A stretch of DNA of 44,627 nucleotides from a virus. The notes beneath the pieces were generated by a model. The model was not told the DNA's origin and ran no database searches. It saw only the letters and a list, made by a program, of their open reading frames with translations. Made by a program: the position numbers and the translations under genes. Position 1 is the stretch's first letter. Each line of letters begins with the position of its first letter. Location of the stretch: IMG/VR virus record IMGVR_UViG_3300031727_000002, positions 1 to 44,627 of that record; one strand, 5' to 3'. Shown here piece after piece: positions 1 through 44,627 of the stretch.

Positions 1-48
1 CAAGCCACGCTAGGATTCGCCGCGAGAGGTGTTCTCCTCCTCCATCCT

Positions 49-99
49 GCCCCTCGGCTTCGCTCCCGTGAGGTCGAGGGGCATATACTGCGAATCGAG
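49..99 (+). promoter_or_regulatory. Possible left-end control region with hairpin and -10-like box
   Basis: An 8-bp inverted repeat (GCCCCTCG at 49-56, CGAGGGGC at 75-82) with an 18-base loop is followed directly by TATACT at 84-89, a good -10 match, ten bases before the ATG at 100. No convincing -35 hexamer lies 17 bases upstream. The short distance from -10 to ATG would give a nearly leaderless mRNA. The first 48 bases show nothing else recognisable. If the molecule is circular or circularly permuted, this joins the non-coding right end. Confidence 0.35.
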
Positions 100-375
100 A
101 TGACCAGCGAACGTGACCTTGCAGCGGCGGTGCGAGACGCAGCGAAGCAGCGTCTTGAGAACGGGGAGATTCGACCGACGCTGCGTGATGGCTTGGCAGC
201 ACAAGCACTCTTGGACCGCCGTGAGGAGAAGCAACGTGACAGGAACTTCATGCTCTCACTGGCTCGACTGACCAGTGGCAGTTCACACGAAGTCCCGGCG
301 CACATCATCGAAGGCTCGGCGAAGACCGTCACCCCGGCCATCGACGCAGGCGAAGGCGAGAGCGAGGACTCCTAG
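100..375 (+). CDS. Small protein before terminase; possible terminase small subunit
   Basis: A 91-aa charged protein directly upstream of the large terminase. The N-terminal half is rich in Arg, Glu and Ala and probably helical; the C-terminus ends in an acidic tail (EGESEDS). Position and composition fit a small terminase subunit or a terminase-associated DNA-binding protein, but 91 aa is short for TerS (usually 140-180 aa) and no helix-turn-helix could be identified with certainty. Its 3' end overlaps the annotated terminase start by about 100 bases in another frame, so either the overlap is real or the terminase start lies further in. Function is inferred from position only. Confidence 0.5.
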   Translation: MTSERDLAAAVRDAAKQRLENGEIRPTLRDGLAAQALLDRREEKQRDRNFMLSLARLTSGSSHEVPAHIIEGSAKTVTPAIDAGEGESEDS

Positions 376-1954
376 CACGCTCATCGCTTCGTCCTTCAAC
401 GACGACCTCGCAAGAGGTCGCTATGACGTGCCCTTCTGGGCGAAGCGATTCCTTGGCATCACGCTGCACCCCGGACAGGAGCGCCTGATGCAGGCGTACA
501 TCACGCGCGACAAGACGCGCTGGCGTCATGCCTATCTCACCATCGCCCTCAGTGCAGGGAACCGTGCTGGCAAGACGCTGGCCCTCGCCGTACTCATCCT
601 TCACAGCCTCTTCTACAAGATGGGCTATCGCCCGCCGGGTGACGACGACCGTGAGGTCAAGCGCTGGCTGACCGCCAGATACGAGTGGTACCACTTCGGC
701 ATCCAGCAGGAGGTCGGTGAACTCGTCTACTACGAGATAGCGCGCCTGCACGATGGCACGCACGAGGCGCAGAAGGATGGGTGCCCGCTGACCGACGAAC
801 TCGGCCCTGACTGGCTGACGCTCGACAAGAAGTGGCGTGGCGAGTACCGCTGGGTCGTCATCAACGAGGTCTTCGGTGGCGCGGAACTGCACTTCCGTAC
901 GACCAGCGAGCGAGCCTTGGGGTCACTCGGCAAGGACATGGCCGGTCTCTCCTTCGACGAGTGCGGCTTCGAACCGAATCTCACCTTCATCGTCAACGAG
1001 GTCATGCACCTTCGCCGTCTCAGCACGGGCGGGCAACTCTACTTGGTATCGACCCCGTCCGAGGGCTTCACGCAGTTCAGTGACGAATGGAAGAAGGGTG
1101 ACCCGGACGACCCGCAGCGGTCTTCGACGCACTACTCCCTGCGCATGAGTACGCGCGACAACGTCGGCTTCGGTATCGACGAAGACATCTTCGACAAACT
1201 CATCGAGGGTATGCCCGACCACCTCATCCCGCAGAACATCGACGGCCACTTCATCGAGGGCCGCAGTGCCTTCTTCGACGGGACGGCGGTCGACGAGATG
1301 TTCGTCGATTCACTGAGTGAATCCTACGAATCGCAGCCGAACCACGAGTACGTGCAAGGCGTGGACCCCGCCATCAAGAACGATGGGACGTGGGGCATCG
1401 TGCTTGACATCACCGACCGTGACTCCATCGTCGGGGTCAATGTCCTTCGACACAAGGGCAAGCAGAAACTCACGAAGTTGGCCGAGAACATCAAGGCGCA
1501 GCACGACGCCTATGACACGAAGCACAGCGAGTGCCACACGGCCATCGACTCCACCGGATTCGGCGGCTCGGTGTTCAGAGACCTTCTCTCTGACATCAAG
1601 CCCCTCCGGGCCGTCGAGTTCGGTGGGACCAAGGCGAAGAAGATTCGCCTGCTCACGGACCTGAAAGGCTTCATCGAACAGGGGAGGCTCAAGTTCCCAC
1701 GCTCAGGTCCGTGGCTCGACCTTCGCCGCCAACTTCTGGGCTACCGCTTGGAAGACCGGAAGTTGGAGACCGATGCCGTGATGGCGCTCGCGGTCGCCAT
1801 CCGACAGGTGACGCTCAGTCCGAAGGGTGGGCGTGAGACCATCTTCGACTATTTCCATGAGGGCACGCCGGAGTTCAAGCGTGAGCGTAAACTGTCACCG
1901 AGTTGGGAGCGCTTGCTCTCACGCGGGAACGGAGTCAAGATACTGGGGTCTTGA
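275..1954 (+). CDS. terL: Terminase large subunit
   Basis: A 559-aa DNA-packaging motor and nuclease. The ATPase domain has a Walker A-type loop GNRAGKT (about 95-101), a Walker B GLSFDEC (224-230, Asp228-Glu229) and a coupling motif LVSTP (about 257-261). The C-terminal RNase H-fold nuclease has the three expected acidic residues: Asp364 in GVDPA, Asp425 in AIDSTG and Asp500 in ETDAVMALA. The GTG at 275 gives a 34-residue Arg/Ser-rich leader overlapping the previous gene. No in-frame ATG, GTG or TTG lies close to where homology-like sequence begins (SSFNDDLARGRYDVPFW); the next in-frame GTG falls in RYDVP. The start is therefore uncertain, the identity is not. It packages genome DNA into the prohead through the portal encoded next. 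Confidence 0.93.
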   Translation: MAVHTKSRRTSSKARRRPSPRPSTQAKARARTPSTLIASSFNDDLARGRYDVPFWAKRFLGITLHPGQERLMQAYITRDKTRWRHAYLTIALSAGNRAGKTLALAVLILHSLFYKMGYRPPGDDDREVKRWLTARYEWYHFGIQQEVGELVYYEIARLHDGTHEAQKDGCPLTDELGPDWLTLDKKWRGEYRWVVINEVFGGAELHFRTTSERALGSLGKDMAGLSFDECGFEPNLTFIVNEVMHLRRLSTGGQLYLVSTPSEGFTQFSDEWKKGDPDDPQRSSTHYSLRMSTRDNVGFGIDEDIFDKLIEGMPDHLIPQNIDGHFIEGRSAFFDGTAVDEMFVDSLSESYESQPNHEYVQGVDPAIKNDGTWGIVLDITDRDSIVGVNVLRHKGKQKLTKLAENIKAQHDAYDTKHSECHTAIDSTGFGGSVFRDLLSDIKPLRAVEFGGTKAKKIRLLTDLKGFIEQGRLKFPRSGPWLDLRRQLLGYRLEDRKLETDAVMALAVAIRQVTLSPKGGRETIFDYFHEGTPEFKRERKLSPSWERLLSRGNGVKILGS

Positions 1955-1974
1955 TGTCACAGTAGGGAGTTCAG

Positions 1975-3957
1975 GTGGCCGCTGACCCTGTCGTACTCGA
2001 CATCCGTCGGGCAACCCAGTACGCCGAGATAACCGAAGACCCCTACTCGCAGAATCTCCTGTGGGAGATTCAGAAGCGGAAGACCGCACGCGACGACGAG
2101 ATGTCGCGCTTCGCCACCAACTGCGACCGCTGGGACAACCTCTACTACCCCAACCGCATGCTCAGGCGTGGCGGTGCCTCGCACTGGGCTGACGACGAAT
2201 CGGCTCGCATCGACGGTCGCAGCCACATCTCCCTCAACGCCTACCCCACGTACGTGGACGTGCCCGCAGCCCTTCAGGCCGTGGTCCCGGTGGAGAACAT
2301 CAAGCCGCTCGGCAACGACGACCCCTCACGAAGGATGGCGTCCGAGATGGAGCGGACGTACTTCGCGTGGAAGGAAGAGACGCTCTACGAGCGCAAGGTG
2401 CACCAAGCCTGTGTGACCAAGGCCCTCTACGGACGCACCGCAGCCAAGGTCTTCTGGAACGAGGCCGAAGACCGGCCCGACGTGAACATCATCGACCAGC
2501 CCCGGAACCTCTGGCTGGGATGGTCTTCGACCAACTACATGAAGTTGGACTGGGGCCTTTACGTCTACCGCATCACTCCCGAGACGGCCATCGAGGAGTT
2601 CGGCGTACACGTCGAGGCATCCAAGGATGCCAAGTCCGAGGGCCTCTACCCCATCGTCCGCAGGCTGACGCACGACGTGGCGAGTACGCAGGAGCGCACG
2701 ACGCGTGACTGGCTGCACGACCACGACTTCATGGTCGAGGTCTATGACTACTGGTACCGCCGCCCGAAGGAGGGCGAGTCCATCGAGGTGGGCGAGCGCA
2801 CGGAGATGGAGACGCGCAACGCCATCTTCGTCGGCAACGTCATGGTCAAGGACGAGGCCCACGCTGAGTACAGCGGGGCCATCCCCTACATCCCGCTCTT
2901 CAACTCCTACATCCCCGGCGTACCCGATGGCCGCAGCGAGTTCTACGACATCGAGCAACTCATCGCCGAGAAGGACGAGCGCCTGTCCGACGCCAGCCAG
3001 ATGCTGAAGCGAGCCATCGAGGGCCAGTACTGGCAGTTGGTCGGACCGGAGGCACCGGACACCGTGCCCAAGGGCCTTGAGCGGCTGAAGCCCAACAAGG
3101 TGCATGGACCCGGCCCCGGCAACCGCCTCGAATCCATCGAGCCGTGGATGCCGACCTTCCAGTTGGAGGAGTTCCTTGGCAGGCTCGACCGTGAGTTGGT
3201 GGATGTCTCCGGGCTGAACGACCTCCTCAGAGGTCTGGCCCCGTCGTCAGTGATGTCAAGCAGCAAGGCCATCACCGCACTCGTGGCGAACTACGAGGCG
3301 CGAATCTCGATGAAGCGCCAACTGCTCTACGAGTGGCGCGAAGCCATCTGGGAGATGGTGCAGGAGATATGGTCGAACAAGAACTCCGTGCTTCGCCCCA
3401 TCTTCGAGGCGACCGGACCGCTTGAGACCACCGACCCGAACATCACCCCACGCGACGAGTTGGAGACGGCCACCATGGCTGCCAACAACGTGAACGCGAA
3501 ACTCTGGAGCCAGAAGCGCGGCATGGACCGCGTCGGCGTGGACGACCCCGAGGGCGAGGCGGACGCCATCCGCACGGAGCGGACCGACGCGTCGATGAAC
3601 CCGGCGGACGTGCTGACCATGGTCTCACTCATGTCGGCCATGCAGCAGTTGCAGATAACCGCGCAGCAAGTCCAGCAGCAGATGGGCGGACCGCAGGGTC
3701 AGGGCATGGGCGGACCGCAGGGTCCGACCCCCGACCAAGCGATGGCTGCACGCATGCAGCAGGCCGGTGGTGCCGAGGGCACGCCGATGCTGAACGGAGA
3801 AGAGGAGCAGATTGCTGGCACGCCGGGCGGACCCGGCGGCGAACTCCCGCCTGCCACGGCTGGTCAGAACTTCCTCGCACAGCAGGCCATCACACCGGAG
3901 GGCGCGAATCCGCGACTGCTCTTGCAGCAGCCCATCCAGCCAGAGCAGGAGGCTTAG
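1975..3957 (+). CDS. Portal protein
   Basis: A 660-aa protein in the portal position, 20 bases after terL and before the virion genes. The N-terminal and central parts look like a portal (long mixed alpha/beta core, a DVSGLNDLLRGLAPSSVMSS-type segment near 413-432, then a long helical stretch). The last 110 residues are rich in Gln, Gly and Pro with a repeated GGPQGQGMGGPQG element, a low-complexity tail probably facing the head interior. The start is GTG at 1975, preceded by a purine-rich stretch. The portal forms the dodecameric ring at one capsid vertex through which the terminase pumps DNA. Identification rests on synteny and general character, since portal sequences diverge widely. Confidence 0.85.
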   Translation: MAADPVVLDIRRATQYAEITEDPYSQNLLWEIQKRKTARDDEMSRFATNCDRWDNLYYPNRMLRRGGASHWADDESARIDGRSHISLNAYPTYVDVPAALQAVVPVENIKPLGNDDPSRRMASEMERTYFAWKEETLYERKVHQACVTKALYGRTAAKVFWNEAEDRPDVNIIDQPRNLWLGWSSTNYMKLDWGLYVYRITPETAIEEFGVHVEASKDAKSEGLYPIVRRLTHDVASTQERTTRDWLHDHDFMVEVYDYWYRRPKEGESIEVGERTEMETRNAIFVGNVMVKDEAHAEYSGAIPYIPLFNSYIPGVPDGRSEFYDIEQLIAEKDERLSDASQMLKRAIEGQYWQLVGPEAPDTVPKGLERLKPNKVHGPGPGNRLESIEPWMPTFQLEEFLGRLDRELVDVSGLNDLLRGLAPSSVMSSSKAITALVANYEARISMKRQLLYEWREAIWEMVQEIWSNKNSVLRPIFEATGPLETTDPNITPRDELETATMAANNVNAKLWSQKRGMDRVGVDDPEGEADAIRTERTDASMNPADVLTMVSLMSAMQQLQITAQQVQQQMGGPQGQGMGGPQGPTPDQAMAARMQQAGGAEGTPMLNGEEEQIAGTPGGPGGELPPATAGQNFLAQQAITPEGANPRLLLQQPIQPEQEA

Positions 3958-3960
3958 TCC

Positions 3961-6855
3961 GTGGCACGAACCGGGCGGTTCGGCTCACTTCCTCGTCGCG
4001 CCCCAGACCTGACTTCGCAAATCGTGGCGATGGCCCGCGAGTTCGAAGCGCAGCGTGAGCGCAACCTCATGGAGGCGTGGTACTCGGGAGGCACCTTCGA
4101 GGGCAAGAAGGTGACCGACCAGATGGTGCTGAACTTCTGGACGAAGCGCATGAAGGAGGTGTCGAAGGACGACCCTCTGTACGAGTACTACAAGAACGTC
4201 AAACTCCACTACACCTTCGACATCGCCGAGTCGAAGATGGAGTTGAAGTACCTCCAGAAGAAGATTTCCGAGGGCCAGATGGCGGCGTTCTACCGCCGCT
4301 GGGCTGGCAAAGTGCCACGAAGGTCCGAGGTCTACCGTGAGTTGATGAAGCAGGCGGCGCGATTCGTCGACGCTGCACGCTCCTCCGGCTCCGGTGGCTC
4401 TTCGGGTAACAGTGCTGCCGCCTACGCACGCGCGGACCGCCAACTCTACGAGCAGTACCAGCGCCCACTCGACATGATGTCGGCCTACGTCACGGCCTAC
4501 CTCCGTGAGTACGACTACCTCCGTGGCGCAGCGGGTGATGTCGGGCAGCCGGGTGACAAGGGCGAGCATCTCGATGACCTGAACATCGACCTCGCCGAAG
4601 GCGAGAACGACAGCCAAGCGCTGCTCTTCCTCATGGACGCGCTGACCGAAGACCCGAAGTGGAACAAGCGATTCAAGTCCTTCATGCGTCGCTACGACCC
4701 CGACTTCGATGGGACCATCGACCAGCAGTCGTTCGCTCGCATGCACAACATCGCGCTCAAGGGTGTCGAGAAGCGCATCCGTCTGGCGAACAAGTACAAG
4801 GTCAGCACGACCACGCTGAAGGAACAGCGTGTCAGCATCAAGCGACAGGTCGCGCGCATCAGGCTCCTCGACGAGGAGCAGATGTACGTTCAAGCCCGTG
4901 CCGAGTTCGAGGCTGCCATCAGTGACCCGAACGCTCCCTTCACCGACATCGCCGAGGCGTACGGCGCGTACGCCAAGACCCTACGTGAAATCGGGCAGCG
5001 GGTTCGTAGCACTCCCGGCCAGCGCTACTCCCCGATGCTCGGTGCCATCAACGGCGAACTCCGTGCCATCACCGGTGAGAACGAGATGGGTTCGGGCAAG
5101 ACCGTCGGCGAGGGTGGCTCAGGCTTGGGGTCGCGCGGTGACACCACGTCCGAAGGCTCCGAGACGATGTCGCAGAACGCGCAGGCCGCAGCCTTCAACA
5201 AACTCCTCGATGGAATCGAGTCGGGCGAGTACGGCATCCAGTACCTCGACACCCCGCAGGAGAGCGGGGCCGGGGCGGAGTTGTTCGGCGCTCGCACGTG
5301 GCGGCTGGTCCCGAAGGCCAACCCCGAATCCGTGCTGGGCCAGAACTACGTCGCCATCACGACGAGAGTCAACGCCTACGAGCGCACGCGGTCGGTAGCC
5401 CCGACCGACGAGTCGAGCGCCAAGAGCAAGTTCCGTGGCGTGGAGCGTGTGCAGGCCGACACGGTGGCGGGCATGGACATCCCGCAGTTCCTCACGACCG
5501 TGCCGGTCTACGCCAACGCGCCGCAGATGATAAACGTGGAGGGGGCCGAGGTCATCGGCCTCGACCCTCGTACCGGCGTCTCGACCGGCGGTGACATCTC
5601 GCCCGTGCGCGACAACTACATCGGTCAGGTCGCGCTCGATGAGAACGGGCAGCCGGTGCTGTGGGGCATCGTCAACGAGCAGGGCCAGATGAAGTGGATT
5701 GCCGCGAAGCAGGCCAACCCCTTCGTCGGGCGCAAGGTCATCAACTCGGCCATGAACTCCGACGGCACGCAGTGGAACATCACGGCCAACACCACCGCCC
5801 TCGACACACAGCCGAAGGCGACTGGCAAGACGACCATCACCTACTGGAATCCGCTTGAGGTCATCGACAACACCGTCATCCCCGGCATGACGGTGCCGGG
5901 TACCGGCGGTGACCTGTCGCAGGGTTCCGCGTGGACGACGAGCAATCCCATCACGGCGTGGTACTCGCAGGATGAAATCCAGCGGAGCCGCCTGAACGAA
6001 ATCACGGACGAGGGCATCTTCGAGTCACTCATGCTCGACCCCACGTTCGCTCGCTCGACCGAGGAAGAGCAGCAGCAGATACTGGCCGAGGCACAGGAAG
6101 ACATCCGCCGCATGCGCACGGCGAAGACGCGCGAAGACATGTACCGCTTGCAGGCAGAGGCCAAGGCAAGGCAGTACGGTGAGGTCAACCGCTGGGCTTC
6201 GGCACAGTACGAGCGTGACATGAACGGTGGCCCTGACCCGGATGCGACCGAGCCGCCCCCGGACCGCCCGACCTTGGAGCCACTGGACCCCGACCTCACC
6301 TATCAGAACGAAGACCGAGTCGGTGCCAACCGCCGTGCCCTGATGACCGGGAACGGCCCGCAGCCGGAGCCGGGTCCAGCGCCGGAGGTCTACCCTGAAG
6401 ACACCGACATCACGCCGATGGGAGACCGCCAGTTGGAGTTCGCACAGCAGGCGATGCTCGAAGCCAAGGCACGCGTCATGTCCTACATGCAGCCCTTCCT
6501 CGCACCAGCACAGCAGGACGAGGCTTCGAAGCACAACATCGTGACGCCGAACGTCTCGATTCCCAACGCGAGTCCGTCGCCCGAGCCGACGAACAACCGC
6601 TCCATCCTCATGTCTGGTGGCCCGAAGCCGCTGTCGCCTAGCCCGTCGCCGCGAATCCAGCCCGACCGGCCTAAGCCTGAGCCGGAGGAGAAGACTCCAC
6701 CACCGGAGCCGTACAAGCCTGACCCCAACGTCAGCATCAAGCAGGACATCAAGAACCGACCGCCCGGCACGAAGGGTAGTCCGTACGCCGGGCCGGTCGC
6801 ACCGGAGAACGTCGAGAAGCCCAAGATTGACATCACCAAGCCGTGGTGGATGTAA
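3961..6855 (+). CDS. Large virion-associated protein of unknown function
   Basis: A 964-aa protein starting with GTG three bases after the portal stop. Residues 1-320 are highly charged and helical (long Glu/Lys/Arg runs around 20-100 and 260-320, likely coiled coil). Residues about 430-680 look like a globular beta-rich domain. Residues 770 to the end are rich in Pro, Glu and Lys (repeated PEPGP, PKPEPEEKTPPPEP). No enzymatic motif was recognised. Lying between portal and capsid with the giant protein downstream, it is probably a structural or internal virion protein, perhaps ejected with the DNA. No function is claimed beyond that. Confidence 0.7.
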   Translation: MARTGRFGSLPRRAPDLTSQIVAMAREFEAQRERNLMEAWYSGGTFEGKKVTDQMVLNFWTKRMKEVSKDDPLYEYYKNVKLHYTFDIAESKMELKYLQKKISEGQMAAFYRRWAGKVPRRSEVYRELMKQAARFVDAARSSGSGGSSGNSAAAYARADRQLYEQYQRPLDMMSAYVTAYLREYDYLRGAAGDVGQPGDKGEHLDDLNIDLAEGENDSQALLFLMDALTEDPKWNKRFKSFMRRYDPDFDGTIDQQSFARMHNIALKGVEKRIRLANKYKVSTTTLKEQRVSIKRQVARIRLLDEEQMYVQARAEFEAAISDPNAPFTDIAEAYGAYAKTLREIGQRVRSTPGQRYSPMLGAINGELRAITGENEMGSGKTVGEGGSGLGSRGDTTSEGSETMSQNAQAAAFNKLLDGIESGEYGIQYLDTPQESGAGAELFGARTWRLVPKANPESVLGQNYVAITTRVNAYERTRSVAPTDESSAKSKFRGVERVQADTVAGMDIPQFLTTVPVYANAPQMINVEGAEVIGLDPRTGVSTGGDISPVRDNYIGQVALDENGQPVLWGIVNEQGQMKWIAAKQANPFVGRKVINSAMNSDGTQWNITANTTALDTQPKATGKTTITYWNPLEVIDNTVIPGMTVPGTGGDLSQGSAWTTSNPITAWYSQDEIQRSRLNEITDEGIFESLMLDPTFARSTEEEQQQILAEAQEDIRRMRTAKTREDMYRLQAEAKARQYGEVNRWASAQYERDMNGGPDPDATEPPPDRPTLEPLDPDLTYQNEDRVGANRRALMTGNGPQPEPGPAPEVYPEDTDITPMGDRQLEFAQQAMLEAKARVMSYMQPFLAPAQQDEASKHNIVTPNVSIPNASPSPEPTNNRSILMSGGPKPLSPSPSPRIQPDRPKPEPEEKTPPPEPYKPDPNVSIKQDIKNRPPGTKGSPYAGPVAPENVEKPKIDITKPWWM

Positions 6856-6858
6856 CCG

Positions 6859-9800
6859 ATGGGAATGTTCGACGGTTCGGGATTCACCCGGACTGAGCCT
6901 TTCGGGTTCAACATCACGGACCCTGTCGCATCGAAGGGTGCGATGTCGCCCCTGCCTTGGGGTAACTCCGTCACGGCGTCGCCGACCAGCAGGCCACGGT
7001 CATCGACCCGCTTCTACACCGGCAGTTCCCAAGCATCGACCGGCCCAGCCGGTCTGCCGGAAGATGTCAGCGAGGGCATCGGGCGCACGAACGTCAACCT
7101 CTTCGGCGGTCTGCGCCAGCCATTCGAGGAGCAGCCTGACTGGCGCACGGAGCGGCCAGACATCCGTGCCGCGACCGAGGCGGTGCAGGGTGTCATCGGC
7201 CCGGAGTGGGGGCCGGTCCGCACCATCGGTGAGGCGCTCGCCAACGGAGTCAACTTCCTCTCCGACCTGACCGGCGCGGTGCCCATGCCCAACTGGGAGT
7301 CGTATGCCAAGCAGCAGTTGAAGGACATCTACGCACGCACCGACGACGGCGAGTTCCGCGACGAGGTCGAGGGTCTCTACAACCAGATGACGAATGACCC
7401 GCACTTCGCAGCCGAGCGCTTCAACGACTTCTTCACGCAGTACCAGTTCGAAATCTCTCGCGCCCTTGAAATCGACCCGCTCACCACGCCGTTGGCGAAG
7501 ACGGCTACGAGCCTTCAGGACCGGTTGTTCCAAGGCTTGCAGACAATCGGGCTTCCTGCCAACTACGTCGAGCGGCTGTACGTCGAACACGGCATGCCGA
7601 CCCGCTGGTTCGGCGAAGACATCCTTGGCATCGAGGGATTCGCCGAGGGCACGGTCTTCGGCGCAGAGCGCAACCTCGATGAGGAAGTCCTGAGTGTGTC
7701 GAAGGAGTCACTGCCCGACCACATCAGAGGCATCCGTGAGCGCTACGAGCGAGGAGAAATCACCCGCGATGAGTTGAACTCACTCCTCGTCATCGAGGGC
7801 GTGGGCTACTCGAACGACGGCGGGCACAGCATGTTGCTGAACATGTTCCTCGACCCGGCCAACCTCTCGATGGGCATGGGTCTCATCGCAGGCGTCGGCG
7901 CGAAGGCCGGTCGCACCGGAGCCGTAGCGATAAGCCGCTTGCTCGCACGGGAACTCGGACCAGACATCTTCGAAGAGGTGGTGCGAAAGACCGAGCAGGA
8001 GTTCATCAAGAACTTCACCAAGCGAGGCAGGCCACCGACCCCGGCGGAGGTGAAGAACGCTGGCCTCGACGCGGTCGAGCGTGCGCGCATCATCCAGCGC
8101 GACTACCCAGACATCGCGGAGCGAGCCATCGCTGAACTCCCGGCACGCCAGCGTGCGATGTACAAGATGGGGCCGACCATCCGCCACTCGGCCATGATTG
8201 CCAAGAACATCCTCGACCCCGTCGACGCGCTCCTGAATCGCGGTGCGCACACCGATGTCATCGCTGCCTACAGCGCAGCCCAGTCGGTCGAAGGCATCAC
8301 GTTCTCCTACGGCATCGAGAACACCAACGCCTTGCGCTCACTCTTCGAAGCCACTGGGAACGGGGAGTTCTTCAGCACACTCCTTGGCCGGGCCGGTGCC
8401 AACATCGAGGCGGCGCTCCACCGCGAGACCACCATCCGCAGCGCCATCACGAACGGTGCTGCACCGCCAGCGCACTACAACCCCAACGACGCCTTCAAGG
8501 CCATGAGCGAGGCTGGCACCTCGCGCCTCGCCATCGAGGCCGAGGGGCTGATGGACCGCGTGATGACGCAGTTCCTGCCGAGTGGCAAGGTCGGTGCCAA
8601 GGCGCGTGAGGAGGTCATGGAAACGGTCCGTGCCGTATCACGTGCACGGCTCATCAAGTTGCTTGGCGCAGACCACGCTGACGAAATCACCCGCTTCATC
8701 AAGAAGGCGGACGAGAAGGCGCTGGCTCAGGTCGAACACATCTACTTCATGGACTTGATTGAGCAGACGGCCAAGGCGAAGAAGGCCACGCTCAAGTCCA
8801 TCGACGAGGAACTCGCCAAGGCTCAGGCGAAACTCGCCACGGTCACCGGCAAGAAGTCGGTCAAGCGTTGGGAGAACCGCATCAAGAAACTGCAAGCCCA
8901 GCGCGAGCAGGCCACGCGGTACACCCTCATCGGCCCACGCGAACTCACGAACCGGCGGGCGAAGACGCTGCTGTCCCAGATTCGCAAGAAGGATGTGACG
9001 GCAGTGCGGTCAAGCCTCGACCGCTTCGACAAGGTCTACGACAACTTCTCCGGGCGCGGCCTCTCCGACACGGAGTTGCTCCAAGAGATGGAGTTGTGGC
9101 TCGTCGATGTCATCGACTCCGGGGCACTGGTCAGCGAAATCGACCCCTCCAAGTTGACCGCACCGATGCGGAAGATTATCAACGACGAGAAGGGCTTCTC
9201 CTCACGATTGCATGGTGGCGACAAGGACGCCGGGTACACCATCGGCATGTCACCGGAGGAGAGCCAGTTGTGGCGTGCTTCGTACAACACGAAGGGCGAA
9301 CTCACCGCCATCAACCCGTGGGTCGACCACCTCACCGAATCGGCTGCCGACTGGACTGCCGGTCGCTTCTCGCAGGCGCGCGTGTATCTGCTCCGTCCTA
9401 TCCGTGGTCAGAAGTTGCTCGAAGAGGCGCGGCGGAACTTCCACCGCATCGCCAGTGATGCTGGCCTGTCGCGCATGGAGGGGCAGGCACTCTTCTCCGC
9501 CATCCGTGGTGAGGCCAACCGCATCGGCGTGATGCCAAGAGGTCTGTCGAACGCCGACCTCTGGCGCGTCGCCAACGGCGTCAAGATGGACCCCAACGTC
9601 CGCAACGCGCTCGGAGAGCGAGGCATCGCGGCGATGGTGGCGAAGGCGTTCGAGGGCCAGATGCACACCGTCGGTGTCGCCAACAAGTTGAGCGGCAAGA
9701 TGAAGATGCTTGGCCGCACCGTGCCGGAGGCTGGCGAAGAGGCTGGCATGGGCATCCCGCTCCTCTCCGGCCAGCCGGGTGAGTTCATCTCACTCATGGC

Positions 9801-12800
9801 GGAGAAGTTCTACCCCAGCATCCGCTTCCGCTGGAACCCGGTCTTCATGGCACAGGAGGCCGCAGAGCCGTTCTTCTGGAACATCCTGCGTGGCGTCAAG
9901 CCCGGCATCACGTGGCGTCTCGAAGACCTTGAGACCCTCGAATCCATGCGAGCGTCTGGTCTCATCAGCGAGTTCGAAGACCAGTACGAGTACTCGACGC
10001 ACATCCTCTTGGGCGCACAAGCGACGCGTGAGATGTTCGGCACGAACACGAAGATTGGTCGGCTCTGGGGCAGCAGCATCGGCGAAGGCCGACGCGTCCA
10101 GTCCTTGGCCGAACTCAAGCGCCTGAACTTCGTGCGTCAGGTCGGCAAGCGCCACGGTGAACTCCTGAAGGAATCCCTCGACGGTATCGACCCCACCATC
10201 TGGAACCTCCTGCGTGACGAGGTCGAGATGAACAAGGGCCGTGCCGCCTCGATGAAGGACATCGCCAACTACTACTGGCTGAACAAGCGGCTCAACATCC
10301 AGAACGACCCGAAGTACCAAGCCTTCCTTGCGGACGCGACCAAGCCCGCTGGGCTTGGCAGGCGAGCGCCCATCCGCGTGGACCCGCTGGCACGGCTGCA
10401 CATGTTCAACGACGCATCGAGCATGCGGATGGCGCTGGACAAGGGCAAGTTCACGGAGACGGAGTTCCGTGAGCGGATGTCGGACCTTGGGGCCGACGCC
10501 GAGTACACCGACCGGGCATGGTTCGTCATCTCCTCCGACCCGCCCGTCAAGTTCTGGGCGTCATACCGTGACGCCGTCCGCGATGCGCTGGGCGTGGACC
10601 CGCGACAGGCCGATGCCATCGTGGCGGAGACGCGGAAGATTCACGTCACACACGCTGCTCGTTTGGGCATGAGCGAGGATGAGTTCCTCGCCACGAGGTA
10701 CGGCGGTCAGGTGCAGTTCGTCACGGCAGCCGGTCGCGTGCCCAAGGGTGCGAAGTTCCAAGCGGCCATGAGCGACGGCACGTTCTATGGCACGACCTTG
10801 CTGCCACGCAGCGATGGACGAATCCTTCGTATCACCGAGCCGCTCGAAGCCGCCTCGACCCCGCCGGAGCGCAGCGTCGTGGCGGACCTCCCGCCCAACC
10901 ATCCCGACAGGGTCGGTGCCACGCCGGGCAAGCGCCGTGAACTCGGCGATGACCGACGCGGACCGTCGCACGTCGTCGGCGACAAGGACTTGGACGACTG
11001 GAAGACGACGGTCGCCAACGTGCTGGGAGACGAGGCGACGCTCGCACTCAAGGACGAGGCCACTGGCGTGCCGTCCGTCTTGCTCTCACTGGCACAGCGC
11101 ATGACGGACAACGAGGTCTACGCCCTCGCCGGCCTTCCTGCCACCGTCGGACGAGAGGCCGCAGAGGATGCGGCCACGCAGCGCATGCTCCGTGCCTTCG
11201 CCGAGATGATGGTGCAGGAAGACATGGACTACTCGTCCGCTATCACCGCATTGATGGGTATGGCCGATACGCTCGTGCGTGTAAGCCCCGGCAGCGTGGC
11301 CCAGCGCTCCGCCGCACGCACGGCGATGGCCGAACTCATGGACTATCTCCCCACTGGCGAGGTGATGTCTTGGCGCACGCAACGTGCCCTGCGTGCGCTG
11401 GTCATCGGAGATGAGGTCATGCCTCACCCTCGCCAGATGCGGGCCTTCGGCTACGTGGACGACATCGCTGGCGACGACCTGATGCACGGTTTGGGCAAGG
11501 CTGGCCGCACCGACCTGACCCCGGCCAACATCGCACGCGAGACCGGCGTGGTGCCACGCGTCACGCGAATCGCAAGCGCTGGTGACGGCAAGGTCGTCAT
11601 GGACTTGCTCGACACCGAGGTCTTCCGCTCCGACCCGGTCCGGGCGATGGGCATGTTCGTCGACGACTTCGTCAGGGGAGATGGGAATCTCAGCGAGACC
11701 GCAAGGGCCAGTGCGCTCAAGGTGCTGCGCATCGCCGACAGCGAAGACCTCACCGACTCGGCCATCATGCGCATGCTCGCCAACGACGCCGAGCAGTGGG
11801 CCGGGCAAGGCTCGCTGTGGCGGTCACGCAGTGGCACAGCCGGTCGCCTCTTCCACGACATGCCGCCTCGTGAGTTGGACGAAGCAGGCCGTCAGGCGCT
11901 GCTCAACGCCAACCCGGACTGGGAGCGTGGCGTGGACATCTTCGACGACACGCACCACGCATACGCCTCGACGCGCTACCGGCAGTGGGCCGATGAACTG
12001 AACGCCGAGGAGTACCTTGGACGCACTGACTGGACGGCCCACGAGGTCGCCATCATCGACGAGGGCCGCTACTCCGAGTACACCCTGAGCGGTGCCACGT
12101 GGGACACAGCGGCGGCGACGCGTAGGAACGCGGCCATCCTCCATGTCGAGATGCGGCCAGACACCCACGCTGCCTTCCCGAACACGAGTGAGACCATCCC
12201 CGAAGAGTTGGGCGGTCACCGTCTGGTCGAGGATGAGTTGGCGACGTGGTGGGCACCGGAACTGGAAGAGACCACCGGCATCACGGTCATCAACAAGCAC
12301 ACGGCCCGTGACACCAACCGGGAGTACATCCTCACCGAAGACGAAGCCTACGACATGGGCATGGGCTTCGAGGCAGGCGACATCATCGCCGATGCCGACG
12401 AGGGCTACCGCACCTCGATGGTGGGCTTGGGCACACCAGAGCAGGCGGAGCGAGCGGTGCTGACGACCGGCGCGACCTTCGGTCGGCGTGAGGTCTCGGC
12501 CATCTCGATGGAGTTGAATCCGGCTCCTGCTGTCGGCAACCGCACGGCGGCTGCCGTCGGGCGTGCGCCCAAGGGCTGGACCCCGACACCGGCCACGGAC
12601 ATCGTGGTCCGTCCGGGCGAGGAGTACGAGGCAGCCTTCGACGCACTCACTGACATGCTCAACGACAGGCTGGGCCAGCGCGACATCGGTCGCGTGGTCT
12701 TCGACAACGGTGACGGTACACTGACCATCCGCCTCATCGAACACGACGCTATCCCCGGCGATACGCCGCTGTCGATGCAGATGGGCACCGACATGATTCG

Positions 12801-14145
12801 TCTCGGTGAGGTGAAGGATGGCTCGGTCAATGTCTTCCGCAGGGAGTCGGACCGTGGCTCCGAAGGATTCTTGGAGGAACTCGATGCCAGAGGAGACACC
12901 ACAGCAGCCGATGCGGTTCGTACTCGCTACCGAGGAGCGGCGCAGGCACAGGCAGACATCTCCTACTCGGAACATACGCCCACGTCCTACGAGGCCAAGC
13001 GGGCTGCCGAAGGCGACAACCCGCCCCAGTTCAGGAACTGGAAGTTCCAAGCCAATCCCAGAGGAGTCCGAGGAGCAGTCGCCGAGGATGCCAGCGGAAG
13101 AGCAGTCCTTCACCTCCTCAGAGGAGCAGGAGTAGACACCATCCTCCACGAGACGTTCCACGTCTTCGTGAAAGACCTTGAGCCGTCCATGGTCACGCAC
13201 CTCCTGACGGAGTACGCCAAGGCCAACGGCCTTGAGGTCAACCGTGTCCTAGCCAAGGGCATGACGCTCAAGGCTGAAGACTGGATGGCGGAGGAGTTCG
13301 TCAAGTACGTCGCACGCGGCGTGGCCCCGGACCCCGTGTCGCAGTCGGCGTACAACGCCTTCGGCAAGATGCTCGAAGGCATGAAACTCGACGACGTGAA
13401 TCCCGAGTTCGCCAGCATCATGGACGACTGGACGAAGGTGACGAACAAGCGCGATGCCGTCTTCCATCCTGACGAGCATCGCATCTTCCAAGCCGCCCGC
13501 ACCTCGATGCAGTTGGCCGAAGACGAAGCCTTCACCACACACTACTTCAAACGTGGTCGCTCCTTCCTTGAGCGCAGCATCAACCATCCCTATCTCGGCC
13601 TCTACCCCGCCTCGTACATGTGGGGCAAAGCCCTGCCGGAACTGGTGCGCTTCCTCGTGGCGAAGCCCTTCGGCGTCAACGCTCCGCTGTGGGGCTTGGC
13701 GCAGGCCATCAACGTGTGGGAGGGAATCTCCCTCCAGTTGAACACCGACACCGACCTCCGCGAGATGGTCGAAGGTGAGCATGCGAAGGAGTTCATCCGC
13801 TTCTTCCAGATGATGCTGCCCGGCAGCCCGGTCGACATCCCGGTCCAAGCCCCGGCGTGGATGCGCAACAGCATCCGCACCATCGCCGACATGAAGGGCA
13901 GGCAGGAAGCAGGGCTGGAAGTCCAGCCGCCTGATGTCATCGACAACCTAGCGCGCTCCGGTTCGTACTCGATGAACCCACTGACGTGGATTGAGACCAT
14001 GACCGGCGTGGGCGAAGAGGTGCGTCAGGGTATCGCCAACGCGCCCGACATCTTCCTCGACCTTCAGAACGACCCAGTGAATGTGCAGGGCGTAGAAGGT
14101 ATGTGGTCGAACGACGACTTGGTGTCACTCACCAACGGTGGCTAG
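6859..14145 (+). CDS. Giant virion protein with a C-terminal zincin-like metallopeptidase motif
   Basis: At 2428 aa this is the largest gene in the window, lying between portal and scaffold. Most of the protein is unrecognised. A segment FLDPANLSMG (about 331-340) followed by a Gly/Ala-rich helix resembles membrane-active stretches of injected virion proteins. Coiled-coil-like Lys/Ala/Glu segments occur near 650-690. A clear HExxH motif (HETFH, His2097 to His2101) is followed by WMAEEF (Trp2142, Glu2145/Glu2146), the spacing and context of a zincin metallopeptidase in large polyvalent phage proteins; the preceding GRAVLHLLRGAGVDTIL also fits that family. Inference: a multidomain protein carried in the capsid and delivered with DNA. 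Part of the coding region around 12880-13135 has unusual AGA/GAG-rich codon use. Confidence 0.75.
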   Translation: MGMFDGSGFTRTEPFGFNITDPVASKGAMSPLPWGNSVTASPTSRPRSSTRFYTGSSQASTGPAGLPEDVSEGIGRTNVNLFGGLRQPFEEQPDWRTERPDIRAATEAVQGVIGPEWGPVRTIGEALANGVNFLSDLTGAVPMPNWESYAKQQLKDIYARTDDGEFRDEVEGLYNQMTNDPHFAAERFNDFFTQYQFEISRALEIDPLTTPLAKTATSLQDRLFQGLQTIGLPANYVERLYVEHGMPTRWFGEDILGIEGFAEGTVFGAERNLDEEVLSVSKESLPDHIRGIRERYERGEITRDELNSLLVIEGVGYSNDGGHSMLLNMFLDPANLSMGMGLIAGVGAKAGRTGAVAISRLLARELGPDIFEEVVRKTEQEFIKNFTKRGRPPTPAEVKNAGLDAVERARIIQRDYPDIAERAIAELPARQRAMYKMGPTIRHSAMIAKNILDPVDALLNRGAHTDVIAAYSAAQSVEGITFSYGIENTNALRSLFEATGNGEFFSTLLGRAGANIEAALHRETTIRSAITNGAAPPAHYNPNDAFKAMSEAGTSRLAIEAEGLMDRVMTQFLPSGKVGAKAREEVMETVRAVSRARLIKLLGADHADEITRFIKKADEKALAQVEHIYFMDLIEQTAKAKKATLKSIDEELAKAQAKLATVTGKKSVKRWENRIKKLQAQREQATRYTLIGPRELTNRRAKTLLSQIRKKDVTAVRSSLDRFDKVYDNFSGRGLSDTELLQEMELWLVDVIDSGALVSEIDPSKLTAPMRKIINDEKGFSSRLHGGDKDAGYTIGMSPEESQLWRASYNTKGELTAINPWVDHLTESAADWTAGRFSQARVYLLRPIRGQKLLEEARRNFHRIASDAGLSRMEGQALFSAIRGEANRIGVMPRGLSNADLWRVANGVKMDPNVRNALGERGIAAMVAKAFEGQMHTVGVANKLSGKMKMLGRTVPEAGEEAGMGIPLLSGQPGEFISLMAEKFYPSIRFRWNPVFMAQEAAEPFFWNILRGVKPGITWRLEDLETLESMRASGLISEFEDQYEYSTHILLGAQATREMFGTNTKIGRLWGSSIGEGRRVQSLAELKRLNFVRQVGKRHGELLKESLDGIDPTIWNLLRDEVEMNKGRAASMKDIANYYWLNKRLNIQNDPKYQAFLADATKPAGLGRRAPIRVDPLARLHMFNDASSMRMALDKGKFTETEFRERMSDLGADAEYTDRAWFVISSDPPVKFWASYRDAVRDALGVDPRQADAIVAETRKIHVTHAARLGMSEDEFLATRYGGQVQFVTAAGRVPKGAKFQAAMSDGTFYGTTLLPRSDGRILRITEPLEAASTPPERSVVADLPPNHPDRVGATPGKRRELGDDRRGPSHVVGDKDLDDWKTTVANVLGDEATLALKDEATGVPSVLLSLAQRMTDNEVYALAGLPATVGREAAEDAATQRMLRAFAEMMVQEDMDYSSAITALMGMADTLVRVSPGSVAQRSAARTAMAELMDYLPTGEVMSWRTQRALRALVIGDEVMPHPRQMRAFGYVDDIAGDDLMHGLGKAGRTDLTPANIARETGVVPRVTRIASAGDGKVVMDLLDTEVFRSDPVRAMGMFVDDFVRGDGNLSETARASALKVLRIADSEDLTDSAIMRMLANDAEQWAGQGSLWRSRSGTAGRLFHDMPPRELDEAGRQALLNANPDWERGVDIFDDTHHAYASTRYRQWADELNAEEYLGRTDWTAHEVAIIDEGRYSEYTLSGATWDTAAATRRNAAILHVEMRPDTHAAFPNTSETIPEELGGHRLVEDELATWWAPELEETTGITVINKHTARDTNREYILTEDEAYDMGMGFEAGDIIADADEGYRTSMVGLGTPEQAERAVLTTGATFGRREVSAISMELNPAPAVGNRTAAAVGRAPKGWTPTPATDIVVRPGEEYEAAFDALTDMLNDRLGQRDIGRVVFDNGDGTLTIRLIEHDAIPGDTPLSMQMGTDMIRLGEVKDGSVNVFRRESDRGSEGFLEELDARGDTTAADAVRTRYRGAAQAQADISYSEHTPTSYEAKRAAEGDNPPQFRNWKFQANPRGVRGAVAEDASGRAVLHLLRGAGVDTILHETFHVFVKDLEPSMVTHLLTEYAKANGLEVNRVLAKGMTLKAEDWMAEEFVKYVARGVAPDPVSQSAYNAFGKMLEGMKLDDVNPEFASIMDDWTKVTNKRDAVFHPDEHRIFQAARTSMQLAEDEAFTTHYFKRGRSFLERSINHPYLGLYPASYMWGKALPELVRFLVAKPFGVNAPLWGLAQAINVWEGISLQLNTDTDLREMVEGEHAKEFIRFFQMMLPGSPVDIPVQAPAWMRNSIRTIADMKGRQEAGLEVQPPDVIDNLARSGSYSMNPLTWIETMTGVGEEVRQGIANAPDIFLDLQNDPVNVQGVEGMWSNDDLVSLTNGG

Positions 14146-14153
14146 AATCCGTG

Positions 14154-14183
14154 TTGCCATCACTTGATGGCAAAGCGTATAGT
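14154..14183 (+). promoter_or_regulatory. Candidate capsid-operon promoter overlapping a hairpin
   Basis: TTGCCA (14154-14159) is separated by 18 bases from TATAGT (14178-14183), a reasonable sigma-70-type pair. TTGCCATC-ACTT-GATGGCAA (14154-14173), an 8-bp perfect inverted repeat with a 4-base loop, covers the -35 and half the spacer. It lies in the only gap between the giant gene and the scaffold gene. The predicted transcription start would fall only a few bases before the GTG at 14195, giving a nearly leaderless message. The hairpin could instead be a weak terminator or processing site for the upstream mRNA. Confidence 0.45.
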
Positions 14184-14194
14184 GAGGGCAAGCA

Positions 14195-14824
14195 GTGGCA
14201 GACTCCACACCGCAGACCGGTCAGGGCGAAGCGACTCCTCCGGCAGATACCAGCGAGCAGGCCGAAAGCCAGAGCGCTGAGTCGCAGGAAGTTGCACCAA
14301 GCCGAGACGACCGCTCCCCGGAGGAAATCGAAGCCTACTGGAAGAAGCGTCAGAGTCAGGAAGCCAGTGCCTTCTCCGCGAAGGAGCAGGCGTTGCGTCA
14401 GCAGATTGCTGACCTAACGTCACAGGTCAAGACCCGAGAGGTCGAATCGGCCAAGAAGGACGCTGCCGACCAGACAGAAGTCGAACGACTGCGCCAGATG
14501 AACCAGACGCTCCAAGAGCAGATGGAACAGATGCAGCGGCAGACGGTCGCAGAGACGCGCAAGGCGAAGTACCCAAGCGCCGCAGAGAACCTTGACGACA
14601 CCATCCTCGTCTCGATGGATGAAGCCAACTTGGCTGCACTCAACGAGAAGTTGAAGGTGAACATCTCGGGCGGCACGCAGACCAACCAACGAATCGACGC
14701 GAACCAGCCAGCGCGTACACCGCCCGGTGGGAGCAAGCCCTCGTCCGAGAAGACGGCGGCTGAACTCAAGGCGGACTTGGAAGCACTCGGCCCGGCCTTC
14801 GCGGAGTCTCTGAAGGGGAGATAA
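14195..14824 (+). CDS. Capsid scaffolding protein
   Basis: A 209-aa protein immediately upstream of the major capsid gene (3-base gap). It has an acidic, low-complexity N-terminus rich in Gln, Glu and Ser, then a long predicted coiled coil (about 60-130: heptad-like runs such as LRQQIADL and LRQMNQTLQEQMEQMQRQ), and a C-terminal helical tail. Length, composition and position are those of phage scaffolding proteins, which guide assembly of the prohead shell and are then removed. The start is GTG at 14195. There is no sign of a protease domain, so scaffold removal may rely on exit or on the metallopeptidase motif of the preceding giant protein (speculative). Confidence 0.85.
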   Translation: MADSTPQTGQGEATPPADTSEQAESQSAESQEVAPSRDDRSPEEIEAYWKKRQSQEASAFSAKEQALRQQIADLTSQVKTREVESAKKDAADQTEVERLRQMNQTLQEQMEQMQRQTVAETRKAKYPSAAENLDDTILVSMDEANLAALNEKLKVNISGGTQTNQRIDANQPARTPPGGSKPSSEKTAAELKADLEALGPAFAESLKGR

Positions 14825-14827
14825 CCG

Positions 14828-15829
14828 GTGGCAACAACCACTACCTCAACGACCAACTTCGACCAGACGGTCGTCGCGCTAGTCCTGCGGACGATTCTCG
14901 ACAATCTCCGCAAGCGCACGCACTGGCTGGAAGAGGGTGCGTGGCAGAAGGCCCGCATCATCCCCGGCACCAACCTCCTGCGCTACGTCTCGTACGGCGA
15001 CCTGTCGTCTGACCTTCAGGGTCTGACGGAGGGCGACAACGAGGCCACCCTCGCGCTGGAAGAGGCGCTGACCATCGGATACGACCAGTTCGCCTGCACC
15101 CAGTACGGGCGGCTCGTCGGCATCTCCGACATCGCACTCGTCGAGAACCCGCACGAACTCATGTCCGTCGCCGCCGAGCGCGTGGCGTGGAACGCTCTGG
15201 AGACGCTGGACCGCAGCGTCGGTGACACCATCATGGCCGACAGCGGCCTCGACTCCTACCCCAGCACGTTCACCGCACGCAATCAGGTGACGCAGGCCAG
15301 CGGCTCCTACATGTCGGCTGCGCTGGTGCGCGCCGCCGTGACGGAACTGCGGGCCAAGAACGTGCCCACCTTCCCTGACGGGTACTACCACGGCATCATC
15401 CATCCCTACGCTGCGCACGACCTCATGGCCGAGGCCGCGACCGTGACCGGCGCGTGGATTGATGTCCGCCGCTACGGTGGCCCCGACGCGGAAGACCTCC
15501 TCCGTGGTGAGGTCGGTCGAATCCATGGTGTCCGCTTCATGGAGAGCAACCAGTCCACGTACCTTGGTACTGGCGGTGCCTCTTCGGCGAACATCTTCGG
15601 CACACTCATCTACGGCCCGGACTACTTCGTCTTCGGTGACGAGCAGTCCACCGAGGCGTACGTCGTTCGCCCCGGCGGTGACCACTACGACCCGCTCGCT
15701 CAGAAGGCCCTCGTCGGCTGGAAGGGCATGTGGGGCGCTCAGGTCATCATCGACAACGACGCCGACGGTACGCAGGGTCCGCGTGCTGTGAACCTCGTCT
15801 CGACCACGTCCTTCGCGCAGGCGGGCTAA
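14828..15829 (+). CDS. Major capsid protein, N4-gp56 family
   Basis: A 333-aa shell protein. The overall pattern matches the N4-gp56 major capsid family with an HK97-like fold: N-terminal LRTILDNLRKRTHWLEEGAWQ, an LTEGDNEATLALEEALTIGYDQFACTQYGR-like E-loop region (split here: LTEGDN near 60, YGRLVGISD near 95), the conserved IIHPYAAHDLM segment near 194-204, and GEVGRIHGVRFMES near 234-247. It is GTG-started, follows the scaffold by 3 bases, and is followed by a strong hairpin at 15845-15875, the expected arrangement for a highly expressed capsid gene. No immunoglobulin-like extra domain is present. Confidence 0.93.
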   Translation: MATTTTSTTNFDQTVVALVLRTILDNLRKRTHWLEEGAWQKARIIPGTNLLRYVSYGDLSSDLQGLTEGDNEATLALEEALTIGYDQFACTQYGRLVGISDIALVENPHELMSVAAERVAWNALETLDRSVGDTIMADSGLDSYPSTFTARNQVTQASGSYMSAALVRAAVTELRAKNVPTFPDGYYHGIIHPYAAHDLMAEAATVTGAWIDVRRYGGPDAEDLLRGEVGRIHGVRFMESNQSTYLGTGGASSANIFGTLIYGPDYFVFGDEQSTEAYVVRPGGDHYDPLAQKALVGWKGMWGAQVIIDNDADGTQGPRAVNLVSTTSFAQAG

Positions 15830-15844
15830 CCGCTACGCTTGTGA

Positions 15845-15875
15845 GGTGAGGGGAAGCCCCAGTCTTCCCCTCACC
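15845..15875 (+). terminator. Strong hairpin after the major capsid gene
   Basis: GGTGAGGGGAAG (15845-15856) and CTTCCCCTCACC (15864-15875) form a perfect 12-bp stem with a 7-base loop, 15 bases after the capsid stop codon. There is no U-tract on the 3' side, so it may act as a partial terminator or an mRNA-stabilising 3' end that raises capsid mRNA above the downstream tail genes. A perfect AAGGAGG ribosome site (15880-15886) follows for the next gene. Confidence 0.75.
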
Positions 15876-15891
15876 GACGAAGGAGGTCATC

Positions 15892-16527
15892 GTGGCTTAT
15901 ACACCGCCGACTCTCGTTGACCTCCGTGGCCGTGTGGCCCGAGACCTTCGAGACCCGCAACTGCTGACCTTTGCGACGGCAGACATCGACGACTTCATCA
16001 ACTTCGGCATCGCCGAAGTGAATCGCGTCTACCCGCTTGAGGGCATCGAGGAAGTCGACATCGAAGACGTGACCATCACCGAGTACGCCACGCTGCTCAC
16101 CAGCGTGTGGCGTGTCGAGGTGTGGCGCAACGGTGAGTTCAACATGCGGCTGACGCCCAACGACGCCGACTCGTCTCGTGGCGGCTGGGAAATCTGGAAC
16201 GGCAACCTCTCCTTCCCCTCACTCAAGAACTACCTGAACGCCGACACCGACATCATCCGGCTGTGGGGCTACCGCGAGCGTGACACGCTCACTGCTGAAG
16301 ACGACGTGCTGGAATCCGACATCGACGCTGAACTCGGTGTTCGAACCTACGCCGCACAGCAGGGCTACAGCCGCCTCATCAGCGACCGCTCGCTCTTCCA
16401 GCAGTGGCAGACGCAGAGCAACAACAGCGACGTAAGCCCGACGCAGTTGAACGGCATGTACGCGATGCGTGTCGGGGAGTGGGACACGCTGCGTAACCGC
16501 ATCCGCCGCATCCGCCGGGTGGCCTGA
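15892..16527 (+). CDS. Head-tail adaptor / connector protein
   Basis: A 211-aa protein directly after the capsid gene and its hairpin. It begins with GTG six bases downstream of AAGGAGG, the best ribosome-binding site in the window. The N-terminal segment LVDLRGRVARDLRDPQLLTFATADIDDFINFGIAEVNRVYP is the helical pattern typical of gp6-like head-tail adaptors; the middle is beta-rich and the C-terminus ends in a basic run (RNRIRRIRRVA). Adaptors dock beneath the portal. The functional call is from position and fold pattern, not a recognised motif. Confidence 0.65.
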   Translation: MAYTPPTLVDLRGRVARDLRDPQLLTFATADIDDFINFGIAEVNRVYPLEGIEEVDIEDVTITEYATLLTSVWRVEVWRNGEFNMRLTPNDADSSRGGWEIWNGNLSFPSLKNYLNADTDIIRLWGYRERDTLTAEDDVLESDIDAELGVRTYAAQQGYSRLISDRSLFQQWQTQSNNSDVSPTQLNGMYAMRVGEWDTLRNRIRRIRRVA

Positions 16528-17426
16528 TGGACCCGGTACGGCCTGTCGCCTACCGCAACTTGCAACTCAACGACGCCAGCATCGGCGGCACGGGTGAGCG
16601 CATCGCGGGTATCGCGGTCGAGCGCATCGCATACGGCGGCGTGAACGCCTACGCCTACACCGAGAAGCGGAGCAACAGCGATGGATTCGACGCTGGTGAA
16701 GTCTTCCTCGGCAAGCGTGAAATCGACCTCACAGGGACCATCTACGGCCAGAGCCGAGCAGACCTCTTCGACCGCAAGATGCGACTGGTTGCTGCATTCA
16801 CGCCGACGCTTGCTTACGCAACGTCTCCTATCGACTACGGGTATCTGCCGCTCACGTTCGAAGAGCCGACGCTGAACACGGACGACTGGCCGAACGGCTA
16901 CATCCCTCTGATGATGCGGGTGAGAGCAAGGTCGACGCCGGAGTTCCAAATCGTGCGCGATGCCGTGGGCGGGGAAGACGCTCGCGGGCTTGCCATCCCG
17001 TGGTCGGTGTCGCTTGAGGCGAAAGACCCGCGCATCTACTGCCAGCAGGCACAGCAGTTCTACTTCAGTGCGTCGCCCTCTCCCATCGACTTGCCGAATC
17101 GCGGCCTGTACGGCACGCCCTTCCGCATCGAGTGGCCCAGCAACGGCACGGTGGAGGAGAAACTCTCGCTCATCGGCTTGGGTTCGTCCATGACTCTGAC
17201 CATCCCGGCTTCAGCCACCCCTCGAACGCTGTACTACGACGGTGTCGAGAAGTACGTGACGCTGGAGCAGTCTGGCTTGGAGTCACTACGCATGGACTTG
17301 CTGACCTTCGCCAATGACACCACGCACCCGGAAGTACCGCCCGGCGGAGATGACCTCTCTTGGTCGCACACTGGTGGGAGCATCAGTTCGGAGGCCCGAC
17401 TCATCTACTGGGAGGCATGGGCATAG
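16527..17426 (+). CDS. Distal-tail (Dit)-like protein
   Basis: A 299-aa protein overlapping the adaptor stop by one base (TGATG). The N-terminal half (ITY/TGTIYGQSRADLFDRKMRLVAAF pattern near 70-95, then a proline-containing WPNGYIPL...VRARSTPEF segment) and the C-terminal galectin-like beta-rich half (about 170-299) resemble siphovirus distal tail proteins that form the hub ring joining tail and fibres. Dit would normally follow tail-tube and tape-measure genes, but here it directly follows the adaptor. It may serve as an adaptor ring for fibres on a short tail. Moderately sure of the fold, less of the role. Confidence 0.6.
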   Translation: MDPVRPVAYRNLQLNDASIGGTGERIAGIAVERIAYGGVNAYAYTEKRSNSDGFDAGEVFLGKREIDLTGTIYGQSRADLFDRKMRLVAAFTPTLAYATSPIDYGYLPLTFEEPTLNTDDWPNGYIPLMMRVRARSTPEFQIVRDAVGGEDARGLAIPWSVSLEAKDPRIYCQQAQQFYFSASPSPIDLPNRGLYGTPFRIEWPSNGTVEEKLSLIGLGSSMTLTIPASATPRTLYYDGVEKYVTLEQSGLESLRMDLLTFANDTTHPEVPPGGDDLSWSHTGGSISSEARLIYWEAWA

Positions 17427-17429
17427 CCA

Positions 17430-20400
17430 GTGGCTGTCAAGACGCTCGTCGCAAGTAAGGGCAACGTCAGCCGCAAGAACACCAACAGCGGCGGGCTGCG
17501 TGGTTCGGGCAAGGACAACCACCTTCTTGCTGGCAAGGCTGACCAGTTCAGGTTCCTGTCGTACCTCGCGTTCCCCATGGACTGGAGCAATGTCAGTTCC
17601 ATCAACAGTGCCTACATCGAACTGACGCTGACCGATTCCCACTTCGAGAACAGCGCTGGTAGTGCTGCGAAGGCTGTCGTTCACCGTGTGACGAAGGCTT
17701 GGCCCGAGGGCAACGCGCCGGAGGGCGAAGAGAACTGGCAGGGCGACGACTACATCAGCCCGCCCATCCACACTGCGGTCAACTGGAAGTCCGGTCCCAT
17801 CCCGCAGACACCGGGTGCGAAGGTCCGCATCGACTGCCTGTCGCTGGTGATGCGGTGGGCACCGCCACGCATCACTCGCACCGGCTCCACGTGGCAGGGC
17901 AAGGGGCTGCCGAATCGCGGCATCCGAATCCGCTCTGCCGAGATGTCCAAGAACGCCGGGCATTTCGAGTTCGCTTCGGATAACCACGGCACCAGCAGCA
18001 AGCGGCCACGGCTCATCATCGACTACGAGGTGAAGGAGACCAAGCCGACGCATCAGCGGCTTGGTCCCGCTGGTCTCGTCTCGACGAACATCCCTGAGTT
18101 CCAAGTCCAGTTCTTCGATGATGACGACAACGACTACCTCAAGCGCATCGCCATCGAGGTTCGCAAGAAAGGCAAGACATGGAACTACGGAGAGAGGGCG
18201 CGACCGGCGACGCCGACCGAGAGGGAAACTGGTATCGCGGTCGTCACGACCGAGGAACTTCTTCCGGCGGGGAGGAGGTTCCGCGAACAGAACGTCGAGA
18301 CCTACGAGTGGAGGGCGAGGGTCAAGGACAACGAGGAACTGTGGTCCGACTGGGATGGGGCTTGGATGGGCTTCCGGGTCGACAACACGGTTCCTACAGT
18401 CTCAGTGGTCGGACCCGTCAGTCCTTCGTCTTACGTGACACTCGACAACGTCTACTTCCGAGCCAAGTGGTCAGACCCGAACGCGGACGCGGTGGACGGG
18501 CTGGAGATTCAGGTCAGACCGGAGGCCGAGGGCAACAACGCGTGGGACCAAGACCCGAGTACGGCCCTGTGGGACAGCGGAGTTCTTATCCCTACAGCGG
18601 GAGAAATCGCGGCCTCAGAAAGTCGCCGCCTGTATGGCGGGAGTGAACTCCAGCCGGGCACGTACCACTGGCGCATCAGGGTCCGTGACATCCGTGGTGG
18701 CTGGAGTGCTTGGGATTACGGCACCTTCACGCTGACGGTCGGCTACCAACCAGACCCCGGCGAGACCCCCGAACTCACGGGCTACCGCAAGGAGCCAGCG
18801 CCGTGGCGCATCGTCTTGCGCGCACACGCCAACGCAGCGGCTGGCGTCCGAGCGCCGGGTACGGTCAAGGCCATCATCGAAGACGCGGCCAACATCGGCG
18901 TGAGCGTGCGTGCGAACGACGCGGGCCAGTTGTTCTTCACACTCCCTACCGACCACCCGATGGTCGGGGAGTGTGAGCCGTTCCAGCGTCACTACGCCGT
19001 GGAGTTCTACCGTGGCGGCAAGTGGGAGGCGGTCTTCGAGGGACTCCTCGTGGACTTCGACGCGACTGACACGGATGTCATCGTCTACGGCCTCGACTAT
19101 CTGGGCTTGCTCTCACTTAGCATCGACTCCAGATTCAACCCCGCCTCGAACCCGAACCGCCCGACGGAGAAGGGTGGTGCGAAGTACGTCAACAAGAGCG
19201 TCCGCTACATCATCAAGGACCAACTCCAGAACGCCAAGGATGAGGCCAACTCGCACGTCGGATTCATCAAGGTCGAGGATGACGAGTTCGACCCCATCAG
19301 CGAGAAACTCGACATCTTCAGTGCGTACAAGGAGCGGCTCTCCTTCATCGTCGGTCTCATCCAGTCGGCGAAGCAGGGCACCGGCAGGACGACGCGGCTC
19401 TGGCCCGTGCGCTTCGGCGACAAGACGTACAAGTGGCGGCTGAAGGAGAACGCAGGCCGGGTCCGCGAGAACATGCGGCTGCGCTACGGCGAACTGGTGC
19501 AGGGCTACCGCGTCATGGCGATGGGCGACTTCGCCTCACGCGTCTATGGCATCGGTCGCATCACCAACGAGATTCGCCCACGCTTCAAGGCCACGAGTGT
19601 GCCGGGCATCAGCATGGCGACGTGGGGCAGGACCGAGCGCGTCGCCATCTGGGACGACCTTGCCGACGAACACGACCTCCAGCGCAGGGTGAACCAGTTG
19701 GCGCAGGAGTTGGGCAAGGTCGGCAAGCGCGTCGCCCTTGGCCTTCGCGTCACTGGCATCGAGCCACTCGATGGCTACAACCTCCTCGACCATGTCCCGC
19801 TCGAAATCAAGCACGGTGTCGTCGACACCACGAAGTACGGCTCCGGCTACTGGACGATTCATGCGGTCGAGTGGCGCATGTTCCCAGACGGGCATCAGGA
19901 CACCACGCTGGTAGTGCTACCAAGGGAAGACGATGTCCCGCCAGACTCGAACCTCATCGACGCCAACCCGGTCAGCGGTGGCGACGAGTGGACATCCGGC
20001 GCTGGTCTTCCGTCGCAGACCGAGACGGTCGGCGACTACTACCTCGATGTGTCCACGCTCACGGTCTACCGGCGCGCACAGCCGAATCCCGACCCCGTCA
20101 CTGGCGACCCCACGCCGTGGGAAGTGTGGAACGTAGAGGGGCAGGACGGCGCTGATGGTGCTGATGGTGTCGATGGCTCGGTTTGGTACAACGGCAGCGG
20201 TGAGCCGTCAGACACGCTCGGCAAGGATGGCGACTACTACCTCGACAACGACAACGGTGACGTGTACCTCAAGAGCGGTGGCACGTGGAGCCAAGTCACG
20301 AACATCGAGGGACCGCCCGGCACGGACGGAGACCCCGGCCCGCAGGGACCACCCGGCCCTGCCGGTGGTGCCATCCTCTCGGCCTACTGGACGTACAGCA

Positions 20401-21863
20401 CAGGCACCACTCCGCCGCCCGGCAATGGTTACATCAAGACCACCGGCTTCACCAACATCGGCGACCCCGGCACCATCTACCTGAGCGACCTCGACCAGTC
20501 TGGCATCGACTGGTCTGGTGTCGGCGTCAACGTCAATGACGCCATCATCCTTCGCAACACTTCTGGCGAGACCGGGACATTCAGGGTCACGAGCGTCACC
20601 GACTCAGGCACGTACGCCACCATCGGTGCCACGTGGGAATCCGGTGCTGGCACGCTCAAGAAGAACGAGGGCGTGCTGGTCAGCCTGCTGCGTGCGCCGT
20701 CCATCGGCGATGGCTCGCCGCCAGACACCGTCACGAACCTCATGGTCAGCACTACCGTGACGCTGACACCGGACGGCATCGCACTGCCGGTACTTCAGGC
20801 CACGTGGGATGCCAACCTAGAGTCGGACATCGTCGGCTACGAAGTGCAGTGGAAGTTGGACTCACAGTCGTGGCCTGCGGCTCAGTCCATGCGAGTCGGC
20901 TACGACCAGTTGGGCGTGACGCTGACCGGCGTGGTGGGTGGTGCGACATACGACGTGCGCGTCAGGGCGTACGACATCGAGGGCTTGGTCAGCGCCACGT
21001 GGGCGAGCGGCAGCGTCCTGTCCGCCGTGGACGCTGTCGCCCCAGCCGTGCCCAACACGCCCACGGTGGTGCCGGGATACCGCAGCATCGGCGTGTTCTG
21101 GGAGCCGGGCTTGAACGCACAGGACGAGGTGGACGCCGACATCTCCCACTTCGAGGTGGCGTACTACTCCAGCGAGCCGGAAAGCCCCACGTTCTACATC
21201 ACGACGAAGTCCACCCGCATCATCATCAACGACCTTGACCCCACATACGAGTGGTACGCATCGGTCAGGGCCGTCGACCGTAGCGGCAACGCGTCCGAGT
21301 TCACGACCGAGGCGTCGGGCCAGCCCACGCTGGTCGGCAACACCGACGTGGCTTTCAACGGCGTGCTGGCGAATCTCATCAACGCCGACGCCATCACGGC
21401 TGACCTCATCACCTCCGGTGCGCTCAAGGTCGGCGGTGACGCAGCCGAGGGCATCAGGGTCTACGACTCCAGCAACCAGCCCATCGGCTCGTGGGGCGAG
21501 TGGGGCTGGATTGTGGCTTCGCCTGACAGCACGAATCGTGCCATCTGGGCTTCGCCTGACGGTTACCTCAAGTTCACCGACGAGTACGACTGGGATGGCA
21601 ACGACCCCATCGAGGCGGGCATCGACACCACCAACTGGCGCACGGCCATCGGGCCTGACGGCATCAGCGCAGATGCCATCACCTTCGGCTCAGTGAGCGG
21701 TGGCGACAACCGTGTGCTGAATGCAGGATTCGAGTTGCAGGCGTTCTTGGTCACGGCTGACCTGAAGAGCAAGGTGTGGACCGATAGCGGCGACTGGTCC
21801 GGTGCTTCGTCTAACGTCAACATGAACGTGTCCACCACCGAACTCAAGATGGTGAGCATCTGA
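17430..21863 (+). CDS. Large tail / baseplate protein with FN3 and collagen-like segments
   Basis: A 1477-aa modular protein. Residues 1-210 look like a DNRLRE-type beta-sandwich (RFLSYLAFPMDW, SAYIELTLTD, IRIRSAEM, HFEFASDNHG). Residues about 210-440 hold fibronectin-like or Ig-like repeats (FRVDNTVPTVSVVGP, GTYHWRIRVRD). Residues about 447-830 resemble the gp37-like tail protein of siphoviruses (IVLRAHANAAAG, VFEGLLVDFDATDTDVIVYGLDYLGLLS). Residues about 900-985 carry YYLD repeats and a collagen-like stretch (GPPGTDGDPGPQGPPGPAG). Two fibronectin type III domains follow (about 1090-1300), then a fibre-neck motif (LANLINADAITADLITSGAL, about 1312-1331). Role: hub and stalk of the adhesion device. 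It starts with GTG and ends in a TGATG overlap. Confidence 0.8.
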   Translation: MAVKTLVASKGNVSRKNTNSGGLRGSGKDNHLLAGKADQFRFLSYLAFPMDWSNVSSINSAYIELTLTDSHFENSAGSAAKAVVHRVTKAWPEGNAPEGEENWQGDDYISPPIHTAVNWKSGPIPQTPGAKVRIDCLSLVMRWAPPRITRTGSTWQGKGLPNRGIRIRSAEMSKNAGHFEFASDNHGTSSKRPRLIIDYEVKETKPTHQRLGPAGLVSTNIPEFQVQFFDDDDNDYLKRIAIEVRKKGKTWNYGERARPATPTERETGIAVVTTEELLPAGRRFREQNVETYEWRARVKDNEELWSDWDGAWMGFRVDNTVPTVSVVGPVSPSSYVTLDNVYFRAKWSDPNADAVDGLEIQVRPEAEGNNAWDQDPSTALWDSGVLIPTAGEIAASESRRLYGGSELQPGTYHWRIRVRDIRGGWSAWDYGTFTLTVGYQPDPGETPELTGYRKEPAPWRIVLRAHANAAAGVRAPGTVKAIIEDAANIGVSVRANDAGQLFFTLPTDHPMVGECEPFQRHYAVEFYRGGKWEAVFEGLLVDFDATDTDVIVYGLDYLGLLSLSIDSRFNPASNPNRPTEKGGAKYVNKSVRYIIKDQLQNAKDEANSHVGFIKVEDDEFDPISEKLDIFSAYKERLSFIVGLIQSAKQGTGRTTRLWPVRFGDKTYKWRLKENAGRVRENMRLRYGELVQGYRVMAMGDFASRVYGIGRITNEIRPRFKATSVPGISMATWGRTERVAIWDDLADEHDLQRRVNQLAQELGKVGKRVALGLRVTGIEPLDGYNLLDHVPLEIKHGVVDTTKYGSGYWTIHAVEWRMFPDGHQDTTLVVLPREDDVPPDSNLIDANPVSGGDEWTSGAGLPSQTETVGDYYLDVSTLTVYRRAQPNPDPVTGDPTPWEVWNVEGQDGADGADGVDGSVWYNGSGEPSDTLGKDGDYYLDNDNGDVYLKSGGTWSQVTNIEGPPGTDGDPGPQGPPGPAGGAILSAYWTYSTGTTPPPGNGYIKTTGFTNIGDPGTIYLSDLDQSGIDWSGVGVNVNDAIILRNTSGETGTFRVTSVTDSGTYATIGATWESGAGTLKKNEGVLVSLLRAPSIGDGSPPDTVTNLMVSTTVTLTPDGIALPVLQATWDANLESDIVGYEVQWKLDSQSWPAAQSMRVGYDQLGVTLTGVVGGATYDVRVRAYDIEGLVSATWASGSVLSAVDAVAPAVPNTPTVVPGYRSIGVFWEPGLNAQDEVDADISHFEVAYYSSEPESPTFYITTKSTRIIINDLDPTYEWYASVRAVDRSGNASEFTTEASGQPTLVGNTDVAFNGVLANLINADAITADLITSGALKVGGDAAEGIRVYDSSNQPIGSWGEWGWIVASPDSTNRAIWASPDGYLKFTDEYDWDGNDPIEAGIDTTNWRTAIGPDGISADAITFGSVSGGDNRVLNAGFELQAFLVTADLKSKVWTDSGDWSGASSNVNMNVSTTELKMVSI

Positions 21864-24700
21864 TGGCTACCGCAACGATTACCGCTACCGATGAGATGTC
21901 GGTCACGAACCTGCCTGCGAACTATGGCAGCGGCACCGACAACCACCATCCCGTCGGCTACTGGAAAGACCAAGGCTGGCGGTCGCGCGTCTTCATCAAG
22001 TGCGGGAACCTTGGTGTCCCGCTGCCAGCGGGAGCCAAGATTGTCTCGGCGGTCTTGCGCGTCAAGACCACCAACGCCACCTATCACTCGGCCAAGGGCA
22101 GCAATGTCAGGCTGAAGATTAGCCGCCTGCTCCAGTCCTTCGACTCAAGCATCGGGGATGGTGAGCAATGGCAGTCGAGTGGCGGGACTACCGGATTCAG
22201 CCTGAGCAGTACGACGGCCATCACCTACCCGGCAGAGGGCCAGCACAAGAACAGCACCGTCTACGACTACGACATCACCGACTTCGTCGAAGACTGGCTG
22301 CCGTCTACCTACTTCAAGCGCAATGGCACACCGTGCGACGCTGCGACCAACAACGGTCTGGAAATCAAGACCTATGACGAGAACTCCAGCACCCGCAGCA
22401 CCGAGTTCCTGACGACGAAGGGCGGATACGCCCCACGCATCGTCATCACCTACACGACCGAGGCCGACCCGCCTGCGGCCACCAACCTCTCGCCCAGCGG
22501 GACGCTTACCTCCAAGCCTTCACAGTTGTCGGCCTACCTTGGTGGCACAACGGCCAAGGTCAGGTGGAAGTTGTCCACCAGCAGTGGCACCGGGCCGTGG
22601 AACGTCCTTGAGACTGCCTACCTCTCGACGGCCACAGGGACGCAGACCTACAGCCTCGCTGCCGTCAGCATCCCGGTCGGCCAGACCATCTACTACAAGG
22701 TCGATGTCGAGAACAGCATCGGGGCAGCGGTCGGTAGTGATGTCAAGACCTTCTACATCCAGCCCGTCCCGACCGCATCAATCGTCTCGCCGACGAACGG
22801 TGGCTTGTGCCACATCTGGAATCTGGCCGACCTTGCCGTCTGGGCCGATGCGCCGACGGCGCAGGCCAAGCCACAGGTAAAGGTCGGCCACTCCCACTCG
22901 ACCGGCGTGGCATCGACCGACGTGCAAATCCGCATCAACGGCACTGATGTCCACGCCTTCGTGTCGGCCATCGCTTCCGGTTCGAGCAAGACCTTCGACA
23001 TCCCGTGGGCCGTGGCTCGAAACACGAACTTCACCGTCGAGGCACGGACCAAGGCAGGCGGGGTTTGGTCTGACTGGACATCGGCAGTGACGGCAAAGGT
23101 CAACTGGGGGCAGGCCATCCTCCAGTTCTCGCATGCTGCTGGCGCTTCAGGCTTCACGACACAGCACGCCTCGCTGGCCGGTGGCTCTGCGACACAGGTC
23201 GCCTACGCCTACAAGGCAGCCTCAGAAGGCGTCTGGAAGTCCAAGGTCACGGAAGTGGACCCGGACACCATCATGGACGTTCTCGTCCGTCTGAGTACGT
23301 CTGACGCTGGTCAGGTGCCTTCTCTGGGGTCGGTCGGTGTGCAGTGGTCCGAAGACCCGCCGCCGGTCCCTGACTTCTGGGAAGCGGTCAACGCCGACAT
23401 CGAGTTGGACAAGACGACTCGACGCTTCGGCGTCCACTCCCTCAAGGTCACACCGAATCCGACCACCACGTACGCCATCCGGGTGCGCAACACCGAGACA
23501 CTGGTGGTCAGCCCCGACACCGTCTACACGATGAGCGTGTACATCAACACGCTGGGCCAGTCACTGAGCAGTGGCTCCTTCTACCTCGCCTACGAGAACG
23601 AAGCCGGGTCGTTCATCAGCGTCAGCGACCAGTACGACAACATCGACACGTACTCGACAGTCGACTCCACGGGCAAGGGTGCAGAGGATTGGCAGCGCAT
23701 CTACGCCACCTTCAAGACCGGGTCGGACGAGACTCGCATCAAGCCCATGCTCGTGGCTCCGAACGACACGCCCTTCCAGTTCCGAATCGACTCCTTCCAG
23801 TTGGAGTCGGGCGCGATTGCCTCGTCGTGGCGTCCGGGTGCGACCGGTCCTGCGGTCATCCTCGACGTGGGCGGTATCGCCATCGACGGTGAGGTGGGCG
23901 GTATCTTCCGTGCCCGCTCCAGTGGCGGTGAGGTCGTCACCTTGGGCGCACATGGTCTGGAGTTGGACGGCGCACCGTACCTCACGGCAGCCGACATCCC
24001 CGGCATCGGCGTCGGCGGCAGCGGCGTTTACATCCGCACGTTTACGTCGAACGCCACATACGTCCCACCAGCGGGCCTGCTCGGCATCATCGTGGAGGTG
24101 CAGGCTGGAGGCGGTGGAGGCGGTGGTGCGCAGAACACCCCGGCCTCGACCGATGCGTCCGGTGGCGGTGGCGGTGGGGCTGGCGGTTACTGCAAGCGTG
24201 CCCTTGGTGCCCACTACATGGGTTCGTCCTACGCCATCGTGGTCGGTGGTGGCGGCGGTGGCGGGTACTCGACCGGCGGTGGTGCTTCTGGTGGCGATAG
24301 CAGCGTCACTGGCACCAACCTCACCATGACTGCGGCTGGCGGCACTGGCGGTAGTGGCGGCTCATCTGGCGGTGGGCAGGCCGTGTCCAACGGCGGCACG
24401 GGTGGCGGTGCCAGCGGTGGCTCGTACAGCATCGCCGGTCAGGACGGCGGCATCGGTGGCCGCATGTCGTTCAGCGGTGTCTCCGCTGCCCGGCCCCTCA
24501 TGTCGTGCCACGGTGGCTCCAGCGGGCTGGGCAGGGGCGGCATGTGCCAGTACACGAACGCCAACGGCAACGGCGGTGGCGGCTACGGCTCTGGCGGTGG
24601 CGGCGCGAACAACAACGGCAGTCAGTCTGCTCGCACGGGCGGCAGCGGCAGGCAGGGGCTTGTGCTCATCACCGAGATTTACCTCCCGGTGCACGAGTGA
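21863..24700 (+). CDS. Tail fibre / receptor-binding protein with glycine-rich tip
   Basis: A 945-aa protein. The N-terminal 200 residues form a second DNRLRE-like beta-sandwich, so a domain type is shared with the upstream protein. The middle (about 200-500) has FN3-like repeats. Residues about 510-660 look like a carbohydrate-binding module (FGVHSLKVTPN, YTMSVYIN, RIYATFKT, FQLESGAIASSW). Residues about 745-930 are extraordinarily glycine-rich (runs of GGGGGG broken by Ala, Ser, Tyr) with three cysteines, resembling polyglycine adhesin tips of some phage fibres. The last residues GLVLITEIYLPV form a beta strand. It most likely contacts the host receptor. Confidence 0.78.
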   Translation: MATATITATDEMSVTNLPANYGSGTDNHHPVGYWKDQGWRSRVFIKCGNLGVPLPAGAKIVSAVLRVKTTNATYHSAKGSNVRLKISRLLQSFDSSIGDGEQWQSSGGTTGFSLSSTTAITYPAEGQHKNSTVYDYDITDFVEDWLPSTYFKRNGTPCDAATNNGLEIKTYDENSSTRSTEFLTTKGGYAPRIVITYTTEADPPAATNLSPSGTLTSKPSQLSAYLGGTTAKVRWKLSTSSGTGPWNVLETAYLSTATGTQTYSLAAVSIPVGQTIYYKVDVENSIGAAVGSDVKTFYIQPVPTASIVSPTNGGLCHIWNLADLAVWADAPTAQAKPQVKVGHSHSTGVASTDVQIRINGTDVHAFVSAIASGSSKTFDIPWAVARNTNFTVEARTKAGGVWSDWTSAVTAKVNWGQAILQFSHAAGASGFTTQHASLAGGSATQVAYAYKAASEGVWKSKVTEVDPDTIMDVLVRLSTSDAGQVPSLGSVGVQWSEDPPPVPDFWEAVNADIELDKTTRRFGVHSLKVTPNPTTTYAIRVRNTETLVVSPDTVYTMSVYINTLGQSLSSGSFYLAYENEAGSFISVSDQYDNIDTYSTVDSTGKGAEDWQRIYATFKTGSDETRIKPMLVAPNDTPFQFRIDSFQLESGAIASSWRPGATGPAVILDVGGIAIDGEVGGIFRARSSGGEVVTLGAHGLELDGAPYLTAADIPGIGVGGSGVYIRTFTSNATYVPPAGLLGIIVEVQAGGGGGGGAQNTPASTDASGGGGGGAGGYCKRALGAHYMGSSYAIVVGGGGGGGYSTGGGASGGDSSVTGTNLTMTAAGGTGGSGGSSGGGQAVSNGGTGGGASGGSYSIAGQDGGIGGRMSFSGVSAARPLMSCHGGSSGLGRGGMCQYTNANGNGGGGYGSGGGGANNNGSQSARTGGSGRQGLVLITEIYLPVHE

Positions 24701-24792
24701 TGTTGGACCCCGCCGTCATCATCATCGTCTGCTTCGCCGCACTCTTCATGCTGCTTGGGGCGATACTGCTGTGGATACTCACATCCGACTGA
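24700..24792 (+). CDS. 30-aa single-span membrane peptide
   Basis: This short reading frame starts at the ATG overlapping the fibre stop (TGATG) and encodes a peptide that is almost entirely one hydrophobic helix (PAVIIIVCFAALFMLLGAIL, residues 4-23) ending in TSD. Translational coupling to the fibre gene and position at the head of the lysis cluster suggest a pinholin-like, spanin-like or accessory lysis peptide. It is too short to assign by family. A longer reading frame upstream in the same phase only shadows the fibre gene. Confidence 0.55.
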   Translation: MLDPAVIIIVCFAALFMLLGAILLWILTSD

Positions 24793-24816
24793 TGCCTGCC
24801 AGAGAGGGATTCCCCC

Positions 24817-24984
24817 GTGGAACGCTGGTCGCCGGAGAAGGAAGACGCATTCAGGGAAGGATTCAAGATGGGCATGGATAGTGACAGCAAGCCGTGGACC
24901 GTCATCGGGTTCATGGGTGCCGCGCTGTCCGGGTTCCTCGTCGGAGTAGTGATGGGCGTGGTCATCACGCTCATCGTCAGGTAG
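24817..24984 (+). CDS. 55-aa membrane protein, possible holin component
   Basis: Starts with GTG at 24817 after an AGAGAGGGA ribosome site. The N-terminal half is charged and soluble (ERWSPEKEDAFREGFKMG), and residues 28-54 form one long hydrophobic segment (TVIGFMGAALSGFLVGVVMG). Ten bases separate it from the endolysin ATG. A single-span protein directly before the endolysin is typical of lysis cassettes, so a holin or holin-regulator role is plausible but unproven. Confidence 0.65.
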   Translation: MERWSPEKEDAFREGFKMGMDSDSKPWTVIGFMGAALSGFLVGVVMGVVITLIVR

Positions 24985-24993
24985 GAGAAGCAC

Positions 24994-25626
24994 ATGGCTT
25001 GGTCGCCGACCATTCCCAAGTACTGGCCGAGGTTCAGGTCACAACTCGGCAAGGGCACGCCCGTACCGGGCGCGACGCGTGGCTCGAAGGACTGCAACGT
25101 GCGCGCATTCCAGCACGCCTTCGGCTACCTCACGAAGGACAAGTTCGTCCCGTGGGTCGACAACATCCGGGTGCGCATGGGCAGGCCCGGACCTACGGGC
25201 ACCACGCTCTGGAACTCGCAGAAGGCAGCCGCCACGTATGACGATGCGCTGGCGAAGATTGGCCGCAACCCGATTCGGGCGTACCTGAAGTTCACGAAGA
25301 GCGGTGTCACCAAGGACATCCAAGCCGGTCGCATCGTCTGCATCGCCATCGACTACGGCGTCTTCAACAAGAAGATGAGCAGGACCGGTGACCCGAACTT
25401 CACTGGTGGGCATGGCATCGCCGTGCTGGGTGAGAAGAAGTGGAACGACGGCACCATCGTGTGGCGACTCTTCGACTCACTCGATGACAACCGGCGCAAC
25501 AGCATCCCGCAGGGGCCACGCTGGGTGCCGAGGTACAAGGTGCTGAAGGCCGCAGAGGCATGGGCACGCAAGACCAACAACACGGAGGTCGTAGCCGCCG
25601 TGTTCCGAGGCGGAGGGAAGAAGTGA
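24994..25626 (+). CDS. Endolysin-like cysteine peptidase (C39/papain-like)
   Basis: A 210-aa protein between membrane-protein genes. It contains the three residues expected of a papain-fold peptidase in the right order: Cys34 in SKDCNVRAFQHA, His140 in GGHGIAVLGEK and Asp161 in LFDSLDDNR. In peptidase C39-like families such domains cleave peptide bonds, and phages use them as peptidoglycan endopeptidases. There is no signal peptide, so release would need a holin from the neighbouring genes. An AGGAGA ribosome site precedes the ATG. The stop overlaps the next start (TGATG). Alternative: a virion protein processing protease, less likely given the neighbours. Confidence 0.65.
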   Translation: MAWSPTIPKYWPRFRSQLGKGTPVPGATRGSKDCNVRAFQHAFGYLTKDKFVPWVDNIRVRMGRPGPTGTTLWNSQKAAATYDDALAKIGRNPIRAYLKFTKSGVTKDIQAGRIVCIAIDYGVFNKKMSRTGDPNFTGGHGIAVLGEKKWNDGTIVWRLFDSLDDNRRNSIPQGPRWVPRYKVLKAAEAWARKTNNTEVVAAVFRGGGKK

Positions 25627-25781
25627 TGGGTGAGTGGAAGGCTGAAGAGGGCATGGACCCTGAGATTCCACAGAACGAGAACCACACCGTCGACGAGGAG
25701 GAGCCGGAAGACGGCGACCAGTACGAAGACGAGTGGGACGAAGACGACGACCCCGAGGATGCGGAGTCGGCTGATGAGTGA
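25626..25781 (+). CDS. 51-aa strongly acidic protein
   Basis: Starts at the ATG overlapping the endolysin stop by one base and ends eight bases into the next gene. About half the residues are Asp or Glu (DEEEPEDGDQYEDEWDEDDD). No family is recognised. Tight overlap on both sides argues that it is translated. The extreme charge might mean a DNA mimic, an assembly aid or a partner for the very basic proteins encoded downstream; these are only possibilities. Confidence 0.55.
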   Translation: MGEWKAEEGMDPEIPQNENHTVDEEEPEDGDQYEDEWDEDDDPEDAESADE

Positions 25782-26043
25782 GCGAATCGCCATCGTCGTC
25801 GGCGCTATCGAAGCGGCGGTGGTCGCCATCATCGGCGTCATCGCCTACATCCTGAACTGGGACAGCGAGTTCGCCGCACTCATCGTGGCGGCGGCGAGCG
25901 CCATCATCATCGGCATCGGCACCATCTACACCTTCACGCAGACCACGGCCAACGTCGAGGTCGAGCGCCGCGTGAAGATGGCTCGCGTCGAGGGCAGAGC
26001 AGAAGGACGTGCACAGGCCAAGTCGGAGAGTGAGAGCAAGTAG
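25774..26043 (+). CDS. 89-aa two-span membrane protein, holin candidate
   Basis: The chosen ATG at 25774 lies inside the end of the acidic gene. Residues 5-27 (IAIVVGAIEAAVVAIIGVIAYIL) and 33-52 (FAALIVAAASAIIIGIGTIY) are two hydrophobic helices joined by a short loop NWDSE; the C-terminus is charged (EVERRVKMARVEGRAEGRA). Two helices with a charged tail and a size near 90 aa are typical of class II holins. It lies one gene after the endolysin. A longer in-frame reading to 25630 would overlap the acidic gene fully and is not preferred. Confidence 0.65.
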   Translation: MSERIAIVVGAIEAAVVAIIGVIAYILNWDSEFAALIVAAASAIIIGIGTIYTFTQTTANVEVERRVKMARVEGRAEGRAQAKSESESK

Positions 26044-26541
26044 GTGGACCCGACACCAACGCCGCTCAGGGATGAGACAGTCATTCAAGTCTTCGATGAC
26101 ATCGCCGTCTTCGGTGTCGGCGGTGCCGTCATGCTGGTGGCTGCGCTCATCCTCATCGGCATGCTGGTGTTCGCCATCTACCAGTCGGCCAAGTACCGCC
26201 CGGAGGCGATGCTCGTCATCGTGCTTGGGGTCATCGCCATCGTCGGCTCCATGGGCTACCTCGTGGGCGGTGAGTCACGGGCTGAACTCATCACCCTCGC
26301 AGCCGCAGCGGTGGGAGCATTGGCTGGGGCGCTGACTATCCTCGCTAACGTCGCAGGGCAGAAGGAGCCGGGGCCGTTCGAGTATCCCGAGGAGGAGAAG
26401 GATGCCCTTCAAGTCACAGAAGCAGAAGCGCTGGATGTGGGCGAACAAGCCAAACATGGCGAGAGAATGGGAGAGAGAATCGAAGAGAGCGAAGCGCAAG
26501 ACCAAGACCGCGAAGGCCAAACGAAGAAAGAGGTGAAGTGA
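26044..26541 (+). CDS. 165-aa three-span membrane protein
   Basis: GTG start directly abutting the previous stop. Three hydrophobic segments lie at about 20-45, 55-77 and 82-104, followed by an acidic-charged tail (FEYPEEEKDALQVTEAEALDVGEQ). It may be a second holin, an antiholin or a superinfection-related membrane protein. The last 45 codons also encode a separate small basic protein in another frame (26402-26536), so the tail sequence is under double constraint. Confidence 0.6.
   Translation: MDPTPTPLRDETVIQVFDDIAVFGVGGAVMLVAALILIGMLVFAIYQSAKYRPEAMLVIVLGVIAIVGSMGYLVGGESRAELITLAAAAVGALAGALTILANVAGQKEPGPFEYPEEEKDALQVTEAEALDVGEQAKHGERMGERIEESEAQDQDREGQTKKEVK
26402..26536 (+). CDS. 44-aa basic protein nested out of frame
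   Basis: Lies entirely inside the 3' part of the 165-aa membrane gene in a different frame. The ATG at 26402 is preceded by GAGGAGGAGAAG (26390-26400), an excellent ribosome site. The product begins MPFKSQKQKRWMWANKPNMA and ends in a Lys/Arg-rich tail. Small phage proteins beginning PFKS-K-Q-R-(W/F)-M-W/F-A are widespread and conserved, and the match to that pattern together with the ribosome site makes it a real gene. Function is unknown; the charge suggests nucleic-acid binding. Confidence 0.7.
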   Translation: MPFKSQKQKRWMWANKPNMAREWERESKRAKRKTKTAKAKRRKR

Positions 26542-26954
26542 TGGCCTACAAGAACCCGCCGAAGAGTCCGAGTGCCCCCAAGCAGACGACGAGGCAACCG
26601 TCCAAGTCCCAGTCCATGATGCAGCGCTCGCAGGCCATCGCCAAGAAGCGCACTGCTGCGCCCAAGATTCCGAAGCCCTACCTCGCAGCGGTCCCGGCCA
26701 AGGCTCCGTCCAAGATGAAGTCCAAGCCGAGCCTGCCCAAGGGCACCGTCCGCTCGACCAGCATCAGCAGGGCCAAGGGTGCCAGCGGCAAGTCGTACAA
26801 GGCGACCAGAGGCACGTCCAGCAAGAAGGCGGTCAGCCGCACGACCAGCAGGGTGATGAACCGTCAACTCAAGTCAAAGGGTATCGTCAGCACGAGTGCG
26901 GCCAAGGCCAAGGCTCGCCAGATTGTGCGTGCCCGCAAGGCAAGGAAGGGATAG
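26541..26954 (+). CDS. 137-aa very basic, lysine/serine/proline-rich protein
   Basis: Starts at the ATG that overlaps the previous stop (TGATG); a GTG one codon earlier is also possible. The sequence has about 35 Lys/Arg, almost no acidic residues, and repeated KKR, SKS and SK-K motifs, resembling histone H1-like or DNA-condensing proteins. It contains no recognisable enzyme motif. In the late operon it might be packaged or compact DNA, but that is inference. Confidence 0.6.
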   Translation: MAYKNPPKSPSAPKQTTRQPSKSQSMMQRSQAIAKKRTAAPKIPKPYLAAVPAKAPSKMKSKPSLPKGTVRSTSISRAKGASGKSYKATRGTSSKKAVSRTTSRVMNRQLKSKGIVSTSAAKAKARQIVRARKARKG

Positions 26955-26956
26955 TG

Positions 26957-27232
26957 ATGGCAAGGAAGAAGCGCTCCGAGGGAGCAGCGGTCGGCGACAA
27001 CGGCTTCTACAAGTGGAAGGGCGAAGCCCTCCCCGCCGTCGTGGTAGCGACCATCGACGACAGCGAAGAGGCCGAGGTCGTGCTGAACGTGTTCAGCCGC
27101 AACGGCGTCATGGTCGTCAGCCGAGCCAAGCAGGGCAATGGCGATTCACAGTTCTCGACCAGCGCAGACCCTGCGGTGGAGGTGGTCGATGAGGAGCCAG
27201 AGGAAGAGCCTGCGGCTCCGGTCGAAGAGTAA
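26957..27232 (+). CDS. 91-aa protein of unknown function with acidic tail
   Basis: The last gene of the rightward operon, starting two bases after the preceding stop (the GTG at 26954 is an alternative). A basic N-terminus (MARKKRSEG) is followed by a compact beta-like middle (NGFYKWKGEALPAVVVATIDD, VVLNVFSRNGVMVVSR) and an acidic, proline-containing tail (EEPEEEPAAPVEE). No family recognised. A bidirectional hairpin follows. Confidence 0.6.
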   Translation: MARKKRSEGAAVGDNGFYKWKGEALPAVVVATIDDSEEAEVVLNVFSRNGVMVVSRAKQGNGDSQFSTSADPAVEVVDEEPEEEPAAPVEE

Positions 27233-27238
27233 GGAGAA

Positions 27239-27276
27239 GCCCCGGCCCAGTGCATTTCCTTGCATGGGACCGGGGC
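27239..27276. terminator. Bidirectional terminator hairpin between convergent operons
   Basis: GCCCCGGCCCAGTGCA (27239-27254) pairs with TGCATGGGACCGGGGC (27261-27276): 16 positions with two mismatches and one G-U pair around a 6-base TTTCCT loop. It lies between the stop at 27232 on the plus strand and the end of the minus-strand helicase gene at 27318, so it can serve both directions. No long T-run is present on either side. Confidence 0.8.
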
Positions 27277-27317
27277 CTTCCGCGACATGGCGTCTGGCAC
27301 TGACACCATGAGTATTA

Positions 27318-28646
27318 CTAGCCTGTCTGCTCAGGTTCGTCAAGCGCCTTCGCCTTGTAGGTGAGTACGACTTCACCGTTGTCGTCGAAGAGCAGCCCCT
27401 GCTGCATCAGTGATTGCATGCTTGCTTTCACATCGACGGTGGATACAGGGTCGTACGCCTCGTCTTCGTTGAGTACACGCTCGATGCCAGCGACAGGATG
27501 ACCCTGCTTCATGGCTTCCATGATGCGTGTGCCGATGGGCATCTTGTACAGCACGCCAGCATCCTGCTCGAATCGTGTGCCACCAGCGCCTAGGCCAAGC
27601 CACTGGGTTCGCATCACTTTGTCGGTCATGCGTGGGCCGATGTTCGACTTGCGATGCTTGAGTACGAGTGCATCGTCCTTCTCGATGTAGCGCAACTCGA
27701 AGACGTTGCGAGCGATGTTCCACTTGAAGACGCTGCCGTAGGGCTTGGTCACACTGCCGGGCTTCTTCATGTCATCGCCAGCGAGATGGTCGATGGCGAG
27801 TACCGTGGTGCCCAAGATGCTGGTCGCGGAGAAGAAGTCCTTGGCACCCTGCGCCGGGTCTTTCTGGTCAGCCGATGGGCTTGCCATCACGACCGAGTCG
27901 ATGACGATGAGGCCGATGTCGTAGACCTCGACAGCGTCAGCGATGACGGAGAGCGTGTTGTGGTCAGTGATAGGTGTCTTGAGATTCATGTACCTGATAG
28001 GGGCTGGTTCGCTCAGTCCTAGACCTTCGCTCACCAGCCGGTTCCTAAGAGCAAGGTCAGGTGCATCAGTCTCCCAGTCCAAGTACAGGACGTTGCGCGC
28101 CTCTGTGGCCCATCCTAGGACGCCACAGCCGGTCTGGACGGCGGCTGCCAGCGCCATGGCGAGGATGCTCTTGCCCGTCCCACCGGCTCCGTAGAGGATG
28201 GTGGGCTTGCCCTTCGGCAGGAGGTAGGGCACGAGGTACTGCGCCTCTGCCGACTCCGTGATGGAGGAGAGGTCGAGTACCTTCGGGCGCTCTGCGTCTG
28301 CGTCAAGCACGGCGGTCGTGAACTCTTCTACGGTGCGCTTCCAGTCGATGCCAGCCTGCCCCTTCGGTGCCGGGATTCGTTGCTGCAACTCCGATGCGAA
28401 GTCCGCCTTGTTCCTCGCACTCAGCATGTCCATCGTCGCTCGTGTGACGAAGCCAGTGCGTGGGCTTGGTACGGTCAGTGCGGTGCTGATGTTGCTGAAG
28501 ACAGCAACGTCAGCGAGCAGCCCTCCCCTTGTGTGCTGAAGCCTTGATGCCTCGAAGCGGAACAACTCCGCTCCGTCGGCCTGTGCCACGAACGTGTATA
28601 GGAATCCTCCCGCTGACTTTCTCAGCGTGGTGTCAAAGTCACCCAC
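27318..28646 (-). CDS. RepA-like replicative helicase / AAA_25 ATPase
   Basis: A 442-aa RecA-fold ATPase. Walker A is GAGGTGKS (153-160), followed by NVLYLDWETD (about 185-194, typical of RepA/AAA_25 proteins) and Walker B LIVIDS (about 246-251). The downstream region IDHLAG and SVFKWNIARNVFEL fits the same family. The N-terminal 110 residues are unrelated and may contact the primase. It starts with GTG eight bases before the end of the primase gene, so the two are translated together. Inference: the 5'-3' replicative helicase partner of the primase. The C-terminus has a winged-helix-like end. Confidence 0.8.
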   Translation of the reverse strand: MGDFDTTLRKSAGGFLYTFVAQADGAELFRFEASRLQHTRGGLLADVAVFSNISTALTVPSPRTGFVTRATMDMLSARNKADFASELQQRIPAPKGQAGIDWKRTVEEFTTAVLDADAERPKVLDLSSITESAEAQYLVPYLLPKGKPTILYGAGGTGKSILAMALAAAVQTGCGVLGWATEARNVLYLDWETDAPDLALRNRLVSEGLGLSEPAPIRYMNLKTPITDHNTLSVIADAVEVYDIGLIVIDSVVMASPSADQKDPAQGAKDFFSATSILGTTVLAIDHLAGDDMKKPGSVTKPYGSVFKWNIARNVFELRYIEKDDALVLKHRKSNIGPRMTDKVMRTQWLGLGAGGTRFEQDAGVLYKMPIGTRIMEAMKQGHPVAGIERVLNEDEAYDPVSTVDVKASMQSLMQQGLLFDDNGEVVLTYKAKALDEPEQTG

Positions 28647-29550
28647 GTGCCTCTACCTTCTGTCGCAGTTGGATGGAGCCGAGTCCATTGCCATCGTTGT
28701 ACGCCTCGCAATGCGGTGCCTTGCACCACACCCGAGTGTCGTCAAGGGCAACACTCAGGCTCTTACGCTTGTCATCGTGGAACGGGCAGTGTGTCGCCTT
28801 CCCCGGCTGTGCCAGCACCCCCAGTCGTGCGAGCGTGGCCGTGCAAGTCGGCCCATCGTCGTCCACTCTCGGCATGGCGTGGTCGGTGAGACCCTTCGGG
28901 TAGTCGACCGGAGCCTTGCCTGCGAACAGGTTGACAGCCCCGTGGTCCGTGGTCAAGCCAGCCACGTAGGTCATCAGCGCCATGAGGTTCGGGATGGTGC
29001 CGCCCTCGTTGTCGTAGACCGGGTAGACGATGCCCGTCTTCGGGTGTCGCATCATCGGCATGCGCAGCGTGCCACCCGGCCAGTGCCCGTTCGTCGGCTT
29101 GGGGAAGACCTCCGCCTTCCCTGACTTGTGCAACTCCGGCACCGTGAGACGAAGGGCATGGTTCAGCGCACGGCTCACCGTGGTCGCAGGCATCGTGCCG
29201 AAGAGCGTGCCGGTGCTGTCCTTGGTGTAGCCGTTGATGAAGACCCAGAGGTGGAATCCTCGACGGCTGCCGACCTTCAGCGGGTGGATGCCGTGTGACT
29301 CCAAGGTCGCCTTGACCGCATCGACATCCGCTTCGGTGCCCTCGTCGAAGTCGATGGCCCCGATGTGCGTGCGCTGTTCTGCGTTCGCCATGTAGCCGGA
29401 GATGCTGCGCCCGTGGCGGAAGGCGGATGCCACCACCTCGGGCGTCAGGTTCTCGTTGACGTGTACTCCTGAATCCTGCACGAACCCGTCATGCCGGGCA
29501 GCGAACTGCCCGGCATACAGGTCGAGAAGGACGTGCGTCGCAGCGTCCAT
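28639..29550 (-). CDS. Archaeo-eukaryotic-type primase with zinc finger
   Basis: A 303-aa protein. The N-terminal AEP domain shows metal-binding IDFDEG (Asp67, Asp69), the nucleotide-binding SRRGFHLW (95-102), and EVFPK...GGTLRMP (about 147-165), the third characteristic element. The C-terminus carries a zinc-binding set: Cys255 and His258 (THCPFHDDKRKS, like the CHC2 primase finger) with Cys276 and Cys281. The chosen ATG at 29550 lies four bases after the upstream stop; a longer reading upstream is Arg/Ser-rich and overlaps the ParB-like gene, so it is not used. It synthesises primers for replication with the overlapping helicase gene. No phage DNA polymerase was found. Confidence 0.8.
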   Translation of the reverse strand: MDAATHVLLDLYAGQFAARHDGFVQDSGVHVNENLTPEVVASAFRHGRSISGYMANAEQRTHIGAIDFDEGTEADVDAVKATLESHGIHPLKVGSRRGFHLWVFINGYTKDSTGTLFGTMPATTVSRALNHALRLTVPELHKSGKAEVFPKPTNGHWPGGTLRMPMMRHPKTGIVYPVYDNEGGTIPNLMALMTYVAGLTTDHGAVNLFAGKAPVDYPKGLTDHAMPRVDDDGPTCTATLARLGVLAQPGKATHCPFHDDKRKSLSVALDDTRVWCKAPHCEAYNDGNGLGSIQLRQKVEARG

Positions 29551-29554
29551 CGGG

Positions 29555-30484
29555 CTAGCGCGAGTAGCGGCTGGCCCAAGCGCCGCCGTGCAGCGCCTTG
29601 CCGATGATGTCTGCGTACGCCTTCCACTTCGTGGACGAGGTGTCGGCGTAGGTGCCCTGCGACTTGAGCCGCCGGTACTCAGCGTCGACCTGTTGCGGAG
29701 TGAGCGGCACGCTGGCCTTGGCACCACCGACCTTGATGCCACGGTTCTTCATCAGGTTGATGACGCTCTTGGCCGACGGCATCGAGCCATCGACGTGCAG
29801 CCTGCGCTTGAGGTAGTACGCCCAAGCGTTGAGGAACGATGCCTCGACCCTGCCGTCCACGGCCTTGGCCGTGAAGTTGTCGGTGTTCCACCAGCCCGTG
29901 ATGATGGCGAAGATGGGGTCGAGCAGCACAGGTGTGAACGCGTACGAACCCTTGTGCTTGGTCGTCGCCAGCGCCTTGAGCGTGGTGATGCTCGACATCT
30001 GGTTGAGCGAGTGGTTCTTCGCCACACTCAGGCCATAGGACTTGGCGAGATTGTCGATGCCGATGGCGATGGGGTCGCCCAACTCCAACTCGTTCGGCCA
30101 CTGCTCCCAGTCGGTGAGTGACTTGAGGTTGTCGTTCAGGCGGATGAAGAGTTGCACCAAGCGGTGCTTGTCGTCGACGAGAACGACGCGGCAGGGGATG
30201 TCGAGCATGTCCTGCCCGGACTGGCGCATGGCCTCGACGGTGTTCTGCCCGTCGAGTTCGATGTAGTCGCCCGTCTGGTAATGGACACCGTTCGGGCCGG
30301 TGAAGTCCGGGCCGGTCCAGAACGCCACGGTCACAAGACGTGCAGCGTCCCAGTCCCATGACGCAGCGATGCGCCGGATTCGCTTGAGGTCGAGGTCACG
30401 CTGACCCCAGAACTTCTTGATTTCACCCTCGGCGAGGGATTGTGTGTCGAAACGTGCCAGATTGCTGGTCGCAGCCTTCTTCAC
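29555..30484 (-). CDS. ParB/sulfiredoxin-like protein
   Basis: A 309-aa protein. The N-terminal third resembles a ParB-like nuclease/CTPase domain: a region IRRIAASWDWDAARLVTVA followed by DGQNTVEAMRQSG, a version of the (E/D)GQHR motif in which His-Arg is replaced by Asn-Thr. The remaining two thirds are helical and unrecognised. The GTG start at 30484 overlaps the upstream TGA (GTGA) and has GGAGAAG upstream. In phages such proteins are often linked to replication, and its position directly before primase and helicase supports that. The changed motif could mean altered catalysis. Confidence 0.6.
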   Translation of the reverse strand: MKKAATSNLARFDTQSLAEGEIKKFWGQRDLDLKRIRRIAASWDWDAARLVTVAFWTGPDFTGPNGVHYQTGDYIELDGQNTVEAMRQSGQDMLDIPCRVVLVDDKHRLVQLFIRLNDNLKSLTDWEQWPNELELGDPIAIGIDNLAKSYGLSVAKNHSLNQMSSITTLKALATTKHKGSYAFTPVLLDPIFAIITGWWNTDNFTAKAVDGRVEASFLNAWAYYLKRRLHVDGSMPSAKSVINLMKNRGIKVGGAKASVPLTPQQVDAEYRRLKSQGTYADTSSTKWKAYADIIGKALHGGAWASRYSR

Positions 30485-30786
30485 TTGGAAGTCTTCTCCT
30501 TGTCGATGATGGTCATGTCGTTGCTTGTCCAACCACCGCGACCACTCAGGTACTCGCCGGTCATTGGGTTCGTCTTACTTCCGCCCTTGGCGTTGAGAGC
30601 GTGCATCTTGCTCATGCCCTGCATCGCCTTGACGCGTGATTCCATCTGCCCGATGCCGACGGCCCCGGACGTGCTGGTCTTGCCAGCACGCCCCGGACCG
30701 AGCGGCTCGTCACGATTCACGACCACGACCTTGCCGTCGTAGTCGATGAAGCGATGACGTACTCGCCTTGTTACCACTTCCACCAT
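30481..30786 (-). CDS. 101-aa basic protein of unknown function
   Basis: Start chosen at ATG 30786, which has GGAATGG-like context and overlaps the upstream membrane-protein gene by 16 bases. The product is basic (TRRVRHRFIDYDGKVVVVNRDEP), with a Gly-rich middle and a polar C-terminus (SGRGGWTSNDMTIIDKEKTSK). No family recognised. The stop overlaps the ParB-like start by four bases. Confidence 0.5.
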   Translation of the reverse strand: MVEVVTRRVRHRFIDYDGKVVVVNRDEPLGPGRAGKTSTSGAVGIGQMESRVKAMQGMSKMHALNAKGGSKTNPMTGEYLSGRGGWTSNDMTIIDKEKTSK

Positions 30787-30935
30787 TCCTTGCCCGTCAT
30801 CACGTAGCGGTGCCGGAGCGGGGCACGGATGAAGATACGCCACACGGTGTAGACCACCGCAGCGAACGCCATGCCTAGCCCCATCAGCACATGCCATGCG
30901 ATGAGGAGGGTGATGAAGAACTCGAAGATGTCCAT
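30771..30935 (-). CDS. 54-aa single-span membrane protein
   Basis: ATG at 30935 overlaps the upstream stop (TGATG). Residues about 4-37 (FEFFITLLIAWHVLMGLGMAFAAVVYTVWRIFI) form a long hydrophobic stretch, perhaps two short spans; the tail is basic and aromatic (RHRYVMTGKEWWKW). Function unknown. Tight coupling to neighbours supports translation. Confidence 0.55.
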   Translation of the reverse strand: MDIFEFFITLLIAWHVLMGLGMAFAAVVYTVWRIFIRAPLRHRYVMTGKEWWKW

Positions 30936-31210
30936 CAGTCGTTGGCCGTGATACGAAGCCACTCGCCATCCCACGAACAACTCACGCTCATGTATCGGCG
31001 CATCGCAGCCTTGACTGCGCTGCCTTGCATGCTGCGTGAAGCCTCGTACGTCTTGGCCTGCACGATGAGGGTCGAACCCTTGTGGATGTCCAACTCGTCC
31101 ATCGCTTCGGCCCACGACAGTGGGGCACGTCGGGCTGGCTTGGATTCACCAGCCCGCTGTAGCACCCAGAGCCGCCGGGACGGCCTACGGCCTCGCTTAG
31201 GCGTTGCCAC
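30935..31210 (-). CDS. 91-aa protein of unknown function
   Basis: GTG start at 31210, overlapping the end of the Rad52-like gene by 14 bases. The N-terminus is strongly basic (MATPKRGRRPSRRLW), then a mixed segment with APLSWAEAMDELDIHKGSTLIVQA and VKAAMRRYMSVSCSWDGEWLRITAND. The shape suggests a small alpha/beta nucleic-acid-associated protein, but no family is recognised. The end couples to the next gene through TGATG. Confidence 0.5.
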   Translation of the reverse strand: MATPKRGRRPSRRLWVLQRAGESKPARRAPLSWAEAMDELDIHKGSTLIVQAKTYEASRSMQGSAVKAAMRRYMSVSCSWDGEWLRITAND

Positions 31211-32057
31211 CGGTCTGGCGGCAGCCCGGCGTGTCGCAGACCCAGAAGGCGGAGTACGCCTTGCCGGTGCGCTTGCTCACGCCAGCAGGCTGGACGCGGC
31301 CAGTGCCGTGGATGGGGCACACCCACGACGCCACCTTCTGCTCGGCAGCAGGCTCCGCAGGAGCCGCAGCCGCAGCGTCAGGAGCAGGAGCGGTGGCCTC
31401 ACTGATGGTCGCCTGCTGGGCAGGAGCAGCGGCAGGAGCCGCAGCCTGCGGAGCAGGAGCGGGAGCGGGAGCGGCAGGCGTGTCAGCACGCTCGTCGTAC
31501 AGGTCACGAGCGATGCCGAAGTGGACAGCAGCACGCTTGAAGGCGTCGCTGTACGCACCCTTGACCGGCTCGATGGTGGACGCAGTACCCACGTCGGTCT
31601 TGCGCACGGCACCGAAGCCGCGCAAGTTGATTGACAGCGTGCACTCGACGCTGCCGTCGTCGTGCTTGATGTACTCCGTGTACCAGTTGGTCGGGCCGAC
31701 CTCGCGGTCAAGCACCTCCATGACGTAGCGAGCGTCGACGTAGGCGAGTTGCTTGCCGCCCGGATTGCGGAAGTCCGCAGGCCGGTAGCCAATCTCGTCT
31801 TCGGGAGTCTCGCAGTTGAGAGCCGCCACTTGCTCAGGCGTGGCACCAAGCCCCGCCGCGATGAGTTCGTTCTGCTCCCGCAGTGCGTCCAACTCCAACT
31901 CGGACTTGGTGCGCCGCGAACGCTTGGTCTTCTTCTCCACTGGCTTGGTGTCCTGCTGCTCAGGCTCAGGAGAATCCTGAGACTCTTCGGCCAACTCGTC
32001 GGCGATGTCTTCTGCCGATGCGGTGTCGATGCCAGTGATGTCAGCGATGTCAGTCAC
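31197..32057 (-). CDS. Rad52-type single-strand annealing protein with zinc ribbon
   Basis: A 286-aa protein. Residues about 88-190 match the Rad52/22 family of phage annealing proteins: LAYVDARYVMEVLDREVGPTNW, a beta region VECTLSINLRGFG, then VGTASTIEPVKGAYSDAFKRAAVHFGIARDLYD (parts of this pattern, 155-188). A long Ala/Pro linker (193-240) leads to a C-terminal zinc ribbon with Cys247, His250, Cys274 and Cys279. It would coat and anneal single strands left by the exonuclease encoded two genes upstream. Start GTG 32057 overlaps the upstream TGA (GTGA) with GGAGAAG before it. An acidic N-terminal region precedes the core. Confidence 0.82.
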   Translation of the reverse strand: MTDIADITGIDTASAEDIADELAEESQDSPEPEQQDTKPVEKKTKRSRRTKSELELDALREQNELIAAGLGATPEQVAALNCETPEDEIGYRPADFRNPGGKQLAYVDARYVMEVLDREVGPTNWYTEYIKHDDGSVECTLSINLRGFGAVRKTDVGTASTIEPVKGAYSDAFKRAAVHFGIARDLYDERADTPAAPAPAPAPQAAAPAAAPAQQATISEATAPAPDAAAAAPAEPAAEQKVASWVCPIHGTGRVQPAGVSKRTGKAYSAFWVCDTPGCRQTGGNA

Positions 32058-32200
32058 TTGATTGACTTCTCCTTGATGGTGGCTTGGTCGAGGTTGCGTA
32101 CGCACTCCTTGACCTTGAGCATGCGACCCTTGGTCGGGTCGTTGGCTGCGTCTTGCGCCGCTACGTGCAGCGCCCACAGCGCATCCTTGACCCCGCTCAT
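32054..32200 (-). CDS. 48-aa protein of unknown function
   Basis: ATG at 32200 overlaps the upstream stop by four bases (ATGA), and the stop overlaps the Rad52-like start. The product (MSGVKDALWALHVAAQDAAN...) is helical and mildly basic at the C-terminus. It lies between a zinc-finger-like gene and the annealing protein, suggesting a recombination accessory. No family recognised. Confidence 0.55.
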   Translation of the reverse strand: MSGVKDALWALHVAAQDAANDPTKGRMLKVKECVRNLDQATIKEKSIK

Positions 32201-32409
32201 TCCGAGGCCAGTGTGGTGAAGGTGAAGGCGACCTCGTCGCCCACCGCAGCCTGCTTCATGGCGCGGCTGATTTGGACGTGGAAGTGCTTGGCGCACAGGT
32301 TCATCGCACCGTTGCCATTGTCTGCGGTGTAGCCCGCATCCTTGCCGCAGGGGCGGTCGCCGTTCACGCCGTTGATGATGTGGTCACAGACCACCTTGGA
32401 CTTACTCAC
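32197..32409 (-). CDS. 70-aa putative zinc-binding protein
   Basis: GTG start at 32409, overlapping the end of the exonuclease gene by eight bases. Cys8, Cys21, Cys39 and His42 (VVCDHI, RPCGKD, LCAKHFH) are spaced like a treble-clef or similar zinc site with the pair C-x2-H at its end. The remainder is a short helix and strand. Likely a small nucleic-acid-binding accessory of the recombination genes; function not known. Confidence 0.6.
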   Translation of the reverse strand: MSKSKVVCDHIINGVNGDRPCGKDAGYTADNGNGAMNLCAKHFHVQISRAMKQAAVGDEVAFTFTTLASE

Positions 32410-33190
32410 TCTTCGTGACTCCTTGTGTCAGTGCCTCGATGTTCTTGTCGTAGCGCTCCAGCCAGTGGGCCAGAGTGCACATCGACTCGAACGCCCGTCG
32501 CAACTCGGAGGTGACCTTGAGTTCGACGAACTCCCAGCCAGTCTCCGTGAGATGAAGCACGGCCAAGCCATGCGCAGACTTGAGCAACTGCGTCTGCTGC
32601 TCGTCCACGTCATCGCCCCACGCAACGAACTCGCCCAAGCCGTAGCCCATGAGTTGCAGTGCGTGGTCCGCGTAGATGTTCTTGCCCGTCTTGATGTCGA
32701 CGACCACGATTCGTCCGTCGGGCAGTTGGACGATGAGGTCGTATGACCCGGCGTAGCCGAGCGTGAGGTTGAAGACCTGACCCTCCTGAGCCAGTGTCTT
32801 CGCACCACTCTTCTCGACCCAGTCGTAGAACTGTGCGAGGAAGGGTGCAACGTCAGGGTCAGCAGCGCTGACCAACGTGTGCTTCTCCGCAGCCTCATGG
32901 ACGCGGGAGCCACGGTCAGCGGACTGCTCGCGCTCCGCATCAGCCGCCGCACGGATGCGACGACGGATGTCGATGGGCTGTTCGGTCTTGCCCTTGGCAG
33001 TGGTGCCGACCTTGGCGATGTCCGGGTCAGCGATGACCGCGTTCATCACGTTGGCCTGCATCCACTGCACGAGGCTGAACGGAACGCCCACGATGCGCCG
33101 CAGCGTGGTCACGCTGGGGTAGGACTGGCCGCGATACTCGTAGTACCGCTTGCCGTCACTGTCGGTCGTGGCGTTCTTGGGATTTGCCAT
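32402..33190 (-). CDS. PD-(D/E)XK exonuclease, RecB/Cas4-like
   Basis: A 262-aa nuclease. Seen motifs: SRVHEAAEKH (His98, the helix before the core), Glu136, GSYDLIV (Asp151), VVVDIKTGK (Asp165, Lys167) and ALQLMGY (Gln179 and Tyr183), the complete signature of RecB-family/Cas4-like PD-(D/E)XK exonucleases. It would resect ends for the Rad52-like annealer downstream, as in lambda Exo/Beta-type pairs. It is the first gene after a clear promoter (33220-33248) and has AAGGAGCGACATG at its start. Confidence 0.85.
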   Translation of the reverse strand: MANPKNATTDSDGKRYYEYRGQSYPSVTTLRRIVGVPFSLVQWMQANVMNAVIADPDIAKVGTTAKGKTEQPIDIRRRIRAAADAEREQSADRGSRVHEAAEKHTLVSAADPDVAPFLAQFYDWVEKSGAKTLAQEGQVFNLTLGYAGSYDLIVQLPDGRIVVVDIKTGKNIYADHALQLMGYGLGEFVAWGDDVDEQQTQLLKSAHGLAVLHLTETGWEFVELKVTSELRRAFESMCTLAHWLERYDKNIEALTQGVTKSE

Positions 33191-33219
33191 GTCGCTCCTT
33201 GTGTGTCGTGCCGGTAGTC

Positions 33220-33248
33220 AGTCTATGCCAACGTTGGCAATAGGTCAA
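33220..33248 (-). promoter_or_regulatory. Promoter with palindromic operator filling its spacer
   Basis: On the minus strand TTGACC (33248-33243) and TAGACT (33225-33220) are separated by exactly 17 bases, and the spacer is almost filled by the perfect 14-bp palindrome TGCCAACGTTGGCA (33226-33239). This is a classic arrangement for a repressor occluding RNA polymerase. It directs the exonuclease-Rad52-replication operon; the start codon is 30 bases downstream of the -10. Confidence 0.72.
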
Positions 33249-33553
33249 CCCCTAGATGTGGTCGCCGCAGCGGTCGCAGACTTGGTACCACCCCTTGCAG
33301 TCTCGGCACCAGTGCCGCTTGTAGGTGTGGCCTCGCCAGTCGCAGATGCGATGTCGGACGCCTTGAAAGCGGTGCGCCGCCATCCCGACCGGGCTTCCGC
33401 CTTGCGGAGATTCTTGTCGAGCAGTTCGTCGTGAAACTTGCATACCCAGATGCGCTTCCCTCCAGCCGTGCCCTTCTCCGTCCACGCTGCCACGGACGGC
33501 ATCGTGTGGCACGGGCCATTCGCAGTGCCGAAGGTACATGCCTTGTACGTCAT
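33245..33553 (-). CDS. 102-aa protein with cysteine-rich start; overlaps a second frame
   Basis: ATG at 33553 overlaps the upstream stop (ATGA). Residues 1-58 look genuine (MTYKACTFGTANGPCHTM..., KRIWVCKFHDELLDKNLRKAEA) with Cys6, Cys15, Cys38 and His41 as a possible zinc site. From about residue 60 the sequence becomes a low-complexity Ala/Thr/Gly stretch, while another frame over the same bases encodes a convincing zinc finger (33252-33383). Either two genes overlap fully or one zinc protein has suffered a frameshift. The start is reliable, the end less so. Confidence 0.5.
   Translation of the reverse strand: MTYKACTFGTANGPCHTMPSVAAWTEKGTAGGKRIWVCKFHDELLDKNLRKAEARSGWRRTAFKASDIASATGEATPTSGTGAETARGGTKSATAAATTSRG
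33252..33383 (-). CDS. 43-aa zinc-finger-like protein, overlapping frame
   Basis: Product MAAHRFQGVRHRICDWRGHTYKRHWCRDCKGWYQVCDRCGDHI (given in parts: MAAHRFQG, HRICDWRGHTYKRHWCRDC, WYQVCDRCGDHI). Five cysteines in HRIC, WCRDC and VCDRC with histidines form one or two zinc sites. It lies inside the previous gene in another frame, with only a weak purine stretch before the ATG, so it may need coupling, or it may be the true continuation of the upstream gene after a frameshift. No family recognised. Confidence 0.45.
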   Translation of the reverse strand: MAAHRFQGVRHRICDWRGHTYKRHWCRDCKGWYQVCDRCGDHI

Positions 33554-33801
33554 ACGCCGAGGCACTCGTCGTCGGTGTAGCGCACGGCCACAGCCAACAG
33601 GTTGTCGTAGTCGCCCGCCATCATCTCGTTCATCGCCTTGGCGATGTACTCCTTCGGCGCACCGGCCCGGCGGAGGCCACGCTGCACCGTGCCCATGATG
33701 GCGTAGGCATTGCCGTCCACGCCAACGAGTGGCTCACGGCTCAGGTACTGCGCCTGACCGATGACTCGCACCGGCAGGCCGGGGATGTTGATGGTGTCCA
33801 T
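33550..33801 (-). CDS. 83-aa conserved phage protein of unknown function
   Basis: Starts at ATG 33801 with GGAGCGACATG context, the same leader seen for several minus-strand genes. The central segment VGVDGNAYAIMGTVQRGLRRAG and GDYDNLLAVAVRY match a short protein pattern seen widely in phages and some bacteria (DGN-A-aIMG, then gDYdnLL). Function is unknown. A longer in-frame reading to 33987 overlaps the upstream membrane gene and is Arg-rich, so it is rejected. Confidence 0.7.
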   Translation of the reverse strand: MDTINIPGLPVRVIGQAQYLSREPLVGVDGNAYAIMGTVQRGLRRAGAPKEYIAKAMNEMMAGDYDNLLAVAVRYTDDECLGV

Positions 33802-33846
33802 GTCGCTCCTGTCTTGGCCCCGCTCGTCGTTGGCGGGATGCCGAAA

Positions 33847-33875
33847 GACTGGGGCCGAGTTGCCAACGGAGTCAA
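33847..33875 (-). promoter_or_regulatory. Weak promoter-like site with operator half-site
   Basis: In the 119-base gap before the 83-aa gene, TTGACT (33875-33870) is followed by GTTGGCAAC (33867-33859), which shares the GTTGGCA half-site of the operator at 33226-33239. The -10 is poor (CCAGTC at 17 bases). It may be a second, weaker repressor-controlled promoter. Confidence 0.3.
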
Positions 33876-33920
33876 GGGGCAGACCGTGCGCGTTGCTCCC
33901 TGCGCGAGTCTTCCTGCGCG

Positions 33921-34166
33921 TCAGTGCCTGAGCGTGCGCAGCGCAACGAGGATGAGCGCACTCGCGGCTGTGCCTGCCATCAGCCACGTGTCGGGTGCCG
34001 AAGCGCCCGCCACTACGAGTGCGAGTGCAACGTACATCACGAGAAGGGCATCGAGAAGGTGCATCCGAGGCCCGACGATTCGCTCTTCGGCTTGCTCGTA
34101 CAGGTCGACGAGTACTTCCCTTCGGGTCTTCGTCTCACCTCGTGACTCACCTCGCGTAGTCGGCAT
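33921..34166 (-). CDS. 81-aa two-span membrane protein
   Basis: ATG at 34166, overlapping the preceding gene by 20 bases. A charged N-terminus (MPTTRGESRGETKTRREV) is followed by two hydrophobic helices (about 37-56 and 61-77: LLDALLVMYVALALVVAG and MAGTAASALILVAL) and a basic end. No family recognised. It sits in the early region, not the lysis cassette, so it could concern host takeover or superinfection exclusion; unproven. Confidence 0.55.
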   Translation of the reverse strand: MPTTRGESRGETKTRREVLVDLYEQAEERIVGPRMHLLDALLVMYVALALVVAGASAPDTWLMAGTAASALILVALRTLRH

Positions 34167-34368
34167 GAAGCATCCTCACCTTCTGTCGCCGATTCAACTC
34201 GGCTTGCTCCCACTCGATGTTCTGCTGCTGGAGTTTCCACAGCCTGATGCGTTGCGCCAAGTCCTTGGCGACCATGAGCCTGTGGGCACACACGCCACAC
34301 AGGTAGCGGTCAGTGTCACGAAGCCAGCCGCTAGCGGGCCAGTCTCCGCACGCATCACACTCGTGCAT
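34147..34368 (-). CDS. 73-aa treble-clef/zinc-ribbon protein
   Basis: ATG at 34368 overlaps the upstream TGA (TGATG); GTG 34371 is an alternative start. Two CxxC knuckles (ECDACG and LCGVCAH) about 20 residues apart make a standard zinc ribbon; the rest is a charged helix (IRLWKLQQQNIEWEQAELNRRQK). Probably a small DNA- or protein-binding adaptor of the early operon. Function not known. Confidence 0.6.
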   Translation of the reverse strand: MHECDACGDWPASGWLRDTDRYLCGVCAHRLMVAKDLAQRIRLWKLQQQNIEWEQAELNRRQKVRMLHADYAR

Positions 34369-34775
34369 CACATCTCCCGTACTGGCGGCAGGACCGTCGT
34401 GATGACAGGAATCTTCCTGTCACGTGCCTGTCCCATGAGGTTGCTCGTGCCCTTGTTGTCGGCACCCTGCACCGGGAAGGCCAGCACGATGTCTGGCCTC
34501 CCGATGTCGAGCATCTCCTTGTTGCGGTAGTGCCCGGCTGCCCTGCCAAGGTTCTTCCAGTCGGCCTCGACGCCGACCACGTGCCAGCCCAGCGTGCGCG
34601 CAGCGATGGCGGCAAGGCGGTCGACACCACGTGCGTTGCCGTGGATGAGCGTGACCGGGTAGCCCTTGCCCTGCGCCTCACGCATCAGCACGTCGGTGAT
34701 GACACCGACGTGTTCCTTGACGGGGAGAGCCTCACGGCTCCCCGTCACGACGATGGTGAACGCTCGCTCCGGCAT
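34368..34775 (-). CDS. SLOG-superfamily nucleotide-binding protein (DUF2493-like)
   Basis: A 135-aa protein with a Rossmann-like nucleotide site: VTGSRE at the first strand, LIHGNARGVDRLAA (about 43-56) for the phosphate-binding loop, VEADWKNLGRAAGHYRNKEML for the sugar pocket, and DIVLAFPV...GTSNLM at the end. These are the hallmarks of DUF2493, a SLOG relative of DprA/LOG. Such proteins can bind or cleave nucleotides or nucleotide signals. In phages the role is unknown; interference with nucleotide-signal defence is one possibility. It overlaps both neighbours by one base. Confidence 0.75.
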   Translation of the reverse strand: MPERAFTIVVTGSREALPVKEHVGVITDVLMREAQGKGYPVTLIHGNARGVDRLAAIAARTLGWHVVGVEADWKNLGRAAGHYRNKEMLDIGRPDIVLAFPVQGADNKGTSNLMGQARDRKIPVITTVLPPVREM

Positions 34776-35251
34776 CAGTGGACCGGCCTGTCGGGGCGCT
34801 GCTTGGCCTCACGCTGCTCGACCATCGACTTCAGTGTGTTCAAGGCAGCGTTCACTTCCTGCTGGGATTCGGCACGGTCCGCCTCCTCCCGCCGGGACTT
34901 GGTCGACACGACACAGGCCCACGCAGGGTCCACGTCGTACGCCTGATACATCACGTAGAGCGTGGCCGTCTTGCGGTCACACGAGAACTCCAGCGTGTCG
35001 CCGATGGCGATGTGCCCATGCTTGTGCCAGCGGTACGAGTTGATGCGAAGCAGCAACTCCACCTTCTTCATCCACCGCTCGTCGTCCGCCATGTAGCGTG
35101 CGAAGTTCTCGCGCCCCATGCGGTAGGTGCGGATGTACTGGTTCGTCTCCACCTTGACCGCACCACGTGGATGCTTGTGCGAATCCTCGTGCGGGTCGTG
35201 GATGTCCGTCCACTTGCTCATGTTGAAGCCTTCACTGAACAGGCTTGTCAT
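34775..35251 (-). CDS. 158-aa protein of unknown function
   Basis: Start chosen at ATG 35251, which overlaps the upstream stop (ATGA); an internal Met ten residues later (MSKWTDIHDP) is an alternative. The protein is polar with a helical end. It has KVETNQYIRTYRMGRENFARYMADDERWMKKVELLLRINSYRW in two parts (residues about 30-75), Cys at about 92 in FSCDRK and at about 115 in WACVV. No family recognised. Sits between HNH and SLOG genes. Confidence 0.55.
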   Translation of the reverse strand: MTSLFSEGFNMSKWTDIHDPHEDSHKHPRGAVKVETNQYIRTYRMGRENFARYMADDERWMKKVELLLRINSYRWHKHGHIAIGDTLEFSCDRKTATLYVMYQAYDVDPAWACVVSTKSRREEADRAESQQEVNAALNTLKSMVEQREAKQRPDRPVH

Positions 35252-35553
35252 TCGAAGATGTCCCTTTCCAGAATCAGTGTCAGGTGTGCCGGATTCACAC
35301 ACCGCTTTACGCCACACCGTGGAACGCAAGCCAAGACTTGGTGCCACGGAACCTGTCGCAGTCTGCGTGCGAGCAAGGCGTACGGGTAGTAGCCCTGCTC
35401 GCCAGACCAGATGTGATGCGTGTCATGCTCACGCACCCTTGCCCACCACGCAGCGGGTAGACGTGCGTCGTCGAAGACCCAGTCATCGCCGAAGGTGAGG
35501 GTGTTATCCCAAGCGCTTGATGCTGACCTCAAGGCGCGAGCCTCTGTCGTCAT
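35248..35553 (-). CDS. HNH endonuclease-like protein
   Basis: A 101-aa protein. The pattern RLPAAWWARVREHDTHHIWSGEQGYYPYALLARR, in pieces, matches the start of phage HNH proteins (F-W-x-K-V ... W-x-G ... GYG), and the C-terminal CVPRCGVKRCVNPAHL has the C-x-x-C...NPxHL ending of HNH_3 families. ATG 35553 is chosen because it retains the AAWWARV segment; this overlaps the RusA gene end by 50 bases. The typical first Cys is replaced by His in this version (THHIW). Possibly a homing-type or packaging-associated endonuclease. Confidence 0.65.
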   Translation of the reverse strand: MTTEARALRSASSAWDNTLTFGDDWVFDDARLPAAWWARVREHDTHHIWSGEQGYYPYALLARRLRQVPWHQVLACVPRCGVKRCVNPAHLTLILERDIFE

Positions 35554-35938
35554 CGGCGTACTCCTTCTTCGCCATGAGCCGGGTGACCTGAGAGTCATCG
35601 GCGAAGACGATGTGCGTCAGTGAGTCCAAGGCAGCACGAGCCAACTTGTCCACGTCAGGGCGTTTCACGTGGAACTTAGGGGCGCTGGGTCGAAGACCCT
35701 TCTTCCCGTAGTGCCCTCGTGGTCGCTCGAAGACGAAGGTCAGGACGACTCGGAACGAGGAGTCCTTGTCGACGTTGGCTTCACCCCACTCTCGTGCGGC
35801 TGCGATGCCCACACGGTCACGCCACAGCCCAAGGGCCGACGCGTTAGAGGCTGCGACCTTGCGGCCATACGCAACCATGCTGCCCTGTGCCACTGGCGTT
35901 CCGGGCACGACGAAGAACGTCGATGGTTCCGATGACAT
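35504..35938 (-). CDS. rusA: RusA-family Holliday junction resolvase
   Basis: A 144-aa protein with the characteristic RusA layout: FFVVPGTPVAQGSM near the start, KRPDVDKLARAALDSL (metal-binding aspartates in RPDVDK), then IVFADDSQVTRLMAKKEYAD with the second acidic pair. RusA cuts four-way junctions symmetrically to resolve recombination or branched replication products, fitting the nearby exonuclease and Rad52-like genes. ATG 35938 (MSSEPST) is used; the upstream extension is Ser/Pro-rich and overlaps the previous gene. A GGGTC-GAA-GACCC inverted repeat lies in the middle. Confidence 0.88.
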   Translation of the reverse strand: MSSEPSTFFVVPGTPVAQGSMVAYGRKVAASNASALGLWRDRVGIAAAREWGEANVDKDSSFRVVLTFVFERPRGHYGKKGLRPSAPKFHVKRPDVDKLARAALDSLTHIVFADDSQVTRLMAKKEYADDDRGSRLEVSIKRLG

Positions 35939-35942
35939 TCGC

Positions 35943-36281
35943 TCACCCCTTTCGGTGTAGCCGCTCGGTGATGGTGTCGACTTGCTCGTGGTCAAGGGGC
36001 TTGACCTCACCTTCCTCGTCTGCGATTCCCGTGATGACCACCATCCCGCTGATGTGGTCGCCGGGCCAGAGTGCGTTGTTCATCAAGGTCGTAGCCTTGG
36101 TGTTCATCTTCAGGCGATTGCCGAAGGTGTCACGCTTCGTCTCGTTCATCCACATGACGAACGGTAGTTCGTCGTGTGACAGCACCTCGACATCTCCTTC
36201 GCAGTAGTGCTGCAAAGCCTTGAGTGTGGGCGTTCCTTCGACCACGCGGTCGACACCCTCGGTGTCAAGCAGGATGTACAT
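35943..36281 (-). CDS. 112-aa protein, weakly DUF3846-like
   Basis: ATG 36281 in AGGAGAGCGACATG context. The C-terminal half GNRLKMNTKATTLMNNALWPGDHISGMVVITGIADEEGEV, in parts, faintly resembles small phage proteins of the DUF3846 type (a conserved N-x-x-A-T and D-x-I-x-G-x-x-V-I pattern), but no certain assignment can be made. It ends four bases before the RusA start. Confidence 0.5.
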   Translation of the reverse strand: MYILLDTEGVDRVVEGTPTLKALQHYCEGDVEVLSHDELPFVMWMNETKRDTFGNRLKMNTKATTLMNNALWPGDHISGMVVITGIADEEGEVKPLDHEQVDTITERLHRKG

Positions 36282-36290
36282 GTCGCTCTC

Positions 36291-36941
36291 CTATTCGACG
36301 CGGATGAATCGCTTGAGGTCACCTTCTGCTGGCCTCCGCGAACGCCAGTCCATCCCCTCGGGGATGATGAAGTCGACCTTCTTGTGGCCTGACCTCGTGC
36401 TTGCACGAGGCAAGTCGTCTTCGCTGTCGACGATGTACTCGAAGACTTCCTGTGAGATGTAGACCCTTCGGGCCTGCTTCTCGGTGTTCTGGTAGTGCTT
36501 GCTCACCGTCTCGTTGATGAGCCACTTCCAGTACGACAACTTGATGGCCTTGTACTTGGCCGTGTCCGTCTCTTCGTTCGCCTGTGCGAGCAAGTCCTGC
36601 ACGATGGCCTCCTGAATCGCTGCCATGTCCGTGGCCTGTGCCAGCACTTGGTCGGTCACGCTCGTCGTCCATTGCCCACCCTTGTAGTCGAGGGTGATGT
36701 GGTGCATGCCCTTGAGCGGGTCACGCTGGACCCACACGGTGGCTTCGGAAGGCAGACCATAGACGGCGACGGGCACCTTGCGAGTCGGGTCGTCGGGTCC
36801 ATCCAACTCCGTCATCTTCATCTTGGTGCCACTCGTCGGCTTCGCCGTGGCTGCCTTGACTGCGTCGTCCTTCTCCAACTCTTCGAGCGTCTCTCGGATG
36901 CTCTTGAGCAAGGCGTCAGCCTTGGCCTTCTCGTCATCCAT
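36291..36941 (-). CDS. 216-aa protein of unknown function
   Basis: ATG 36941 overlaps the end of the preceding gene by eight bases. The first 40 residues are a charged coiled-coil-like helix (KAKADALLKSIRETLEELEKDD), the middle is mixed beta/alpha (VPVAVYGLPSEATVWVQRDP, HITLDYKGGQW), then helical (AIVQDLLAQANEET) with a basic C-terminus. No family recognised. Two mini-hairpins (36351-36366, 36393-36410) lie in its 3' part. Confidence 0.55.
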   Translation of the reverse strand: MDDEKAKADALLKSIRETLEELEKDDAVKAATAKPTSGTKMKMTELDGPDDPTRKVPVAVYGLPSEATVWVQRDPLKGMHHITLDYKGGQWTTSVTDQVLAQATDMAAIQEAIVQDLLAQANEETDTAKYKAIKLSYWKWLINETVSKHYQNTEKQARRVYISQEVFEYIVDSEDDLPRASTRSGHKKVDFIIPEGMDWRSRRPAEGDLKRFIRVE

Positions 36942-37452
36942 AGGTCTTCCTCGCCTGACTCCGCCGCCCGATGTGCTTCGGCTTCACGTTCTCGATGCCC
37001 TTCGCTGGCTTCCACGGCATGGCTCGCACGTCGATGCCACCGCACTTGAAGCACTTGGCCTCACGGAATCCGCCGAGCAGGGGCTGTCCCGTTGCTGTCA
37101 CTTGCTCCGTGCAGTGCGGGCAGTACCAGCGCTGCGCTACAGGCACGTCGTCGGCAGTGACGACCGGCTTCCTGTTGGCCGTAGGCCGAGTCGGAATCGC
37201 GGTTCGCTCCGACACCATCGTCCCGGCGGACACCAGTCGGTACTCCGCCAGTCGGCCAGTGTCCTGAGCGGTATGGATGACCCATCCATACTTGTGCCGC
37301 AGTACGCTGATGGTTGCGGCGAGCCTCGTGTTGCGCCGGGGTTCGCCGCACGAACACTGCGCTGTGTACACAGCATCGTAGGCACTGATGTTCCCGTGCT
37401 TGAGCAACTCGTCGGCTGCCATCTCGATGTTGGTCAGATGCTTGTGTGCCAT
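36934..37452 (-). CDS. Winged-helix-like protein with zinc ribbon
   Basis: A 172-aa protein, first gene of the operon after the promoter at 37500-37528, with AGGAAAGG before its ATG. N-terminus: MAADELLKHGNISAYDAVY...RLAATISVLRHKYGWVIHT...AEYRLV, in segments, a pattern of winged helix-turn-helix domains used by phage replication or transcription proteins. The middle has WYCPHC (Cys about 109, 112) and CFKCG (about 133, 136), a four-cysteine zinc ribbon. The tail is basic. Likely a DNA-binding regulator or replication accessory; which one is not clear. Confidence 0.65.
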   Translation of the reverse strand: MAHKHLTNIEMAADELLKHGNISAYDAVYTAQCSCGEPRRNTRLAATISVLRHKYGWVIHTAQDTGRLAEYRLVSAGTMVSERTAIPTRPTANRKPVVTADDVPVAQRWYCPHCTEQVTATGQPLLGGFREAKCFKCGGIDVRAMPWKPAKGIENVKPKHIGRRSQARKTYG

Positions 37453-37725
37453 TCGCCTTTCCTGATGTCGCTTACCGGAGGGGTCCGGCTCCTGATGTCA
37501 GTATTTGACAGCGCCCCGATTCTGTCAAGTGCCAGTGATTCCCTTGGAATCACCGTGCGCTACGCGCTTGCGCGCACAGATGTGAGAGCAAGGTGTGCCC
37601 AAGCGTAGGGGCGACGCGTGGAGAAGTGAGTCGAAGCCTCATATGTGCCACCTGTATGGCACACGTGTAGGTAAATGCGCTTACGACCCACGTACGTGTG
37701 GGCTAAACCGTGGGAGATATAGAGA
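37453..37725. other. Intergenic control region between the two minus-strand operons
   Basis: About 320 bases without a convincing gene (37453-37773). It holds the promoter at 37500-37528, a 16-base direct repeat GAGAAGTGAGKCGAAG (37621-37636 and 37756-37771) flanking the hairpin at 37726-37754, an inverted repeat TGTGCCA/TGGCACA with a 6-base gap around 37645-37664, and the palindrome CACGTACGTG (37689-37698). No tRNA or small gene seen. Confidence 0.5.
37500..37528 (-). promoter_or_regulatory. Promoter with hyphenated inverted repeat
   Basis: On the minus strand, TTGACA (37528-37523, exact consensus) and AATACT (37505-37500) are 17 bases apart. On the plus strand TTGACAG (37505-37511) and CTGTCAA (37522-37528) form a perfect 7-bp inverted repeat separated by 10 bases, so the -35 doubles as an operator arm. 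The first gene downstream starts at 37452. Confidence 0.65.
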
Positions 37726-37754
37726 AAGCCCCTCCGGCTTTGCCGGAGGGGCTT
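37726..37754 (-). terminator. Strong terminator of the MoxR/VWA operon
   Basis: AAGCCCCTCCGGC (37726-37738) and GCCGGAGGGGCTT (37742-37754): a perfect 13-bp stem with a TTT loop, 20 bases beyond the stop of the 60-aa gene. On the minus strand the hairpin is followed by TTTCTCTATA, a short T-rich tract, the expected layout of an intrinsic terminator for leftward transcription. Confidence 0.85.
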
Positions 37755-37773
37755 CGAGAAGTGAGGCGAAGGG

Positions 37774-37956
37774 TTACTTGCTACGCAAGTCCCAGAGGTA
37801 GTCGGCCCACGCTTCGTCGTCGCGGTAGTCGCGGTAGTCAGTCGAAGACTGACGAGCGTCGAGCCAGCGATTCACTTGGCGAATGCCAAGCGTAAGGGCG
37901 ACGGCCACCATCAGGACTCCTGCCAAAGGCAGGAGGTTGAAGAGGTCGATGCTCAT
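37774..37956 (-). CDS. 60-aa single-span membrane protein
   Basis: Last gene of the operon. ATG at 37956 with GGGAG upstream, overlapping the previous stop (ATGA). Residues 5-26 (LFNLLPLAGVLMVAVALTLGIR) form one membrane helix; the C-terminal half is acidic and aromatic (DYRDYRDDEAWADYLWDL) and probably cytoplasmic. Function unknown; perhaps a membrane anchor for the MoxR/VWA complex, inferred only from the operon. Confidence 0.6.
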   Translation of the reverse strand: MSIDLFNLLPLAGVLMVAVALTLGIRQVNRWLDARQSSTDYRDYRDDEAWADYLWDLRSK

Positions 37957-38105
37957 GCCACGTACTCCCTGACCTCGTGAGACGCAGCCTTAGAGGCTGC
38001 GACCACCTTGGCCTTACCGCTGTGACGAGAGTTGCCGAAGCGGTGAGAAGTGCACAGAGTGCACTTCACCTGACGGCGAGGCTTGTTGCGCTTGTAGTTA
38101 GCCAT
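37953..38105 (-). CDS. 50-aa basic zinc-knuckle protein
   Basis: ATG at 38105 in GGAGTAGCGACATG context; the product starts MANYKRNKPRRQVKCTLC and ends SHEVREYVA. CTLC plus His21 and His28 could bind zinc. Small basic proteins of the pattern R-R-x-V-K/R-C-T-x-C-T are frequent in phages. Two perfect hairpins of 8 and 9 bp fall within its 150 bases. Function unknown; a nucleic-acid-binding role is plausible. Confidence 0.65.
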   Translation of the reverse strand: MANYKRNKPRRQVKCTLCTSHRFGNSRHSGKAKVVAASKAASHEVREYVA

Positions 38106-38120
38106 GTCGCTACTCCTTCC

Positions 38121-38144
38121 CGGCTCCTCTAGATAGAGGAGCCG
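38121..38144. repeat. Hairpin overlapping the VWA-gene stop codon
   Basis: CGGCTCCTCTA (38121-38131) and TAGAGGAGCCG (38134-38144), a perfect 11-bp inverted repeat with a 2-base centre. The UAG stop of the VWA gene is at 38129-38131, so the stem contains it, and AAGGAG for the next gene follows. It may regulate termination/reinitiation or processing. Confidence 0.75.
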
Positions 38145-40534
38145 ATGACCTGTGCCAGCCTCTGGCTGAAGACCGAGGCATTGCTGTCGTACGCCACCAC
38201 GTCGTCGCTGCCGTACATGGCGTGCTGTGTGTACTCGCGGAGGTCCGCACTGATGGCGACGCTGACGATGCGGAGTCCACGCTTGCGGTACTCGTCCACC
38301 ACCGCACGGGTGTGGTTCTCGCCATCGGCGTAAGCCGGAGCGCCGTCGCTGATGACGATGACCACGCCACGCTGATTGGGCTTCAGCCCACTCAGCACGT
38401 TCTCAGCGGTCATGGCGACGGCGAAGCCGTCTTCGTTGCCATTCATGCTGAGTGTGAGCAAGTCGTCCATGTAGACCAGCGGTTCACCGCTGTTCCAGAT
38501 GGGGATGTAGACCGGACCGCTGCCGTAGGCAGTGGTATGAGCGGCGACGAATCCCTCTGCCCAAGGCAGAGACTCGAAGGCACCGGCAAGGTCACGTGCT
38601 GCTTGAGCAGCACGAACGATGTTGTTACCCCAAGACATGCTGCCACTGGCATCGACGAGGATGCCGACCTTGACCCGCTGCGGAGCAGCGGAGTCAGGGC
38701 GCTGGAAGACGCGAGTCTCGCCGTAGGCGAGGCGACCAACCCGGCGACGGTCGATGCGACCGGTTCGCTGTGCGAACTCAGGCGCACCGGGGCCGCGCTT
38801 GGCCGAGTGCATGACGCTGGCGAGCATGCGCTGCGCCTGAACGTCGGACTTGGTCCGACGGTAGCCCTGCTTGCGCTCACCCTTGTGGCTGTGCACTTCG
38901 CCGTAGGCGATGCTCGCCGTCATCTGTGTCTCGAAGCGCTGCCAGTTGTCTCCGGCGTAGCCGTAGACCTCGTCGGCATGCTTGTCGAGGCGGACTTCGG
39001 TGATGGTGCGTCGGCGAAGCCGACCACCAGCCATGTACTCGAACGTCATCGTCTTGTTCGTCTTCGACGAAGCGGCGTGATGGCTGATGGCGGACTGCCG
39101 AGCGATGTCGTCAGGGTCTTCGGCCATCTTGGTGCCACAACCAGTGTCCTGCTGCTGAATATCAGCAGCAGTGGTCGCGTCGCTCGTGTTCTGCGAGTCA
39201 TCCGCGACACCGCGCTCAACCTTGCTCTCGGTGTCGTCGTCAGCGCTGTCGAGGCCACGCTGGTCGTCAGACTCGGACTCGCTGTCGGAGACAGCGTCGC
39301 TGTCGTTGTCGCCATCGTCGCCATCGGCGTCGTCGCCATCGCCGTCGGTGTCGCCGTCGGACTGCTCGTCGCCTTCCCCATCGGGGAAGGACGGGCCACC
39401 ACCGAAGTCTTCGAAGTCATCGCCACCTTCGGTGTCGATGCCGTCGTCGTCGCCTTCGGCGTCGTCGTCACCGGACTCGGTGCCATCGGCACCGTCGCCA
39501 TCCTCACCTTCGGTGTCATCCGACTCCGGCTCTTCGCCGCGACCGGCGGAGTCATCAGACTCCGTCGACTCGGACTCACCGTCATCGCCACCCGACGACG
39601 TAGTCGTCGAATCGGGGTCGCCATCCTTGGAGTCACTCGGCTCTTCAGAGCCACCCTCGCCCGGCTCACCCTTGCCCTCACCCGGCTCGCCGGTAGGCGT
39701 GCCGCACGTGGTGGGCGGAGGCGGCGGGTCGGTGTCTTCGACACCGTCGAGGATGCGGTCGACAGCCTCTTCGACCAGCGCCTTGACATCGGAGATGTCA
39801 TCGGCAGTCTCGGAACGAGCGGCCCAATCGAGCCACGAGTCACGAAGTGACTCAAGCCCGGTCCAGTCCTGCTCCCAAGGGTATCGGCTTGCCGATACGA
39901 AGGCAGCGAGCCGACCCTTGACATCGGAGATGTCAGGACGAGTGCCAGCCTTGCTGACGGAGTCGAACTTGTTCGACACCCACCACATGGCGACCTTCAA
40001 AGCCTCGGCGAAGCCGGGATACCGCTGCTGCATTCCGGCTTCCAGCCGGAGGTCGCGGCAGACGTTGTCTGCTGCATTGGCGATGGCCTGAGCGCGCTCG
40101 CTCGACCAGCGAGCCTTGGCCCACGTCCGCATGGACTCCGAATCCTCGGAGTCGAAGATGATGTGGCCCACTTCGTGGTAGGCCAAGCCGGTGAACACCG
40201 CGACGAGTTGACCGAAGGTCAACGCACCGTCAGCGTAGTGGCTCCAAGGCTTGGTGCCGACGAACACTACGTGTTCGTCATGGTTGGTGGCAGCCGGAGC
40301 GTTCTGGGCCTTGCCCAGCATGAGCCGGTAGGTCACGTCACCATCGGCAAGGCCGATGACGAACGAGTTCAGCGACTTCTCAGCAGCGCTGAGAGCCAGC
40401 GTCACCTCGTCCTGCGACGTGACCGGGAGCGTCGCTCGTGCCGCTTCGTCCCACGAAGCGGTGAGCCAAGGCAGCGGGTCTTCCGCTGGGACAGCCGGTT
40501 TCACCGGCTGCCACTGTGGTCGTGCCATGACCAT
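38129..40534 (-). CDS. CobT-like protein: HExxH metallopeptidase-like domain plus VWA domain
   Basis: An 801-aa protein. N-terminus: AYHEVGHIIF with HEVGH at 120-124 and NVCRDLRLE at 157-165, the zinc-site and acidic motif of CobT/DUF2201-like proteins. Residues about 265-455 are a long acidic linker of Asp, Glu, Ser and Gly, as in CobT. The C-terminus (about 623-801) is a von Willebrand factor A domain with MIDAS DASGS (628-632) and ISDG (about 727-730). It lies 20 bases before the MoxR-like ATPase gene end, so the pair is a CobS/CobT-type AAA+/VWA machine. Its substrate in a phage is unknown. Its coding sequence is packed with mini-hairpins. Confidence 0.82.
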   Translation of the reverse strand: MVMARPQWQPVKPAVPAEDPLPWLTASWDEAARATLPVTSQDEVTLALSAAEKSLNSFVIGLADGDVTYRLMLGKAQNAPAATNHDEHVVFVGTKPWSHYADGALTFGQLVAVFTGLAYHEVGHIIFDSEDSESMRTWAKARWSSERAQAIANAADNVCRDLRLEAGMQQRYPGFAEALKVAMWWVSNKFDSVSKAGTRPDISDVKGRLAAFVSASRYPWEQDWTGLESLRDSWLDWAARSETADDISDVKALVEEAVDRILDGVEDTDPPPPPTTCGTPTGEPGEGKGEPGEGGSEEPSDSKDGDPDSTTTSSGGDDGESESTESDDSAGRGEEPESDDTEGEDGDGADGTESGDDDAEGDDDGIDTEGGDDFEDFGGGPSFPDGEGDEQSDGDTDGDGDDADGDDGDNDSDAVSDSESESDDQRGLDSADDDTESKVERGVADDSQNTSDATTAADIQQQDTGCGTKMAEDPDDIARQSAISHHAASSKTNKTMTFEYMAGGRLRRRTITEVRLDKHADEVYGYAGDNWQRFETQMTASIAYGEVHSHKGERKQGYRRTKSDVQAQRMLASVMHSAKRGPGAPEFAQRTGRIDRRRVGRLAYGETRVFQRPDSAAPQRVKVGILVDASGSMSWGNNIVRAAQAARDLAGAFESLPWAEGFVAAHTTAYGSGPVYIPIWNSGEPLVYMDDLLTLSMNGNEDGFAVAMTAENVLSGLKPNQRGVVIVISDGAPAYADGENHTRAVVDEYRKRGLRIVSVAISADLREYTQHAMYGSDDVVAYDSNASVFSQRLAQVIGSSI

Positions 40535-40549
40535 GTCTGGTTCCTTCCT

Positions 40550-40565
40550 CGACCCTAAAGGGTCG
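40550..40565. repeat. Hairpin at the MoxR-gene stop codon
   Basis: CGACCC-TAAA-GGGTCG (plus-strand reading) is a 6-bp stem whose left arm/loop contains the UAG of the MoxR gene (40555-40557). The SD AGGAAGGA for the VWA gene follows about ten bases later, so the hairpin sits between the two coupled genes, like the one at 38121-38144. Confidence 0.65.
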
Positions 40566-42120
40566 TCGTCGTGGTGCTACCGGAGGTAGCAGTGCTTGGC
40601 GTCACTCCAGCCGGAGAATCCGGCTCGGTGCGCTGGTTGGGCGGCTCGTAGCCGCGAAGAACGCCGTTCACGGCGTTCCAGACCTTGTGCCGCTGGGACG
40701 AAGTCCCACCCTCGTCATCGTAGGAGTCGACGAAGGCCGCTTCGGCAGCCTCGACCGGTGCCAAAGGCACCGACGCCATGACGGCGTTGCAAGCCGCCAC
40801 CAACTGCCGGGTCGAAACTCCCATCGGGAGTTCCCCGTTGGCAGCCATGACGCGGGTCTGCTTGGCTACCTGTACGAACCGCTTTGCGGTTTCGCCATCG
40901 GTGCCGGTCTGGTCCCGAAGCACCTTGACCTCACTCCGTTCCGGTGGAAAGTCCACCGGAATCGTGTGCGTCGAGCGGTTCACGAAGGCCAAGTCCAGCA
41001 CCGTGGTGCCGCTGAAAGCGGCACCGATGTTGGCGGTGCCGACGAAGAAGACGGCAGGGTCAATCAAGATTGACCGCTTGGCATCGGCGACGTAAATCGT
41101 GCCGGTCCCATCAAGGATGGGAAGGGTCGCGTTCAGCGCGCCGGGTGTCTCCACACGGGTAATCTCGTCCAACAGGACGAGACGAGGGATGCCGCCGTAA
41201 GGGCCATCGGCCCTTACCGCCTCGATGAACTGTGATGGAACGTAGTCCATCACCATGACGCCGTTCTCGCTGGTCGGCTGGTTGTAACCAGCCCAGTCGC
41301 CGAAGTCTCGAAGCCCGGCAACGTCGACCTTCCAGAATGGAAGGTTGTGCGAGCGAGCCAAGTCCATCGCCGAGACGGTCTTCCCGGCCCCAGAGGGGCC
41401 ACGGAGGATGACGAAGGTCCGTTCCCCAGCAGAATGCTGGGCCAGAGCGTTCTCCAACTTCCGCTTCGTAGAAGCGTCCTGCCAGACTTCGAACTTGGCC
41501 TTCTTGGGCAGCATGCGGAAGATTCCGGGGTGCTTCTCAGGCAGACCGGAGGTCTTGTGCGCTGAAGATGCGGGCGTCTTCGGCGTGCTGCTGGCAGTCT
41601 CGGCCTTCGGCTCACTGGCGACCGGCTCCGTAGGAGCCGCCTTGGCGATGGCCGGAGTCTTGGTGCCGGTGGCAGAGCCACCGCCCACGAGGCTCCAGTA
41701 GGTCGCCGTGCCCTTCTTGTTCGTCCGAAGGACGATTGCTGCCGGAAGACTCACGCTCTTGCGCTTGAATCCAAGAGCCATGCTCTTGGTGCGCCAGTAC
41801 TTGCGCAAGACCGGCGGCTTGCTGCTGGGCAGTCCGTCAAGGACGAAGTCCTTGAGCAGGCGATTGAGCCGAGTAGCAGCGCTGCTGTCCGCGTTGCCAT
41901 TGATGGCAACACGCACGGCAGACCACTTGTCGGCGACGTTGTCGACAGCCAGAGCGATGGTCGCTGCCTCGATGCCAGAGGCATCGTCGATGCGAACGAC
42001 CACCGTCGAAGCGACGGTGTCATAGCGGTACGACGCTTGTGCGTCGAGCGCCACGACCGACGACGATGCCATCGCCGACGGCTTGACTGACACCAGAGGT
42101 GTCAGGGTGGTGTAGGCCAC
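40555..42120 (-). CDS. MoxR/CobS-like AAA+ ATPase
   Basis: A 521-aa protein. Residues 1-190 are an unrecognised N-terminal region plus an Ala/Thr/Pro-rich linker; the AAA+ core follows: Walker A GPSGAGKT (241-248), Walker B LVLLDEI (314-320), sensor 1 FVGTANIG (about 359-366) and a downstream helical lid. This order and the DYVPSQFIEAV/DLAFVNRS segments match the MoxR/CobS branch. The tail is Ser/Thr-rich. MoxR ATPases act with VWA proteins to remodel or load metal centres and complexes; here the partner is the next gene. It carries about 25 hairpins, more than any other gene. Confidence 0.85.
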   Translation of the reverse strand: MAYTTLTPLVSVKPSAMASSSVVALDAQASYRYDTVASTVVVRIDDASGIEAATIALAVDNVADKWSAVRVAINGNADSSAATRLNRLLKDFVLDGLPSSKPPVLRKYWRTKSMALGFKRKSVSLPAAIVLRTNKKGTATYWSLVGGGSATGTKTPAIAKAAPTEPVASEPKAETASSTPKTPASSAHKTSGLPEKHPGIFRMLPKKAKFEVWQDASTKRKLENALAQHSAGERTFVILRGPSGAGKTVSAMDLARSHNLPFWKVDVAGLRDFGDWAGYNQPTSENGVMVMDYVPSQFIEAVRADGPYGGIPRLVLLDEITRVETPGALNATLPILDGTGTIYVADAKRSILIDPAVFFVGTANIGAAFSGTTVLDLAFVNRSTHTIPVDFPPERSEVKVLRDQTGTDGETAKRFVQVAKQTRVMAANGELPMGVSTRQLVAACNAVMASVPLAPVEAAEAAFVDSYDDEGGTSSQRHKVWNAVNGVLRGYEPPNQRTEPDSPAGVTPSTATSGSTTTTTL

Positions 42121-42138
42121 TGTGCCAGACTCCTTCCT

Positions 42139-42255
42139 ATCCCCGAAGGGGATGCTGCTGTGTTGCCGCCCTGTCGCCGAGCGGCGTCGAATAGAGACCT
42201 ATGGTCTCAGATGCCAACACTGTTGTCAAATCTACGCTACCGTCGAAGACGGTAG
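42139..42255 (-). promoter_or_regulatory. Leader and candidate promoter of the MoxR gene
   Basis: On the minus strand TTGACA (42229-42224) is an exact -35; a good -10 is not obvious (GACCAT at 17 bases). TGCCAAC-ACT-GTTGTCA (42212-42228) is close to the operator at 33226-33239. GAGACC-TAT-GGTCTC (42194-42208) is a further perfect inverted repeat over the expected start area. CTACCGTC-GAA-GACGGTAG (42237-42255) is an 8-bp hairpin right behind the stop of the upstream gene, probably a terminator or processing site. ATCCCC-GAA-GGGGAT (42139-42153) lies shortly before the ribosome site. Confidence 0.5.
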
Positions 42256-42540
42256 TCAGGCGGCTGCCTGACGGCTACGCCGTCGTGCAAGCGTCACGCG
42301 CTTGTCGCTTCGAGGGTCGAACACCGAAACGGTGATGTCGGTGACAGTCACGAGTGAGGCAAAGCCTCGTGCGATGTCACTGCATGTACGTGCCCGTGTC
42401 GAAGCGACGGACTGCTTGCCGTCACCATCGACGTAGTCGATGACGTAGGTGGGATGCGGCAGTCCCGTTGCCTTCATCGCCCTCCTACGGAGGGCGGAGG
42501 GGCGAATCGCCTTGTCGAATCGAGAAGCGGTCTTCTTCAT
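42256..42540 (-). CDS. 94-aa basic protein of unknown function
   Basis: ATG 42540 with AGGAGA ten bases upstream. N- and C-termini are very basic (MKKTASRFDKAIRPSALRRRAMK and RVTLARRRSRQ), with a beta-rich centre (TYVIDYVDGDGKQSVAST, VTVTDITVSVFDP). No family recognised. Preceded by a hairpin-CACAC leader (42560-42570) and followed by the 42237-42255 hairpin, so it looks like an individually insulated gene. Confidence 0.6.
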   Translation of the reverse strand: MKKTASRFDKAIRPSALRRRAMKATGLPHPTYVIDYVDGDGKQSVASTRARTCSDIARGFASLVTVTDITVSVFDPRSDKRVTLARRRSRQAAA

Positions 42541-42559
42541 GGTGTCAGTCTCCTGTGTG

Positions 42560-42570
42560 GTCCGAAGGAC
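42560..42570 (-). promoter_or_regulatory. Hairpin-CACAC leader 1
   Basis: GTCC-GAA-GGAC on the plus strand (transcript GUCC-UUC-GGAC), followed in the transcript by CACAC and AGGAGA before the 94-aa gene. One of four leaders with the same loop and tail but different stems. Confidence 0.6.
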
Positions 42571-42603
42571 TCGTGTGCCAGACGGTGTGTGATGAAGCGG
42601 CTG

Positions 42604-42948
42604 TCAGGGCTTGGCGACGACGGTTGGCCGATACTTCGTATCGGCCGCGACCAGCAGTTCAGCCGGAGTCCACTTGCCGGGTGTGAGACCAAAGGTCTCA
42701 CTGTCGGGGAGGATGTAGCCAAGAGCCGTCCAATCGCCCGTGGAGTTCGCGTCATGCTTCGCAACGAACTCCGTAGCGTTGGCGGCGCTGTCGCCGAGAT
42801 AGACCCTGACGGCGTCGTCTTCGACGACGAACACGGCGATGAACGATGGGCAGCCCATCTTCTCGCGCTGCTCTTCGAGCCGTGCGCTGAAGAAGTCCGG
42901 TGCCTTGCCGTGGTCCGTCTCTACGAGACGAGCGTTGATGTTTGCCAT
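42604..42948 (-). CDS. 114-aa protein of unknown function
   Basis: ATG 42948 with AGGAGACATCTCGACATG context. Acidic and mixed alpha/beta: KAPDFFSARLEEQREKMGCPSFIAVFVVEDDAVRVYLGDSAANATEF in parts, then GDWTALGYILPDSETFGLTPGKW. No family recognised. Contains two strong hairpins (42626-42646 with a 9-bp stem, 42683-42701 with an 8-bp stem). Confidence 0.6.
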   Translation of the reverse strand: MANINARLVETDHGKAPDFFSARLEEQREKMGCPSFIAVFVVEDDAVRVYLGDSAANATEFVAKHDANSTGDWTALGYILPDSETFGLTPGKWTPAELLVAADTKYRPTVVAKP

Positions 42949-42985
42949 GTCGAGATGTCTCCTGTGGTGTGTCGAGATGTGTGTG

Positions 42986-42996
42986 GACCGAAGGTC
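42986..42996 (-). promoter_or_regulatory. Hairpin-CACAC leader 2
   Basis: GACC-GAA-GGTC on the plus strand, followed in the transcript by CACACAC and the AGGAGA of the 114-aa gene. Same loop as the other leaders, compensated stem. Confidence 0.6.
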
Positions 42997-43023
42997 TATG
43001 CGTGTCTCCTCGTGCTACAGCGG

Positions 43024-43266
43024 CTACCAGACTGGGCAGAATGGGCAACCACTCACTTCGTGAGTGAAAGCGGCGGCGTCGCAGTCTTGACCACACATCG
43101 CCGTCCCTTCGTTGCACGCTGTGGCGTGCAGCGAAGCCTCGTGCGACAGTCGTGCGTCAAGGGTGGTGTCGTCGGCGGCGTCTTCATCCGGCCCATCGAA
43201 GATGGGATGCGAGTCGTCGCTGATGGAATCGTCGTAGACGAAGGTGCCGATGCTGAAGAAGGTCAT
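43024..43266 (-). CDS. 80-aa acidic, cysteine/histidine-containing protein
   Basis: ATG 43266 with AGGAGATTGCGACATG context; upstream Arg/Ser-rich extension rejected. Many Asp in the first half (VYDDSISDDSHPIFDGPDEDAADD), then ACNEGTAMCGQDC and SGCPFCPVW, a set of six cysteines with histidines, possibly a zinc site. No family recognised. Confidence 0.6.
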   Translation of the reverse strand: MTFFSIGTFVYDDSISDDSHPIFDGPDEDAADDTTLDARLSHEASLHATACNEGTAMCGQDCDAAAFTHEVSGCPFCPVW

Positions 43267-43296
43267 GTCGCAATCTCCTGTGTGGTGAGGGGTGTG

Positions 43297-43307
43297 GGGC
43301 GAAGCCC
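43297..43307 (-). promoter_or_regulatory. Hairpin-CACAC leader 3
   Basis: GGGC-GAA-GCCC on the plus strand, followed in the transcript by CACACC...CACAC and AGGAGA of the 80-aa gene. Confidence 0.6.
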
Positions 43308-43339
43308 TGTGCGCTTCACCCCGTGTCAGATTCGGAGGG

Positions 43340-43858
43340 CTACTTGGCCGCACCCTCTTCGAGGGTGACGAAGAAGGGAACCCTCATCTGGCGAAGAAGG
43401 TCGTAGACCTTCTCGGGCGACCAGTCGTCGCTGCACTCGTCATCGAAGATGACGCTCAGGGGCCAAGCCTCCTGCTCGCCGAAGACGAAGGCTGCCATGA
43501 CGGTCTGCTCGTACCTGTCGAAATCACGCACAAGGAACGCCAGCGTTTCCTCGGTCGTGTACATGCCGTCAGAGTGCTCGGCTCGATGGTCTTCGAGGTC
43601 TACGACCTCCCACGACTCGTCGTTGTCGTCTACGACGACCATCAGGACCGTCTTGCCCTTCATCACGCTCTCTTGGAGAGCGAGGGTGGCGGCGACGAAA
43701 TCGGTGTTCCGGGTGGTGGTGACTTCGTCACCGAAGACGGTCTTCAGGGTGGTCATGGCGATGTTCTCCTCGTTCGTGGTGATGTGTGAGCCGAAGGCGG
43801 TGTGTGTCACCGCGCTAGGAGTGCTGTCGACCTTGGTGGCGACGGTTCTGTGGTTCAT
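43340..43858 (-). CDS. 172-aa acidic protein, first gene of the operon
   Basis: Two starts are plausible. ATG 43858 has a perfect GGAGGT five bases upstream (43869-43864), itself inside the hairpin AGACC-TCC-GGTCT. ATG 43756 (138 aa, MTTLKTVFGDEV) has AGGAGA about nine bases upstream and the hairpin-like leader GCC-GAA-GGC (43790-43798) in its N-terminal coding extension. The protein is acidic and mixed alpha/beta (VLMVVVDDNDESWEVVDLEDH, QTVMAAFVFGEQEAWPLSVIFDDE). No family recognised. The longer form is given; the shorter may be the main product. Confidence 0.6.
   Translation of the reverse strand: MNHRTVATKVDSTPSAVTHTAFGSHITTNEENIAMTTLKTVFGDEVTTTRNTDFVAATLALQESVMKGKTVLMVVVDDNDESWEVVDLEDHRAEHSDGMYTTEETLAFLVRDFDRYEQTVMAAFVFGEQEAWPLSVIFDDECSDDWSPEKVYDLLRQMRVPFFVTLEEGAAK
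43790..43798 (-). promoter_or_regulatory. Hairpin-CACAC leader 4 (possible internal leader)
   Basis: GCC-GAA-GGC on the plus strand, flanked by CACAC-type sequence in the transcript, before the internal start at 43756. It belongs to the same family as the other leaders, which supports a real start at 43756. Confidence 0.5.
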
Positions 43859-44627
43859 GCGAGACCTCCGGTCTTCGTGGGTGACCACCGCGACCTTGCT
43901 GGCCGCTGTCGTGGCCCTTCAATCGGACCACAGGAAGCCGTCTTCCTTGCGCGCATGGACCGCAGGGAGAACGCGCGCCGTCCCACGGGAGGAAGTCGAT
44001 TCGGCTCAAGGCGCAGGCGTGCGCGCTTAGGTCACGCGCACACAGAACGGAAACATGGGAAATGGCGATTCCGTGGCATTTGCAAGCAAATGCCCGTATG
44101 TGTCCGCGCACCGTTCCGCGTACGGCCCTTCGGGCCGCAGTGCTTGGCATCACACGAGTGCCAAGGTTGACTCTTCACTGACGTAGTCAGTGCTTGTGAG
44201 TATCACTTCATCGCACTGCTTGCAGTGCGAATCGCTAGGTCACAGGGCAGAGCAGCATGGTGTCACCGTAGGTGGACGGGGCATTGCTCTTCGCGTGTTG
44301 CCACGCTGGTGCGTGTCATCACGCGTATATGTGAGACCAACGCTTCGTTGCCTAGGTATGTGGCCCCGTAGGGGCCGATTACAAGCGACGGCCAAGTCGG
44401 GTACCCCTCGGGCTTTCTGAGGGAAATCCCGGCGGCAGGGAATGCTCTTCGACGCACTTCGGTACGTCTCGTTGGCATTCCCCGCTCTGACGGGGTACCC
44501 GTCACACGGCGGCTTGGTCTAACCGTGACCTCAAGCCGCCGGAACAGGTGTGCTTCGACGAAGGGTCGAAGCACAACAGAAGAGCCGTGGCGCTGAACGC
44601 CACGGCTTCAGTAGTAGTAGTGAGGTG
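43859..44627. other. Non-coding right end with many stem-loops
   Basis: About 770 bases with no supported gene; reading frames here lack ribosome sites and have unlikely composition. Stem-loops: 44075-44094 (9 bp), 44123-44137, 44143-44165, 44176-44192 (7 bp), 44211-44230 (9 bp), 44362-44376, a branched pair 44438-44482 and 44508-44540, 44550-44574 (10 bp), 44583-44607 (10 bp). GGGTACCC-like sites occur twice (about 44399-44406 and 44493-44500). It ends with AGTAGTAGTAGTG (44610-44622). No clear promoter was identified, though one must serve the operon starting at 43858. It may contain the packaging site or a structured RNA. Confidence 0.6.
43862..43874 (-). promoter_or_regulatory. Hairpin sequestering the ribosome site
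   Basis: AGACC-TCC-GGTCT (plus strand) places the complement of GGAGGT in its right arm and loop, so the ribosome site of the first gene would be folded away in the RNA. A translational switch is possible. Confidence 0.5.

Follow-up and report, generated by a model that had tools for sequence, protein, structure and literature searches.

How can several kilobases of phage DNA, most of them protein-coding, be filled with short perfect hairpins, and do such hairpins act in DNA, act in RNA or merely record how the DNA mutates? The question is raised by the right end of the window, i.e. the whole 44,627-nt stretch analyzed here, which is a virus record of an uncultured tailed-phage family (IMG/VR IMGVR_UViG_3300031727_000002). 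Its plus strand carries the genes for terminase, portal, two giant virion proteins, capsid and fibre, and its minus strand a replication set; also on the minus strand are the small genes, the CobS/MoxR-like ATPase gene and the CobT-like VWA gene that the hairpin array spans, stopping near the ends of this unit (Table 1). Judged from their sequences, the MoxR/CbbQ-type AAA+ ATPase and the adjoining VWA CobT-like gene product are a CobS/CobT-like phage pair.

Table 1. Features of the window that concern the hairpin array (positions from the first base of the window; strand where assigned)
Feature	Position	Strand	Details
Hairpin array	37726..44627		74 inverted repeats with stem >=7; 119 with stem >=6
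Promoter-like site TTGACA-17-AATACT	37500..37528	-	positioned for the array-free replication gene set; 1 found vs 1.0 expected in shuffles
13-bp stem, loop TTT, downstream array edge	37726..37754		terminator-like by eye; weak T tract; unlisted in the terminator scan
Small ORF within array	37774..37956	-	3 triloop hairpins
Small ORF within array	37953..38105	-	2 triloop hairpins
CobT-like VWA-domain gene	38129..40534	-	PF11775 CobT_C 2.8e-5; phrog_1576, phrog_17276
Example ctgctgctga-ATA-tcagcagcag	39149..39171
Example gacgaacac-TAC-gtgttcgtc	40259..40279
Hairpin immediately 5' of VWA Shine-Dalgarno	40550..40565
MoxR/CobS-like AAA+ ATPase gene	40555..42120	-	PF08406 CbbQ_C 2.4e-9; phrog_249 porphyrin biosynthesis 9e-23
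Example ttccggtgga-AAG-tccaccggaa	40939..40961
Example gtaagggcc-ATC-ggcccttac	41197..41217
ggcccc-AGA-ggggcc over ATPase P-loop codons	41386..41400
Example ccaagagc-CAT-gctcttgg	41771..41789
c(GAA)g-loop example tcaaggac-GAA-gtccttga	41837..41855
Example caccgtcg-AAG-cgacggtg	42001..42019
Example ctgacacc-AGA-ggtgtcag	42087..42105
Hairpin immediately 5' of MoxR Shine-Dalgarno	42139..42153		sense atcccc-TTC-ggggat, then AGGAAGGAG
Small ORF within array	42256..42540	-
Small ORF within array	42604..42948	-
Small-ORF example ggccgatac-TTC-gtatcggcc	42626..42646
Small ORF within array	43340..43888	-	7 triloop hairpins
Non-coding example tcgcactgc-TT-gcagtgcga	44211..44230
10-bp stem agccgtggcg-CTGAA-cgccacggct, right end	44583..44607		scan: terminator-like on - strand

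Counted as perfect arms with a stem of at least 7 bp and a loop of 2-5 nt, 74 inverted repeats (10.7 per kb) lie in the right part of the window (37,726-44,627) as against 49 (1.3 per kb) in its first 37.7 kb, where 20 dinucleotide shuffles yield on average 2.3 (maximum 5) and 13.9, respectively. The first-pass annotation had described about 7 kb saturated with perfect hairpins in coding and non-coding DNA alike, and both points are borne out, the density being equal in the two (14.0 and 13.5 per kb). With stems of at least 6 bp and loops of 2-8 nt the right part holds 119 hairpins, and about 24% of its bases lie inside hairpins; the densest 3 kb of the array contain 44, the densest 3 kb among 1.4 Mb of other fetched loci 8. 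The rise in density had been placed near 36.3 kb, but the dense block starts at about 37.7 kb, with a few hairpins out to 37.3 kb, and the virion genes, said to hold only occasional examples, are indeed sparse in them, yet show a mild excess of about 3.5-fold over shuffles. Codon bias as the source of the hairpins is ruled out by synonymous-codon shuffles: the VWA gene has 28 triloop hairpins (stem of at least 6 bp) vs 2.2 in the shuffles and the MoxR gene 23 vs 1.2, while the terminase, portal, helicase and exonuclease genes of the window have triloop counts near chance. This agrees with the earlier dismissal of codon bias, which had been argued from varied codon phases; the phases themselves are uneven, the loop starting in phase 0, 2 and 1 in 75, 56 and 17 cases, respectively, over the genes of four phages. 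In phase 1, the rare one, third positions face nothing but one another in the stem, so that the hairpins have been built largely through wobble positions. An assembly artefact is unlikely, since reading frames are uninterrupted and other, separate public contigs show the array as well. As to the identity of the hairpins, intrinsic terminators were rejected, with 2 terminator-like sites in 36.0-44.6 kb vs 5.3 in shuffles; Rfam returned no match at the gathering score for the window or the loci L110, L113 and L115, and a DNA search of a phage collection with the window gave no match.

What the hairpins have in common is a shape. Their loop, a feature unnoticed in the first-pass annotation, is exactly 3 nt long in 81 of the 119 hairpins with a stem of at least 6 bp; at this stem length, loops of 3, 2 and 4 nt number 81, 14 and 8 over 37.0-44.6 kb, with other lengths at about background, and across the array phages 3-nt loops exceed 4-nt loops by 3- to 10-fold. 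The triloop stems peak at 7 bp (25, 31, 15 and 7 cases with 6, 7, 8 and 9 bp), and AT-richer stems are longer (rho -0.22, p 0.0015), which suggests that stability matters. Among 213 triloops from four phages the closing pair has C in 167 (91 expected) and G in 16 (71 expected), and there is an excess both of GNA loops (50 vs 20 expected) and of their complement TNC (74 vs 20 expected). GNA or TNC loops thus account for 124 of the 213, occurring on either strand, with a template-strand preference that is weak and reversed in the phage G014. Nearly every arm has a sequence of its own, with 217 distinct cores among 234, so that the array is not a repeat family. A GNA loop closed by C-G forms a very stable DNA mini-hairpin (PMC4686876), and the array hairpins share features of such mini-hairpins and of the early promoters of phage N4. 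The nearest-neighbor energies in the tables available for RNA and DNA triloops do not separate the loop types.

Neighboring hairpins almost never overlap, and gaps below 10 nt are found in 7 of 321 cases vs 48 (minimum 35) in position-jitter simulations. A period of about 49 nt was significant at first and vanished once simulations took local density and a 10-nt minimum gap into account, 150 of 300 runs then reaching it. Most of the start sites checked fall between hairpins, one of which often stands 0-6 nt 5' of the Shine-Dalgarno sequence, the exceptions being one VWA and one MoxR start of the relative G012, as automatically called.

Relatives were gathered by a terminase profile, which provided 80 loci from IMG/VR, whereas queries of viral contigs with the ATPase or VWA protein singly returned none. 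Arrays of like build occur in G012, in the close pair G013 and G014, at the end of the contig G015 and in G023, which was found through its ATPase. At least three related phages (G012, G014 and G023) have the array over the same ATPase-VWA unit as in the window, with adjoining genes at background. In G012 it begins shortly after the predicted transcription start and reaches the end of the VWA gene, and in G023 it ends 5' of a terminator-like site that is followed by a promoter-like site. The ATPase-VWA pair is present and the array absent in four relatives (G016, G018, G020 and L054), so that the array is not essential to these genes; G020 has the replication genes of G012. The carriers are not a clade, and the ATPase and terminase trees imply at least three changes of array state, of which well-supported branches force two; gain or loss of the array has thus been repeated. 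The operon has a G+C fraction of 0.60-0.65 in carriers and 0.68-0.70 in non-carriers, and an all-against-all comparison found no gene exclusive to array phages. Conservation of hairpin positions across distant carriers is at most weak (p<0.03 in 2 of 9 comparisons). The earlier suggestion of primase initiation sites finds no support, as neither the replication genes nor the remainder of the genome have the hairpins and the array tracks a transcription unit.

The 97%-identical pair G013/G014, compared over its conserved array part (2.6% divergence), indicates how individual hairpins change. Stem bases differ at 9 of 878 positions vs 23 expected and loop bases at 8 of 192 vs 5 expected. At third codon positions, with the G013 hairpins as reference, changes affect 4 of 287 stem, 63 of 1094 outside and 4 of 60 loop sites (p 0.001); with the G014 hairpins as reference the slowing (10 of 298 in stems vs 58 of 1083 outside) is not significant (p 0.18). 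Compensatory changes in relatives, which the first-pass annotation had proposed as a mark of maintained stems, are present in this pair, although the accompanying comparison with third positions thus holds for one reference and not the other: ACTCAG..CTGAGT corresponds to ACTGAG..CTCAGT, and within the VWA gene ACGATGCC-AGA-GGCATCGT corresponds to ACGAGTCC-AGA-GGACTCGT, with the protein altered from DDARGIV to DESRGLV. In one clear case, a 14-bp hairpin, the loop is inverted from GA to TC. Three hairpin births involve replacement of 2, 4-5 and 2 bases of one arm by the complement of the other, where 0.23 such one-arm multi-base births are expected from point mutation at the divergence of the pair. 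As multi-base change clusters are also seen elsewhere in G013/G014, the clusters alone are weak evidence, and recombination with diverged relatives may be a source of multi-base changes. Template switching, which homogenizes arms, inverts spacers and prefers short spacers (PMC8604942; PMC8794818), is the likely supplier of the hairpins. What can be taken as firm is that the array exists, has the architecture described, keeps to a single gene unit and recurs, and that stems are maintained in one close pair.

To our knowledge no described system accounts for the array, and a literature search limited to open papers found nothing relevant on hairpin arrays in phage operons. Ordered structure in RNA-virus genomes and mRNAs likewise runs through coding sequence by way of synonymous sites; such structure tolerates G-U pairs and varied loops, whereas the array has internal G-U at background, a 3-nt loop and a double-stranded DNA genome. 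REP, BIME and Rickettsia palindromic elements also place many hairpins in a genome, some of them inside genes, but they are copies of one mobile sequence, whereas the units of the array share no sequence. The small inverted repeats mapped in E. coli, which are in genome-wide excess and found at regulatory and termination sites, are similarly perfect, short and avoided just 5' of start codons (PMC6060812); the array differs in filling genes to 14 per kb and with a single loop length. Hairpins from template switching share with it perfect arms, short spacers, spacer inversion and one-arm multi-base births (PMC8604942; PMC8794818), but the known ones are scattered single events, unlike a saturating array in one gene unit with a minimum linker. 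Moreover, template switching is expected anywhere with suitable sequence; the array is instead local, flanking genes being at background in four genomes. Finally, the N4 early promoters combine a 5-7 bp DNA stem with a 3-nt loop and C-G closing, a geometry that the array has as its population mode; their loop is of the G..A type, which the array prefers on either strand, and their hairpins extrude from supercoiled DNA in vivo, at a superhelical density of -0.035 (PMC4496689). N4, however, has three hairpins with conserved bases before transcription starts, as against about 100 of unrelated sequence through whole genes.

At which level, then, might the array act? If the mRNA of the unit were selected as a string of hairpins for RNase stability, translation control or a hairpin-binding protein, one would understand why the array limits are those of the transcription unit, why most starts fall between hairpins, one of which sits immediately ahead of the Shine-Dalgarno sequence, and why G-U pairs, read in the mRNA sense, end stems slightly more often than expected (69 vs 46.6 overall, and 42 vs 30.7 when the control is phase-matched). 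To this extent the structured transcript proposed in the first-pass annotation retains its appeal. Selection on RNA is, however, expected to accept G-U pairs and to favor tetraloops. Yet in a set of 149 perfect 7-bp triloop hairpins, taken with their neighbors of one mismatch, a lone G-U inside the stem (mRNA sense) is found in 5 cases vs 5.8 at background, although A-T pairs make up one third of stem pairs, and C-G-closed triloops prevail, the 4-nt loops showing no GNRA or UUCG preference. Loop orientation relative to the mRNA also varies between phages, and hairpins avoid abutting one another, which in RNA would do no harm. Stems without internal G-U pairs and the DNA-type triloops together disfavor an ordinary structured mRNA, which we regard as rather unlikely, while an array selected in RNA could likewise be purged of G-U by template switching. 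We infer that the array hairpins form in DNA. That they might be promoters for a virion RNA polymerase of the N4 type is suggested by the equal geometry (3-nt G..A loop, C-G closing, 5-7 bp stem; PMC4496689) and by an N4 P1 oligonucleotide with a GAA loop (PMC12633501), but is very improbable given stem bases that are not conserved, hairpins all through genes instead of before start sites, and a giant virion protein with no sequence match to solved structures and no significant hit in a one-segment fold search. No sign of an N4-like polymerase was seen in this protein, sequence searches being empty and the predicted segment mostly helical (mean pLDDT 75) with common helix matches only; the N4 chains that Foldseek lists, at E 2-4 and TM below 0.1, are noise.

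The other serious contender dispenses with function altogether. Exposed single strands of the unit, e.g. under strong transcription, would undergo frequent snap-back template switching that perfects triloop hairpins, and purifying selection on protein and ribosome-binding sites would merely limit the places where hairpins survive. The template-switch correction envisaged in the first-pass annotation receives from our results the perfect arms without G-U, the inverted GA to TC loop of the 14-bp hairpin, the one-arm births of 2, 4-5 and 2 bases where 0.23 are expected, the distant relatives without conserved hairpin positions, and the preference for codon phases that cost fewer amino-acid changes; arm homogenizing, spacer inversion and short spacers are known for template switching (PMC8604942; PMC8794818). 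What it leaves unexplained is that the process would have to affect a single unit in each of several separate lineages and spare the same genes of four relatives, and that neighbor gaps below the 10-nt minimum linker are nearly absent, which it does not predict; multi-base clusters elsewhere in G013/G014 also make such clusters by themselves weak evidence for it. Such a purely mutational origin is not what we would ourselves choose, but it is a close rival of a selected DNA array and nearly as likely.

The explanation we put forward, with less than even confidence, is that one transcription unit carries an end-to-end array of short DNA-forming hairpins that are in part supplied and re-perfected by template switching and are retained by selection. 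Template switching would yield new hairpins and re-perfect damaged ones, and selection would keep them. As density and shape recur between phages and positions do not, the array would be maintained as a whole. The hairpins may extrude from DNA that is negatively supercoiled or briefly single-stranded while the unit is transcribed, in the manner of the N4 early-promoter hairpins, and the extruded array would set the ease of its transcription or repair. Somewhat more tentatively, the array may be a genome feature of a new kind, in which sequence-independent DNA mini-hairpins spread over a whole operon, collectively selected and repeatedly gained in that same operon, control the physical state of one gene unit through its supercoiling, strand opening, repair or transcription. 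Against DNA hairpins we have counted the coincidence of array and transcript limits, more directly explained by a role in RNA, as well as the excess of G-U at stem ends, the non-significant slowing with the G014 reference and the four array-free relatives.

Coding DNA saturated by perfect hairpins in one operon of several phage lineages fits no described element that we found. If the array is selected, DNA (or RNA) secondary structure would be a distributed, sequence-independent signal across an operon, shaping the proteins encoded there. If it is mutational, it would be the strongest locus-specific system of template switching known to us, with natural replicates for the birth and perfection of hairpins. 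Either reading is testable, as close relatives include both carriers and non-carriers.

The homologous operons differ in base composition according to whether they carry the array, as those of the relatives that possess the ATPase-VWA gene pair without it (G016, G018, G020 and L054) all have a G+C fraction of 0.68-0.70 versus 0.60-0.65 in array operons. The virion and replication genes (window 1-37700) also hold about 3.5 times as many short perfect inverted repeats as shuffled sequence, but this excess lacks the 3-nt loop dominance typical of array hairpins. Ahead of the small genes at 42540, 42948 and 43766 within the array, the mRNA-sense strand has first a short c(TTC)g hairpin, next a stretch of the CACACA type and finally AGGAG.

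The two closely related array-carrying phages, G013 and G014, diverge by about 20% over roughly 2 kb of DNA that lie upstream of the ATPase gene (600-3000 in locus L113; 31085-33070 in G014) versus about 3% elsewhere. Hairpin density in this stretch is very high, and it includes two 14-bp hairpins. In both phages the VWA gene (L113 4519-6699) is called as two ORFs in one frame with a stop codon between them.

Other features of the window
Feature	Window coordinates	Remark
Virion protein	6859-14145	2428 aa
RecA/DnaB-like helicase gene	27318-28646	
Candidate archaeo-eukaryotic primase domain	28639-29742	Weak PF22548 match, below its cut-off
Erf-like annealing protein, exonuclease and RusA-like resolvase (recombination set)	31197-36010	

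The gene with the candidate primase domain adjoins the helicase gene. Sequence searches of Pfam, PHROGs and PDB with the giant virion protein recovered no match; its relatives reach 2935 aa, and a conserved 875-residue segment is predicted to be mostly helical. A single terminase relative was found in genome contigs (L153, in the actinobacterial MAG Salinibacterium sp. FW300_bin.11), which weakly hints at an actinobacterial host group.
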